Source: an uncultured Mycoplasmatota bacterium (GTDB lineage Bacteria; Bacillota_I; Bacilli_A; RF39; UBA660). From it: DNA of 50,624 nt. Positions 1-50,624 of the stretch are shown one piece after another. Every line of letters starts with the position of its first letter. Positions within the stretch are counted from its first letter, which is position 1. The DNA lies in contig CAMMQC010000007.1 of NCBI GenBank assembly GCA_946498975.1, forward strand, positions 1 to 50,624, in the 5' to 3' direction. The position numbers and the translations under genes were made by a program. The notes under the pieces were generated by a model. The model searched no databases. It saw nothing but the letters and a program-made list of their open reading frames with translations, and was not told the origin of the DNA.

Positions 1-26
1 ATGGTTTTTTTATATAAAAAAGCCAT
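1..26. terminator. Near-palindromic hairpin at the window edge
   Basis: ATGG and CCAT flank a T-run and A-run that pair almost perfectly, with one G-T pair. This looks like a bidirectional intrinsic terminator for a gene lying outside the window. The stem is nearly all A/T, so it is weak. Confidence 0.4.
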
Positions 27-104
27 AAAACCTTTATATATCAAAGATTCTACGGTTTTTTAACTTTTTTTCATTATTTTATCCTGTTTGTGGTATGATA
101 AGTA

Positions 105-132
105 TTGACAATTTTAATTAAGATGCTATTAT
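105..132 (+). promoter_or_regulatory. Promoter of the MoxR-like ATPase gene
   Basis: A perfect TTGACA (105-110) is followed after 16 bases by TATTAT (127-132), about 35 bases upstream of the ATG at 167. Just upstream, TGGTATGAT at 91-99 looks like a second, extended -10 element, so there may be tandem starts. Confidence 0.6.
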
Positions 133-166
133 ATTTATATATTAATTAGTACTGGGGGAAATATAA

Positions 167-1930
167 ATGAATAGTTTTCTTTTAAACGATGAAGAAAAAA
201 GGGGGACTGGTCAGTTACCATTATTAAAAGAAATTTATGCTTCTTTTTATCGCTGTGAATTTTCTCGTTATTTTGATTATGAAACATCTAAATATCCTCG
301 TGATTTAGAGAAAGGACATCAGGAGGATAATAGTTACTGGTGTAGTAAAAAGAGTTATCTATCTAGAGATTCTGCTATAATTCGTCCTGTTATACCATAT
401 TCTTTAATATCATCATTTTGTTCAGAAAAAAAGTTTCTAGGTAAAGGAATTATAAGAGTTGCTTGTGGTGAATTTCCTCAAGGAACTGGTTTTTATTCAG
501 AAAGTTCTAAATTAGAAAATTTATATAATAAAGGTAAATTAAAAAAAGTAGAAAAAACATATACCTTGTTTACTAAGAATGGTGATAATATTGATTTAGT
601 TTCATATCCTGTATATGAATATAAGAATGAAAAATATATTCGTTATGTTTTAAAACAAGATTTAAGGAAAAAAGGAAACTATTTTTTAATAGAAAAAGGT
701 ACAGTAAAATGGTTTAGCGTTGACCCAATATATTGGTTTGCTGATATAAATAATGATATAGCAATAACTTCTGATATAGTATTTCCTGAAATACCTACTA
801 AAGATACCGATGGTAAACTTTTTATAAATAAAATTATGAATATTTGGTTGAAAGAAATGCTTACTGATAGGGAAAGATTATTGAGGGAAGAGGCTGTTAA
901 TAATATTTATAATTTTGATTTTAGGTCATTATCAGAAGAAGAAATTATAAGAGGGGCCATTATTAGTAATATTCCAGTGTATTTACATGGTAAATCAAGT
1001 GTAGGTAAATCATCAAGAGTAAAACAACTTGATCCAGATTGTGAAATTGTATATCTGGCTAATGCTAGCAAAGAAAGTTTAATTGGGAAAAGTATATATA
1101 ATAGTGAAACTAAAAAAATGGAAGATGTACCACCAACTTGGTATTTAAATATAAAGGAAAAATGTGAAAGAGAGCCTAATAAAATTCATATAATATTTTT
1201 TGATGAATTAACTCATGCTCCTTATGAATTTCAAAATATGTTATTTAATATTGTGCTTGATCATAACATTAATGGTAAGTGGAATCTTCCACTTAATGCT
1301 AGAATAGTTGCTGCTGGTAATGAAAAGAGTGAATCAATTTCTGCTAATGAAATGGTTGAACAATTATTTAATAGATTTGCTCATGTTTATATTAATACTA
1401 CGGTAGAGAAGTGGTTAGAATGGGCTATTACTCCAGAAGAAAGTTATGAAAGATTAGATTATGTTGATGATAAACAAACTTCTAAAATTCATCCAGCTAT
1501 TTATTCATTTGTAGCCTATAAAGATGCTATGGGTGAAAATGTTTTAAATACATCATATACTGGCGATTATGCTAATGCTGATCCTAGAAAGTGGGAAATG
1601 GCTTCAAAAGTATTGTATAATACTAAAGAACCAGAAATGTTTAGGGCTTTAATTGGTAATAAACTTACAAATGATTTTATAGAATTTGTTAAGCAGAAAG
1701 GAATAAGCATAGAGGATGTTGTTAATCATAATTATTCTTCTAAAAATCTAGATATGAATTTATCAGAATGTTATGCAACTGCTGCTAGTTTATCATTTGT
1801 TGATGATGAGCATTTTGAAGTTGCAAGAGATTTTATGAGACAATTTGGAGATGAACCAACTACTACATTTGAGAATATGTGGGCTAGCGGAAATAAGCAG
1901 AGATTAAAACGTCTTAAAAGGAATATATAG
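167..1930 (+). CDS. MoxR-like AAA+ ATPase with N-terminal DUF6273-like domain
   Basis: This 587-residue protein has two parts. The C-terminal part (from about residue 260) is a MoxR/dynein-type AAA+ module: P-loop GKSSVGKSS at 275-283, Walker B IIFFDEL at 342-348 with D346 and E347, and a sensor-1 stretch AAGNE near 381. Such ATPases usually remodel or chaperone a partner complex. The N-terminal 210 residues, with VKWFSVDPIYW near 180, resemble the DUF6273 fold, which recurs in the surface protein at 6587. No signal peptide is seen, so it is cytosolic. The start follows a GGGGGAA ribosome binding site. The next gene, 14 bases downstream, looks like a partner. Substrate unknown. Confidence 0.75.
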   Translation: MNSFLLNDEEKRGTGQLPLLKEIYASFYRCEFSRYFDYETSKYPRDLEKGHQEDNSYWCSKKSYLSRDSAIIRPVIPYSLISSFCSEKKFLGKGIIRVACGEFPQGTGFYSESSKLENLYNKGKLKKVEKTYTLFTKNGDNIDLVSYPVYEYKNEKYIRYVLKQDLRKKGNYFLIEKGTVKWFSVDPIYWFADINNDIAITSDIVFPEIPTKDTDGKLFINKIMNIWLKEMLTDRERLLREEAVNNIYNFDFRSLSEEEIIRGAIISNIPVYLHGKSSVGKSSRVKQLDPDCEIVYLANASKESLIGKSIYNSETKKMEDVPPTWYLNIKEKCEREPNKIHIIFFDELTHAPYEFQNMLFNIVLDHNINGKWNLPLNARIVAAGNEKSESISANEMVEQLFNRFAHVYINTTVEKWLEWAITPEESYERLDYVDDKQTSKIHPAIYSFVAYKDAMGENVLNTSYTGDYANADPRKWEMASKVLYNTKEPEMFRALIGNKLTNDFIEFVKQKGISIEDVVNHNYSSKNLDMNLSECYATAASLSFVDDEHFEVARDFMRQFGDEPTTTFENMWASGNKQRLKRLKRNI

Positions 1931-1944
1931 AAGTTAATAATATT

Positions 1945-2346
1945 ATGGATAAAGAAAAATTAGTCTTATTAAAAAAATATCTTGAACTTGGATTATTTTC
2001 ACTTTTAATACAAAATAAATATATGGATTATTTTGATAATTCTGTCATTATTAATGCTGATATAGATAGATGTGAATTAAATGGACATTATGAGAACTTA
2101 AAATATTGTCCACCTTCATGGTATGAAGAGTTGGTTAAGAAAAGTACACTGAGTCCAGTAGTGTTGATTATTAATAATATAGATAAAATTTCATTAATTG
2201 AACAAACTAAGTTTATTGAAATTCTTAAATATAAAAAAATAAGTACATTTAATTTGCCTGGTAACTGCATAGTAGTTGTTACTTACTCAAATTTAGATGG
2301 TAATAAAATAAATGAGGAAGTATATTCATTGCTTGTAAAAATTTAG
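1945..2346 (+). CDS. Hypothetical protein resembling part of an AAA+ domain
   Basis: This 133-residue protein starts 14 bases after the AAA+ gene with only a weak ribosome binding site, so it is probably translated by coupling. Residues about 70-110 (VVLIINNIDK, then a stretch ending NCIVVVTYSNLDG) look like the Walker B to sensor-1 core of a MoxR-type ATPase, but there is no P-loop and the Walker B acid is followed by K rather than E. It may be a degenerate, non-catalytic subunit that pairs with the ATPase just upstream. That role is inferred; I do not recognise a named family. Confidence 0.6.
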   Translation: MDKEKLVLLKKYLELGLFSLLIQNKYMDYFDNSVIINADIDRCELNGHYENLKYCPPSWYEELVKKSTLSPVVLIINNIDKISLIEQTKFIEILKYKKISTFNLPGNCIVVVTYSNLDGNKINEEVYSLLVKI

Positions 2347-2360
2347 TATGTTATAAAAAA

Positions 2361-2394
2361 GATAAAGTACTAGAAAACTCTAGTATTTTTCTTT
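2361..2394 (+). terminator. Intrinsic terminator before bipA
   Basis: The 7-bp perfect stem TACTAGA (2368-2374) / TCTAGTA (2379-2385) with an AAAC loop is followed by a T-run and preceded by an A-run. It ends the two-gene ATPase unit. Confidence 0.75.
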
Positions 2395-2400
2395 AATCTG

Positions 2401-2409
2401 TGATATAAT
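2401..2409 (+). promoter_or_regulatory. Extended -10 promoter of bipA
   Basis: TGATATAAT is an extended -10 element (TGn + TATAAT) 28 bases before the bipA ATG. No good -35 is visible, as is common for extended -10 promoters. The same pattern recurs at 16257, 19809 and 29485. Confidence 0.6.
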
Positions 2410-2437
2410 TTAGAACGTATTTTGGAGTGTGATAAGT

Positions 2438-4252
2438 ATGAAAAAAAGAAATGTAGCGATTATTGCCCATGTCGATCATGGTAAAACTACTTTAGTAGAT
2501 GGTATTTTAAAAACATCTGGTATGTTTCGTGATAATGAAGATGTAAGTAATGTATCAATGGATTCTAATGCTTTAGAGAAAGAACGTGGTATTACAATTC
2601 TTGCTAAAACAACAGCTTTAGACTATAACGGTTATCGTATTAATATTCTTGATACTCCTGGTCATGCTGACTTTGGAGGAGAAGTTGAACGTATTATGAA
2701 TATGGTTGATGGTGTTATCCTTGTTGTTGATGCTTATGAAGGTGCTATGCCTCAGACTAGATTCGTTTTAAAGAAAGCTTTTGAAGCAGGAGTTAAACCT
2801 ATTGTAGTTATTAATAAAGTCGATAAACCTAGTGCAAGATGTAGTGCAGTTGTTGATGAAGTACTTGACTTATTTATTGAACTTGGGGCTGATGAAGATC
2901 AACTTGATTTCCCTGTAGTTTATGCTAGTGCTTTAAATGAGACTTGTAGTTTAAGTGATGATATAAGTACACAGAAAAAAGGTTTTGAACCATTACTTGA
3001 CTTAATAATTGATAAGATTCCTGCTCCTACTGGGGATAATACTAAACCATTACAATTTCAACCAGCATTGTTAGATTATAATGAATTTGTAGGCCGTATT
3101 GGTATTGGTCGTGTACATAATGGTATTATTAAGACTGGTGAAATGGTTAGTTGTATTAGATTAGATGGTTCTGTTAAGAACTTTAGGATTCAAAAACTAT
3201 TTGGATACTATGGTTATAATCGTATAGAGATTGAGAGTGCTGAAGCAGGAGATATTGTCGCTATTGCAGGGCTTGCTGATATATCAGTAGGTGAGACTAT
3301 CTGTAATATGGGAGATAATTTACCTTTACCTATTTTACATATAGATGAACCAACTCTACAAATGACTTTTGGTACTAATAGTAGTCCTTTTGTAGGTCGT
3401 GATGGTAAAATCTTAACAGCTCGTAAGATAGAAGAAAGATTAATTCGTGAGACTCAAAAAGATGTTTCTCTTCGCGTTGAACCTGCTGGTAGTGATAGCT
3501 TCCTTGTTTCAGGTCGTGGTGAGTTACATCTTGGTATATTAATAGAAAACATGAGAAGAGAGGGCTTTGAACTTGAAGTATCTAAACCTAAAGTAATTAT
3601 TAAAGAAATAGATGGTGTTAAGTGTGAACCTTGGGAAGAGTTACAAATCGAAGTACCAGAAGATGTTGTTGGTAGTGTTATTGAACATTTAGGTACTCGT
3701 GGTGGAGTAATGGAGAATATGACTAATTTTGAAAATCAAGTTAGACTTAACTATAGTATTCCATCTCGTGGACTTATTGGTTTTTCTACAGACTTTATGA
3801 CTATGACTAAAGGATATGGAATAATGAATCATACATTTAGTTCCTATAAACCATATGAAAACGTAGATATTGGAGAACGTAAATTAGGTGTTTTAGTTTC
3901 TGTTGAAAATGGAAACTCTACTGCTTATGCGATTGGTAACCTTGAGGATAGAGGTACTATGTTTATTGAACCTGGTACTGAAGTATATGAAGGTATGATA
4001 ATAGGTGAATGTAACCGTGATAATGACCTTGCAGTTAATGTTGTTAAAGGTAAACAATTAACAAATATGCGTGCTGCAGGAAGTGATCATACTGTAGTCT
4101 TAAAAAGACCTCGTCCTATTACCTTAGAATATGCTCTTGACTATATTAATTCAGATGAACTTGTAGAGGTTACTCCTAACTTTATTAGACTTAGAAAACG
4201 TATTTTAAATACAGAGGAAAGAAAGAAAGCAGATGCTAAAAAAAATAAATAG
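2438..4252 (+). CDS. typA: Ribosome-associated translational GTPase BipA/TypA
   Basis: This 604-residue protein has normal BipA/TypA length and all GTPase motifs near its N-terminus: AHVDHGKTTL (G1), RGITI (G2), DTPGHADF (G3) and NKVD (G4), followed by EF-G-like domains and the BipA-specific C-terminus. BipA binds the 70S ribosome and supports 50S assembly and growth under stress or cold. I start at ATG 2438, which has GGAG about 10 bases upstream; an in-frame GTG at 2429 lies too close to that site. The gene is single, with its own promoter and terminators on both sides. Confidence 0.96.
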   Translation: MKKRNVAIIAHVDHGKTTLVDGILKTSGMFRDNEDVSNVSMDSNALEKERGITILAKTTALDYNGYRINILDTPGHADFGGEVERIMNMVDGVILVVDAYEGAMPQTRFVLKKAFEAGVKPIVVINKVDKPSARCSAVVDEVLDLFIELGADEDQLDFPVVYASALNETCSLSDDISTQKKGFEPLLDLIIDKIPAPTGDNTKPLQFQPALLDYNEFVGRIGIGRVHNGIIKTGEMVSCIRLDGSVKNFRIQKLFGYYGYNRIEIESAEAGDIVAIAGLADISVGETICNMGDNLPLPILHIDEPTLQMTFGTNSSPFVGRDGKILTARKIEERLIRETQKDVSLRVEPAGSDSFLVSGRGELHLGILIENMRREGFELEVSKPKVIIKEIDGVKCEPWEELQIEVPEDVVGSVIEHLGTRGGVMENMTNFENQVRLNYSIPSRGLIGFSTDFMTMTKGYGIMNHTFSSYKPYENVDIGERKLGVLVSVENGNSTAYAIGNLEDRGTMFIEPGTEVYEGMIIGECNRDNDLAVNVVKGKQLTNMRAAGSDHTVVLKRPRPITLEYALDYINSDELVEVTPNFIRLRKRILNTEERKKADAKKNK

Positions 4253-4279
4253 ACTATAACAAAGCCTATTTATTTTTTT
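4243..4279 (+). terminator. Terminator overlapping the bipA stop codon
   Basis: AAATAAATAG (4243-4252) pairs with CTATTTATTT (4266-4275) and runs into a T-tract. The stop codon of bipA is in the left arm. Confidence 0.65.
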
Positions 4280-4416
4280 GGTTGTTAGATAGATAATGGT
4301 AAAATTTGGATTAATAGTTTGATATAGGCTAATATTTATGTTATGTTATCTATGCAAGGAAAAAATGTTAAATCATTTTTGTAAGGGGTCTATTTTAGGA
4401 TAGAGCCCTATTTTTC
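4280..4416 (+). ncRNA. Possible small RNA ending in a hairpin terminator
   Basis: This gap after bipA has no convincing reading frame. It ends in a stem, AGGG(G)TCTAT / ATAGA(G)CCCT (4384-4409), with one internal mismatch and a following T-run that looks like a terminator, although bipA already has its own. A TGATAT box near 4320 could be a -10 element. A transcript of about 80-90 nt is possible, but I cannot match it to a known family. Confidence 0.3.
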
Positions 4417-4468
4417 TAAATCTTTTACAATAAGCAATTCCTATAGTTTTAAGTTACTTCATAATATT

Positions 4469-4505
4469 AAAAGTCTTCGTTCCATGTGGGATAACGAAGA
4501 CTTTT
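4469..4505 (-). terminator. Strong terminator of the thioredoxin-like lipoprotein gene
   Basis: A perfect 13-bp stem AAAAGTCTTCGTT / AACGAAGACTTTT (4469-4481 and 4493-4505) lies 10 bases past the stop of the minus-strand gene. With A- and T-runs on both sides it should work in both directions. Confidence 0.8.
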
Positions 4506-4514
4506 GTACATCAT

Positions 4515-4922
4515 TTATTTTTCTATATTATCTAAAAATTCTTCTATATTTTCATTATCTACTGCTCCATTTATTTTATGACTTGTTTCTTTTCCATCTT
4601 CAAAATATAAAACAGTAGGGGTACCACTTACACTTGTTGTTAAGTCATTAAACTTTTCTAGTTCATCTTCAGTCATATTATATAAATTAAGAGAGTAAGC
4701 TTCTTTGTCATTTGTCTTTAAAACTGCTCTAAATCTTGGGGAAAATTCTTCACAATGAGAACATCCTGTTTGGATAACTTCTAAAATAAAGCTTTCCTTA
4801 TTATCAATCATTTCTTCTAATTTACTATAATCAATTTCTGTAATTGTACTAGTATTACTACCACAACCTGTTAAAAATATAATAAAAATTCCTAATAATA
4901 AAAATTTTATTTTCTTTTTCAT
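4515..4922 (-). CDS. Thioredoxin-like lipoprotein
   Basis: This 135-residue protein starts with a lipoprotein signal (MKKK, hydrophobic stretch, lipobox LTGC near residue 20), so it should be anchored outside the membrane. The mature part is a short thioredoxin fold with a CSHC redox motif (TGCSHCEEF) and the cis-proline motif SGTPTVLY. It probably reduces or isomerises disulfides in exported proteins. The Cys-rich secreted proteins of the neighbouring pilus/secretion locus (for example at 9209) are plausible substrates, but it is transcribed separately and in the opposite direction. An AAGGAAAG ribosome binding site precedes the ATG. Confidence 0.85.
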   Translation of the reverse strand: MKKKIKFLLLGIFIIFLTGCGSNTSTITEIDYSKLEEMIDNKESFILEVIQTGCSHCEEFSPRFRAVLKTNDKEAYSLNLYNMTEDELEKFNDLTTSVSGTPTVLYFEDGKETSHKINGAVDNENIEEFLDNIEK

Positions 4923-4950
4923 ACTATCACTACTTTCCTTAAGTATTATA

Positions 4951-4979
4951 GCAATTAATTATTTAAAAAACAATAAATA
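4951..4979 (-). promoter_or_regulatory. Promoter of the thioredoxin-like lipoprotein gene
   Basis: Read on the minus strand, TTGTTT is followed after 17 bases by TATAAT, about 25-30 bases before the start codon. The match is good and the position is approximate to a base or two. Confidence 0.55.
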
Positions 4980-5037
4980 CTTTTCAAAATAAAAAAACTA
5001 AGTTATACTATCTTTATAATAAAGGGGTGCATAAATC

Positions 5038-6573
5038 ATGATTTTAAGAAAACCGTATGCTCTTTTAATTCAATATTTTCAGCGAATACATTTATTGTTA
5101 ATAGTAATTTGTGCTTATATCTTTTATAAGTTCATTGCTTTACGTACTTTTGTCGCTGAATTTTTAGAAACAGAAAGTTATAATGCATATTATGAACCAA
5201 TTAGTGACTATATAAATATTGGCCTTATCATTGTCTTATTTGCTGTAGTTGCTATTAGCATTGTTTTAATTATATTGTTACGTTATAAAAAGAAGCCTTG
5301 GAAAGTTTATCTTGTGCCAATTTTTGAATATCTTTTTATGATTGCTCTTTTTATTTTTATAAAAAGTTACTTTGATTCATATGACGAGTTATCTTCTATT
5401 CAGTTGATAATGGCAGGAAGAGATTTCTTAGACATACTTTATCTTCCTCAGTTTGCAGTGTTTATTATTTTTGGTATTAGGTTTCTTGGTATAGATTTAA
5501 AAAAGTTTGGTTTTAAAGAAGACGAAGAATACTTAGATATTAAAGAAGAAGATAGAGAAGAATTTGAAGTTAATATAGAATTTGATAAAGATAAAATAAC
5601 AAGAAATATAAAAAGATTTTTTAGGAATGTTAGATATGTTTATTTTGAACATAAGCGAGTTTGTAACACTATTATAATAATCATTTTTGTTTCTATTACT
5701 GGTTATACATATTATTATTTTGGTATTTTACATAAAACTTATCAAGAAGGTGCAACTTTTTCTGCTAACTATTATGATATTACTGTTAATAATAGTTATT
5801 TAACAACACGAGATAGTAGAGGGGATATTATTACTAACTCTTCAAATGCTTATCTTATTTTGAATGTAACAGTTAAAAATAATGCTAGTAAAAGAGCGAT
5901 TAATTTGGATAGATTTAGGGTTATGAATAAGAGTGATCAGTTTAAATATACAAGTAGAGAGTATGATGAGTTTAAAGACTTGGGTAATAGTTATAGCCCT
6001 GATAGAGAGATTGATTCTGGTAAGGAGGTAACTTTTATTTTAGTTTATAGAGTAGATGCTTCGCTTGATCCTAGTAAATATGTTCTTTATTATAGTGATG
6101 TTTCGACAGATAATGTTTTAAAGAAGACAAAACTTAATGTTAAAGATGTTAGAGATATTGAAGTAGTATCGACTGTTAATTTGAATGAAAAGATGACTTT
6201 TGAAGATAAAACTACTTTAACTATTACAGGAGTTAAACTTGGAAATGAGACGACTTATAGTCGATATAGTTGTGGTGATACCGGTTGTGCTATTATGGAA
6301 ATACCATTACAATCAAGCAATCAAATTTTGGAAATTTCCTTTGTAAGTAATAATTTTACTGGTAAAAGTTTTGTTGACTTTTCTAATATATATGCTAAAA
6401 TTAGATATGAAGATAAAGATGGAGAAAGTAAGAGTATAACACCTAGTTCTTTAATTTCTAACTATAATGGTAATTATGCTTATTATAGTATACCTAACGA
6501 TATTAATACTGCTGGAAAAATAGATTTAGTTTTTACTTTTAGGAATCAACAATATGTTTATCAATTAAATTAA
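5038..6573 (+). CDS. Membrane protein with extracytoplasmic DUF4352-like domain
   Basis: This 511-residue protein is first in the pilus/secretion locus. Residues 1-160 hold about four hydrophobic helices, a charged cytosolic stretch follows (about 160-205), then one more helix near 210-230. The outer C-terminal 280 residues begin with a beta-rich part (LILNVTVKNN, later EVTFILVYRVD) that resembles the DUF4352/telokin-like fold of exported proteins. It has an AAGGGG ribosome binding site and a TATAAT box at about 5014-5019. The next gene starts 13 bases downstream. No enzymatic motif is visible; it could be a scaffold or assembly factor. Confidence 0.6.
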   Translation: MILRKPYALLIQYFQRIHLLLIVICAYIFYKFIALRTFVAEFLETESYNAYYEPISDYINIGLIIVLFAVVAISIVLIILLRYKKKPWKVYLVPIFEYLFMIALFIFIKSYFDSYDELSSIQLIMAGRDFLDILYLPQFAVFIIFGIRFLGIDLKKFGFKEDEEYLDIKEEDREEFEVNIEFDKDKITRNIKRFFRNVRYVYFEHKRVCNTIIIIIFVSITGYTYYYFGILHKTYQEGATFSANYYDITVNNSYLTTRDSRGDIITNSSNAYLILNVTVKNNASKRAINLDRFRVMNKSDQFKYTSREYDEFKDLGNSYSPDREIDSGKEVTFILVYRVDASLDPSKYVLYYSDVSTDNVLKKTKLNVKDVRDIEVVSTVNLNEKMTFEDKTTLTITGVKLGNETTYSRYSCGDTGCAIMEIPLQSSNQILEISFVSNNFTGKSFVDFSNIYAKIRYEDKDGESKSITPSSLISNYNGNYAYYSIPNDINTAGKIDLVFTFRNQQYVYQLN

Positions 6574-6586
6574 AGGAGCGTTTGTT

Positions 6587-8425
6587 ATGGATAAAAAGAG
6601 GAAAAAATTTGATAAGAAGAAAATAATAAAGATTATTTCTTTGATTGTTGTCGTAGTTGTTATTCTTTTATTAGTTTGGTTTTTGTATTTTTACCCTCGG
6701 AAGTTTTTTAAAGATAATGAGAAACTGTTAGAAGAAGCTGGTGTAAGATATTATGAGATTAACAAGGCTCGTCTTCCAAAAGATGAGGGTCGAGTTATTT
6801 CCGTTTCTTTAAATACTTTAGTTAAACAAAAATATTTAGATGGACTTTATGAAGCTTATGGAGATAAGTTATGTGATTTAAATGAATCTAATGTAAAAGC
6901 AGTTAATAAAGAAGGAGGATATGTTTATTATACATATTTGAAATGTGGTAACTATGAATCTGATGTAGACCATGAAGGTCCTGTTATTACTCTTAATGGT
7001 TCTTCTGATATGACTATTAGTAGAGGAGATACTTATGAAGAACCTGGTATTAAAAGTGTTGTTGACAATATAGATGGTAACATCGATGCTTCTAAAGTTA
7101 CTATTAGAGGTGATGTTGATACTTCGACTGTAGGTACATATGAGGTTACTTATACTATTAGTGATACTCTTGAAAATAAGACAACTGTTACTAGAAAGGT
7201 AAATGTTTTACAAAGTTTATCTTCTACTGTTAAAGAGAATACTCTTAATGGTTATTATGTAGGGGATGTTAATAATAATTATATATATTTTAATAATATG
7301 CTTTTTAGAATTGTACGAGTTAATGATGATGATAGTGTTGTTATTGTAAGTAATGATGCTCTTGCTAATGTTGATTATACTAATGATGGAAGGTTTGAAG
7401 ATAGTACTTTAGATAAATGGTTGAATGATTATTTTTATAATTTGTTAGAACCAGAATATCAAGAGTTAGTAAAAAGTAGTACATGGTGTGATGATGTAAT
7501 AAACAGTGATAATATTACTACGACGGAATGTAGTAGAGTGACTGCTAAAAGAAAGGTAGGAATCTTATCATTGCAAGATTATAATTTAAGTTTTGATGGT
7601 TCGAGAAGTTATCTAGATAAAAGTAATTTTAGTTGGTATTCTAATTTAGCTAATGATAATAAAGCTTGGGCTATTACAAGTACTGATACTTATCCAAATA
7701 CGATTTATGCTTCGGAAAGTACAAATTTATTAAATGTTGTTCCTGCTTTAACTTTAAAAGCTTCAACTTCTGTTTTAGATGGAGATGGTACTGTTTCTAA
7801 TCCTTACATTATTTTAAATTTATCAACTGCTAAAAGAAGTAGTGAGTTAAATAAAAGACAAGTTGGAGAGTATATAAGTTACTCAGGTTATCTGTTTAGG
7901 ATAAGTGATATTTTAGATGATGGTACTACTGAAGTTATTATGGATTCAGTGTTGGAAACAAATGGTCAACAAGTTAATATAAGTTATACAAATGGAGGCA
8001 AAAAGAAAGTTTATAATCCTAATCAAGAGGGTAATATAGGTTATAAAATAAAAAATGATATGACTAGATATATAGATACATCATTATTTGTTCAAAAGAA
8101 GATATCTGTTCCTATATACAGTGGTAATGTTACTTATGAAGGTAAAAGAGATACTAAAGAATATAATCTTTTGATTACTATACCATCAACTTTTGATATA
8201 TTTAGTGCTAGAAATTCTATAGCGGATGATACAGGATATTGGTTGAGGGATTCTTCAAGACAGGATAATACTAAAGTAGTTGTTAGATCTTTGGGTACTG
8301 TAACTTATTCAACTGCTTCAGATAATTTACAAGCAGGTGTAAAAGTTATGGCATATTTTGATAAAGATGTTATAATAGAATCAGGGAAAGGTACTTATTC
8401 TGATCCATATACACTTATAGATTAA
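6587..8425 (+). CDS. Anchored surface protein: pilin-like N-terminus, Ig-like DUF5011 and DUF6273-like domains
   Basis: This 612-residue protein has a basic N-terminus and one membrane helix (about 14-35). Residues 40-125 read like the globular part of a type IV pilin or pseudopilin (LVKQKYL, two Cys). Residues about 126-210 form an Ig-like DUF5011 domain (GPVITLNG ... GTYEVTYTISD). Two DUF6273-like modules follow (NMLFRIVRVNDDDSVVIVSNDAL near 240, and a second from about 430). There is no LPXTG-type motif or C-terminal anchor. It sits directly before a sortase gene, so it is probably exposed on the surface as a fibre subunit or adhesin; that role is inferred. Confidence 0.65.
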   Translation: MDKKRKKFDKKKIIKIISLIVVVVVILLLVWFLYFYPRKFFKDNEKLLEEAGVRYYEINKARLPKDEGRVISVSLNTLVKQKYLDGLYEAYGDKLCDLNESNVKAVNKEGGYVYYTYLKCGNYESDVDHEGPVITLNGSSDMTISRGDTYEEPGIKSVVDNIDGNIDASKVTIRGDVDTSTVGTYEVTYTISDTLENKTTVTRKVNVLQSLSSTVKENTLNGYYVGDVNNNYIYFNNMLFRIVRVNDDDSVVIVSNDALANVDYTNDGRFEDSTLDKWLNDYFYNLLEPEYQELVKSSTWCDDVINSDNITTTECSRVTAKRKVGILSLQDYNLSFDGSRSYLDKSNFSWYSNLANDNKAWAITSTDTYPNTIYASESTNLLNVVPALTLKASTSVLDGDGTVSNPYIILNLSTAKRSSELNKRQVGEYISYSGYLFRISDILDDGTTEVIMDSVLETNGQQVNISYTNGGKKKVYNPNQEGNIGYKIKNDMTRYIDTSLFVQKKISVPIYSGNVTYEGKRDTKEYNLLITIPSTFDIFSARNSIADDTGYWLRDSSRQDNTKVVVRSLGTVTYSTASDNLQAGVKVMAYFDKDVIIESGKGTYSDPYTLID

Positions 8426-8436
8426 AGGAGTATTTT

Positions 8437-9222
8437 ATGAAGGTAAAAAAGAAAGTTGTACTTATTTTTGGAATTATTGTTATTTTTGTAGTAGCTTGTT
8501 TACTTTTGCTTTATCAGAATTTTAGTAATAGAAGTGATTTTAAAGTGATAGATGAAACTGCTAAGATAAATGAGGCTAAGAAGACGGACTATGATGTTGT
8601 AGGTTGGCTTAGAGTAGAAGGAACTAATATAGATTTGCCTTTGATAGCTAGAAATAATACTGCAGATGTGTCGGTAAGTGATTTTCAGTTTGCTTGGACT
8701 AATTCTTTTCCTGATGAAAAAAGTAATCACTTTACCTATATTTCTCATAATATTAGAAATGTTTCTAAAAATCCGATAGTCGGTGATGATACAATGACTT
8801 ATTTTGAACAGCTTATGTCATTTATCTATCCTGATTTTATTAAAGAAAATCAATTTATTGAATTTACTGATCCTAATGGAGAAACTTCTATTTATAAAAT
8901 TTATGCAGTTGCTTTACTTGAGGATTCGCAGGAGAACTCATATTATGATACTTATACTGATGAAGAACTTCGAGATTATATTAAGCAAGCGAAAGATGAG
9001 AGTATGTATACTATGAATGTTGATGTTAGCTCTGATGATATGTTACTTACTTTATATACTTGTACTAGGTTTTATGGTGGAGGAGATACATATTCATTTA
9101 GAGTAGATGCTAGAGAATTACGGGAGGGTGAAAATATGAAGTATTCTACGGTTGAAGTTAATGATAATTACAAAGTAATTGAAGAGAGAATGAAAGAAGG
9201 TGAAAATAATGAAGAAGCTTAA
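8437..9222 (+). CDS. Class B sortase
   Basis: This 261-residue protein has an N-terminal membrane helix (about 7-27) and a sortase domain with the catalytic set: H104 in YISHN, C209 in LYTCTR, and R222 in the closing FRVDAR strand. Spacing and the long insertion between His and Cys fit class B, whose members attach special substrates to the wall or polymerise pilins. It lies between the Ig/DUF6273 protein and the large Cys-rich protein; neither shows an obvious sorting signal. It overlaps the next gene by 14 bases, suggesting coupled translation. Confidence 0.88.
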   Translation: MKVKKKVVLIFGIIVIFVVACLLLLYQNFSNRSDFKVIDETAKINEAKKTDYDVVGWLRVEGTNIDLPLIARNNTADVSVSDFQFAWTNSFPDEKSNHFTYISHNIRNVSKNPIVGDDTMTYFEQLMSFIYPDFIKENQFIEFTDPNGETSIYKIYAVALLEDSQENSYYDTYTDEELRDYIKQAKDESMYTMNVDVSSDDMLLTLYTCTRFYGGGDTYSFRVDARELREGENMKYSTVEVNDNYKVIEERMKEGENNEEA

Positions 9223-12010
9223 ATTATTAATAGTACCATTAGTTTTTCTATCTGCCTTTTTTGGTGTTTGGTTATCTAATCTTGATAATGTTGATGCTGC
9301 AAATAATGAAACTTGTCAGGCTACATGGCTTAGAGATAACATTGTTCTAAATATAAATCTTGAATATGATGGTAATACGGCAATACTTACTAATAATTCT
9401 GGGGTTAATTTAGATTATAGGTTTGTTCCAGATGGTATTGAAGAAAATTCTACTTTAAGTAGATTTAATGCTGGTGATACTATAAGATTAACTGTTGAAA
9501 ATGGTGGGGCAATATATTTCTATCTTGTTGATGCTATTGATGATTCTTGTATAGCGGAAGCCGGTACAGAAATAGGTATCATACAAGTTAATACTGAAGG
9601 ACTTATGGATAATCCACTTTATTATGATTCTATTTGTACTAATTATCGTAATAAATGGGGAAATAATCAAGTAATGCAAAATGCTGTTCCATATTGTTAT
9701 CAAACTCAGACTTATAGTTCTTATTCAAGAGAAGAAGTCCAAGGTTGGATTGATACAGCAGAGTCTTTATATGAAAGTATGAATTCTGGTAGTGATACTG
9801 ATATTACTATAGATAGTTCGTATAAAGAAGTTACTGATGTTAAAAATACTGAAAAACTTGTTTGTGATGCATTTAGTACAAATAATTATGAAACTATGCA
9901 TAAGTATTATCATATAGGTACTGAAGATGATGGTGCTGGGTGTAAAGTTACTTGTAAAGAAGAAATAGAGGTTAACTTTAGTGATCCTGTGGCAACTCAA
10001 GCTGGTTTGTGTTTTCAATATTTAATTGAAATTAAATCTAAAGTAACTTGTGATGGTAGTTATAGTGCTCCTGTTCCAACAAGAAAACAAGTATGTTATC
10101 CAGCTCCTTATTGTGCTTCTGGTAGTTGGTCTGGTGATGTAGGTGGCCCAAATGAAGATTTTGATAGTTGTATATCAGAATGTGATGGTGGTGAGTATTC
10201 TCAGAAATGTATTGATAGTTGTTATAATAAAGTTTATGTAAATGCTAAGACAACAAAAACTTCTAATGATAAAGAATTTACGCAAGAGGATGTTATTTCC
10301 TTGTCACCATTTTATAATCCTAATGATAGTTTTTATAAAGCTACAAGACTAGCTAATAGTTGTCCTGGTACTAGTAATGCTCAAGCATTATATGAGTATA
10401 TGCAAAAGAATCCTAGTGGACATTATAGTGCAGGAAAATGGATTTCAGATTATGGTACAGGTAGTACTAGTATTTGTGCTTTAGGTCCTTATTATTTTAG
10501 TAGTCTTGGACAGACACAACGAACAATAAATTTATATAATGGTAATCTTTCATATAGTAATAGTAATGGAAGATATTATCCTGATGGTAATGGTATTTTA
10601 AGACAAAATTATGGTAGTACTTATTGTGATGATGCTTGTTATTGGTCTGGTACTTGTGGTTCAAATACTGTTTTAACAGAAACACTTGCTCAAGAGCAAT
10701 ATGAAAAAGAAGTAGAAGAATATATAGCTAAAAAACAAGCTTGTGAACAAAAAGCTGCTGCTTGTACTAATGAGACTACAAGTTATGAGATTGTTGTTAA
10801 TAATGTTGATAATGATAATAATACTGATGATGATCAAGAGACATTCTCTTCTTCACAAAAATTAAATGGTACTACTGTTACTGGTGATTTTCCTAGTATG
10901 GTTACGCTTACAGATGGTTCATGTGAGGATGGAGAAAATGATCCTTGGCATTATCATAATATAATTACATTCCCTGGTACATGGATTAATAATAAGACAG
11001 GTTTACCTGTTCATTCAATGGATCCAGATCATGAAGACTTCTATACTTACGTTGGTAATGAATTTTGTACTAAGTTAAATTCAGTTCCAGTTAATACAGC
11101 ATGGTATGATTGGAAAGTTAACCAAAATGGTGATCCTAATGCTCTTACAGATAGTCAAAAGCAAGAAATAGAAGATGCAACTGAGATGAATATTAATGGC
11201 CATATTGATAATTATGGTTACTTTGGTTGGAATTTTGATGTTAGTTGTTTCTATGCTTTAGATAATCCCTCACCATGTAATCCTGATGATCCAGGTTGCA
11301 CTCCAGGTGGTGAGGAAGTAAATCCTGGATGCTCTCCAACTGATTCTAACTGGCCAGATTGTGATCCTGATCCTGGTGACGTAGAAGAAACTCCAATAAA
11401 TTATTATGATTATAGAACTATTTCTCTTGACAATTTATTCCCAGATAGAGTTACACCTACTAGTTCTTCTGATACTAGTAAAGATGTAGTAGCATCTAAC
11501 TTGATAAATGAAGTTGAGAGTTTAAAAAATAATGATTTTGTCCAAGTCGCTGATACTAATAGTAGAGCGATAGGATTTAACTGGACTTGTGCAGCGACTA
11601 ATTTAGAGAATCCGGATTATTTAGTTCAACCTGTAACTTTAATAAATCAAATTCAAGCTCTGGGAGATACTATTTATGAAGGGGATAGATATCTTGATTA
11701 TCATATTGTTCTTACTCCTGAAACAATGAATAAAATTAGAAAATACAATTCTAATTATGATAGTTATGCTGAACCTACTGCTGATGATACTGATGAAGTA
11801 TTAGTAGCAGGTAATGATAAAACATCAGGAATTACTGTTTACAAGAGTTATTTACTTCATAAGGTTCTTAATAGTAATGAATTATTAGAGAGTGGATTAA
11901 TTGGATGTAATAATGAAGATGATGGTGCTTGTGTTAATGTTGTTGATACTACAACTAGTTGTTATAACGAATATATGGCACAATCTGCTATCTTGAAAGG
12001 AGCTGAATAA
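9209..12010 (+). CDS. Large secreted cysteine-rich protein of the pilus/secretion locus
   Basis: This protein of 933 residues has a clear signal peptide (MKKLKLLIVPLVFLSAFFGV, cleavage probably after the VDAA near 30). The mature part has many cysteines, long polar Asn/Ser/Thr/Tyr stretches, a short helical region near 500-520, and a Pro/Asp/Cys linker (CNPDDPGC and similar) near 690-720. No C-terminal hydrophobic anchor or LPXTG-like motif is visible. I start at ATG 9209, about 8 bases after AGAAGG, not the GTG at 9200. Length, export and position suggest an adhesin or tip protein. I do not recognise a family. Confidence 0.6.
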   Translation: MKKLKLLIVPLVFLSAFFGVWLSNLDNVDAANNETCQATWLRDNIVLNINLEYDGNTAILTNNSGVNLDYRFVPDGIEENSTLSRFNAGDTIRLTVENGGAIYFYLVDAIDDSCIAEAGTEIGIIQVNTEGLMDNPLYYDSICTNYRNKWGNNQVMQNAVPYCYQTQTYSSYSREEVQGWIDTAESLYESMNSGSDTDITIDSSYKEVTDVKNTEKLVCDAFSTNNYETMHKYYHIGTEDDGAGCKVTCKEEIEVNFSDPVATQAGLCFQYLIEIKSKVTCDGSYSAPVPTRKQVCYPAPYCASGSWSGDVGGPNEDFDSCISECDGGEYSQKCIDSCYNKVYVNAKTTKTSNDKEFTQEDVISLSPFYNPNDSFYKATRLANSCPGTSNAQALYEYMQKNPSGHYSAGKWISDYGTGSTSICALGPYYFSSLGQTQRTINLYNGNLSYSNSNGRYYPDGNGILRQNYGSTYCDDACYWSGTCGSNTVLTETLAQEQYEKEVEEYIAKKQACEQKAAACTNETTSYEIVVNNVDNDNNTDDDQETFSSSQKLNGTTVTGDFPSMVTLTDGSCEDGENDPWHYHNIITFPGTWINNKTGLPVHSMDPDHEDFYTYVGNEFCTKLNSVPVNTAWYDWKVNQNGDPNALTDSQKQEIEDATEMNINGHIDNYGYFGWNFDVSCFYALDNPSPCNPDDPGCTPGGEEVNPGCSPTDSNWPDCDPDPGDVEETPINYYDYRTISLDNLFPDRVTPTSSSDTSKDVVASNLINEVESLKNNDFVQVADTNSRAIGFNWTCAATNLENPDYLVQPVTLINQIQALGDTIYEGDRYLDYHIVLTPETMNKIRKYNSNYDSYAEPTADDTDEVLVAGNDKTSGITVYKSYLLHKVLNSNELLESGLIGCNNEDDGACVNVVDTTTSCYNEYMAQSAILKGAE

Positions 12011-12011
12011 T

Positions 12012-12470
12012 ATGAACAAAGCGATGTTAGTTCTTGGTATTATCCTTTTAGCTGTTATTACTTTTGGAGTTGTTAATATTCTTCAAAATTATCAGACTGG
12101 TAATGAATTAGACTATTATTTATTAAGAGAAACAGCAGAAGCGGCAATGACTGATGCAGTTGATGTTGGTTATTACCGCTTAAGCGGTTTGCTTAGAATT
12201 GATAAAGAAAAGTTTGTTGAAAGTTTTATTAGACGTTTTGCTCAAAATGTATCTAATAGTAGAACTTATGATATTGGTTTTTATGATATAAATGAAACAC
12301 CACCTAAAGTTAGTATTTTTGTTAAGTCAGATACTGCTGCTAGTATTAATGGTGAATCTGTTGAACTTACTAATAGGATAAATGTAATATTGGAATCTAG
12401 ATATTATGAGAATAAGTACGTAACGGATATGACTAGAGCAGGCAAACTTGATTATAGTGATGTTGATTAA
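12012..12470 (+). CDS. TadE-like minor pilin candidate
   Basis: This 152-residue protein has a short N-terminus, one membrane helix (about 5-25) and a polar outer domain. The layout is like TadE/TadF pseudopilins of Tad systems: a hydrophobic segment, then a conserved acidic helix (ELDYYLLRETAEAAMTDAV). The start overlaps the end of the upstream gene region, with AAGGAG inside the last codons of the Cys-rich gene. The next gene, 20 bases downstream, is CpaB-like, which supports a pilus role. The family assignment rests on layout and context rather than strong motifs. Confidence 0.55.
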   Translation: MNKAMLVLGIILLAVITFGVVNILQNYQTGNELDYYLLRETAEAAMTDAVDVGYYRLSGLLRIDKEKFVESFIRRFAQNVSNSRTYDIGFYDINETPPKVSIFVKSDTAASINGESVELTNRINVILESRYYENKYVTDMTRAGKLDYSDVD

Positions 12471-12490
12471 TAAGAATAAGGAGGGATTTT

Positions 12491-13315
12491 ATGAATAATT
12501 TATTTGTTGGAATTAAGAAATTTTTAACTAATAAAAACACTGTTACTGTCGTTGGTGTAATAATTGCTATTATAGTACTCTATGTTGGTTATAATATGCG
12601 TATTAATCAAGCGATTACACCTGTTACAGTGCCTTATGCACTTGAGGAAATTAATCCTCGAACTCAGATTACAGAAGATATGATTGGTACTATGGAAATT
12701 CCTAATTCTATGGTTAATGATAATATTATTACTAATAGTGCTGATATTATTGATATGTATTCTAATGGTGATAGTGTTATTCCTGAAGGTAGTTTGTTTT
12801 ATAGAAGAAGTGTTGTATCTCGTGAACAATTACCTGATAGTATAATTTTAGATTATCCTAAAGGATATGTCTTATATAACTTAGATGTTGATATGGCTAG
12901 TACTTATAGTAATTCTATTTATCCTGGTAATTATATTGATATTTATTTAAAAGTTCAAAATGCAGAAAATGCTGAGGGTACTATTGTTACTGATGATAGA
13001 ATTATGGTTGGTAAATTATTATCTAATGTTAAAGTTCTTGCTGTATTTGATAGTAGTGGTAATAATGTTTTTGCAAATTTAGAAGAAAAGACTGTTCCAT
13101 CTCAGATTATATTTGCTATTCCAGAAGAGTATCATATATTGCTTCGTAAGGCTAGTTTCTTAAGGGCATATGAATCTGAGATTATACCTGTTCCTACAGC
13201 TGAGTCATTAGAAGATGAGCCTGGAGATGTAACTTTATCTAGTGAAGATTTAAGAAACTTTATTAATAATGTAACTGCAATGACTGAAGAAGATTTAGCT
13301 TATACACAACAATAA
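12491..13315 (+). CDS. cpaB: CpaB/RcpC-like SAF-domain pilus assembly protein
   Basis: This 274-residue protein has an N-terminal membrane helix (about 17-36) followed by a SAF domain (VPYALEEINPRTQITEDMIG; later MYSNGDSVIPEGSLFYRRSV) and a second beta domain with the CpaB-type run through PGNYIDIYLKV. CpaB proteins sit on the outer face of the membrane and support Tad pilus assembly; in Gram-negative bacteria they contact the secretin, which is absent here. AAGGAGGG precedes the start, and the CpaF ATPase gene follows 16 bases later. Confidence 0.8.
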   Translation: MNNLFVGIKKFLTNKNTVTVVGVIIAIIVLYVGYNMRINQAITPVTVPYALEEINPRTQITEDMIGTMEIPNSMVNDNIITNSADIIDMYSNGDSVIPEGSLFYRRSVVSREQLPDSIILDYPKGYVLYNLDVDMASTYSNSIYPGNYIDIYLKVQNAENAEGTIVTDDRIMVGKLLSNVKVLAVFDSSGNNVFANLEEKTVPSQIIFAIPEEYHILLRKASFLRAYESEIIPVPTAESLEDEPGDVTLSSEDLRNFINNVTAMTEEDLAYTQQ

Positions 13316-13331
13316 AGGAGTGATTTAGGAT

Positions 13332-14537
13332 ATGAACGATTCCATATTTGATAAGTTGGATTTTGGATTTTTTGAGCCTTTAATTAAAGATGATGATATT
13401 ACAGATATTTCATATTGTAATCATGGACAAATATGGGTTCGTTCTTTAACTCAAGGTTCTAAGAGAGTTGAAATTGAAGGCATTAATGATACTTTTGTAG
13501 AAAAATTAGCATTTCAGTGTTCTAATGTTATGGGAACTACCTTTAATAATGCTAAACCTTTTCTTGATGCTGAGTCTACGGAACTTCGTCTTAATTTTGT
13601 TCATGATTCTATTGCAACTAATGGAATAGCAGTTGTTATTCGTAAGACACCTGCTAAGATTAGATTATCTAGAGAGAAATTACTTAGTGAGGATTATTTT
13701 ACTGCTAATATACATGATATTTTATTAAAATGTGTTGAAGGGCATTGTAATATTATGGTAAGTGGTGAGACTGGTTCTGGTAAGACGGAGTTTGTTAAAT
13801 ATTTAGCTAGTCATACTAAAGAGAATGAAAAAATTATTACAATCGAAGATACTTTGGAACTTCATTTAGATAAGATATTTCCTCATCGTGATATAGTTGC
13901 TATGAAAACTAATAATGTAGCTAGTTATTCCGAGGTCCTTGTTACTTGTATGAGACAAAACCCTAAGTGGATTTTGTTATCAGAGGTTCGTAGTGCTGAA
14001 GCGGTTACAGCTGTTCGTAACTCTATATCATCAGGACATAATATTTTATCTACAATTCATGCTGATAAAGCTAGTGCTATTCCTTATCGTATGTATTCAC
14101 TTTTGGAAAGTGATATAGATGTAGATCAGTTTTTAACTACGATATATAGATATATTCAATTAGGTGTTCATATTAAAGCATACTATAGTAAAGAATATGG
14201 TAAATTTCATCGTGAAGTTGATGAAGTAGTAGAATTTTATGTTGATGAGAATAATAAGCCGCAGTCTCATATCCTTTACCAAAAAACATTTGGTAAAGCA
14301 CCAGTTCAAAATATGCCTACTGAGCATTTAAAAGAGTATCTTGAAAATCAAAATATCTTTATTGATAATTTATTTGCACAAGGTGATTCAATGAATAACG
14401 TTGATAACGAAGTCAACAATGTAGTTACTTTTGGTCAACAACCTGTCAATGTAGTGGAATCTCCTAACTTTAATAATATTAATCAGATTAATAATCTTAC
14501 TCAAGTACCATTTTCTAATGATACTGAGATAGTTTAA
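13332..14537 (+). CDS. cpaF: CpaF/TadA-type pilus assembly ATPase (VirB11/GspE superfamily)
   Basis: This 401-residue cytosolic ATPase has Walker A SGETGSGKTE (residues 144-153), the acid motif ITIEDTLELHL, Walker B WILLSEVRSAEA (213-224) and the STIHADKA histidine box (240-247). CpaF/TadA ATPases power extension, and often retraction, of Tad/Flp pili, working with TadB and TadC, which are the next two genes. VirB11 of type IV secretion systems belongs to the same superfamily, so it could also serve the secretion half of this locus. The last 60 residues are an Asn/Val-rich tail not typical of the family. Confidence 0.92.
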   Translation: MNDSIFDKLDFGFFEPLIKDDDITDISYCNHGQIWVRSLTQGSKRVEIEGINDTFVEKLAFQCSNVMGTTFNNAKPFLDAESTELRLNFVHDSIATNGIAVVIRKTPAKIRLSREKLLSEDYFTANIHDILLKCVEGHCNIMVSGETGSGKTEFVKYLASHTKENEKIITIEDTLELHLDKIFPHRDIVAMKTNNVASYSEVLVTCMRQNPKWILLSEVRSAEAVTAVRNSISSGHNILSTIHADKASAIPYRMYSLLESDIDVDQFLTTIYRYIQLGVHIKAYYSKEYGKFHREVDEVVEFYVDENNKPQSHILYQKTFGKAPVQNMPTEHLKEYLENQNIFIDNLFAQGDSMNNVDNEVNNVVTFGQQPVNVVESPNFNNINQINNLTQVPFSNDTEIV

Positions 14538-14553
14538 AGAAAGGAGGGGTTTT

Positions 14554-15447
14554 ATGGTACTGTTTTTATTGCTAATAATTGCTATTATAATTTTATTATA
14601 TAGAAATTATAAGGGACAGAATATTTCTAAATATATTAATGAACAAATGCAAGTTATATATGATAAGTTTGCACCTTACTCTTACAAAGTAGTAAGAGAA
14701 AAGACTAAGCAGTTGGGGCAAGAATATACAGCAAGACAATATCTTATTCAAGTTTTAATTATGGGTGGTTTTGCTTTAGTTGTTACTTATTTATATTTCT
14801 ATAATATAGTAGTATCATTGATTTATGTAGTTATTACAATATCATTTGTGCCTTATTTATCTTTTTTAAGATGTAAAAGAATTTATAGTGAGTTTATATT
14901 TGAACAAGTTCAAATATATACAACTAATGTTATTATGGAATTTGCAACTACACAAAGTTTTGTTAAATCGCTTGAAGGTGTTAGAGATTCAGGAGTTTTA
15001 GAAGATCCTGTTTTAACTGATGTTAATCATATGATTGATATGTCTTATGAAGAGGGAGCAATTGATGGAGCTTTAAAGTTCTTTAGTGATAAGTATCCAT
15101 ATTATATAGTAAAAAATATGCATCAGTTATTTTTACAAATAACTAAAGAAGGTGCTAGAGATACTGGAGAAAGTTTGGAAAATATGCAACTTGATATCGA
15201 TACTCTTGTTGAAAGTGTATATAGAGATAGAATGGATAGAGCGACATTTCATAAGAAGTTTTTGCAATATGGTATTATGTTATTTCTTTTAGTTATGCTT
15301 ATTCAATATATGCTTGGAAGCGATAGTTATGTTGAGTTGATTAAGAGTATTTGGGTTAAGCTTGTACTTCACTTTATTATTATATTTAACTGTTATTTCC
15401 TTTTAAAAGGAGAAAAATATTATAATGAGAATGTGGGGGTTGAGTAA
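14554..15447 (+). CDS. tadB: TadB-like pilus platform protein (T2SSF domain)
   Basis: This 297-residue membrane protein has helices at the N-terminus (1-18), near 65-105 and near 245-290, flanking a helical cytosolic domain. This is the arrangement of TadB/GspF platform proteins, which sit in the inner membrane and couple CpaF ATP hydrolysis to pilin addition. It has an AAAGGAGGGG ribosome binding site and ends 2 bases before the TadC-like gene. Identification rests on topology and gene order, plus a T2SSF-like stretch (EFATTQSFVKSLEGV). Confidence 0.8.
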   Translation: MVLFLLLIIAIIILLYRNYKGQNISKYINEQMQVIYDKFAPYSYKVVREKTKQLGQEYTARQYLIQVLIMGGFALVVTYLYFYNIVVSLIYVVITISFVPYLSFLRCKRIYSEFIFEQVQIYTTNVIMEFATTQSFVKSLEGVRDSGVLEDPVLTDVNHMIDMSYEEGAIDGALKFFSDKYPYYIVKNMHQLFLQITKEGARDTGESLENMQLDIDTLVESVYRDRMDRATFHKKFLQYGIMLFLLVMLIQYMLGSDSYVELIKSIWVKLVLHFIIIFNCYFLLKGEKYYNENVGVE

Positions 15448-15449
15448 TT

Positions 15450-16229
15450 ATGGAAATAGTATTTGTAGCTGCAATAATTTTATTTATTTTAGTTTATAAT
15501 AAAACAATAGATAAAAATCAATTTATTAATGATAATAAAAAGTATTTTGAAATATTAAGAGAGTCTGATTATGATTTTCTAGTTTATGCTAAATATGGTG
15601 ACAGTGCTACTCCTAATGTTTTGTTTCAAAAAAGGGTTCTTTTAGCTATTGGTGTTTTCTTTATATTTATGTTTATATTTATTGATAATGTTACAGCTTT
15701 AAATGTTATACTTGCAATTTTAGTAGCTGGTCTAGTATTTAAAATGCAATATATGCAATTAAAAAAATATTATAAAGCTCACTTGCATCAAATTGATGTA
15801 ATGTTGCCATACTATTTAAAGAGTTTAGAGATATTAATACAACATTATACTGTACCTGTAGCGATTGGTAAAAGTATAAATGATGCACCTGATATTTTTA
15901 AACCCGGTCTTAGAGAAATGATTGAAAAGATTAATTCTGGTGACTCTAGTATAAATCCATATATGGATTTTGCTAATACTTATCCTGTTAGAGATTCTAT
16001 GAGAATGATGCGTCTTTTATATCGTTTAGGTCTTGGAGGACAAGAGAAGAAGCAAGAGAGACTTTTAATGTTTTCAAGAACTGTTTCTAATTTGCAAGCG
16101 AAAGCTAGAGAGACTAAATATAAAGAGCGTCTTGATCGCATGGGAAATATGACTATGATTATGCTTGTTGTAACTGGTGTTAGTGTTATGGTTGTAATAT
16201 TAGCATCAATGTTAACAATGATTGCATAA
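15450..16229 (+). CDS. tadC: TadC-like pilus platform protein (T2SSF domain)
   Basis: This 259-residue membrane protein is the second T2SSF-type platform subunit. It has a leading helix (1-16), a pair near 65-100, a cytosolic helical domain with DVMLPYYLKSLEILIQHY, and a C-terminal helix (MTMIMLVVTGVSVMVVILASM). TadB and TadC normally work as a pair. The start follows GGGGG within the end of tadB, so translation is coupled. The next gene encodes the small pilin and has its own promoter. Confidence 0.8.
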   Translation: MEIVFVAAIILFILVYNKTIDKNQFINDNKKYFEILRESDYDFLVYAKYGDSATPNVLFQKRVLLAIGVFFIFMFIFIDNVTALNVILAILVAGLVFKMQYMQLKKYYKAHLHQIDVMLPYYLKSLEILIQHYTVPVAIGKSINDAPDIFKPGLREMIEKINSGDSSINPYMDFANTYPVRDSMRMMRLLYRLGLGGQEKKQERLLMFSRTVSNLQAKARETKYKERLDRMGNMTMIMLVVTGVSVMVVILASMLTMIA

Positions 16230-16236
16230 AAAAATA

Positions 16237-16265
16237 GTTACAAAATCATAATTATTTGTTATAAT
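16237..16265 (+). promoter_or_regulatory. Promoter in front of the small pilin gene
   Basis: GTTACA (16237-16242), a 17-base spacer and the extended -10 TGTTATAAT (16257-16265) lie about 35 bases before the pilin ATG. A separate promoter for the smallest gene of the locus fits the need for many copies of a pilin. Confidence 0.65.
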
Positions 16266-16299
16266 TGTATTTGTAAGATATGAAAGGAGAGATGTTTTA

Positions 16300-16461
16300 A
16301 TGAAGGAAGCAACTGGGGAGTTAAACATGACTGTAGTAACTATTGTTCTAATTGGTGTTATTACTGCATTTTTTGCAATATTTTGGCCTAATGTTATTCA
16401 ACCAGCGATTGAAAATTCTTGGAATGATAATGTTAATTCTCAAGTTAATACAGTAAAATAA
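16300..16461 (+). CDS. Small Flp-like pilin (53 residues)
   Basis: This gene encodes a 53-residue protein: a short N-terminus MKEATGELN, one long hydrophobic helix (about residues 10-29) and a polar tail WPNVIQPAIENSW ending in NTVK. Size, layout and position between tadC and a TadE-like gene match Flp major pilins. G6 could be the last residue of a leader, but the Glu falls at +1 rather than the usual +5, and no prepilin peptidase gene is in the window. AAAGGAGA lies about 9 bases before the ATG, and a separate promoter precedes it. Confidence 0.75.
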   Translation: MKEATGELNMTVVTIVLIGVITAFFAIFWPNVIQPAIENSWNDNVNSQVNTVK

Positions 16462-16497
16462 TAATTAGATAAGAAATATGTTAGGATGTGATTAATA

Positions 16498-16944
16498 ATG
16501 AGAGATGCAATAGGACAAGTTTTTACTTTACAAATTATATTGGCTTTTGTTCTTTTAATTAATGGTTATATGGCTTATTCTGTTAATTATACTAGAGCAT
16601 TTCGAGTTAAGAATCAAATCATTAATATTATTGAACAATATGAAGGTCCTTATAATGATGAAGCACTTGAGAAAATAAATAGTTATATTAATCAAATAAC
16701 TTATAGTGTTAATAACCAACAATTAATTGATTTTCAAAATGATAATCCTGATGCTGAGTGTCCTAATTATAATGGATGGTGTTATGTTCCTCATGAAGTA
16801 ACTACTAATGATGGTGACGGTGAAAGACAAGGAACTTATTATACAGTTGTTACATTTGTTAATATTGATATTCCTGTAATTAATAATATATTGGGATTAG
16901 GGAATTTTTTAAGAGTTGTGGGTGAAACTAGGACAATCTATTAA
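16498..16944 (+). CDS. Pilin-like protein with N-terminal helix (TadE/F-like)
   Basis: This 148-residue protein begins MRDAIGQVFTLQ followed by one hydrophobic helix (to about 30), like a pseudopilin with a possible leader ending at G6. The outer domain has a helical stretch (AFRVKNQIINIIEQY) and two cysteines (DAECPNYNGWCY). It is probably a minor pilin that primes or caps the fibre. The ribosome binding site AGGATGTG is weak. It follows the small pilin by 36 bases with no terminator between, so the two probably share a transcript. Confidence 0.6.
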   Translation: MRDAIGQVFTLQIILAFVLLINGYMAYSVNYTRAFRVKNQIINIIEQYEGPYNDEALEKINSYINQITYSVNNQQLIDFQNDNPDAECPNYNGWCYVPHEVTTNDGDGERQGTYYTVVTFVNIDIPVINNILGLGNFLRVVGETRTIY

Positions 16945-16966
16945 TAGGAAAAAGGAGGGAATAGAA

Positions 16967-17944
16967 TTGAACGTTATAATTGCTAACGAAGCGAAAGGAA
17001 TACTATCTACTTTAGATATTGATGTTATTAAGAGTGTTGATGGTGTTCATACAGCTGATGAAATTGTTGAAATGTTCAAGAACTTCTTTTATGCAAGAAT
17101 GATTTTAGATGTTACGGCAATTAAAGATTATGAGGATATAACTAATATCCAAAAAATATCTATTGGTCTCGATGCTGATAAAATCATTCTTTTACTTCCT
17201 AATACAGAAGTTTCAACTTCTAGTGCTTACTTATCTAAAATAATTTCAATGGGGATTTATAATTTTACTACTACTGTTGATGGTGTTAAATATTTTTTAG
17301 ATCATCCAAATACTTATAAAGATGTGGCTCATATTCAACAACTTAATGATTTATCTACAACTATTAATGAAAAAGTAGTTTCTGGTTCTAGAATTATTGG
17401 AATTAAAAATATTACTGATCATGCAGGGAGTACTACACTTATTTATATGTTAAAGAAAGAGCTTGAACAGACTTATGGTATGAGTGTAATTGCTATTGAA
17501 GTTAATAGACATGATTTTATGTATTTTAATAGTAATAATATGATTTCAGTTGATGATGAACATTTAATGACTGAGATTGTTAAACATAATGATGTTTCAA
17601 TAATATTGATAGATTTGAATGATTCTAGTAATGAAGGAGCTTGTAACGATGTATTGTATTTGCTAGAACCTTCTAGTATTAGACTTAATAAATTAATGAG
17701 AAGAGATAGGCGAATATTTGAAGAATTAAAAGGTAAGAAGATAGTTTTAAATATGAGTTTACTTTCTAATAGTGATATTATGGATTTTGAATATGAAGGT
17801 AAGACTAAAGTCTTTTATAATATTCCACCATTAAATGATAGAGTTAAGAATCCTGTGCTTGGAGATTTTCTATCTAAGATAGGACTTATTGATAAAACTA
17901 AAGAAAAAGATGGAGGAAAAATATTTGGATTATTTAAAAGATAG
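16967..17944 (+). CDS. TadZ/CpaE-like protein with degenerate P-loop
   Basis: This 326-residue cytosolic protein has an N-terminal receiver-like half (about 1-115, with KIILLLPNTEVS) and a MinD/ParA-like half, the architecture of TadZ/CpaE proteins that place Tad machines at a cell site. The P-loop position reads NITDHAGSTT instead of KGGxGKTT, so both lysines are missing and ATP use is doubtful. I choose TTG 16967 as start because AAAGGAGGG lies 8 bases upstream. A longer frame from GTG 16916 would overlap the previous gene and has no site. Confidence 0.7.
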   Translation: MNVIIANEAKGILSTLDIDVIKSVDGVHTADEIVEMFKNFFYARMILDVTAIKDYEDITNIQKISIGLDADKIILLLPNTEVSTSSAYLSKIISMGIYNFTTTVDGVKYFLDHPNTYKDVAHIQQLNDLSTTINEKVVSGSRIIGIKNITDHAGSTTLIYMLKKELEQTYGMSVIAIEVNRHDFMYFNSNNMISVDDEHLMTEIVKHNDVSIILIDLNDSSNEGACNDVLYLLEPSSIRLNKLMRRDRRIFEELKGKKIVLNMSLLSNSDIMDFEYEGKTKVFYNIPPLNDRVKNPVLGDFLSKIGLIDKTKEKDGGKIFGLFKR

Positions 17945-17948
17945 TAAC

Positions 17949-17977
17949 TTGACAAATGCTTATAAATTATATATTAT
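17949..17977 (+). promoter_or_regulatory. Consensus promoter of the first VirB2-like gene
   Basis: A perfect TTGACA (17949-17954), a 17-base spacer and TATTAT (17972-17977) lie about 25 bases upstream of the ATG at 18002. It is one of the best promoters in the window. Confidence 0.8.
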
Positions 17978-18001
17978 TGATGTAGTGAAGGAGAATGTTT
18001 T

Positions 18002-18370
18002 ATGAATATGATGTTAATGAATATGGTACAAATATTAGATGCTGCTAATGCTAATCCTGATTCAGCTTGTAGAGGTTTTGATTTTGTTATTAGAATTATT
18101 AAGAATGGTTTATTTCCTGTTTTACAAATAGGTATACCTATTATTTTGGTTGTTTTAGGTACATTAGATTTAGGTAAAGCGGTTATATCTAGTGATGATA
18201 AAGCAGTTAAAGAAGCACAGTCTAAATTAATTAAGAGATGTATTTATGCAATATTAGTATTCTTTATTGTTACACTTCTTAATTTATTATTTACAATGAT
18301 TGGTAATATTGCTGGAGATGATGCACCTGGATTGCAGTCTTGGAGTGCTTGTTGGAATAGCATTGACTAA
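18002..18370 (+). CDS. VirB2/TrbC-like small membrane protein, copy 1
   Basis: This 122-residue protein has two hydrophobic helices (about 40-60 and 85-108) separated by a short charged loop, DLGKAVISSDDKAVKEAQSK, as in VirB2/TrbC pilins of type IV secretion systems. Two further proteins of the locus (18419 and the C-terminus of 18842) share this loop and layout. It has a GAAGGAGAA ribosome binding site, its own consensus promoter and an immediate terminator, so it may be made in large amounts. Cysteines in the outer parts (SACRG, SACWN) are conserved in copy 2. Confidence 0.7.
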   Translation: MNMMLMNMVQILDAANANPDSACRGFDFVIRIIKNGLFPVLQIGIPIILVVLGTLDLGKAVISSDDKAVKEAQSKLIKRCIYAILVFFIVTLLNLLFTMIGNIAGDDAPGLQSWSACWNSID

Positions 18371-18377
18371 TATTTAA

Positions 18378-18402
18378 ATAGCAATTAAATTGCTGTTTTT
18401 TC
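18378..18402 (+). terminator. Terminator or attenuator after VirB2-like copy 1
   Basis: A 7-bp stem (ATAGCAA / TTGCTGT with one wobble pair) is followed by a T-run. It lies 8 bases after the stop and before copy 2, so it probably reduces transcription into the following genes. Confidence 0.65.
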
Positions 18403-18418
18403 TTTAAGGAATGATGAT

Positions 18419-18757
18419 ATGGTTCAATTATTAGATAGTATAGTAAATGTTGATAGTGCTTGTTATGGGTTTGACTTTTTAGTAAGGATTATTAAAGATG
18501 GGGTATTTCCAATCTTACAGATAGTTATACCTATTATTTTATTAGTACTTTGTACATTGGATTTAGGTAAGGCAGTGCTTAGTAGTGATGATAAAGAAAA
18601 TAAGAAGCTTTTAAAAAGAATTGTTAGAAGACTTGTTTATGCTATATTAATTTTCTTTTTTATAACTGTTCTTAATTTAATATTTACTATGGTTGGTAAT
18701 ATTACAGACAATGAGACTTTATCAAGGTGGAGTCAGTGTTGGAATAATCCTATGTAA
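18419..18757 (+). CDS. VirB2/TrbC-like small membrane protein, copy 2
   Basis: This 112-residue protein is clearly related to copy 1: same start of the domain (DSACYGFDFLVRIIKDG), same first helix, the loop DLGKAVLSSDDKENKK, second helix and ending WSQCWNN. The gene order and the divergence (far from identical) point to an old tandem duplication with separate roles, for example major and minor subunits of a T4SS fibre. AAGGA precedes the start by 8 bases. A terminator follows. Confidence 0.68.
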   Translation: MVQLLDSIVNVDSACYGFDFLVRIIKDGVFPILQIVIPIILLVLCTLDLGKAVLSSDDKENKKLLKRIVRRLVYAILIFFFITVLNLIFTMVGNITDNETLSRWSQCWNNPM

Positions 18758-18772
18758 AAATATTTAGTTTAG

Positions 18773-18800
18773 AATAGCAATTTAATTGCTATTTTTCTTT
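18773..18800 (+). terminator. Terminator after VirB2-like copy 2
   Basis: A perfect 8-bp stem AATAGCAA / TTGCTATT (18773-18780 and 18786-18793) with a TTTAA loop and a T-run. It is nearly the same sequence as the terminator after copy 1, which suggests that the duplicated unit included it. Confidence 0.75.
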
Positions 18801-18805
18801 TGTAA

Positions 18806-18814
18806 TGGTATACT
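18806..18814 (+). promoter_or_regulatory. Extended -10 promoter for the third VirB2-like gene
   Basis: TGGTATACT (TG, one base, TATACT) lies just after the terminator and about 28 bases before the ATG at 18842. Confidence 0.5.
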
Positions 18815-18841
18815 AATATCATGATTGAGGTGGAACTTAAT

Positions 18842-19750
18842 ATGAAGAAGAAAGTTTTGGCTATTGTATTAGTTATTGGTGTTTTAGTTTTTAATATAAT
18901 TACTGTTGAAGCTGATGAGTCTGAAAATGCAGTTAATTTATCAGGAACTTCTGTTAATTGTGATTATGGTAACGGTCGTGTTTTCACTAATGAGGATGGG
19001 GAATTAAGTGGTTCTTTTATTAGTAATGGTCTTAGTTGTAATAAAACAGTTTCTTATGAAGCAGGTGAGTGTCCTGCTTACGTTTTAGTTCAAACTCCTC
19101 ATGATGGTACTTGTAGTATTACTTTTTCTGAAACGAAAAGAACAAATTCTTATGCTAGATTACAAAGAAAAACGGAAGGATGTTTTTACTATTCACAAAA
19201 TGTTAGATATACTTTTACTAGAAATGGGAATGAGTGGGATGTAATTATGAATCCAGATCAAGGTAGAAGTGTTGATATTGCTGATAGTCTTAATGATGTA
19301 GATACATGTCCTGAAACTATTTATATTAGTTTTCCAACTGGTAATGTTGTACATTTTGATTTGAGTTCTGGTACTGGTAATAATGGTAGTAATAGAAATG
19401 AAGATCCTGATGATGATTGGGAATACCTTGAAGAGGGATTAAATAGGGAAGATTTTGATGACCCTGGGGTAGAATGTAATGATATTATTGATATAAATGA
19501 TCCTGGTTCTGTAGGTTGGATACTTTATACAATATTAAATTATATAAAAATAATAGGACCTATTTTAGTTGTTTTGCTTAGTGCGATAGATTTTATAAAA
19601 GCAGTTGTTGGTTTTGATGAGAAAGCTATGAAAGAAGCTCAATCTAAATTAGTTATTAGATTAGTTGCTGCTATATGTTTATTTTTAGTACCTACTTTAG
19701 TACAATTATTATTGTCATTTATTAATGCCACTACTTGTACTTTACAGTGA
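18842..19750 (+). CDS. Exported protein with C-terminal VirB2/TrbC-like module
   Basis: This 302-residue protein has a signal peptide (MKKKVLAIVLVIGVLVFNII), a Cys-containing outer domain to about residue 190, an acidic linker (NEDPDDDWEYLEEG) and a C-terminal pair of helices around the loop DFIKAVVGFDEKAMKEAQSK, the same module as in the two small genes upstream. It therefore looks like a VirB2-type subunit with a large outer domain. I start at ATG 18842, which has GAGGTGG about 10 bases upstream, rather than at 18821, which is at the likely transcription start. Confidence 0.65.
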   Translation: MKKKVLAIVLVIGVLVFNIITVEADESENAVNLSGTSVNCDYGNGRVFTNEDGELSGSFISNGLSCNKTVSYEAGECPAYVLVQTPHDGTCSITFSETKRTNSYARLQRKTEGCFYYSQNVRYTFTRNGNEWDVIMNPDQGRSVDIADSLNDVDTCPETIYISFPTGNVVHFDLSSGTGNNGSNRNEDPDDDWEYLEEGLNREDFDDPGVECNDIIDINDPGSVGWILYTILNYIKIIGPILVVLLSAIDFIKAVVGFDEKAMKEAQSKLVIRLVAAICLFLVPTLVQLLLSFINATTCTLQ

Positions 19751-19808
19751 AAATTGTTTTTTTTGTTGAATGGTTATTATAATTGCTATTTATCTTTGAT
19801 TTTATCTC

Positions 19809-19817
19809 TGATATAAT
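19809..19817 (+). promoter_or_regulatory. Extended -10 promoter of the VirB6/TrbL-like gene
   Basis: TGATATAAT (TG 19809-19810, TATAAT 19812-19817) predicts a transcript starting near 19824. This argues for translation from ATG 19856 rather than 19823. The preceding T-run at 19757-19764 has no clear stem. Confidence 0.6.
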
Positions 19818-19855
19818 AGTAAATGATAGATATTAATGAAAGAGAAGTGAAAGAA

Positions 19856-21901
19856 ATGTTTTGGAATGATCCAGGTTTTATATCTGAATTTTTAAGAGGT
19901 TTTTTTTCTGTATTAGATAGTATAGGATATTTCTTTTTGAATGGTATTTTTAATATATTTTTTATTATTGCAAATGCTAGTTTTTTTCAAGGTGATGTTA
20001 TAGATACCTTTTATTTGAGAATACAAATGATATTAGGTATTTTTATGATTTTTAGATTAACTATTACCTTCTTACAGATTATTGTGAATCCTGATTTATT
20101 CAAAGATAAACAAAAAGGTGCTGCTTCTCTTGTTAAAAGAATTGCAATTATGTTAATCTTATTATCTGTTATTGTACCTATTGATATTCAAAATACAAAT
20201 GGTAATCCTTTAAATGAACAAATTAAGAACAATGGTATATTATTTGGACTTTTATATCAATTTCAAAATAGTGTTGTTGAAGATAATATTTTAGGTAAAT
20301 TAATTCTTGGATCGGGAACTGCGAGTACAGCTTCAAATTCTGGAGGACTTCAACTAAATGGTATGCAAAATGTTGGTGATGTTATTACTTCAGATATTGC
20401 TAAAGCCTTTATTACCCCAACTTTAAATGATGGCTATGATGATATAACAGCTGCTAATTATGAAGAGGCTGCAGCTTGTCCTGATATTGTAGGACCTTAT
20501 TTTAATCCTTTAGTTACTTCTGGAGCATTATTAGACCATATAAATGATACTTGTAATGCAAATGGAGAAACATATGCTTTTAGTTATACAGGATTTGGTG
20601 GTGTAGTAGTTGCTATTGTAATGACTATTATAATAATAGGCTTTACTTTAGATGTTGCTGTTAGGGCTATTAAACTTGCATTATTAAGATTAATTGCCCC
20701 TGTTCCTATTATTTCTTATATTAGTCCAGGCCAAGAAAAAGATGGAGCTTTTGGTAACTGGGTTAAGACATTAACTTCTACTTATTTAAGCTTGTTTATT
20801 AGACTAATAATTGTTTATTTTGGTATATATTTAATAATATTATTGCGTGAAGGCAATTTAGTTACTTGGGTTGGAACTTCTAGTTTTATTACAAGTGCAT
20901 TAGCGAATATATTTATTATAATTGGTATTTTAGTATTTATGAAAGATGCTCCTAAGTTTTTCCAAGATATGTTAGGTATCAAAGGAGATGGAAAATTATT
21001 TAGTGGTATTGGTACTATGTTAGGAGCTGCTGCTTTAACTGGAGGACTTGCTGGTTCTTTTGCTACAGGTTATAGGGCTTATAGAGAGGAACGCCCAGAT
21101 GATGAGAGTTCATGGAATCCGCTTCGTGGTCTTGGAGCTGTAGGTGCTGGTGTTACAAGTGCTTTTGGTGGTGCTTTTGTTGGTGCTAAAGCTCTTGCTA
21201 CTTCTGATAAAAATAGAACGGGAGCAGTATTCTCAGCAATGCAAAAAAGAAATGCTGTAAGAGCTTCTGGTTCTACTTTATTTGGGCGAGCAAGTGCAGG
21301 TGCCTCTGCTATTTTTGCTGGTCAAGCTCAAGGTGCCCATGATGAGAAATTACTTGAAGTCTATGACAATGTTACTAAAGCAGCTAAAGCTCATAAAACT
21401 ATGGCTGAAGAGGAAGCTTTAAAAGATATGAGTGCTACTGGATTTTATGTTATGGGAAAAGATAGTTCTGGTAATGATATTGTACTTGAAGGTAATTATC
21501 AACGTATAGTTAGTCAACTTCAACAGGCTAGAGCAGAAAGTAGAAATTATATTGACTTGGATAATGGTACTAGGATTAATGATATTGATAAAATTGACCC
21601 TAACGTTCTAGAAAAATTAAAAGAGTCTCAAACTGCTAACTATTTAATTGCACAATCTAAACTTAAGCCAGAAGATAGAAATGCTAAACTTGTTGGTACA
21701 GCAGAAGAACTTGATTATGCTACTGAGGTTGCACAAATGGATGTTGATGCTTATGATTTATCTTCTATTAAGCAACAAGGTATTGGTGTTTCTATGACTA
21801 ATGCACGTCATATTAGAGCAAATCGTAAACGTCAAAGATATATTGCTAACAGTAGAGCTATTGGTGGCCCTCCTCCAGGTGGTGGAGGCAGACCACATTA
21901 A
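19856..21901 (+). CDS. VirB6/TrbL-like T4SS channel protein
   Basis: This protein of 681 residues is strongly hydrophobic in its first 380 residues, with about six or seven helices and the conserved core RAIKLALLRLIAPVPIISYISPG typical of TrbL/VirB6 channel subunits. After the last helix a long soluble tail (from about 400) starts with Gly/Ala-rich segments and continues with charged helices, ending in GGPPPGGGGRPH. VirB6 proteins form the inner-membrane conduit of type IV secretion. Start 19856 is chosen from the promoter position; 19823 is the alternative. Confidence 0.82.
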   Translation: MFWNDPGFISEFLRGFFSVLDSIGYFFLNGIFNIFFIIANASFFQGDVIDTFYLRIQMILGIFMIFRLTITFLQIIVNPDLFKDKQKGAASLVKRIAIMLILLSVIVPIDIQNTNGNPLNEQIKNNGILFGLLYQFQNSVVEDNILGKLILGSGTASTASNSGGLQLNGMQNVGDVITSDIAKAFITPTLNDGYDDITAANYEEAAACPDIVGPYFNPLVTSGALLDHINDTCNANGETYAFSYTGFGGVVVAIVMTIIIIGFTLDVAVRAIKLALLRLIAPVPIISYISPGQEKDGAFGNWVKTLTSTYLSLFIRLIIVYFGIYLIILLREGNLVTWVGTSSFITSALANIFIIIGILVFMKDAPKFFQDMLGIKGDGKLFSGIGTMLGAAALTGGLAGSFATGYRAYREERPDDESSWNPLRGLGAVGAGVTSAFGGAFVGAKALATSDKNRTGAVFSAMQKRNAVRASGSTLFGRASAGASAIFAGQAQGAHDEKLLEVYDNVTKAAKAHKTMAEEEALKDMSATGFYVMGKDSSGNDIVLEGNYQRIVSQLQQARAESRNYIDLDNGTRINDIDKIDPNVLEKLKESQTANYLIAQSKLKPEDRNAKLVGTAEELDYATEVAQMDVDAYDLSSIKQQGIGVSMTNARHIRANRKRQRYIANSRAIGGPPPGGGGRPH

Positions 21902-21921
21902 TAAAAGGAGTGTGATATATA

Positions 21922-22245
21922 GTGAATAATTATTTAATCCCTGCAAATACAAAGAGTGGTCAACTTATTCTTGGTTACTTTAAACCTTTCGATTTGATAT
22001 TGTTAGGAACTGGAGTCTTAATTTCTCTTGTCTTGTTGATGACTTTTCCAATGTCTTCTAATTGGCAAGTTATTATTGTGGTTTTACCCGGTTTAATTTC
22101 TGCTTTTCTTGTTATTCCTATTCCTAATTATCATAATATTTTAACTATAATTATAGAGTGTTACAATTTCTTTACAAATAGAAGAAATTATGTATGGAAA
22201 GGTTGGTGTGTTAAAGATGTCAAAGATGTCCAAAGTAGCAAGTAG
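21922..22245 (+). CDS. PrgI/VirB3-like T4SS membrane protein
   Basis: This 107-residue protein begins with the PrgI-family pattern (YLIPANTKSGQLILGYFKPFDLILLG) and has two close hydrophobic helices (about 25-45 and 50-70). PrgI proteins are the Gram-positive counterpart of VirB3 and lie next to VirB4 genes, as here. Translation starts at GTG, with AAAGGAG 11 bases upstream. The gene overlaps the next by about 29 bases. Confidence 0.8.
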   Translation: MNNYLIPANTKSGQLILGYFKPFDLILLGTGVLISLVLLMTFPMSSNWQVIIVVLPGLISAFLVIPIPNYHNILTIIIECYNFFTNRRNYVWKGWCVKDVKDVQSSK

Positions 22246-22774
22246 TCAGTATACTGAAGATTGGTTGCCTATTACTGGTATACAAAATGGTTATATAATT
22301 TGTGAAGGTAAACAGAAAGTTACTGGAGTTAAAATTACTCCTCGTAATATATTTATCCTTGATCAACAAGATCAAGATAATGTAATGATTAGTCTTAAAA
22401 ACTTTTATAATATGATAGACTTTGAATTTTGGTTAGTTGTTGCAGATAGGCCTGTTGATATATCAGTTTATATGTCACAATTGCAATTATTATATAATGA
22501 TGCAACCTCTCCTGCTATACGTAAACTTATATTACAAGATATAGATAAGGGTAATATGTTTATGAATAATAATATTGTTGATACCGAGTACTTTATTTTA
22601 TTTAAAGATACTAGTGAAGATGTATTACAGAAACGTGTTAGAATGCTTATTAATGGTCTTGCAAGCTGTGGTTTAAATGCTTCACAAGTTAGTAATGATG
22701 ACTTAAGAATAATTTTAGAAAACTTCTTGAATGGGGGAGTTAATACTGAGTTTGGGACGGTGATGCCTGTATGA
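22217..22774 (+). CDS. Separate N-terminal domain of VirB4 (TraC/TrsE-like)
   Basis: This 185-residue soluble protein starts SQYTEDWLPITGIQNGYIICEG and carries the strand-helix pattern of the N-terminal domain found before the ATPase in VirB4/TraC proteins (DFEFWLVVADRPVDISVYMSQL). It has no P-loop. It overlaps the ATPase gene by four bases (ATGA), so the two are translated together and probably form one functional VirB4. The start is uncertain: ATGs at 22217 and 22226 are both possible, and a frame from 22190 exists. Confidence 0.7.
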   Translation: MSKMSKVASSQYTEDWLPITGIQNGYIICEGKQKVTGVKITPRNIFILDQQDQDNVMISLKNFYNMIDFEFWLVVADRPVDISVYMSQLQLLYNDATSPAIRKLILQDIDKGNMFMNNNIVDTEYFILFKDTSEDVLQKRVRMLINGLASCGLNASQVSNDDLRIILENFLNGGVNTEFGTVMPV

Positions 22775-24561
22775 GTATAAGTATAAAAAGTCAATTAGCA
22801 CCTAAAGGATTACAATTTAATCCAAGTGATTTCTTTATAAGTGATAAGTATGCAACGATACTGTCAGTTATATCTTATCCTCGTTTTATTGCACCAGGTT
22901 ACTTATCAACCTTAACATCTATGAGTGGTATTAAAATAGTTATTAAACATATTCCTGTACCATTTAGTACTATGTCTAAGATGATAAATAGACAAGTTGC
23001 TGATTTACGTGAGAAGTATCGTCAAGAAAAAGATCAAACTGCTAAAGAGAGAATTAGACAAGATGCTGAAAGTTTGGAATCATTTGTATCAATGCTTGCG
23101 TCTAGTCAATCTCGTATCTTTGATTTTCAAATGCATATTATGATAAATGCTGATACTAAGGAAGATTTGGAATTAAAAAAAGTTAATGTTAAAAACTATT
23201 TAGATGCAATGGAACTTAGAGCGGTGTCTTTACGTTTTGAACAAGAGAAAGTTTTGAAGAGTATTTTACCAATCTTTCCTAGTCAAGATATAGAAGAACG
23301 TGTTGGTACTCCTATTCCTTCTCCTACTATTGCAGCGATGTATCCTTTTATCTTTGATAGTATTAAAGATCCAGGGCTTTCTGTATTACTTGGAGTAGAT
23401 TTCTCTGGAGGAGTTATCTTGTTTAATCAATTTCTTTATCAAATTAGAAAAGAAAATAATAGAAATAATGCTAATATGATTATTCTTGGTACTTCTGGTA
23501 GTGGTAAAAGTACGGCTGCTAAATTACTTCTTAGAACGCATATTAGAAATGGTTGTCAGATAGTGGCCATTGATCCTGAAAATGAATTAGAAGAGATGAC
23601 TAGAACTTTTGGGGGAGATACCATTGATATTGGTAAAGGTGGGGAGTATGGTCTTATTAATCCATTAGAAGTTATTATTGATGCTGATGATGAAGAGATT
23701 TCTCAGGGATTAGGTTATACTGTTTTAACTCGTACTTTACAATCTCTTAGAGCATTTATGAAGTATTATGATCCATCTATTGAAGAAGATGTTTTAAATA
23801 TGTTTAGTGAGATTGTTCAAGATACATATAAAAGATTTGGCATAGATTTTAATACTGATTTTTCTAACTTTACTTCAGCTGATTATCCAACATTCTCTGA
23901 TGTATATGCTACTATTAGAGGTAGACTTATGTCTTTGACAGAACAGACTCGTGAAAAAGATATTATTCAAGCTTTAGAACTTAAAATTAGACCTTTAATA
24001 AAAGAGTTAAAATTCTATTTTGATGGTAAAACAACAATTACTGCTGATAGTGATTTTATGGTCTTTAATATAAAAGAATTTATGAATTCTGATACTAATA
24101 TTAGAAATGCTTTATTCTTTAATGTATTAAAATATGCTTGGGGACTTTGTCTTGATTCATCTGTTAATACAATATTAATGGTAGATGAAGCGCATGTTTT
24201 ACTTGGTACTAATAATGAACAGGGAGCTGACTTCCTTGCTCAAGTACAAAGACGTGCTCGTAAATATAATACTGGAACAATAATAATTACTCAACAACCT
24301 AGTGATTTTTCTAGTCCTGCTATTATAACTCAAGGTAAGGCAATATTTGATAACTCATCATATTATCTAGTTATGGGACTTAGAAAACAGGCAGTAGAAG
24401 ATTTATCATTACTAATAGATTTAAATGAGAATGAAAAAGATAGTATTAAACGTTATTCTCAAGGTGAAGCACTGTTTGTTTGCGGTAATAGACGTATGAG
24501 AATAAATGTTGTTGTTACTCAAGAAGAATTAGAGTCATTTGGTAGTGCTGGTGGTTTTTAA
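22771..24561 (+). CDS. virB4: VirB4-family T4SS ATPase
   Basis: This 596-residue ATPase has Walker A IILGTSGSGKSTAAK (about 237-251), an IDPENELEEM motif just after it, and Walker B TILMVDEAHVLLG near 468-480, followed by the ITQQPSDF region. These are hallmarks of VirB4/TraE/TrbE ATPases, which power assembly and substrate transport in type IV secretion. About 200 N-terminal residues form the rest of the partner-binding domain; the front part is encoded by the overlapping upstream gene. Confidence 0.92.
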   Translation: MSISIKSQLAPKGLQFNPSDFFISDKYATILSVISYPRFIAPGYLSTLTSMSGIKIVIKHIPVPFSTMSKMINRQVADLREKYRQEKDQTAKERIRQDAESLESFVSMLASSQSRIFDFQMHIMINADTKEDLELKKVNVKNYLDAMELRAVSLRFEQEKVLKSILPIFPSQDIEERVGTPIPSPTIAAMYPFIFDSIKDPGLSVLLGVDFSGGVILFNQFLYQIRKENNRNNANMIILGTSGSGKSTAAKLLLRTHIRNGCQIVAIDPENELEEMTRTFGGDTIDIGKGGEYGLINPLEVIIDADDEEISQGLGYTVLTRTLQSLRAFMKYYDPSIEEDVLNMFSEIVQDTYKRFGIDFNTDFSNFTSADYPTFSDVYATIRGRLMSLTEQTREKDIIQALELKIRPLIKELKFYFDGKTTITADSDFMVFNIKEFMNSDTNIRNALFFNVLKYAWGLCLDSSVNTILMVDEAHVLLGTNNEQGADFLAQVQRRARKYNTGTIIITQQPSDFSSPAIITQGKAIFDNSSYYLVMGLRKQAVEDLSLLIDLNENEKDSIKRYSQGEALFVCGNRRMRINVVVTQEELESFGSAGGF

Positions 24562-24591
24562 TAGTAGTTGATGTAGAAAGGTAGTGATTTT

Positions 24592-26385
24592 ATGAAAGGA
24601 GATAGAAATAATGGTAAAAGAAGTAAGAAGTATAGTATAACTAGATTTCTATCTTCTTTTAAATTATCATTTTTTAATTATGGGAAACTTGTAGTAATAG
24701 GACTTGTTTTCTCTCTTTTTCTTATAGGAGTAACATTTTTATATAGAGAAATTAATATAAAAGATACTTTTGTTGCTTATAGTGATGCTCAAGAAGAATA
24801 TTTTTCTAGATTAAAAGAAGTACGTGATGAATATAGAGCTTCTGAGAAGGAATTTTCTGAATTAATTATTACTTCTGCTTTTACAGTAATGCAATCTAAT
24901 ATAGAAGATTTTTCTTATGATGATATGTCAAGTGCTAGAATGAGAGAAGTTGCTGATTTAATGCTTGAAGAGGTTAGTCATGAGGATGGTAGTTTTACTT
25001 ATACTCCTAAGAGTGAAGATGCTGTTAAAGAGAGTTTAGCTGATTATTTTAAAGGTGTTGATGGTAGTTTAGATGATGTTACTTGTGCAAGAATGGCTGA
25101 AGATGTTTATGATTATGTTGATGATTATTTAGAGTTTATTGGTGCTGAAGAAGAAGAAAATACTTCATCATCATCTTGTGATGGTAATTCTTATTGGTGG
25201 CCTATTGGTAGTGCAGAAGTTACTACAGAAAATGGTGTTACTTTTGCTAGTGGGAATCCTGTAGCTTCGATGCTTACTGCTTATTTTGCAGGTGATGATA
25301 GTGTTCATAATGGAAACCATGGGGCGATTGATATTTCTAACGGTAATGGAGTTGGTGGTACTAATATTATCGCTGCTAAAGATGGAGTAGTAATTTATCC
25401 TACAAGTGATTCACAAACTCAGTATGCTGATAATGGTTATGTGGGTAATGAAGATGGTGGTGGTTATGGTAATTATGTTATTATAGAACATTCTGATGGT
25501 AATTATACTTATTATGCACATATGGCTCAAAATAGTATTACTGTTAGAGCAGGGGATTCTGTTAGACAAGGTCAAGTAATTGGTAAAATGGGACATTCTG
25601 GTAGTTCTACTGGAACACATCTACATTTTGAAGTTAGATCTGGTGGTAATACTATTGCTAATAGAGTTGATCCACTAGATTATGTTAGTATTGATAATCC
25701 TCGTCCAGGTTGTGTTGATTTTTCTTTAACTTCAACTTCTTTATCAAAACAAGAGTTTATTTCTAAAATGGAAGCATATTGTACTAATAGTGGTAATAGT
25801 GCATTTTGTACTAACTTTTCAAGCCATGCCGCTGAAGTTTATGATGTTTCATTAGATGCAGGGGTTAATCCTGAACTTGTTGTAGTCACAGCAGGAACTG
25901 AGCAAGGATGGGAGAAGTGTGGAGGTCTTTATAATTTTTGGGGTATTGGTATACCCAATGGTGCAAGTTGTAGTGCAGGACCTCAGTTAACTTCTTTAAG
26001 TGCTGGAATTAGAGAGTATGCTAGTACTTTAGCTGAATATCAACCCGGTGGTAGATATGCTTCATCTATTGAAAGTAGAAATAGTGAAAGAGAAGCAGCT
26101 GGTTGTGATGATGCAGGACATGGTGTAGCAGGTACTTTAGCAGGAATGCAGTCTGTTTATTCTTGGGTAGGGGATTATCGCTTTAGTCCCGGTAGTTGGG
26201 GACGAGGAGGATGTGTCTATTTAAATATTATTTATGGAGAAGGTTATTGTTCTTCTGTATCAGTTTGTACTAATTATTCAAATTGTCCAGAAAGTAGTGC
26301 TACTACAGTTTGTGAACAAAATGATTATACCGCTTGGCAATTACAAGAAAAGTTAGAACTTAGAAGTGCAATCTTTGGATTATAG
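24592..26385 (+). CDS. Two-domain wall hydrolase: M23 peptidase plus glucosaminidase/lysozyme-like domain
   Basis: This 597-residue protein has a basic N-terminus, one membrane helix (about 31-52), a helical stalk, an M23/LytM domain (about 230-365; zinc ligands in NHGAIDISNG and the closing THLHFEVR), and a C-terminal domain (about 390-540) resembling glucosaminidases (VVTAGTEQGWEKCGGLYNFWGIG, with a likely catalytic Glu). The two activities would cut peptide cross-bridges and glycan, like VirB1-type enzymes that clear a path through the wall. It follows VirB4 by 30 bases. The combination is known from Gram-positive T4SS loci. Confidence 0.85.
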   Translation: MKGDRNNGKRSKKYSITRFLSSFKLSFFNYGKLVVIGLVFSLFLIGVTFLYREINIKDTFVAYSDAQEEYFSRLKEVRDEYRASEKEFSELIITSAFTVMQSNIEDFSYDDMSSARMREVADLMLEEVSHEDGSFTYTPKSEDAVKESLADYFKGVDGSLDDVTCARMAEDVYDYVDDYLEFIGAEEEENTSSSSCDGNSYWWPIGSAEVTTENGVTFASGNPVASMLTAYFAGDDSVHNGNHGAIDISNGNGVGGTNIIAAKDGVVIYPTSDSQTQYADNGYVGNEDGGGYGNYVIIEHSDGNYTYYAHMAQNSITVRAGDSVRQGQVIGKMGHSGSSTGTHLHFEVRSGGNTIANRVDPLDYVSIDNPRPGCVDFSLTSTSLSKQEFISKMEAYCTNSGNSAFCTNFSSHAAEVYDVSLDAGVNPELVVVTAGTEQGWEKCGGLYNFWGIGIPNGASCSAGPQLTSLSAGIREYASTLAEYQPGGRYASSIESRNSEREAAGCDDAGHGVAGTLAGMQSVYSWVGDYRFSPGSWGRGGCVYLNIIYGEGYCSSVSVCTNYSNCPESSATTVCEQNDYTAWQLQEKLELRSAIFGL

Positions 26386-26394
26386 GAGGGAAAT

Positions 26395-26919
26395 ATGAAA
26401 AAGGTAGAAAAAATAGAATTATCTATAGTTGTTATTTTTATTATTATTTTTGTTGGTTCCTTTATATATATGAAATTTACAGAAAATAAAACAGAGGATC
26501 AACAAATAGATACAAACGTTACAGCTCTTGCTGATGTTAATCGCTTTTTTACTATAGATTCTGCTATTTCTAAATATTTTTCTTATATTACATCGAAAGA
26601 TGATGCATCTATTTTAACTATTTTAGATAGTGATTATATTAAAAGAAATAATATTACTGCTTCTAATGTTTATGATTTTGTGGGAGAGTATGATGCTAAT
26701 ATAAGTAGTAATTTAGAAGAAGCATACCAGATTAGTTCCTATAATAATATTTATAAATACTATGTTAAAGTAGTGCTTAGATTAGAAACTTTATATGATT
26801 CTACTTTGCAAGAATATGTTTATTATATAGTTACAATTAATGAGAATGAATTAACTTTTGCAATGGAACCTATTTCAGAGATTATATATTCAAATAAAAT
26901 AGGGGAGGTTGATTCTTGA
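26395..26919 (+). CDS. Membrane-anchored protein, possible VirB8-like subunit
   Basis: This 174-residue protein has an N-terminal helix (about 9-27) and an outer domain of about 130 residues with an alpha-then-beta pattern (helices in DVNRFFTIDSAISKYFSYI, strands in KYYVKVVLRLETLYD and EYVYYIVTINENELTFAMEPI). This resembles the NTF2-like fold of VirB8/TcpC periplasmic-side subunits. The next gene has the same layout. Both the fold and the role are inferred. AGGAGGG precedes the ATG. Confidence 0.5.
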   Translation: MKKVEKIELSIVVIFIIIFVGSFIYMKFTENKTEDQQIDTNVTALADVNRFFTIDSAISKYFSYITSKDDASILTILDSDYIKRNNITASNVYDFVGEYDANISSNLEEAYQISSYNNIYKYYVKVVLRLETLYDSTLQEYVYYIVTINENELTFAMEPISEIIYSNKIGEVDS

Positions 26920-27377
26920 TGGAAAGAAAAGTTAAGGTTATAGTATTTATAATATTTGTTTGTTTGATTATTTTTTTGATTTTTTATAATATTAGAAGTG
27001 TAGAAGAAGCGGAAAGAAGCCTTCCTAATAATGAAGAATTAAATGAATTTAGTAATGTTCAGTCTAAGAGTGAAGCGAATAGTTATGAAGTTAAAGATAT
27101 TCCTGATAAGGAACTTGCAACTATATATTATAATCATTTTAAGAATTTGGTGGTTAATGATAGTGCAGAAGCTTATAAGAGAATTAGAAATAAAGATGAA
27201 GTAAGTGAAGAGGTTTTTAATACTTTTAGAGATGATATAATAAATAATTATTATAGTAATAAAGTGAGTGATTATAGTATTGGTGGTTCTACTTATAAAA
27301 TTACTACTAATAATAATCAAACTATTACTTTTTATGTAGATGCTGTTTTTAAATATGAAATAGAATTATTACTTTAA
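26919..27377 (+). CDS. Second membrane-anchored protein, possible VirB8-like subunit
   Basis: This 152-residue protein has one N-terminal helix (about 5-23), a polar linker and a domain of mixed helix and strand (ATIYYNHFKNLVVNDSAEAYK ... ITFYVDAVFKYEIELLL), again like an NTF2-type fold. Its ATG shares a base with the stop of the previous gene (TGATG), with AGGGGAGG about 10 bases upstream, so the pair is translationally coupled and probably forms a complex. No catalytic motif is seen. Confidence 0.5.
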   Translation: MERKVKVIVFIIFVCLIIFLIFYNIRSVEEAERSLPNNEELNEFSNVQSKSEANSYEVKDIPDKELATIYYNHFKNLVVNDSAEAYKRIRNKDEVSEEVFNTFRDDIINNYYSNKVSDYSIGGSTYKITTNNNQTITFYVDAVFKYEIELLL

Positions 27378-27392
27378 TAATATATTGTAAAT

Positions 27393-27401
27393 TGTTATAA
27401 T
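27393..27401 (+). promoter_or_regulatory. Extended -10 promoter before the NlpC/P60 gene
   Basis: TGTTATAAT (TG 27393-27394, TATAAT 27396-27401) lies about 22 bases before the GTG start at 27423. The short intergenic region is otherwise featureless. Confidence 0.45.
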
Positions 27402-27422
27402 ATTGTTAAATGGAGTTAGAGA

Positions 27423-28751
27423 GTGGGTGATAAAATGCCAGAAGAAGAAATTGATTATTCTAAAGATACTAATAATAAGAAAAATAATGAGAAGAATAAA
27501 GGTACTTCTCATGCTTCTTCTAAATCATCACTTAATGATGTTGCTAGCGATATTACAAATTTTAATAAATATAAAAGTAGAAAAAAAAATTCTGCAAATA
27601 TTGAAGGTAATACTACTAATAATACTAGCTCTCCTACAATGCGAAATAGACTTTCAAGTGGAATTAAAAATCAAGTCGCTAATAAAGCTTTAGCAAGTGT
27701 GCCTGCTTTGAGGACTTTAAATACTCTTAATAATGTTAGAAGAAATATTATGACTAAAAGAAATAATAATTCTTCTTTAGGATTTCTTAATAAAAATAGC
27801 GAAAGTGTTCAGGATGATAATGATACTACTAGTGGTGTAAGTAGTGGAGATAATATTATTGATAGTACAGAAGATGCAGAAGTTACTTCTTCTAATCCTT
27901 TAAGTTCTATTTTTGGAGGAAGGAAGAAAGCTAGTGGGAGATTTAGTTTCTTAGGAAAATTACCTGTTCCTATTAAAATAATGTTAGGCTTTTTTGGTCC
28001 TCTTGGTGTTTTTATGTTTCTTTTTGTTATTCCTGTTTCTGTAGTTGCTCTTTTTAGTGGACTTTTTTCTACTGATGAAGTATTTGCTAATAATAATATA
28101 GGTACTAGTGGTGGTAATATTGATTATGGTGATTACGTTTTATCTTCAGATGGTGATCAAATATTACATGAGAGGTTAGATACCTTTTTACAAAGTAATG
28201 GTACAAGTTTAGAAGAATTTAATAACCTTATTTCAAGTAATGTACAAGAAGCAGGATATGGAACAAGAGCAGGTGTTGTTGCTGCTGCTGTTACTTTAAT
28301 TGCAGAACTTGGTAATAATTATGGAGTTAAAGTCCCTTATTTTTGGGGTGGAGGTCATGGAAGTATTTCTGTAGGTGCGGAAGCTAGTTGGGGAAGTAAT
28401 ACCTGTTATACTGCTGCTAATGGACAAATTTATAGTTATTGTGGACTTGATTGTTCTGGTTTTGTTACTTGGGCTATTAATAATGGAGGCTTTTCTATTC
28501 CTGTTCAATCATCTGGTTCTTTTGTATATTTAGATGGTGTAGAGAGGGTATCATTAAGTAATAGTGCTGTTTTACAAGCTGGTGATTTGCTTGCGACAAG
28601 TGGACATATTATTTTAATTGTTGGTGTTGATGATAGTGGTTATATCTGTGCAGAAGCGGCTGGTAATGAAACAGGAGTGTTGTTTTCTAGAAAATCTTTT
28701 GATTCTTCTTCATATTATGGAATTGATATGAGTGGTTTCTATGGAGGATAG
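27423..28751 (+). CDS. Membrane-anchored NlpC/P60 endopeptidase
   Basis: This 442-residue protein has a polar, Asn/Ser-rich cytosolic N-terminus (about 1-180), a membrane helix (about 190-215) and an outer NlpC/P60 domain: PYFWGGG, GLDCSGFVTWA with the catalytic Cys, and GHIILIVG with the catalytic His. It should cut peptidoglycan stem peptides and is the second wall hydrolase of the locus, next to the secretion ATPases. GTG 27423 has GGAG 7 bases upstream; ATG 27435 is the alternative start. Confidence 0.82.
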   Translation: MGDKMPEEEIDYSKDTNNKKNNEKNKGTSHASSKSSLNDVASDITNFNKYKSRKKNSANIEGNTTNNTSSPTMRNRLSSGIKNQVANKALASVPALRTLNTLNNVRRNIMTKRNNNSSLGFLNKNSESVQDDNDTTSGVSSGDNIIDSTEDAEVTSSNPLSSIFGGRKKASGRFSFLGKLPVPIKIMLGFFGPLGVFMFLFVIPVSVVALFSGLFSTDEVFANNNIGTSGGNIDYGDYVLSSDGDQILHERLDTFLQSNGTSLEEFNNLISSNVQEAGYGTRAGVVAAAVTLIAELGNNYGVKVPYFWGGGHGSISVGAEASWGSNTCYTAANGQIYSYCGLDCSGFVTWAINNGGFSIPVQSSGSFVYLDGVERVSLSNSAVLQAGDLLATSGHIILIVGVDDSGYICAEAAGNETGVLFSRKSFDSSSYYGIDMSGFYGG

Positions 28752-28754
28752 GCT

Positions 28755-29453
28755 ATGAAAAAGAAAATTTTGACTTTAATACTACTAATATTTATGATTA
28801 GTGGATGTAGTGTAGAAGTTAATATTGATATTAGTGATAATAAAATAAAAGAGAGTAATGATATTACTATTTATCAGAATGCTATTTATACTAAAGAGAT
28901 TTTAAGAACATCATTTAGAGATTATATTCCTATATATGCTTCTAATTTAATAGTAGATACAGTTCCTGATCAGCCTTTTTCTGATGTTTTATATTATAAT
29001 AAAAATACTACTGATTTAGGAAATGGTTATAGATTTAATTATAGTTATGATTTTGATATAGATAAATATGGGGATGCTAGAACTATTAAAGATGGTTTTA
29101 GAGATTATAGTTATTCTTATAGAAATGATATTATTTCATTATCAACTGATAGTGAAGGATTAATATATTTTAATGATTATCCTCTTTTGGAGGAAGTTAC
29201 AGTTAATATAGAAACAGATTATTTAGTAGAAGAGAATAATGCTGATAGTGTTAATGGTAATACTTATACTTGGGTCTTTAATAAAGATAGTAAGAAGAGT
29301 ATTGATATAGTAATAGATACTAGTAAAAGTGGAGATAGAGTTTTAGGTATAGTAAATGTTAGTACATTAGTTACTATAGGTGTTGTAATAGGGATAATAC
29401 TTATTATTTTAGTTTTATTACTTATTAGAAATAGAAAGAATAATAAAATATAA
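28755..29453 (+). CDS. Lipoprotein with C-terminal membrane helix
   Basis: This 232-residue protein has a lipoprotein signal (lipobox MISGC, Cys near 18), a beta-rich outer domain and a C-terminal hydrophobic helix (about 200-225) followed by RNRKNNK. It would thus be anchored at both ends, which is unusual. GGAGG overlaps the stop of the upstream gene. It sits between the NlpC/P60 enzyme and the coupling ATPase, so it is probably an accessory part of the machine. I do not recognise a family. Confidence 0.55.
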   Translation: MKKKILTLILLIFMISGCSVEVNIDISDNKIKESNDITIYQNAIYTKEILRTSFRDYIPIYASNLIVDTVPDQPFSDVLYYNKNTTDLGNGYRFNYSYDFDIDKYGDARTIKDGFRDYSYSYRNDIISLSTDSEGLIYFNDYPLLEEVTVNIETDYLVEENNADSVNGNTYTWVFNKDSKKSIDIVIDTSKSGDRVLGIVNVSTLVTIGVVIGIILIILVLLLIRNRKNNKI

Positions 29454-29484
29454 TTAAATTTTTGTTTTCAAATTGAGAAAATAC

Positions 29485-29493
29485 TGGTATAAT
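29485..29493 (+). promoter_or_regulatory. Extended -10 promoter of the coupling ATPase gene
   Basis: TGGTATAAT (TATAAT at 29488-29493) lies 24 bases before the ATG at 29518. TTGTTT at 29462-29467 is a poor -35 candidate with a long spacer. Confidence 0.55.
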
Positions 29494-29517
29494 AAGCGTT
29501 GAAATGAGGGGATTATT

Positions 29518-31740
29518 ATGAAGTTAAAGTTTAGAGCTGATAAAGACGACGTAATGATTTTTATAGTCTTTGCTATCTTTTTGCTTTATATTGTTGCGAT
29601 AGGGATTGTTAATTTACATTCTTTTGCAACTGAGGGATATTTTAGTGGTCTTAATCCACTTCCTGCTTTTACACCTAAGTTTTTATGGATGACTTTACTT
29701 ATCTATTTTTTAGCTTTAGTAGGAATGCTTGTTAGTGTTAAATCATACTTTTTTGAAATGGAAAAAGGCTTTGGTTTTACTAGTGAGAAAAAAGATAAAG
29801 GTTATTCTAGGTGGGCTAAAGATAAAGAGATGAAAGCTGAAAAAGATATTGTTATGGTTACTCCACAGCAGGAAGTTAGTGATGCGGCTGGTGTTCCTTT
29901 GCTTTTAAATGATAAAGAAGCTTGGGTTGATAATGGAGAGTATCATACTTTAGTTATTGGTTCTACTGGTTCAGGTAAAACACAAACTGTTATTAAACCT
30001 ACAGTTAAATTACTTGCTAAAGCAGGGGAATCTATGATTATTACTGACCCTAAGGGTGAGATTTATGAAGCGACTGCTAATATGCTTCGTGATAAAGGTT
30101 ATGATGTACAGATACTTAATTTCCGTGATCCACAAAATGGTAGTAGTTGGAATCCTTTATCGCTTCCTTATAGAATGTATAAAAGTGGTAATCAAGATAA
30201 AGCGATTGAGTTACTTGATGACCTTGCTTTAAATATTTTATATGATGATTCTAGTAATAATAGTGATCCTTTTTGGGAAAAGACTTCAGCTGATTATTTT
30301 TCTGGTGTTGCTTTAGGTCTTTTTGAAGATGCTAAAGAAGAAGAGATTAATATTAATAGTATTAGTTTAATGACTACGGTTGGAGAAGAGAAGTTTGGTG
30401 GTTCTACTTATATTAAAGAATACTTTTCATTTAAAGATCCTGCTAGTGCATCTGTAATTAATGCTTCTAGTACTATTAATGCTCCAACTGATACAAAGGG
30501 ATCAATCTTGTCTGTATTTAGACAAAAGATTAAGTTATTTGCATCTCGTGAGAACTTATCAGAAATGCTAAGTCATAGTGATATAGAACTTGCCGATATT
30601 GGTAGACGTAAAACTGCTTTATTTATAGTTGTGCAAGATGAAAAGAAAACATATCATTCACTTGTTACTATTCTTTTGAAGCAGTGTTATGAAACATTAA
30701 TAGGTGTTGCACAGGAAAATGGTGGAGAACTTCCTGTTAGAACTAATTTCTTACTAGATGAGTTTGCTAATATGCCACCTTTAAAAGACGTTACTACTAT
30801 GATTACAGCTGCACGTTCAAGGCATATTAGATTTACAATGATTATCCAAAACTATGCACAGTTAAATCAGGTTTATGGTAAAGAGAATGCAGAGACTATT
30901 AGAGGTAACTGTGGTAATATTATTTACTTAATTTCTGCAGAACTTGCTGCCTTAGAAGAAATATCTAAGATGTGTGGTGAGGTTAAATCTAAAGATGATG
31001 ATAAGACTGCTTCAACTCCTCTTGTTACAGTATCTGATTTACAGAGAATGAAACAGTTTGAAGTTATTGTTCTTAGAATGAGAATGCAACCATTTAAGAC
31101 TAAGTTTACACCTGATTTTAAACTTGATTGGGGTAGAACTTATCCTAAGGCAACATATCCTAATAGAGAAAAACTTGCAGTTCATACTTTTGATATAAAG
31201 ACTTTTGTTAAAGAGAAGAAAAAGGAAAAATTGTTAGAGATGATGAATAGTTCTAATCCAAATGGAGAAGGTGGAAATACTCCTCCTGGATTTGTACCTC
31301 CTAATTTATTTGGAATAGGTGCAGGATCTAATAATAGTCCTATGGGAGGGGCAATGCCTAATCCTACTGGTATGCCTAGACCAAATAATCCTATTAATAA
31401 TAATCCAATGCCTCCTTTTATGAATTCTAATATGGAAAGTAATGCAGGACCTAAGAAACCTTCATTTGATGTAGATGAACTTGTTAAGAAGATAGATGCT
31501 AAGATAGCAGAACTTGAGAAAGAAGAGGCAATGAATAAGCAGAAACAACAACAGAAGTTAGATGCTATGAAAGCTGTGGAACCTAAACCTGTTAAGGATG
31601 TTTCTCCAGTTAAAGAAGTTGTTAATAGTCCAATACCTGAAGTTAAACCAGTAGTTAAGGAACAACCTAAAAAGGCAGTTAACTTGAGTTTAGATGATGA
31701 CGATGATGATGACTTCTTTGATGATTTCTTTGATGAATAA
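29518..31740 (+). CDS. virD4: VirD4/TraG-type coupling ATPase
   Basis: This 740-residue protein has two N-terminal membrane helices (about 12-33 and 55-74), Walker A IGSTGSGKTQT (147-157), a TDPKGEIYE motif, and the Walker B region FLLDEFANMPPL typical of VirD4/TraG proteins. These select substrates and feed them to a type IV channel. The C-terminal 190 residues are low complexity: a Pro/Asn/Gly-rich part, a charged helix and a very acidic end (DDDDDDDFFDDFF), which could bind substrates or partners. It is the last gene of the locus and is followed by a strong terminator. Confidence 0.9.
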   Translation: MKLKFRADKDDVMIFIVFAIFLLYIVAIGIVNLHSFATEGYFSGLNPLPAFTPKFLWMTLLIYFLALVGMLVSVKSYFFEMEKGFGFTSEKKDKGYSRWAKDKEMKAEKDIVMVTPQQEVSDAAGVPLLLNDKEAWVDNGEYHTLVIGSTGSGKTQTVIKPTVKLLAKAGESMIITDPKGEIYEATANMLRDKGYDVQILNFRDPQNGSSWNPLSLPYRMYKSGNQDKAIELLDDLALNILYDDSSNNSDPFWEKTSADYFSGVALGLFEDAKEEEININSISLMTTVGEEKFGGSTYIKEYFSFKDPASASVINASSTINAPTDTKGSILSVFRQKIKLFASRENLSEMLSHSDIELADIGRRKTALFIVVQDEKKTYHSLVTILLKQCYETLIGVAQENGGELPVRTNFLLDEFANMPPLKDVTTMITAARSRHIRFTMIIQNYAQLNQVYGKENAETIRGNCGNIIYLISAELAALEEISKMCGEVKSKDDDKTASTPLVTVSDLQRMKQFEVIVLRMRMQPFKTKFTPDFKLDWGRTYPKATYPNREKLAVHTFDIKTFVKEKKKEKLLEMMNSSNPNGEGGNTPPGFVPPNLFGIGAGSNNSPMGGAMPNPTGMPRPNNPINNNPMPPFMNSNMESNAGPKKPSFDVDELVKKIDAKIAELEKEEAMNKQKQQQKLDAMKAVEPKPVKDVSPVKEVVNSPIPEVKPVVKEQPKKAVNLSLDDDDDDDFFDDFFDE

Positions 31741-31754
31741 AAATATAAAAACTT

Positions 31755-31855
31755 TGAATTTTGCAAATTCGAGTTAATTTAGATATCAATATTAAAAATT
31801 TAGTGGGCGAATTTTAAAATTTGACCCACTTTTTTTGGCGAATTTGCAAAATTCA
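31755..31855 (+). terminator. Nested terminator structure ending the pilus/secretion locus
   Basis: The inner hairpin AGTGGG...CCCACT with AATTTTAAAATT in the middle (31802-31830) is followed by a run of seven T. It sits inside a perfect outer inverted repeat: GAATTTTGCAAATTCG at 31756-31771 pairs with CGAATTTGCAAAATTC at 31839-31854, plus one flanking pair. The inner part is a strong intrinsic terminator. The outer arms, which themselves resemble half-palindromes, are unexplained. Confidence 0.75.
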
Positions 31856-31890
31856 TGATTTTACAGATATTTAATTTTATGTTAGATTTG

Positions 31891-31908
31891 TTTCGTGTTA
31901 ACACGGAA
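31891..31908. promoter_or_regulatory. Palindrome upstream of the VapD-like module
   Basis: CGTGTTAACACG (31894-31905) is a perfect 12-bp palindrome, extended by TTT/GAA on the sides, about 70 bases before the VapD-like frame. It could be an operator for autoregulation, as in many toxin-antitoxin pairs; this is inference. Confidence 0.35.
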
Positions 31909-31975
31909 AGTATCTAAATATAAATTACTGGAAAGGAGATGGTAGTTATAAGATATATTATAGGAGGGAACGGTT

Positions 31976-32296
31976 ATAAATCTAAATCAAGGTGTTTATT
32001 ATGATTTAACAAGAAAAGCAATTAATTTTGATTTAGATACTAATAAACTAAAAGAAGTATATCCTAAAACTTATACTAATGCCTATTATGATATAAGAAA
32101 ATATTTAGAAAATATTGGTTATAAACATAGACAAGGTTCTGGTTATATTTCTATTTTTGAAAAGCCATTACCTAAAGTTAGTCAGGATTTAAATAATATG
32201 GGAAATACTTTTCCTTGGTTGAAGCATTGTATTAAAAGAATAGATGCAACTAGTTTAGGTGATAGGTATGATATGCTAGATGTTATTAAAGATTAA
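31976..32296 (+). pseudogene. VapD-like (Cas2-fold RNase family) gene with no standard start codon
   Basis: The frame encodes 106 residues that align with VapD through AINFDLDTNKLKEVYPKTY, AYYDIRKYLENIGY, RQGSGYIS and the closing DRYDMLDVIKD. VapD proteins are small endoribonucleases with a Cas2-like fold and act as toxins or dormancy factors in some bacteria. A perfect AGGAGG (31962-31967) lies 8 bases before ATA 31976, exactly where an ATG is expected; a TAG precedes it and no ATG, GTG or TTG occurs before an internal Met. It either uses a rare ATA start or has been silenced by one base change. The rest is intact. Confidence 0.7.
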
Positions 32297-32347
32297 TAAT
32301 AATATTTGCAAATATAAAATTTAATTAGAATAAGGAGTTGATTAAAA

Positions 32348-32692
32348 ATGATGATGGAAATATATTTTGATGAAGAAAAATGTAAAGAATATAATTATGA
32401 TATTAATGAACGTTATCAGATTATAGATAAATTTTTTGAGGACAATCATGTTAAAAAAATAGATAAAGGAGTATATTTAGGTACTAAAGATGATTTTACA
32501 GTTTTTAATAAAGCTAATATTAGTCTACCAAGAACTAAATGGTTTAGAGAGATAATAGATAAGATGTATTGGCGAGTAGAAGGGTTAGCACCTGCTTATA
32601 GGGAAGACTGTATGGAGGCTTATTATGATTCTAGAAAACAATTTCTTGAATATGCTAAAAAAAGACATCTTAATGTAGAGGGCGTTGATTAA
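32348..32692 (+). CDS. Small protein paired with VapD, candidate antitoxin
   Basis: This 114-residue soluble, charged protein (start ATG 32348, with AAGGAG about 12 bases upstream) lies 51 bases after the VapD-like frame. Notable stretches are DEEKCKEYNYDINERYQIID and LPRTKWFREIIDKMYWRVEGL. Position, size and tight association suggest that it is the partner of the VapD-like protein. I do not recognise a named antitoxin family and no DNA-binding motif is obvious. A second, damaged copy follows at once. Confidence 0.6.
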   Translation: MMMEIYFDEEKCKEYNYDINERYQIIDKFFEDNHVKKIDKGVYLGTKDDFTVFNKANISLPRTKWFREIIDKMYWRVEGLAPAYREDCMEAYYDSRKQFLEYAKKRHLNVEGVD

Positions 32693-32693
32693 A

Positions 32694-33018
32694 ATGATGA
32701 TGGAAATATATTTTGATGAAGAAAAATGTAAAGAATATAATTATGATATTAATGAACGTTATCAGATTATAGATAAATTCTCCCTAAGACAATCATGTTA
32801 AAAAAATAGATGAAGGTGTGTACTTAGGTACAAAAGAAGATTTTGTAACTTTTTCAAAGGCCAATATAAATTTACCTAGGACTAAATGGTTTAGACAGAT
32901 AATAGATAAGATGTATTGGCGAGTAGAAGGGTTAAGCCCTATTTATAGAGAGGATTGTATGCAATCTTATTATAATTCTATCTCGAAATGCGGTTTATTA
33001 AATGAAGATACTATGTAA
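32694..33018 (+). pseudogene. Frameshifted tandem copy of the VapD partner gene
   Basis: The first 89 bases (32691-32779) are identical to 32345-32433 of the intact copy. Right after this block, a one-base gain together with a changed run (TCTCCCTAA) puts a stop in frame, while the rest (KEDFVTFSKANINLPRTKWF and onward) continues in the shifted frame. The two copies differ moderately after the block, and their last 15 residues differ completely. This looks like an old duplication in which the 5' end was recently replaced by gene conversion, breaking the frame at its border. Confidence 0.75.
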
Positions 33019-33051
33019 AAAGAGAAATGTTGATTAAATTTCTCTTTTTTT
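33018..33051 (+). terminator. Terminator after the VapD module
   Basis: An 11-bp stem AAAAGAGAAAT / ATTTCTCTTTT (33018-33028 and 33038-33048) with a nine-base loop and a T-run. It separates the VapD module from the NAD operon. Confidence 0.75.
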
Positions 33052-33060
33052 AAAAAAGTG

Positions 33061-33089
33061 TTGACAAATTATTCTCTTATTAATATAAT
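33061..33089 (+). promoter_or_regulatory. Consensus sigma-A promoter of the NAD salvage operon
   Basis: TTGACA (33061-33066) and TATAAT (33084-33089) are both perfect and 17 bases apart. The predicted leader is about 70 nt, with a small CAAGT / ACTTG hairpin near 33099-33115. Confidence 0.85.
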
Positions 33090-33097
33090 GTTAATAA
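33077..33097. promoter_or_regulatory. Candidate operator overlapping the -10 box of the NAD operon
   Basis: TTATTAA (33077-33083) and TTAATAA (33091-33097) form a perfect dyad with the -10 box in its centre. A repressor bound there would block the promoter. NiaR- or NrtR-type control of NAD salvage genes is common in Firmicutes, but A/T-rich dyads arise easily by chance here. Confidence 0.4.
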
Positions 33098-33167
33098 CAA
33101 GTTTAATTACTTGCTTATTTCTTAGCTTTTGATATTAATAAAAAGTTAATAAGAGGAGGGATAATTT

Positions 33168-33755
33168 ATGAAAGTTGAGAATTTGAAAGTTTATAATAAA
33201 GCTTTAATTGTTGTTGATATGGTTAATGGCTTTGTTAAGGAAGGAGTGTTACATGATAAATCTATCACTAGAGTTATACCTAGACAGATAGAACTTATTA
33301 AGGAATATCATAATGAGGGACAGTTAGTTATCTTTATTCAAGATACTCATACTAAAGAATCTACAGAACATAAGAGATTTCCAGATTATCACTGTCTTGA
33401 AGGTAGTGGAGAAGAAGAGGTGATTGATGAGTTAAAACCTTTTACTCTCTTTAATAATACTATATGTATACCTAAAAATAATACAAGTTTTATGGAGGCT
33501 CAGCCTTTTAGAGAAGTGGTAGAGAAATCTACTAATATAAAAGAGTTTGATATAGTAGGATGTTGTACTGATATTTGTATATGTAATGGTCCTATGGGGC
33601 TTTCTTGTTATCTTGATGAACATAATAGAGATTGTATTGTAAGAGTACATCAAGATGCTGTGGCAACCTTTGCAGAAGAATCAAGACAAAATTATGTAGA
33701 TGCAGCTTATCTACTTATGGAACAGCAGGGGATTCAGTTAGTTAAAAAAATTTAG
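33168..33755 (+). CDS. pncA: Nicotinamidase
   Basis: This 195-residue protein of the isochorismatase/nicotinamidase fold has the catalytic set: D17 (IVVDMVNGF), K103 (IPKNNTSF) and C137 in GCCTDIC, plus metal ligands D59 and H61 (QDTH) and a His near 75. It hydrolyses nicotinamide to nicotinic acid and ammonia, the first step of NAD salvage. The nicotinate phosphoribosyltransferase gene follows directly, confirming the pathway. A GAGGAGGG site precedes the ATG, and the gene has a consensus promoter. Confidence 0.92.
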   Translation: MKVENLKVYNKALIVVDMVNGFVKEGVLHDKSITRVIPRQIELIKEYHNEGQLVIFIQDTHTKESTEHKRFPDYHCLEGSGEEEVIDELKPFTLFNNTICIPKNNTSFMEAQPFREVVEKSTNIKEFDIVGCCTDICICNGPMGLSCYLDEHNRDCIVRVHQDAVATFAEESRQNYVDAAYLLMEQQGIQLVKKI

Positions 33756-33798
33756 AAGTTGATATTAATATTTTGATTAAAAGAAAGGAATGATTTAA

Positions 33799-35280
33799 AT
33801 GAATGAAAGAAATTTAACTTTATTAACTGATTTATATGAACTTACAATGATGAATGGATATTTTGATATGAGAAGGGATGAAAGAGTAGTATTTGATGTC
33901 TTTTATCGTAAGAATCCATCAGATGGAGGATATGCTATTGTAGCAGGTCTTGAACAGGTAATTGACTATATTAAAAATTTACATTTTGATAGTGATGACA
34001 TTGAGTACTTAAGAGAATTAGAGCTTTTTGATGAAGAGTTTTTAAAATATTTAGAAAACTTTAAGTTCACTGGTAATATTTATGCTATTAAAGAAGGAAC
34101 TGTTGTCTTTCCTATGGAACCTTTATTAAAAGTAGAAGCTCCTATTATAGAAGCTCAACTTGTGGAGACTGCTATATTAAATATTATTAATCATCAAAGC
34201 TTAATTGCTACTAAGGCTTCTCGTGTCTGTGAAGCTGCTAAAGGGGATGCTGTTATGGAGTTTGGACTTAGAAGAGCACAAGGACCTGATGCAGGTGTAT
34301 ATGGTGCAAGAGCAGCTGTTATTGGAGGATGTGCTTCAACTAGTAATGTACTAGCAGGTAAAAAATTTAACATTCCTGTCGCTGGTACTCATGCTCATAG
34401 CTTTATTATGAGTTTTGATAGTGAATATGAGGCTTTTAAGAAATATGCAGAACTTTTTCCAAATAATGCAACTTTACTAGTAGATACTTATGATACTTTA
34501 AACTCAGGTGTTCCTAATGCGATAAGAGTATTTAAAGAATTAAAAGAACAAGGTAAGATGCCTAAAAAATATGGAATACGACTTGATAGTGGAGATTTAG
34601 CATATCTATCTAAAAAGGTACGAATTATGTTAGATGAAGCAGGATTTAAGGACGCCACAATCTGTGCTTCTAATGACTTAGATGAATATTTAATTGAAGA
34701 TTTAAAAAAACAAGGTGCTAAAATAAATCTTTGGGGAGTAGGTACAAGCTTAATTACTTCAAAAGATTGTCCTAGCTTTGGAGGAGTTTATAAACTAGCT
34801 GCCATTAAGAAGTCTGGAGAAATTATTCCTAAGATTAAACTAAGTGAAGAAACTGTAAAAATTACTAATCCGGGAGATAAACAAATATTTAGATTCTATG
34901 ATAAAAAAACAGGTAAAATTAGAGGGGATATTATTGGCAATACATATGAAAAATATAATGAAGATGATACAACTATAATGTTTGATCCTGTTGATACTTG
35001 GAAGAGGAAAGAATTAGAGAAAGGTACTTATACAGTTAGAGAGTTGTTAGAACCAATATTCATAAATGGAGAATGTGTCTATAAAAGCGACAGTGTAATG
35101 AACATTAGAGATTATTGTACTAAAGAAAAATCAACTTTGAGTGAAGAGAATAAAAGATTTTTTAATCCTCATCCTGTTCATGTTGATTTAAGTTATGACT
35201 TGTGGAATGTTAAAAATAAAATGATTGATGAAGAAAAGGGACTAGTTAAAAAAATAGGAGGAATGAATCATAATGCGTAA
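33799..35280 (+). CDS. pncB: Nicotinate phosphoribosyltransferase
   Basis: This protein of 493 residues has normal length for the Gram-positive enzyme and its conserved segments: LLTDLYELTM at the N-terminus, EFGLRRAQGPDAG, GTHAHSFIMSF, LVDTYDTLNSG and GIRLDSGDLAYLSK. It joins nicotinic acid to PRPP, giving nicotinate mononucleotide. It receives its substrate from PncA upstream. AAAGGAA precedes the ATG; the last codons overlap the Nudix gene by eight bases. Confidence 0.95.
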   Translation: MNERNLTLLTDLYELTMMNGYFDMRRDERVVFDVFYRKNPSDGGYAIVAGLEQVIDYIKNLHFDSDDIEYLRELELFDEEFLKYLENFKFTGNIYAIKEGTVVFPMEPLLKVEAPIIEAQLVETAILNIINHQSLIATKASRVCEAAKGDAVMEFGLRRAQGPDAGVYGARAAVIGGCASTSNVLAGKKFNIPVAGTHAHSFIMSFDSEYEAFKKYAELFPNNATLLVDTYDTLNSGVPNAIRVFKELKEQGKMPKKYGIRLDSGDLAYLSKKVRIMLDEAGFKDATICASNDLDEYLIEDLKKQGAKINLWGVGTSLITSKDCPSFGGVYKLAAIKKSGEIIPKIKLSEETVKITNPGDKQIFRFYDKKTGKIRGDIIGNTYEKYNEDDTTIMFDPVDTWKRKELEKGTYTVRELLEPIFINGECVYKSDSVMNIRDYCTKEKSTLSEENKRFFNPHPVHVDLSYDLWNVKNKMIDEEKGLVKKIGGMNHNA

Positions 35281-35983
35281 AGAAAAATTAGAGGAGTTAA
35301 ATGATTATATAAAAGAGTTAAAGACAATAAAAAAGACTTTAGTATCTAGTGAATATATTTATGATGATAAAAATGTCAAAGCATCAAAAAAGAATTTATT
35401 ACATTTAAAAAAATATCTATTAAGATTATTACAAAAAGATATGCCAATTAAACGTAAAGGTTTTATGGATGTAGAAAAATATATGGTGGAACTTGGTAAT
35501 GGTATGGTTGTTCCAAGAGAGAAGATTGTTAAAGGTGGTGGTGATAAGAGTGCTGCGATTGTTATGCCAGTAACTAAAGATAATAATGTTGTTTTAGTAG
35601 TACAATCTAGAAGTAGTACAAAAGAATCAGTTTGTGTGGAATTTCCTGCAGGTTATATTGAAGATGGAGAAAGTAGTGAATTTGGTGCAGAAAGGGAAGT
35701 TGTAGAGGAAACAGGATATGTTCCAAAAGAAATGATTTATTTAGATAAATTTTATCAAGATCAATCTTGTGGTGTATGTGCTTACAATTATAGTTTTTTA
35801 GCTTTAGATTGTGAAAATGTACAAGAACAAAATTTAGACGATAATGAAGCGATTCGCTATTTTGAATGTCGTGTTGATGAAGTTGTAGAATTAATGGAAA
35901 GAGGTTATATTACTGATATTCAAACGAAATATACTTTTAATTTAGCAAAGCCTTATGTATATCGAATGAAAAAAGAGAAATAA
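35273..35983 (+). CDS. Nudix hydrolase, ADP-ribose pyrophosphatase-like, with N-terminal extension
   Basis: This 236-residue protein has a perfect Nudix box, GX5EX7REX2EEXG, in GYIEDGESSEFGAEREVVEE (about residues 126-145). It probably hydrolyses ADP-ribose or a related nucleotide, recycling products of NAD breakdown. About the first 60 residues form a basic helical extension (ELNDYIKELKTIKKTL, KKNLLHLKKYLLRLLQK) absent from typical ADP-ribose pyrophosphatases. It overlaps pncB by eight bases, so it is translationally coupled. There is no winged-helix domain, so it is not an NrtR regulator. Confidence 0.88.
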   Translation: MRKEKLEELNDYIKELKTIKKTLVSSEYIYDDKNVKASKKNLLHLKKYLLRLLQKDMPIKRKGFMDVEKYMVELGNGMVVPREKIVKGGGDKSAAIVMPVTKDNNVVLVVQSRSSTKESVCVEFPAGYIEDGESSEFGAEREVVEETGYVPKEMIYLDKFYQDQSCGVCAYNYSFLALDCENVQEQNLDDNEAIRYFECRVDEVVELMERGYITDIQTKYTFNLAKPYVYRMKKEK

Positions 35984-36007
35984 TAAAAAAGAGAGGAAGA
36001 TTTAATA

Positions 36008-37930
36008 ATGAAAGAATACGGTTTTGTTAGAGTAGGGGCAATTGTTAATAAATTAGTACTTGCTAGTCCTATTGATAATGCTAAAGAGATAGTTAAAATG
36101 ATTAGAAAAGCAGATAGTGAAGGTGTATCGATTGTTACTACTCCTGAACTTGCTCTTACTGGTTATACTTGTGGGGATTTGTTTTTACAAGATGAATTAC
36201 TTGATGAAGCAGAGAAAGCTTTAGGTATTATTTTAGAAGATACTAAAGATTTAGATATTATTTCTATTATAGGGATGCCGTTAAGATGTAATAATCAACT
36301 TTTGAATACTGCTATTGTTATAGAAAAAGGTAATATTCTTGGTATTGTTCCTAAGAGTTATATACCTAATTATAGTGAATTTTATGAGAAGAGATGGTTT
36401 ACTTCTAGTTTTGATTTAAAGTTTAGTGAAGTAAAACTATTAGGTCAAGTGGTACCTATTTCTACTAAGTTACTATTTAGAGATAAGAAATATAGAGAAG
36501 TTACCTTTGCAATAGAGATATGTGAAGACTTGTGGAGTGTTTTTCCTCCTAGTAATAATCATGCTTTAAATGGAGCATCTATTATCTTTAATTTATCTAG
36601 TAGTAATGAAATTGTAGGTAAAGATAGTTATAGAAGAAATCTAGTTTCTATGCAATCTGCTAAAACAATATCAGGTTATGTATATGCAAGTAGTGGTATT
36701 ATGGAATCAACTTCTGATTTAGTATTTGGAGGTGCTTCTTTAATCTATGAGAATGGTAAGTTACTTAAATCTAATAAACGTTTTGAGTTAGAGAGTAATT
36801 TAATATATACAGATATAGATGTTAAAAGATTAATTAATGAAAGATGTCGTAATAGTAGTTTTACTAGTAGTGTTTATAATGGAGACTATAAAATAATAGA
36901 AGTTGATGTTTGCGATAAAATAAAGACTCTTGATAGGACTTATAAGATGTATCCTTTTATACCTGTTAATGATAAAGAGAAAAGATTTGAAGAGATATTA
37001 GAGATTCAAAGTAGTGCCCTTGCAAGACGTATTCTTCATTTAAATAACACTAAGTGTGTAATTGGTATGTCTGGAGGACTTGATTCTACTCTTGCTTTTC
37101 TTGTTATAGTTCGTGCTTTTCGTAAACTAGGTCGTGATAATAAAGATATTATAGGTGTTACTATGCCTGGATTTGGTACTACTGATAGAACTTATTTAAA
37201 TGTTATTAATTTAGTTAAAGAATATGGTGCAACTTTAAGGGAAGTTAGTATTAAGGAAGCAAGTATACTTCATATGAAGGATATTGGACTAGATGAATCT
37301 GATAGAAGTATTACATATGAGAATATTCAAGCAAGAGAGAGGACTCAAATACTTATGGATATCGCTAATATGTTAGGTGGTATTGTTATAGGTACAGGAG
37401 ACTTATCAGAACTTGCCTTAGGTTGGTGTACTTATAATGGTGATCATATGAGTATGTACTCTGTTAATTCATCTATTCCTAAGACTTTAGTAAGATATTT
37501 AGTAGAATATGTTAAAGATAATAGTACTGATAAAAGAAAAAAGATATTAACAGATATCTTAGATACTCCTATATCTCCAGAGTTATTACCACCTGATGAA
37601 GCAGGTAATATCTTACAGAAGACAGAGTCAAGTATAGGTCCTTATGTCTTACACGATTTCTTTTTATATCATTTGTTAAGATATGGAGTGGCTTTTAAGA
37701 AGATATATTTACTTGCTAAATTAACTTTTAAAGATAGTTTTAGTGATGATGAGATAAAGAAATGGTTAAAAGTATTTGTTAGGCGTTTCTATACACAACA
37801 ATTTAAAAGAAATGCTGTTCCTGATGGAGTTAAAGTAGGTACTATTAGTTTATCTCCTAGAGGGGATTTAAGAATGCCTAGTGAGGCAAGTTTTAAGAGA
37901 ATTTTAGAAGAGTTAGATAAAATTTCTTAA
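36008..37930 (+). CDS. nadE: Glutamine-dependent NAD+ synthetase
   Basis: This 640-residue two-domain enzyme has an N-terminal nitrilase-type glutaminase domain with the Glu-Lys-Cys triad (E47 in TTPELALTGYTC, Lys in VPKSYIPN, Cys in EICEDLW) and a C-terminal synthetase domain with the ATP-binding P-loop GMSGGLDSTLAF (about 353-364) and GTGDLSELALGW. It amidates nicotinate adenine dinucleotide to NAD. With PncA and PncB it covers salvage except for the adenylyltransferase NadD, which is not in this window. Confidence 0.95.
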   Translation: MKEYGFVRVGAIVNKLVLASPIDNAKEIVKMIRKADSEGVSIVTTPELALTGYTCGDLFLQDELLDEAEKALGIILEDTKDLDIISIIGMPLRCNNQLLNTAIVIEKGNILGIVPKSYIPNYSEFYEKRWFTSSFDLKFSEVKLLGQVVPISTKLLFRDKKYREVTFAIEICEDLWSVFPPSNNHALNGASIIFNLSSSNEIVGKDSYRRNLVSMQSAKTISGYVYASSGIMESTSDLVFGGASLIYENGKLLKSNKRFELESNLIYTDIDVKRLINERCRNSSFTSSVYNGDYKIIEVDVCDKIKTLDRTYKMYPFIPVNDKEKRFEEILEIQSSALARRILHLNNTKCVIGMSGGLDSTLAFLVIVRAFRKLGRDNKDIIGVTMPGFGTTDRTYLNVINLVKEYGATLREVSIKEASILHMKDIGLDESDRSITYENIQARERTQILMDIANMLGGIVIGTGDLSELALGWCTYNGDHMSMYSVNSSIPKTLVRYLVEYVKDNSTDKRKKILTDILDTPISPELLPPDEAGNILQKTESSIGPYVLHDFFLYHLLRYGVAFKKIYLLAKLTFKDSFSDDEIKKWLKVFVRRFYTQQFKRNAVPDGVKVGTISLSPRGDLRMPSEASFKRILEELDKIS

Positions 37931-37948
37931 AAAAATATTAATTTTATA

Positions 37949-37980
37949 AATTGGTCCTATTTTTAGGGATCAATTTTTTA
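37949..37980 (+). terminator. Terminator of the NAD operon
   Basis: AATTGGTCCT pairs with GGGATCAATT, with two wobble pairs, and a run of T follows. It lies 18 bases after the nadE stop. Confidence 0.7.
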
Positions 37981-38020
37981 TCTATAAGGGTGAGTGCGTT
38001 TAAAAACGATTAAAGCAAAA

Positions 38021-38046
38021 GTGATACCAAATTACATTGGTATCAC
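38021..38046 (-). terminator. Terminator of the minus-strand zinc-ribbon gene
   Basis: A perfect 10-bp stem GTGATACCAA / TTGGTATCAC with loop ATTACA. On the minus strand it is followed by TTTTGCTTT, so it acts as a terminator about 25 bases after that gene. Confidence 0.6.
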
Positions 38047-38070
38047 GGCAAAAAGAATAAAGCAAAAACT

Positions 38071-38302
38071 TTAAATTTTAAGTTGTTCCATAGTAGAACC
38101 ACAGTAAGGACATTCCATTTTGGGAGTGTCTTTCTTTTTAATAAATTTTAAAAATCCAATCTGTTCGTTAACAATAAATTCAGGAACAGGATCTAACTTG
38201 CCACACTTATTACATTTGAAAATATATATTTTTTCATCTTTACCAAAATAATTTTTGGCACTATTTAATAATTTTTCTATTTCTTTGTTTTCATTTTTTC
38301 AT
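38071..38302 (-). pseudogene. Frameshifted small zinc-ribbon protein
   Basis: The minus strand encodes a 76-residue frame with a zinc ribbon made of CNKCG and CPYCG about 37 residues apart, beginning KEIEKLLNSAKNYFG and ending STMEQLKI. The only suitable start, the ATG at 38302 with AAGAAAGG upstream, is out of frame by one base because of a run of six A directly after it; five A would restore M-K-N-E-N-K. This is either a recent mutation, slippage-dependent expression at the A-run, or a sequencing error. The terminator and upstream TATAAT boxes look intact. Confidence 0.6.
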
Positions 38303-38830
38303 ACTATAATAATCCTTTCTTAAGTATAGATACTATTATAGTATAACATTATATTATTACAAATAGGGCAAGTAAGTGGTTATATTTCAAAATTAGATAG
38401 AATAAGAGTACGCCAAGAAGTAAGTTTACTAAAGAATTCTTTCTTTTCTTTAATATTTAAGAAAGTAAGTGATGAGTTATAACAATAGAGACTAAAGAAG
38501 TTGTAATAAGTGAAAAATTAAAAAGAAAGGTAGAGATGATTTGTAGGTTTGCTTATGTGGATTATTAATTCATTAATGCTAATATCAAATCAATAAAAAA
38601 CAAATATAGCTTCTGTTAAACCACGCATTTTAAAAGTTAAAAATAATGAATATGATAATAGAGATTTTGATATTTAAAAAACAAGCTACAACTCGTAATA
38701 AAAGACTATTTTGTCGAAATGGTAACACACTACGCTATTGGCAGAGCCAATAGCGATGTGCATAGGTTCCATGCCACTTTTGCCCATATAATCACAATTT
38801 TAGCAAGGCATAAAGCCAAGCAAATTATTT
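38303..38830. other. 528-base stretch without an intact gene; degenerate sequence
   Basis: There are TATAAT boxes near 38330-38350 for the minus-strand zinc-ribbon gene. On the plus strand, short protein-like frames with stops occur (for example LDRIRVRQEVSLLKNSFF at about 38390), suggesting gene remains. At 38733-38755 is a perfect 10-bp hairpin, CGCTATTGGC / GCCAATAGCG with loop AGA. On the minus strand across it a 34-codon frame (about 38786 down to 38685) encodes MGKSGMEPMHIAIGSANSV. This part is more G/C-rich than its surroundings. I cannot name any of these. Confidence 0.4.
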
Positions 38831-39070
38831 TTATATCAACATTAAAGTTATTGTAGCAATTATACCTATAACTGTTCCTAAAATCAATGTTAACAAAAAC
38901 ATATCTATAAATCCCTGTTTCTTTAATGTTCTTGCATATCCTTGTTCTAATTGTTGTTTTTGTGATAAAGGTTGTAATTGAGAAAGCGAACTTTTTAATG
39001 ATTTTAATTCTTTTATCTGTCTTTGTTTTTGAGTTAAACTCGGAATATTACCATTAAAGAAATTATTCAT
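38831..39070 (-). CDS. Small tail-anchored membrane protein
   Basis: This 79-residue hypothetical protein has a polar, Gln/Lys/Ser-rich helical N-terminal part (LTQKQRQIKELKSLKSSL, predicted coiled coil) and one C-terminal hydrophobic helix (MFLLTLILGTVIGIIATITLMLI), so it is probably anchored by its tail. I choose the ATG at 39070, with AAAAGGA about 8 bases upstream, over an ATG at 39124 that has no site. A 15-codon frame with a good ribosome binding site lies just upstream and could be a leader peptide. Function unknown. Confidence 0.5.
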   Translation of the reverse strand: MNNFFNGNIPSLTQKQRQIKELKSLKSSLSQLQPLSQKQQLEQGYARTLKKQGFIDMFLLTLILGTVIGIIATITLMLI

Positions 39071-39413
39071 TATTTCTGATCCTTTTCTAAAGTCATATTC
39101 ACCAGTGCCATTTAACCATTCCATGCCATTGTTTTTATTTTGTCAAATTGTAAGATTTATTTTTGAAAATTCCCTTATTCATGTAAATTCCTGCCTTTCT
39201 ATAATTGTTTTATCATAGATTGCTTAAATTTTGTCAAAAATTTGTAACTATTTCACTTTAGGGGTGTGAATAGTTACAAAAAATGTGTAAATAGAAAGAA
39301 GTTTTCTTGAATTTGCTTCTTTTTTTTGATAAAATAAACCTTGAAAAGAATAGATAAGGGCAAAAGAGATTACTTTTGTATCTTTTTTTTGAAATCTTGA
39401 AGGATGTGAAATA
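39071..39413. other. 343-base divergent region upstream of parE
   Basis: This region holds the presumed leader of the minus-strand small gene, a long inverted repeat at 39241-39280, a weaker plus-strand hairpin with T-run (GAAAGAAG / CTTCTTTT, about 39296-39328), an extended -10 box TGATAAAAT near 39329 that probably starts parE transcription, and in the parE leader a hairpin CAAAAG / CTTTTG with eight T (39363-39390). The last could be an attenuator. No other gene is seen. Confidence 0.5.
39241..39280. repeat. Long inverted repeat upstream of parE
   Basis: TTTGTAACTATT (39241-39252) and AATAGTTACAAA (39269-39280) are perfect 12-bp arms. Inside them CAC / GTG pairs again after a one-base bulge, leaving a loop of TTTAGGGGT. 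Neither strand has a full T-run directly after it, although the minus strand reads ATTTTTG. It could be a bidirectional terminator or an operator. Confidence 0.6.
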
Positions 39414-41315
39414 ATGGCAGTAAAATATGATGATAGTTCAATAAAAATATTAGAAGGATTAGAAGCGGTTAGAAAAAGACCTGGTATGTATATTGGTTCT
39501 ACTGATAAAAGAGGTCTTCATCATTTAGTATGGGAAATTGTGGATAATTCTATAGATGAAGCGATAAATGGATATGGTAAACATATCGTTATAACTATAC
39601 ACTCTGATAAAAGTGTTAGCGTAAGTGATGAAGGTAGAGGTGTACCTGTTGGAATGCATGCATCAGGTAAACCTACTCCTGAAGTTATTTATACCGTACT
39701 TCATGCTGGTGGTAAATTTGAAGAAGCAGGTTATAAAGTATCAGGTGGTCTTCATGGTGTTGGTGGTAGTGTTGTAAATGCTTTATCTAAATGGATGGAA
39801 GTAACTATAAAAAGAGATAAGGGAGAATACTTCATTCGTTTTAAAGATGGAGGAAAAGTAGATAAAGCTTTAAAAAAGATAGGTACTACTAATAAAACAG
39901 GTACAACTGTTAGATTCCTACCAGATCCAGAAATATTCTCAACAACTAACTTTTCATATACAACTATATGTGAAAGAATGCAAGAGTCTGCTTTTCTTTT
40001 AAAGGGACTAACTATTGAAGTACATGATGAAGAAGATGACAGACATGCTAAGTTTTGTTATGAAACAGGACTTGTCGCTTTTGTAGAATATCTTAATGAA
40101 GATAAAACTACTTTACATAATGTTTTAGACTTTGAAGGCGTTAAAAATAAAATAGATGTAGAAATCGCTATGCAATATACTGATACATATCAGGAAAATA
40201 TAGTATCATTCGTTAATAACGTTAAAACTAGTGATGGTGGTACTCATGAGGTTGGATTCAAAACTGCCCTAACTCGTGTCTTTAATGATTATGCTAAAAA
40301 TAATGGCTTTATCAAAGGTAAAGAGAAAGCCTTGGAAGGTAGTGACGTTAGAGAAGGATTAACTGCTGTTATCTCTTTAAAAATACCTGAAGATATGTTA
40401 CAGTTTGAAGGACAGACTAAAGGAAAACTTGGAACACCACAAGCTAGAACAATAGTAGATTCTATTGTTACTGAGAAATTACAGTTTTATTTAGAAGAGA
40501 ATAAAGCGATTGCAACTGAGATAATTACTAAATCATTAAAGAGTAAAGTAGCAAGAGAAGCAGCAAGGAAGGCAAGAGAAGAAGCAAGAAAGGGTAAGAG
40601 TAAAAATCCTAAAGAAAGAGCTTTATCAGGTAAACTAACACCAGCTCAGTCTAAAGATAAATCTAAAAAAGAACTATTCTTAGTAGAGGGTGACTCTGCA
40701 GGTGGTTCTGCAAAGCAAGGAAGAGATAGAAAATATCAAGCAATCCTTCCTTTACGTGGTAAAGTTTTAAATACAGAAAAAGCGAAAGTAGAAGATATCT
40801 TAAAAAATGAAGAAATTAATACTATGATTTATACTATAGGAGCAGGATATGGTGCTAACTTTGATATAAATGACTGCGAATATAATAAAGTAATCATCAT
40901 GAGCGATGCTGATGAAGATGGAGGACATATTCAGTGTTTATTATTAACATTCTTCTATCGTTATATGAAACCATTAATAGAAGATGGAAGACTTTATGTA
41001 GCATTACCACCACTTTTCAAAATTCAATCTGGTAAAAATATAGATTATGCTTATACCGTAGAAGAAATGAAAGAAAAATCTAAAGGTAAGAAGTGTGAAA
41101 TTCAAAGATATAAAGGTCTTGGTGAAATGAATGCCGATCAGTTATGTGAAACTACTATGAAGCCTGGTTCAAGAACTTTAATTAGAGTTAAAATAGAAGA
41201 TGCTCAACTAGCAGAAAAACGTGTCTCTGTTCTTATGGGAGATGATGTCGCACCTCGTAAAGAGTGGATAGATGAAAATGTTGAGTTTACTCTAGAAGAT
41301 GATTATAAGATTTAG
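39414..41315 (+). CDS. parE: DNA topoisomerase IV subunit B
   Basis: This 633-residue type IIA topoisomerase subunit has a GHKL ATPase domain (IVDNSIDEA, DEGRGVPVG, GLHGVGGSVVNALS), and a TOPRIM domain with VEGDSAGGSAKQGRDRKYQA and SDADEDGGHI. ParE rather than GyrB is favoured by KVLNTEKAKVEDILKNEEIN and MIYTIGAGYG and by pairing with ParC. With ParC it removes supercoils and decatenates chromosomes. The DADEDGGH motif departs slightly from the usual DADTDGAH. The next gene starts 12 bases later. Confidence 0.93.
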   Translation: MAVKYDDSSIKILEGLEAVRKRPGMYIGSTDKRGLHHLVWEIVDNSIDEAINGYGKHIVITIHSDKSVSVSDEGRGVPVGMHASGKPTPEVIYTVLHAGGKFEEAGYKVSGGLHGVGGSVVNALSKWMEVTIKRDKGEYFIRFKDGGKVDKALKKIGTTNKTGTTVRFLPDPEIFSTTNFSYTTICERMQESAFLLKGLTIEVHDEEDDRHAKFCYETGLVAFVEYLNEDKTTLHNVLDFEGVKNKIDVEIAMQYTDTYQENIVSFVNNVKTSDGGTHEVGFKTALTRVFNDYAKNNGFIKGKEKALEGSDVREGLTAVISLKIPEDMLQFEGQTKGKLGTPQARTIVDSIVTEKLQFYLEENKAIATEIITKSLKSKVAREAARKAREEARKGKSKNPKERALSGKLTPAQSKDKSKKELFLVEGDSAGGSAKQGRDRKYQAILPLRGKVLNTEKAKVEDILKNEEINTMIYTIGAGYGANFDINDCEYNKVIIMSDADEDGGHIQCLLLTFFYRYMKPLIEDGRLYVALPPLFKIQSGKNIDYAYTVEEMKEKSKGKKCEIQRYKGLGEMNADQLCETTMKPGSRTLIRVKIEDAQLAEKRVSVLMGDDVAPRKEWIDENVEFTLEDDYKI

Positions 41316-41327
41316 GAGAAATTGCTT

Positions 41328-43397
41328 ATGAAATATAAAAATGGAGAAGAGTTTTTGAATAGTTTATATAATAATATGCATATGGAAGAAGCTATCATGC
41401 ATACGGCAGAGAAAAGTGATAGTCCTACTGAAAAGATAGGAAAATACTTAGAAAGACTAGAAAGAACTCATGATATAGCAAAAGATAATCCTCATAAAAT
41501 GGAAGTATTAAAGAAGTTTTATTATGATAAATATGTAATAAAAGAATTACCAGAAAGTTATATTAATTTACAAAAGAAAATTGCAAGAGAAAGAGGTTAT
41601 GGAGATATTACTGTAACAGATGATATGAAAGAAGAAATGCTTTCAAATGTACAGAAAGAACAAAAAAATTCTCTTGATATGTGGATAGACTATTTAACAA
41701 GCGATGATGCAAAGTATCCAATGTGGTTTAAACATTATGCTTTTAGAGGAATGCTAAAACTTAATAAGTTTGATAAACAAAAATGGGAGTTTGGAAGAAG
41801 AGGTGAAACCACAACAGAACCTTATATAGAATTAAATAGAGAAGCTCTAGCAGGAGTATATAATACTTTGGTTAAAGAAATAGGAACTAATGAAGAAATA
41901 AGTGAAGAAGTAAGAAAAGCTTTAGAGAAAGGTGAAAGCTTTAAGAAATTATATGAATATTACTTAACAAATACTGGCTATGTAAATAGAGGCAATGATA
42001 CAGATGGTCTATGGGTAAAATATGACCAAGGAAGTGATTATAAGCCATTATGGGAGTCACTTCAAGGAAAGAATACAGGATGGTGTACTGCTGGAGAAGA
42101 GACAGCTAAAACACAACTTTCTAATGGAGATTTTTATGTATATTATACAAAAGATAATGATGGAAAATATAAAGAACCTAGAATTGCCATTAGAATGGAT
42201 GGTAAAAGTAATATAGGAGAAGTAAGAGGTGTAGGAGAACATCAGAACTTGGAAGATTGTATGACTCCTATTGCTGAAAAGAAACTAAATGAATTTCCTG
42301 ATAAAGATAAGTACTTAAAGAAAGTTAATGATATGAAACTATTAACAGAAATAGATAAAAAAGTTAATGAAGCAAAAGAATTAACTAAAGAAGAGTTAAG
42401 TTTTTTATATGAGGTAGAGTCAGAAATAGAGGGATTTGGTTACAGTAAAGACCCTAGAATTAAAAAAATAAGAGATAAAAGAGATACCAAGAAAGATTTG
42501 GCTCTTGTATTTGACTGTGGAGAAGAAAATATTGGAACAAAAGCATCTGATTTTGATAAAAATGAAATAATCTGTTTTTATGGAGATTTAGAATATGATG
42601 ATAAAACACTAACAGATAATTTTGAAAGTTTACAATGTATAACAGGCAATGCTTACTTTAAAAATTTAATCAGTGCCAAAGGATTAGAAAGTTTACAAAA
42701 TATAGGTGGAGATGCGTCTTTTGTTAGTTTAATTAGTGCCGAAGGTTTAGAAAATTTACAAAATATAGGTGGATATGCGTCTTTTGGTAGTTTAATCAGT
42801 GCCGAAAGTTTAGGAAGCTTACAAAGCATAGGTGGAACTGCTTATTTTTATAGTTTAAGTAGTTCTAAAGGTTTAGAAAGCTTACAAAGTATAGATGAAA
42901 ATGCTTATTTTGATAGTTTAATCAGTGCTGAAGGTTTAGGAAACTTACAAAATATAGGTTGGGAGGCTCACTTTAATAGTTTAATCAGTGCCGAAGGATT
43001 AGAAAGTTTACAAAATATAGGTGGAGATGCTTCTTATAATAAATTAATCAGTGCTAAAGGTTTAGGAAGCTTACAAAATATAGGTGGAGATGCTTATTTT
43101 GATAGTTTAATCAGCGCCAAAGGTTTAGGAAGCTTACAAAACATAGGTGGAGATGCTCTTTTTGATAATTTAATCGGCGCCAAAGGATTAGAAAGCTTAC
43201 AAAGTATAGGTGGAGATGCTTGTTTTGAAAAATTAACTAGTGCCAAAGGTTTAGAGAATTTACAACTTATAGGTAGAAGTGTTATCTTTAGTAGTTTACC
43301 TATTGCCGACGGTTTAGAAAAACTAGAAACAGTAAATGGTCATGATGCTACAAAATTTAAAGAAGAAATTAATAGTAGAGGAAATAAGACATTATAA
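41328..43397 (+). CDS. Repeat protein between parE and parC: helical domain, WCTA module and 21-residue repeats
   Basis: This 689-residue soluble protein starts at ATG 41328 (AGGAGAA seven bases upstream) and lies 12 bases after parE and 14 before parC, so it shares their operon. Residues 1-240 are helical and charged. A module around 250-310 has NTGWCTAGEETAKTQL, GDFYVYYTKD and EPRIAIRMDG. From about 440 to 670 run about ten nearly perfect 21-residue repeats of the form LISAKGLESLQNIGGDAYFDS, a leucine-rich or beta-solenoid type. There is no signal peptide. Function unknown; the placement is remarkable. Confidence 0.75.
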   Translation: MKYKNGEEFLNSLYNNMHMEEAIMHTAEKSDSPTEKIGKYLERLERTHDIAKDNPHKMEVLKKFYYDKYVIKELPESYINLQKKIARERGYGDITVTDDMKEEMLSNVQKEQKNSLDMWIDYLTSDDAKYPMWFKHYAFRGMLKLNKFDKQKWEFGRRGETTTEPYIELNREALAGVYNTLVKEIGTNEEISEEVRKALEKGESFKKLYEYYLTNTGYVNRGNDTDGLWVKYDQGSDYKPLWESLQGKNTGWCTAGEETAKTQLSNGDFYVYYTKDNDGKYKEPRIAIRMDGKSNIGEVRGVGEHQNLEDCMTPIAEKKLNEFPDKDKYLKKVNDMKLLTEIDKKVNEAKELTKEELSFLYEVESEIEGFGYSKDPRIKKIRDKRDTKKDLALVFDCGEENIGTKASDFDKNEIICFYGDLEYDDKTLTDNFESLQCITGNAYFKNLISAKGLESLQNIGGDASFVSLISAEGLENLQNIGGYASFGSLISAESLGSLQSIGGTAYFYSLSSSKGLESLQSIDENAYFDSLISAEGLGNLQNIGWEAHFNSLISAEGLESLQNIGGDASYNKLISAKGLGSLQNIGGDAYFDSLISAKGLGSLQNIGGDALFDNLIGAKGLESLQSIGGDACFEKLTSAKGLENLQLIGRSVIFSSLPIADGLEKLETVNGHDATKFKEEINSRGNKTL
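42655..43330 (+). repeat. 63-bp tandem coding repeats
   Basis: About ten head-to-tail units of 63 bases encode the 21-residue repeats of the protein between parE and parC. Adjacent units are very similar at DNA level (for example the shared AGTTTAATCAGTGCC and GGTGGAGATGC), so copy number should change easily by recombination. Confidence 0.85.
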
Positions 43398-43411
43398 GGA
43401 AGTGATATGTT

Positions 43412-45913
43412 ATGGCTAAGAAAACAGAAACTAAAGAAGTATTAGAACGTATTTGGGATTATACTCTTGAAGATATAATGGGTGAGCGTTTTGGAAGTTA
43501 TTCTAAATACATTATTCAAGAACGTGCTATCCCTGATGCAAGAGATGGATTAAAACCAGTACAAAGAAGAATACTTTATTCTATGTATAAAGAGAAAAAT
43601 ACTTATGATAAAGGATATCGTAAAAGTGCCAAGACTGTTGGAGATGTTATAGGTAATTACCATCCTCATGGTGATACATCTATTTATGATGCTATGGTTC
43701 GTATGAGTCAGTCTTGGAAAACTAGACTTCCTTATATTGATATGCATGGTAATAATGGTTCTATTGATGGAGATTCTCCTGCTGCTTACCGTTATACAGA
43801 AGCAAGACTTTCTAAAATATCTAATGAAATGTTACGTGATATTAATAAAGATACAGTAGAAATGGCTCCTAACTTTGACGATACAACACTTGAACCTACA
43901 GTCTTACCTGCAAGATTTCCTGCACTTTTAGTATATGGTGCCATGGGTATTTCTGCTGGATATGCTACTAATATTCCTCCTCATAACTTAGGAGAAGTAA
44001 TAGATGCAACAATTCATAGAATTGATAATCCTAATTGTGGTTTAGATACCCTAATGAAATATGTTAAAGGACCAGACTTTCCAACTGGTGGTATTGTTGA
44101 AGGGATTAAAGGAATAAGAGATGCCTATGAAACAGGTAAGGGTAGAGTTATTATTAGGAGTAAATATGGTTTTGAAGGAAACTCTTTAGTTATAACAGAG
44201 ATACCTTTTGAAGTTAATAAAGCCCTACTTGTTAAGAAAATAGATGATATTCGTCTTGATAAAAAAATAGATGGTATTGTTGAAGTTAGAGATGAATCAG
44301 CAGAAGATGTTAGAATTGTTGTTGATTTAAAGAAAACAGCTAATAAAGAATTAATAGTTAATTACTTATTAAAAAATACTGATTTACAAATTAGTTATAA
44401 CTTTAATATGATTGCCATTGTTAAGAAAAGACCACGTCTTTTAGGTTTAAAACAGGCCCTTGATGCTTTTATCGACCATCAAAAAGAAGTAATTACTCGT
44501 CGTAGTCAGTTTGATTTAGATCATGCTAGAAGTGAATTACATATTGTAGAAGGACTTATTAAATGTTTATCAATACTAGATGAAGTAATTCGTGTTATTA
44601 GAGCATCTAAAAATAAAGCTAATGCTAAAGAGAATTTAGTTAAAGAGTTTGATTTTAGTATGGCCCAAGCAGAAGCTATTGTAACATTACAACTATATCG
44701 TTTAACTAATACTGATGTTGTAGAACTTGAAGAAAGACTTGCAACCTTAAAGAAAATAATAGAAGGACTTAATGCTATTTTAGGTAATGAGGAAATTCTT
44801 AAAAAGGTTATGAAAGATGAACTACGTAAAGTAAGAAATGAATATGCCCTACCTAGACTTACAGAAATTAAAGAAGAGATAACTGAAATAAAAATAGATA
44901 CTACTGTAATGATACCTAAAGAAGATGTTATTGTTACTTTAAGTAAAGACGGTTATATTAAAAGAACTAGTCTAAAGAGTTATAGTGCCAGTAAAGATGA
45001 AGAAACAACTCTAAAAGAAAATGATTATTTAGTAGGACTATATGAGGCATCTACTTTAGATACACTACTAGTATTTACTAACTTAGGTAACTTCTTATCT
45101 ATACCAGTTCATACTATTTATGATTTAAAATGGAAAGAGTTGGGTAAACATGTCAGTAATTTAGTACCTTTAGGAGAAGGAGAAGAAGTAGTATCTAGTT
45201 TACTTGTTAAAGACTTTAAGAAAGATATTAATGTAATTATATCCACAGCGAATGGTATGATTAAAAGAACAAGTCTATCTGACTTTAAAATAACTAGAAC
45301 ATCTAAACCTAGTAGTTGTATTAAACTAAAAGATGGTGATACTGTTGTTGATGTTATGTTAGATACTAATCCTGATATCTTTATCGCAACATCCTTAGGT
45401 TATGGACTTTGGTTTGCTAAAGATGAAGTACCTATTGTTGGTATAAAAGCTAGTGGAGTTAAAGCTATTAACTTAAAAGATGATACAGTTGTTAGTACTA
45501 TTAACTTTGATGAAGATGTTAGTGACTATCTTGCAATTCTTACAGATAAAGGTACAGGTAAGAGAGTTAAATTAAAAGACTTTGAAAAGAGTAGTAGAGC
45601 AAGAAGGGGATTAATGACTATAAGAGATGTTAAAACTAATCCATACCACGTTATTAAAGCATTAATACCTACTAATAAAGACCATATAGGTATTAAAAAT
45701 GGTGAAATTACCCTAATTAAACCAACAGAATTACCTATTGCCGATAGATATTCTACAGGTAGTACTATTAATAAAAAAGGACTAACTAATGCTTTTCTTT
45801 ATAAGACATTAGAAAAGTCTATTGAAAAAGAAGATACTACTCCTAAGAAAGACCAAGTATCACTTGAAGATATAGATAAAAGATTAATGACAATAGATGA
45901 CTTTTTGAAATAA
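43412..45913 (+). CDS. parC: DNA topoisomerase IV subunit A
   Basis: This 833-residue subunit has the breakage-reunion domain with the active-site Tyr (Y128 in AAYRYTEARLS), KPVQRRILYSMY, the quinolone region GNYHPHGDTSIYDAM, and MHGNNGSIDGD, which is ParC-like. The C-terminal beta-pinwheel (from about 490) lacks the QRRGGKG box of GyrA. It forms topoisomerase IV with ParE. AAGGAAG precedes the ATG, and a long hairpin terminator follows. Confidence 0.93.
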   Translation: MAKKTETKEVLERIWDYTLEDIMGERFGSYSKYIIQERAIPDARDGLKPVQRRILYSMYKEKNTYDKGYRKSAKTVGDVIGNYHPHGDTSIYDAMVRMSQSWKTRLPYIDMHGNNGSIDGDSPAAYRYTEARLSKISNEMLRDINKDTVEMAPNFDDTTLEPTVLPARFPALLVYGAMGISAGYATNIPPHNLGEVIDATIHRIDNPNCGLDTLMKYVKGPDFPTGGIVEGIKGIRDAYETGKGRVIIRSKYGFEGNSLVITEIPFEVNKALLVKKIDDIRLDKKIDGIVEVRDESAEDVRIVVDLKKTANKELIVNYLLKNTDLQISYNFNMIAIVKKRPRLLGLKQALDAFIDHQKEVITRRSQFDLDHARSELHIVEGLIKCLSILDEVIRVIRASKNKANAKENLVKEFDFSMAQAEAIVTLQLYRLTNTDVVELEERLATLKKIIEGLNAILGNEEILKKVMKDELRKVRNEYALPRLTEIKEEITEIKIDTTVMIPKEDVIVTLSKDGYIKRTSLKSYSASKDEETTLKENDYLVGLYEASTLDTLLVFTNLGNFLSIPVHTIYDLKWKELGKHVSNLVPLGEGEEVVSSLLVKDFKKDINVIISTANGMIKRTSLSDFKITRTSKPSSCIKLKDGDTVVDVMLDTNPDIFIATSLGYGLWFAKDEVPIVGIKASGVKAINLKDDTVVSTINFDEDVSDYLAILTDKGTGKRVKLKDFEKSSRARRGLMTIRDVKTNPYHVIKALIPTNKDHIGIKNGEITLIKPTELPIADRYSTGSTINKKGLTNAFLYKTLEKSIEKEDTTPKKDQVSLEDIDKRLMTIDDFLK

Positions 45914-45922
45914 CAACTAAAA

Positions 45923-45979
45923 AATATAATAAAAAAAATCCTTGTAGTCTACATTTTCAAGGATTTTTTTTATTATATT
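45923..45979. terminator. Bidirectional terminator between parC and the HD-domain gene
   Basis: A perfect 22-bp stem: the left arm (45923-45944) ends AAATCCTTG and the right arm (45958-45979) starts CAAGGATTT, both with long A- or T-runs. It serves both convergent genes; the right arm covers the last codons of the minus-strand gene. Confidence 0.85.
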
Positions 45980-46647
45980 ATTGCTTTTACATTTTGTTCT
46001 TTTAATAATGACTCTATTTGCTCATAATCTGCTTTAGAACTAGCTTTTTCTTTATCAGAAATCTCTGGAAATAAAGAGTATAACTCACAACCCATTAAAG
46101 TTTCAATATTTTGTTTTAAAGAAATAGCTCTTTTAAAATGTTCAGGTGTATTAGAAAATACTCCTTTTCTGTTATAAATATCTAATAATCTTTTTTCTAT
46201 AGTAGTAAATCCTGTTTCTAGGCAAAATAAGTCACATAATTGAATAATGTTATCATAAATATTACACTTGTGGCTTTCCAAGTAAGGAAGCAATTGCATT
46301 TGAGCTTCCTCAGGTAAAATACCGCCTGCTACTAAATTAATATCATTATCGATAAAAGAATGTGTAAGACAATATCTTGCAAGTTCTTCATAACCAATAC
46401 TGCTTAGATAATTATAACCATAAATTACATGTTGTGGGTGATTAAATTTTCTTCCTACATCATGTAAGTAACCAGCAGATTTAGCAAAATCACTATCTAA
46501 ATTTAATTTTTTTGCAATTCTTTCAGCTGCTTCGCCAACATTAAGACAATGTTTTACCCAACGATTTTCTGGCTTTTCTAAGTAACCAGGACTTAGAATT
46601 ACATCTTTCTTTAATAATTTTTCTGCTTCTATAGAGTTAAGCGTCAT
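45973..46647 (-). CDS. HD-domain phosphohydrolase-like protein
   Basis: This 224-residue cytosolic protein of the HD superfamily has H33 (VKHCLNVGEAAERIA), the H62-D63 doublet (AGYLHDVGRKFN) and later metal-site candidates in THSFIDND and CDLFCLETG. HD proteins cleave nucleotides or cyclic nucleotides; the substrate is not evident. I start at ATG 46647, which has AAGGAGGGGG just upstream, not at 46677. The IS66-like element is inserted about 90 bases upstream, so promoter sequence of this gene may have been displaced. Confidence 0.8.
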   Translation of the reverse strand: MTLNSIEAEKLLKKDVILSPGYLEKPENRWVKHCLNVGEAAERIAKKLNLDSDFAKSAGYLHDVGRKFNHPQHVIYGYNYLSSIGYEELARYCLTHSFIDNDINLVAGGILPEEAQMQLLPYLESHKCNIYDNIIQLCDLFCLETGFTTIEKRLLDIYNRKGVFSNTPEHFKRAISLKQNIETLMGCELYSLFPEISDKEKASSKADYEQIESLLKEQNVKAII

Positions 46648-46737
46648 ATTATTCCCCCTCCTTTTTAATGTAGCCATATTATATCACTTATTTACTATTT
46701 TGACAATATTTTTTTTAGTACATTAATAATTATTCTT

Positions 46738-46745
46738 AAAGGATT
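46738..46745. repeat. 8-bp target site duplication, left copy
   Basis: AAAGGATT directly precedes the left end of the insertion sequence and is repeated at 48572-48579 after the right end. Eight base pairs is the usual duplication for IS66-family elements. Confidence 0.85.
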
Positions 46746-46805
46746 GTTACTACTAAGCCATAAAATAACGAATTTTAAGTAATTCGTTATTTTTACATGG
46801 TAAAA

Positions 46806-48401
46806 CTAGGCAAATAAAATCTTACCTTCAAATATTTGCCCTATACTTTTATAAACATCTTGTTTTCTTAGTTTAGAGGTTTTAATTATACTCATAATGT
46901 TCCCAAATCTTTCTCCACCTCTACTACTTCTAAATCCACCAGACACTTTAGTTTTACTTTTAATCATTCTAAGTAGTCTTTCCATAAAGTTATTATCATA
47001 TGGAACAGTAAAATCATGAATATAGAAAAGTACATTTACTTTTGATTTAACTAATCGTTTACGAAGTTTTTCTTCCTTTTCTTGCCAATATGTAGAAGAT
47101 ATTTCTTTATTTTCTTCCTCTGCTTTTTGTAAAATCATATCATATTCTTTCTCTATTTCCGTTATTTCTTTTTTCGTAAAATAATCTCTTCCAAAAGCAG
47201 TAAGTATTTTTCTATTCTTTTCAATTCTTAACAAGAAATAATACATTTCCATTTGCCAACTAGTTTCTAATACATTCTGATAACCTTCTTTACAATATCT
47301 TCCTATATGAATAACACAATCTTGATTGTTAGTTCCATACTTAAATACACCGGTATCATGATCTGATATTATTGTTCCATAGAAATTATCTAAAATACTA
47401 TCTTCTTTTATTGGTGCATCTCCTTTATGGTGATGATATTTGTAAACTACATTAGTCTTATTAGCATATCCTCTATAATAAGAGGCTTTACCATTTTCTG
47501 AAGTAGTTACTTCATCTGTATGTTGATATAACCCATTTAAAATGTTTTTAGTTATATTATTTATTGTTGGCTCTGTTTTATCTGAAAATTCTTCATAGAT
47601 ATTATCAATAGTTCCTTCGGAAATATTGATAATACCTTTAGTTAAATCGTATATTAATTCTTTGATTTTACTATAACTAATAGAACAGTAAATACCTAAA
47701 ATAATTATTAATATCTTTATATCATCTTTGTAAGTTACATCAGAATAAAATTCTTTAGGAAGTGTATCTGTAGCATCTTCTTCATATATAAATATATGTT
47801 TTTCTACATATGATTCTACTTTTATACCTATTTTATATTTAACAGTATTTTCTTTATTCTTTCCTTTAATATGATGAATAATTTCAACTGCTTTAACATC
47901 ACCATTCTTTATCTTTTCTTCTATATCATTTTTTGTTAGAGTTTTACCTTTATGACCAACTTGTCCTCCTGTTTTTTTAGGGCTTTTTTCTCTATGATTA
48001 TATGTATTAGGACCAGTTTTTTCTTTTTTGAAACTCATCTCTTTACTTGTTGGAATAGAAGAATTTGTACTATTTTTATTAACTTGATTTGTTAATTTAT
48101 CAATAGTATATTTATCTTTATTTTCTTTTTGCATAATTTGTTTTTTTAATCTTTCTATTTCTTGATGTGCTTTTTCTAATTCTTCTTTTAATTTAATATT
48201 TTCAGAAGAAAGAGTGGCAGTTGCCTTAGTTACTTCTGTTGTTATTCTATTATCTATATTTTTCTTAAAACGTTTTAATTCATATTGTAAATTAGTATTA
48301 TTTAACTTTAATTCTTTTATTTCTTTAGATAATTTTATATTCCGATTATATTCTTCTTCATACATTTGATATAAATTATTATTATAACTTTGTAATCTCA
48401 T
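46806..48401 (-). CDS. IS66-family transposase
   Basis: This 531-residue transposase has an N-terminal coiled coil (about 10-105), the IS66 linker NSSIPTSKE, KKTGGQVGHKGK, and a DDE core: the first Asp in HTDEVTTSENGK, the second in IISDHDTGVFKYG, and the Glu in DNNFMERLLRMIKSKTKVSGGFRS. The frame is intact, so it may be active. Its ribosome binding site (AGGAGAGG) lies in a structured leader. No tnpA or tnpB is present in the element. Confidence 0.9.
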   Translation of the reverse strand: MRLQSYNNNLYQMYEEEYNRNIKLSKEIKELKLNNTNLQYELKRFKKNIDNRITTEVTKATATLSSENIKLKEELEKAHQEIERLKKQIMQKENKDKYTIDKLTNQVNKNSTNSSIPTSKEMSFKKEKTGPNTYNHREKSPKKTGGQVGHKGKTLTKNDIEEKIKNGDVKAVEIIHHIKGKNKENTVKYKIGIKVESYVEKHIFIYEEDATDTLPKEFYSDVTYKDDIKILIIILGIYCSISYSKIKELIYDLTKGIINISEGTIDNIYEEFSDKTEPTINNITKNILNGLYQHTDEVTTSENGKASYYRGYANKTNVVYKYHHHKGDAPIKEDSILDNFYGTIISDHDTGVFKYGTNNQDCVIHIGRYCKEGYQNVLETSWQMEMYYFLLRIEKNRKILTAFGRDYFTKKEITEIEKEYDMILQKAEEENKEISSTYWQEKEEKLRKRLVKSKVNVLFYIHDFTVPYDNNFMERLLRMIKSKTKVSGGFRSSRGGERFGNIMSIIKTSKLRKQDVYKSIGQIFEGKILFA

Positions 48402-48410
48402 TTTACCTCT

Positions 48411-48504
48411 CCTATCATAGCTTTAGTGTTTTTAACATATCATTTTCTACACAAAAAAGCGAGATGTTATATAACCAAATTTGCTATGATAGGTTCCATC
48501 TCGC
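48411..48504 (-). promoter_or_regulatory. Structured leader of the transposase gene (possible pseudoknot)
   Basis: CCTATCATAGC (48411-48421) pairs with GCTATGATAGG (48483-48493), and GCGAGATG (48459-48466) pairs with CATCTCGC (48497-48504). The pairs interleave, so both together form a pseudoknot. In the minus-strand transcript the innermost arm runs into the AGGAG ribosome binding site, so pairing could hide it. Such control would limit transposase production. Confidence 0.5.
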
Positions 48505-48571
48505 AATTTAAGTATATCATATTTCTTTAGTTTTGTGTCAACTAATTATTTATTTATGGCTGAGTAGTAAC

Positions 48572-48579
48572 AAAGGATT
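48572..48579. repeat. 8-bp target site duplication, right copy
   Basis: AAAGGATT follows the right end of the element and matches the left copy exactly. It lies about 26 bases upstream of the -35 box of the HAD gene. Confidence 0.85.
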
Positions 48580-48604
48580 ATCACAAAATGAATGTAATTT
48601 ATCC

Positions 48605-48633
48605 TTTACATTTACTAAAATATGATATATAAT
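48605..48633 (+). promoter_or_regulatory. Promoter of the HAD phosphatase gene
   Basis: TTTACA (48605-48610), a 17-base spacer and a perfect TATAAT (48628-48633). The leader of about 100 nt has no clear structure; the insertion sequence upstream leaves the promoter intact. Confidence 0.7.
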
Positions 48634-48737
48634 ATAGCGAAAAAAGAGAGTACTATACACCGAAATAAAGCTATGCTTCAATAATATTAATATAAAATTA
48701 TCAAAAAATTGATGTCGTAAAAAGAAAGGTTCAAAAA

Positions 48738-49490
48738 GTGATATTGATGGAAAAAGTAAAAAATATAATTATATATGATTTTGATGGAACACTAACTCCA
48801 TACAAATTAACAAAATTTCAAATATTAGAAAGATGTGGTTTACCAGAAGGTGCTTCTAATCCTAAATTTCTAGAAATGGTAGAAAGGAAAGCAAAAGATG
48901 AAAATATTGATGTATATACTGCTACCCATTCAGTTTTCTTAGAACTAATAAGAAATGCCAATTTACCACTGACAGATGAAAGCTTTTCTTTGGGAGCAAA
49001 TAATATTGATTACAATAAGGGTGTAGAAGAATTTCTAATGTTCTTAAAAGATAATAACATTCATAATTATTTACTTAGTTCTGGCTTGAAGTCCTATTTG
49101 GGAAAAACTATTATTGCTAATTATTTTGATAAAATATATGCTACTACATTTACTTACAATAATAATGGAGAAGCTACAGGAATAGATTATTTAATGAATG
49201 ATAAAAACAAAGTTAAAGCAATAAAAGAAATTCTTAAGATGCATGGAAAACAAGAAACAGATTGTAGAAATGTAATATATATTGGAGATGGCTTTACAGA
49301 TTATTATGCAATGGAATATGTAAAACGGAATAAAGGAACATCAATTTTTGTATATAGAGATAAAGAAAATGATGAGTTAAAACGTTTAGAAGATAAAGAT
49401 ATTATTAGTTATAGTACATTTGCCGATTTTTCATATAATAGCGATCTTACTAATTACATAAAAAAACTGTGTATTAGGAAGAAAAAATAA
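48738..49490 (+). CDS. HAD-superfamily phosphatase
   Basis: This 250-residue protein has all HAD motifs: YDFDGTLTP near the N-terminus with the nucleophile Asp, LLSSG near 113-117, a Lys in NDKNKVKAIKE, and IGDGFTDYYAME near 194. It is a cytosolic phosphatase; length and cap position resemble phosphoserine-phosphatase-like enzymes, but the substrate cannot be told. The start is GTG 48738, eight bases after AAAGAAAGG; ATG 48747 is the alternative. It is a single gene with its own promoter. Confidence 0.8.
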   Translation: MILMEKVKNIIIYDFDGTLTPYKLTKFQILERCGLPEGASNPKFLEMVERKAKDENIDVYTATHSVFLELIRNANLPLTDESFSLGANNIDYNKGVEEFLMFLKDNNIHNYLLSSGLKSYLGKTIIANYFDKIYATTFTYNNNGEATGIDYLMNDKNKVKAIKEILKMHGKQETDCRNVIYIGDGFTDYYAMEYVKRNKGTSIFVYRDKENDELKRLEDKDIISYSTFADFSYNSDLTNYIKKLCIRKKK

Positions 49491-49497
49491 TATTTCA

Positions 49498-49511
49498 TAG
49501 CATATGCTATT
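49498..49511. repeat. Perfect palindrome after the HAD gene
   Basis: ATAGCATATGCTAT is a perfect 14-bp palindrome eight bases after the HAD stop. It is followed by C/T-rich bases but no T-run, so it is a weak terminator at best. Confidence 0.35.
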
Positions 49512-49643
49512 CTACTTGCTATAAGTTATGATAATTTATTATAAATAAATTCAATTTTCTTATATAGATATAGATTAAGATAATACATTAAAATATATAG
49601 TCTTTTTTCTTTTTTTCTACATATTATTTAATAGGTGATGTTT

Positions 49644-49997
49644 ATGTCTAAAGAAAGTTTTAAAGAGTTTATTAAAAAAAGACCAGAGCTTGCCCAAGCT
49701 GTCTTTAATAATAAGACTACTTTTCAAAAATTATATGAAGCCTATGATATGTATGGAGAAGATAGTAGTGTCTTCGATGAAGTTTTAACATCAAAAAATG
49801 AGGTAAAAGAAACATCTTCTTCCTCATTTAAAGAGATAACTAATTTATTTAGAAATATTGACTTAGATACTGTTCAAAGAAGTGTAAACGGATTACAAAA
49901 AGCAGTTAGTCTTATTAGTGAAATAGTTCCTAAAAATAACGATGAATATATACCTGATTATGAAGAGCGACCTATTAATAAATATTATGAGGACTAA
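49644..49997 (+). CDS. YlbD-like protein
   Basis: This 117-residue cytosolic protein resembles YlbD of Bacillus: FKEFIKKRPELAQAVFNNKTTFQKLYEAYDMYGED near the start, a Ser-rich linker, then a helix (LDTVQRSVNGLQKAVSLISEIV). In Bacillus subtilis YlbD is annotated as a spore coat protein; whether this organism sporulates is unknown. AGGTGATG precedes the ATG. It shares its last base with the start of the YlbE-like gene, and the pair is conserved in Bacilli. Confidence 0.7.
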   Translation: MSKESFKEFIKKRPELAQAVFNNKTTFQKLYEAYDMYGEDSSVFDEVLTSKNEVKETSSSSFKEITNLFRNIDLDTVQRSVNGLQKAVSLISEIVPKNNDEYIPDYEERPINKYYED

Positions 49998-50218
49998 TGC
50001 AAGTAGAAACAAGATTAAAGATTAAAAGTAATCCTAATCTTTATAGATATTTAAGAGAAAATTCATATTGGTATAAATATCTTAATAGAAGTCCTATATT
50101 TCTAAGAAGACTAGAAGAAGAAATGAAAGAAAAATATCGCTTAAGACCAAGCGATAAAATAGAAAATATTTCTAATAGTTTAAATTTAATAAAATCTTTT
50201 CTAGAAGTCATGAGATAG
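49997..50218 (+). CDS. YlbE-like protein
   Basis: This 73-residue protein matches the YlbE family pattern: LKIKSNPNLYRYLRENSYWYKYLNRSP, a middle helix, and ISNSLNLIKSFLEVM. Function is unknown in the whole family. Its ATG begins at the last base of the ylbD-like stop codon, so translation is coupled. It converges with the gene at 50221, only two bases away. Confidence 0.7.
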   Translation: MQVETRLKIKSNPNLYRYLRENSYWYKYLNRSPIFLRRLEEEMKEKYRLRPSDKIENISNSLNLIKSFLEVMR

Positions 50219-50220
50219 TT

Positions 50221-50624
50221 TTAACTATTTCTTTTTGTTTTATCATCTCTTTCTTCAATACTTTTCTTTACATAAGATAAAGCCTTTGGACATTCTCTTA
50301 AATCAATTTCATTTTCATAATCTTGATATTCACTTAAAACTCTATCAACTTCAAAGTCTTTTAATAACATAAGTATACTATCTAAATATATTTTACCTAT
50401 TCTTAAATATTCTATATTATTATCATCACTTAACATATTCTCTGCTATTTCTATAAATTTTATAGATAAGTTGGTTTCTCTAATTTTTGTGTATTCATTA
50501 ATAATGAAGCTTTCATAACCAGTATATCTTTGTGCTAAAGTAATACCACTGTTTTGATTTATATTTTTATTCGCTGTGTACTAGATTATAGGGGGTAAAG
50601 GTATTTTCAAACACAAGTTTATGT
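50221..50624 (-). pseudogene. Frameshifted gene running off the window end
   Basis: On the minus strand a frame is open from 50580 to the stop at 50221, beginning NKNINQNSGITLAQRYTGYE, but its only Met codon is at 50436 and a TAG lies at 50581-50583. In another frame the sequence upstream reads HKLVFENTFTPYNLVHSE and ends at a stop near the A-run at about 50565-50572, as if one base had been gained or lost there. The likely original is one longer protein whose start is outside the window. Not recognised. Confidence 0.45.

Follow-up and report, generated by a model that had tools for sequence, protein, structure and literature searches.

Two-helix pilin-like modules and exchangeable exported heads in a combined Tad and type IV secretion locus of gut Bacilli related to Candidatus Onthousia

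The DNA analyzed here, referred to below as the window, is a stretch of 50,624 nucleotides that is part of a contig in an AT-rich genome of 1.5 Mb. The nearest named relatives of the source genome are Candidatus Onthousia, gut Bacilli that are known from metagenomes. A continuous block of genes on the + strand begins with a sortase and a large exported Cys-rich protein, followed by a Tad-like block, three genes that are called here M1, M2 and M3, a VirB6/TrbL protein and a PrgI/VirB3-like protein. After these come VirB4 in two open reading frames (ORFs), an M23-type peptidase, two small membrane proteins, an NlpC/P60 protein, a lipoprotein and VirD4. Genes of the block without a cited profile match were named from sequence inspection, and this includes all the Tad names except TadA (PF00437, 7.4e-28; TIGR03819, 5.8e-32). 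The PrgI/VirB3-like call was made from size, position and synteny, with no profile match. VirB4 is matched by NF045975 (1.2e-103) and its split into two ORFs is also found in relatives. The features that are needed in the following are:

8437-31740, + strand: continuous gene block, from profile matches and otherwise sequence inspection
12012-17944, + strand: Tad-like block 5' of M1 (CpaB, TadA, TadB, TadC, TadE-like, CpaE/TadZ-like)
17949-17977, + strand: predicted M1 promoter, TTGACA-17-TATTAT, 11/12 consensus
18002-18370, + strand: M1, 122 aa, two-helix T4SS_pilin/VirB2-like module (AF2 model; present in syntenic loci)
18376-18398, + strand: hairpin and T-run 3' of M1, a putative attenuator that resembles an intrinsic terminator, -7.9 kcal/mol
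18419-18757, + strand: M2, 112 aa, diverged duplicate of M1 with a more basic loop (tree; gap scan)
18771-18795, + strand: hairpin and T-run 3' of M2, overlapping the M3 promoter, -8.9 kcal/mol
18786-18814, + strand: predicted M3 promoter, -35 TTGCTA, 17-nt T-rich spacer, extended -10 TGGTATACT
18842-18913, + strand: predicted M3 signal peptide (MKKKVLAIVLVIGVLVFNIITVEA), from the sequence with V22 and A24
18914-19471, + strand: M3 ectodomain, head family T5, Cys-rich, predicted to be beta-rich, exchangeable
19472-19750, + strand: M3 C-terminal pilin-like module, with Cys flanking the hairpin on both sides (alignments)
19856-21901, + strand: VirB6/TrbL-like protein, partner gene (PF19597, 5.6e-10; NF045848, 1.8e-08)
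21922-24561, + strand: PrgI/VirB3-like protein and split VirB4 (ORFs 22190-22774 and 22771-24561)
29518-31740, + strand: VirD4-like coupling protein (NF045973, 2.1e-90, above cut-off; PF02534, 5.9e-58)

About 30 Onthousia genomes share the synteny of the whole block, and in them the order M1-(M2)-M3-virB6-prgI-virB4 lies beside the Tad block. The part around M1 is found in other genera as well, and a profile of the M3 module matched 269 of the 288 genomes sampled from the order. A search with the relaxase profile PF03432 revealed no relaxase in the Tad/T4SS locus; matches above the cut-off were sporadic, being limited to 12 of 35 genomes and lying on other contigs, and the source genome has one weak match on contig 12. 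The Tad and type IV secretion locus has the appearance of a machine fixed in the chromosome and not of a mobile element. The joining of a Tad-like block and a T4SS block with VirD4 and a split VirB4 in one chromosomal locus is a hybrid that deserves attention in its own right. Between TadC and the TadE-like gene there is a small ORF of 53 aa (16300-16461, MKEATGELNMTVVTIVLIGVITAFFAIFW...), shorter than the ORFs that were listed and possibly a Flp-like pilin of the Tad block, and the exported Cys-rich protein beside the sortase (9200-12010, 936 aa) is syntenic in the genus and has no Pfam match. Elsewhere in the window, an ORF with repeats of the ISAKGLGSLQNIGGDAYFDSL type (41322-43397) is located between genes for parE/gyrB-like and parC/gyrA-like topoisomerase subunits, and an IS66-like transposase ORF (46806-48401, - strand) lies close to the right end.

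M1, M2 and M3 are open genes with homologous two-helix modules, as a sequence-only reading of this DNA had proposed: a search of the same genome with M1 as the query returns M2 (E 4.5e-42) and M3 (E 3.4e-11). In the AF2 model of M1 (mean pLDDT 74) the helices span residues 27-63 and 66-103. The same reading saw one loop shared by all three modules. It is entire in M1 (DLGKAVISSDDKAVKEAQSK) and M3 (DFIKAVVGFDEKAMKEAQSK), but M2 (DLGKAVLSSDDKENKKLLKR) has only the first half, DxxKAVxxxDxK, in common with them, and KENKKLLKR replaces the second; nearly every M2 of the genus has such a divergent second half. Cys23 and Cys117 flank the hairpin and are invariant in 51 M1/M2 proteins, and the Cys before the first helix and the Cys after the second are invariant in 30 M3 proteins as well. 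Given the signal peptide, the positive-inside rule would place both ends of the module outside, so that the Cys pair could form a disulfide that closes the hairpin. The VxA cleavage site of M3 is nearly invariant (V22 and A24, 30 M3 proteins), and inspection of M1 and M2 by eye showed no obvious cleavable leader. The M3 start is most likely at 18842, judging from a GAGGTGG 8 nt 5' of it and a transcription start predicted at about 18821; a start at 18821 was rejected in view of this ribosome-binding site together with the predicted transcription start. Near the locus, on the - strand (4515-4922), a thioredoxin-like lipoprotein with a CSHC motif is encoded, which could aid the conserved disulfides of M1-M3.

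The history of the modules was followed in a tree of 113 modules, in which the alignment is short and the inner forks are unsure. A long branch with full support divides the M1-type from the M3-type modules, and both types are present in loci of other genera. All 21 M2 modules form one group (support 99) that is nested within the Onthousia M1 clade. An M2 between M1 and M3 was not found in G010, G017, G019, G021, G024, G028 and G031, and in several Onthousia genomes M1 is directly followed by M3, as in other genera. The tree suggests that the split between M1 and M3 is old and predates the diversification of the order, and that M2 arose by a single later duplication of M1 within Onthousia. Since M2 is nested in the Onthousia M1 clade and the M1/M3 pair is order-wide, the 'three tandem modules' consist of an ancient pair to which a young duplicate was added. 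The duplication that had been read from the window is thus borne out, but it comprises one old event and a second that is far younger.

The likeness to VirB2 that was also claimed is upheld by the operon in which the modules lie and by a signal, specific if borderline, of the profile PF18895 (T4SS_pilin, curated cut-off 26.6 bits), but not by PF04956 (TrbC/VirB2), which at E 0.1 matched none of the three proteins, nor by the fold search, which was uninformative. PF18895 matches M2 of the window weakly (14.1 bits) and gave no match to M1 and M3 at the levels used; weak matches were obtained for 17 of 30 M3 and 20 of 51 M1/M2 proteins. Searched against whole genomes, the profile picks M3 modules in many relatives and matched in one of 14 control genomes. 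For the M3 of G006 the score is 26.7 bits, 0.1 bit above the cut-off, and for the others it is about 20-26 bits. The model NF045849 (Mbov_0395 pilin-like) matches 10 of the 14 control genomes and was dropped as evidence for a pilin. M1 shows traits of VirB2/TrbC in that it is small and has two membrane helices and a charged loop with several Lys/Arg (AF2 model), and it is encoded together with VirB3, VirB4 and VirB6, VirB3/PrgI being assigned from position and size. A sequence search of alignment A1 against solved structures returned nothing credible; the M1 model, in Foldseek and VIA, returned generic and unspecific helical hairpins, with no solved conjugative pilus among the matches. The predicted hairpin of M1 fits a pilin, but it fits many other proteins too.

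In relatives, module-like proteins are also found outside the T4SS locus (L039:8451-8792, L038:7774-8160, L040:7874-8845 and L032:2545-6302), either as single modules next to ftsA/ftsZ or mltG-type genes or as fusions with C39 or M23 peptidase domains, which suggests a general membrane anchor. The module may accordingly be read as a general two-helix anchor, or as a channel-lining scaffold of the inner-membrane complex of the T4SS, with M3 tethering a receptor or an adhesin beside VirB6 and no filament being formed. Besides these solitary and peptidase-fused modules, the borderline scores of PF18895 and the absence of a pilus from the structural matches speak for this reading. However, M1 adjoins M3 and virB6, its near-consensus promoter and the hairpin that follows are as expected for a major subunit, and PF18895 is specific in the whole-genome controls, and we regard an anchor or scaffold of this kind as somewhat unlikely. 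We hold with moderate confidence that the module works like a VirB2-type subunit. Because modules also stand alone or are fused to peptidases, and because the profile scores are borderline, we liken it to VirB2 without assigning it to that family.

The third gene had been described as the module fused with a large Cys domain. Such a fusion does exist, but its Cys domain belongs to a set of at least nine exchangeable ones. When the M3 heads of the genus (from the signal peptide to the module) were clustered by BLAST at E 1e-4, nine families were obtained, with no detectable similarity between families. They are scattered across the module tree, on which T1 needs 7 head changes for its 7 members, T3 needs 6 for 6 and T6 needs 3 for 3. 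The window's head, T5, is also found in G014, G030 and G032, and in one other genus, where it is 38% identical and sits on a distant module in a row of four before virB6. M3 copies from the same genome have modules that are 83-99% identical under different heads (99% in G030). The model of M3 is of low confidence (pLDDT 57.5), with nine beta strands in the ectodomain, and a fold search with it gave nothing below E 0.3. The occurrence of heads without detectable similarity over closely similar modules, scattered on the tree, suggests that heads move between resident modules or that modules are homogenised within a genome; either way, the sequences point to a conserved socket whose heads can be exchanged. 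In another genus, four tandem proteins that end in the module (403, 324, 293 and 147 aa; L144:9798-13500) are located directly before virB6; three of them have large, differing heads, and the second belongs to the head family of the window.

It might be that the variety of heads is itself the function, with antigens or phage receptors under diversifying pressure and a machine that only displays them. The nine families, the tandem copies with different heads and the swaps between genomes would fit such a display, and variable VirB2/VirB5 copies have been published for the Trw system of Bartonella (PMC12857230). Yet VirD4 and VirB4 are retained and strongly conserved, which speaks for active transport, and the M3 of several other genera is almost headless, with only 129-169 aa. 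Display as the function in itself therefore appears quite improbable.

With respect to expression, all 57 loci (30/30 Onthousia and 27/27 from other genera) have a TTGACA 5' of M1 that is followed at 16-18 nt by a -10-like hexamer, where shuffles give about 0.3 per group. The sequence-only reading had noticed almost the same terminator after each of the first two genes, and near-identical hairpins with T-runs do follow M1 and M2 (18376-18398 and 18771-18795). Nearly all loci have a hairpin and T's 3' of M1, the stems ranging from about -4 to -12 kcal/mol, and in 22 M1>M2 gaps the position of the hairpin is conserved while the stem is variable. The window stems have 2-3 G-C pairs in 10-11 bp, are not G+C-rich and are followed by a U-tract; with so few G-C pairs termination may be weak. 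A consensus terminator scan reported neither hairpin. The hairpin pattern has 3 matches in the window, one palindromic site being scored on both strands, where 0.34 are expected and 2 of 100 shuffles have as many. In the 1.5 Mb genome AGCAATN{1,9}ATTGCT occurs at three sites only, two of which are the hairpins after M1 and M2, and AATAGCAA/TTGCTATT was rejected as the general terminator of the genome.

Each of the three genes was also thought to have its own promoter. This applies to M1 and to M3, but is not borne out for M2: the 48-nt gap between M1 and M2 has no promoter of the sigma-70 kind in any of 22 genomes, and an own promoter for M2 was rejected. As no such promoter was recognised in 22/22 genomes, M2 probably depends on read-through. 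Of the attenuation that had been suggested to set the subunit ratio, the hairpin after M1 is present in nearly every genome, but two points had been overlooked, namely that M2 lacks a promoter and that the M3 promoter overlaps the terminator.

In this overlap, the -35 TTGCTA of M3 is the 3' arm of the terminator and the promoter spacer is its U-tract. The hairpin before M3 reads TAGCAA-loop-TTGCTA, and the extended -10 (TGnTATACT or TGnTATAAT) comes exactly 17 nt after TTGCTA. This arrangement is present in 27 of 28 M1>M3 gaps of other genera (about 0.04 in shuffles), and a looser pattern with 16-18 nt in 13 of 16 M2>M3 gaps of the genus. It is found in none of the M1>M2 gaps, and the complete M3-type pattern occurs once in the source genome. 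Among the recognised hairpins, TTGCTA forms the 3' arm in 48/48 of those before M3, where the 5' arm varies (TAGCAA, TAGTAA, TAGCAT), and in 9/19 M1-M2 hairpins, which no promoter follows; the Fisher p of 4e-7 is overstated as the loci are related, and counts over related loci are not counts of independent events. Some basal Onthousia species and some M3-M3 gaps are outside the pattern. Before virB6 the hairpin is absent in most genomes and a similar promoter is present in 9 of 27. Conservation is poor 5' of the hairpin and 3' of the -10, in an alignment that was selected for the two boxes and in which only the other columns count. That the hairpins act as ordinary terminators between genes and have no part in the subunit ratio, and that the TTGCTA spacing is inherited and has no promoter activity, is very improbable, since for all the shared ancestry of the loci the 17-nt spacer is fixed, with an extended -10 in 27/27 matching loci, the pattern is nearly absent elsewhere in the genome, the constraint on TTGCTA is lost exactly where a promoter does not follow, and the flanks are poorly conserved with the box columns excluded.

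Starting from the homology of the modules, the order-wide synteny, the conserved promoters and hairpins with their overlap and the swapping of heads, all of which are read from the sequences themselves, we can suggest how the three proteins may work together. M1 and M2 would be T4SS_pilin subunits of a fixed Tad/T4SS hybrid and M3 a scarce minor subunit that carries a head, with graded expression, a proposal to which we give about an even chance. The strong M1 promoter would produce mostly short M1 transcripts that end at the hairpin, provided that real termination takes place there, and read-through past this hairpin would give a little M2. M3 would be transcribed from its separate and weaker promoter, with the 3' arm of the terminator as its -35, and would remain scarce. 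The M3 hairpin would be held by the M1 assembly or inserted into it, possibly at the tip, and the head would probably bind the outside world, that is, other cells, surfaces or phage. Plain subunits would then be numerous and headed ones few, as for a fibre or a channel with a rare binding subunit. As a hypothesis only, a polymerase that finishes the M1 (or M2) transcript could recycle onto the M3 promoter, so that the supply of heads is tied to the supply of pilin. A wider form of the proposal would make the pilin-like hairpin a universal socket for interchangeable heads in a monoderm pilus or channel, with the promoter of the headed subunit inside the terminator of the major subunit and polymerase recycling as a possible coupling of their supply; this form we consider doubtful. 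After terminating, the RNA polymerase of E. coli often remains on the DNA and is able to begin again at a nearby promoter in vitro, and recycling from terminator to promoter in vivo is not yet shown according to the authors (PMC6978380, PMC11347151). A promoter inside a terminator would be an extreme case of such a restart, and an overlap that is conserved over many genera offers a natural test bed for polymerase recycling.

According to a review, neither VirB2 nor VirB5 occurs in Gram-positive T4SSs, with the exception of Patescibacteria (PMC12857230), and this counts against the pilin reading of M1 and M2. If the pilin reading is true, the order-wide Bacillota locus would be a second exception after Patescibacteria, and the exchangeable heads would be a means of target recognition for a monoderm T4SS. 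In the part of the literature that was covered, headed pilin-like proteins or a Tad/T4SS hybrid were not found for this order.

Several known systems share part of this arrangement. VirB4 and the VirB6-like protein match the NCBIfam models of the Mycoplasma ICE (Mbov_0395/0396/0397 families) below their cut-offs, but those elements are mobile and the locus here is fixed, and their pilin model NF045849 is unspecific here. The PrgB-type adhesins of Gram-positive conjugation also provide a surface binding domain that serves a monoderm T4SS; PrgB, however, is anchored by sortase through LPxTG, whereas M3 is anchored by a pilin-like hairpin. Like VirB5 of VirB/D4 systems, M3 is an exported T4SS protein, and by analogy its proposed job would be similar (rare, at the tip, beside VirB6), but VirB5 does not have the pilin-type membrane hairpin of M3, and no relation between the two sequences came to light. 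The Trw system of Bartonella likewise has several sequence-variable copies of pilin and tip proteins, which are thought to alter binding and for which diversifying pressure on the VirB2/VirB5 pilus paralogues was proposed; there VirB2 and VirB5 are separate, whereas here module and head are one protein, and the heads are without detectable similarity and not diverged copies. In Patescibacteria, 2-11 VirB2-like pilins are arrayed in systems most of which lack a relaxase (PMC12102498). As in these arrays and in PF18895, small tandem two-helix pilin-like proteins are encoded here beside virB4, virB6 and a virB3-like gene of a chromosomal, usually relaxase-less T4SS. In contrast, the window copies are below the PF18895 cut-off, the host belongs to the Bacillota, a Tad block is joined to the locus, the terminator and the promoter overlap, and one paralogue carries an exchangeable exported head.
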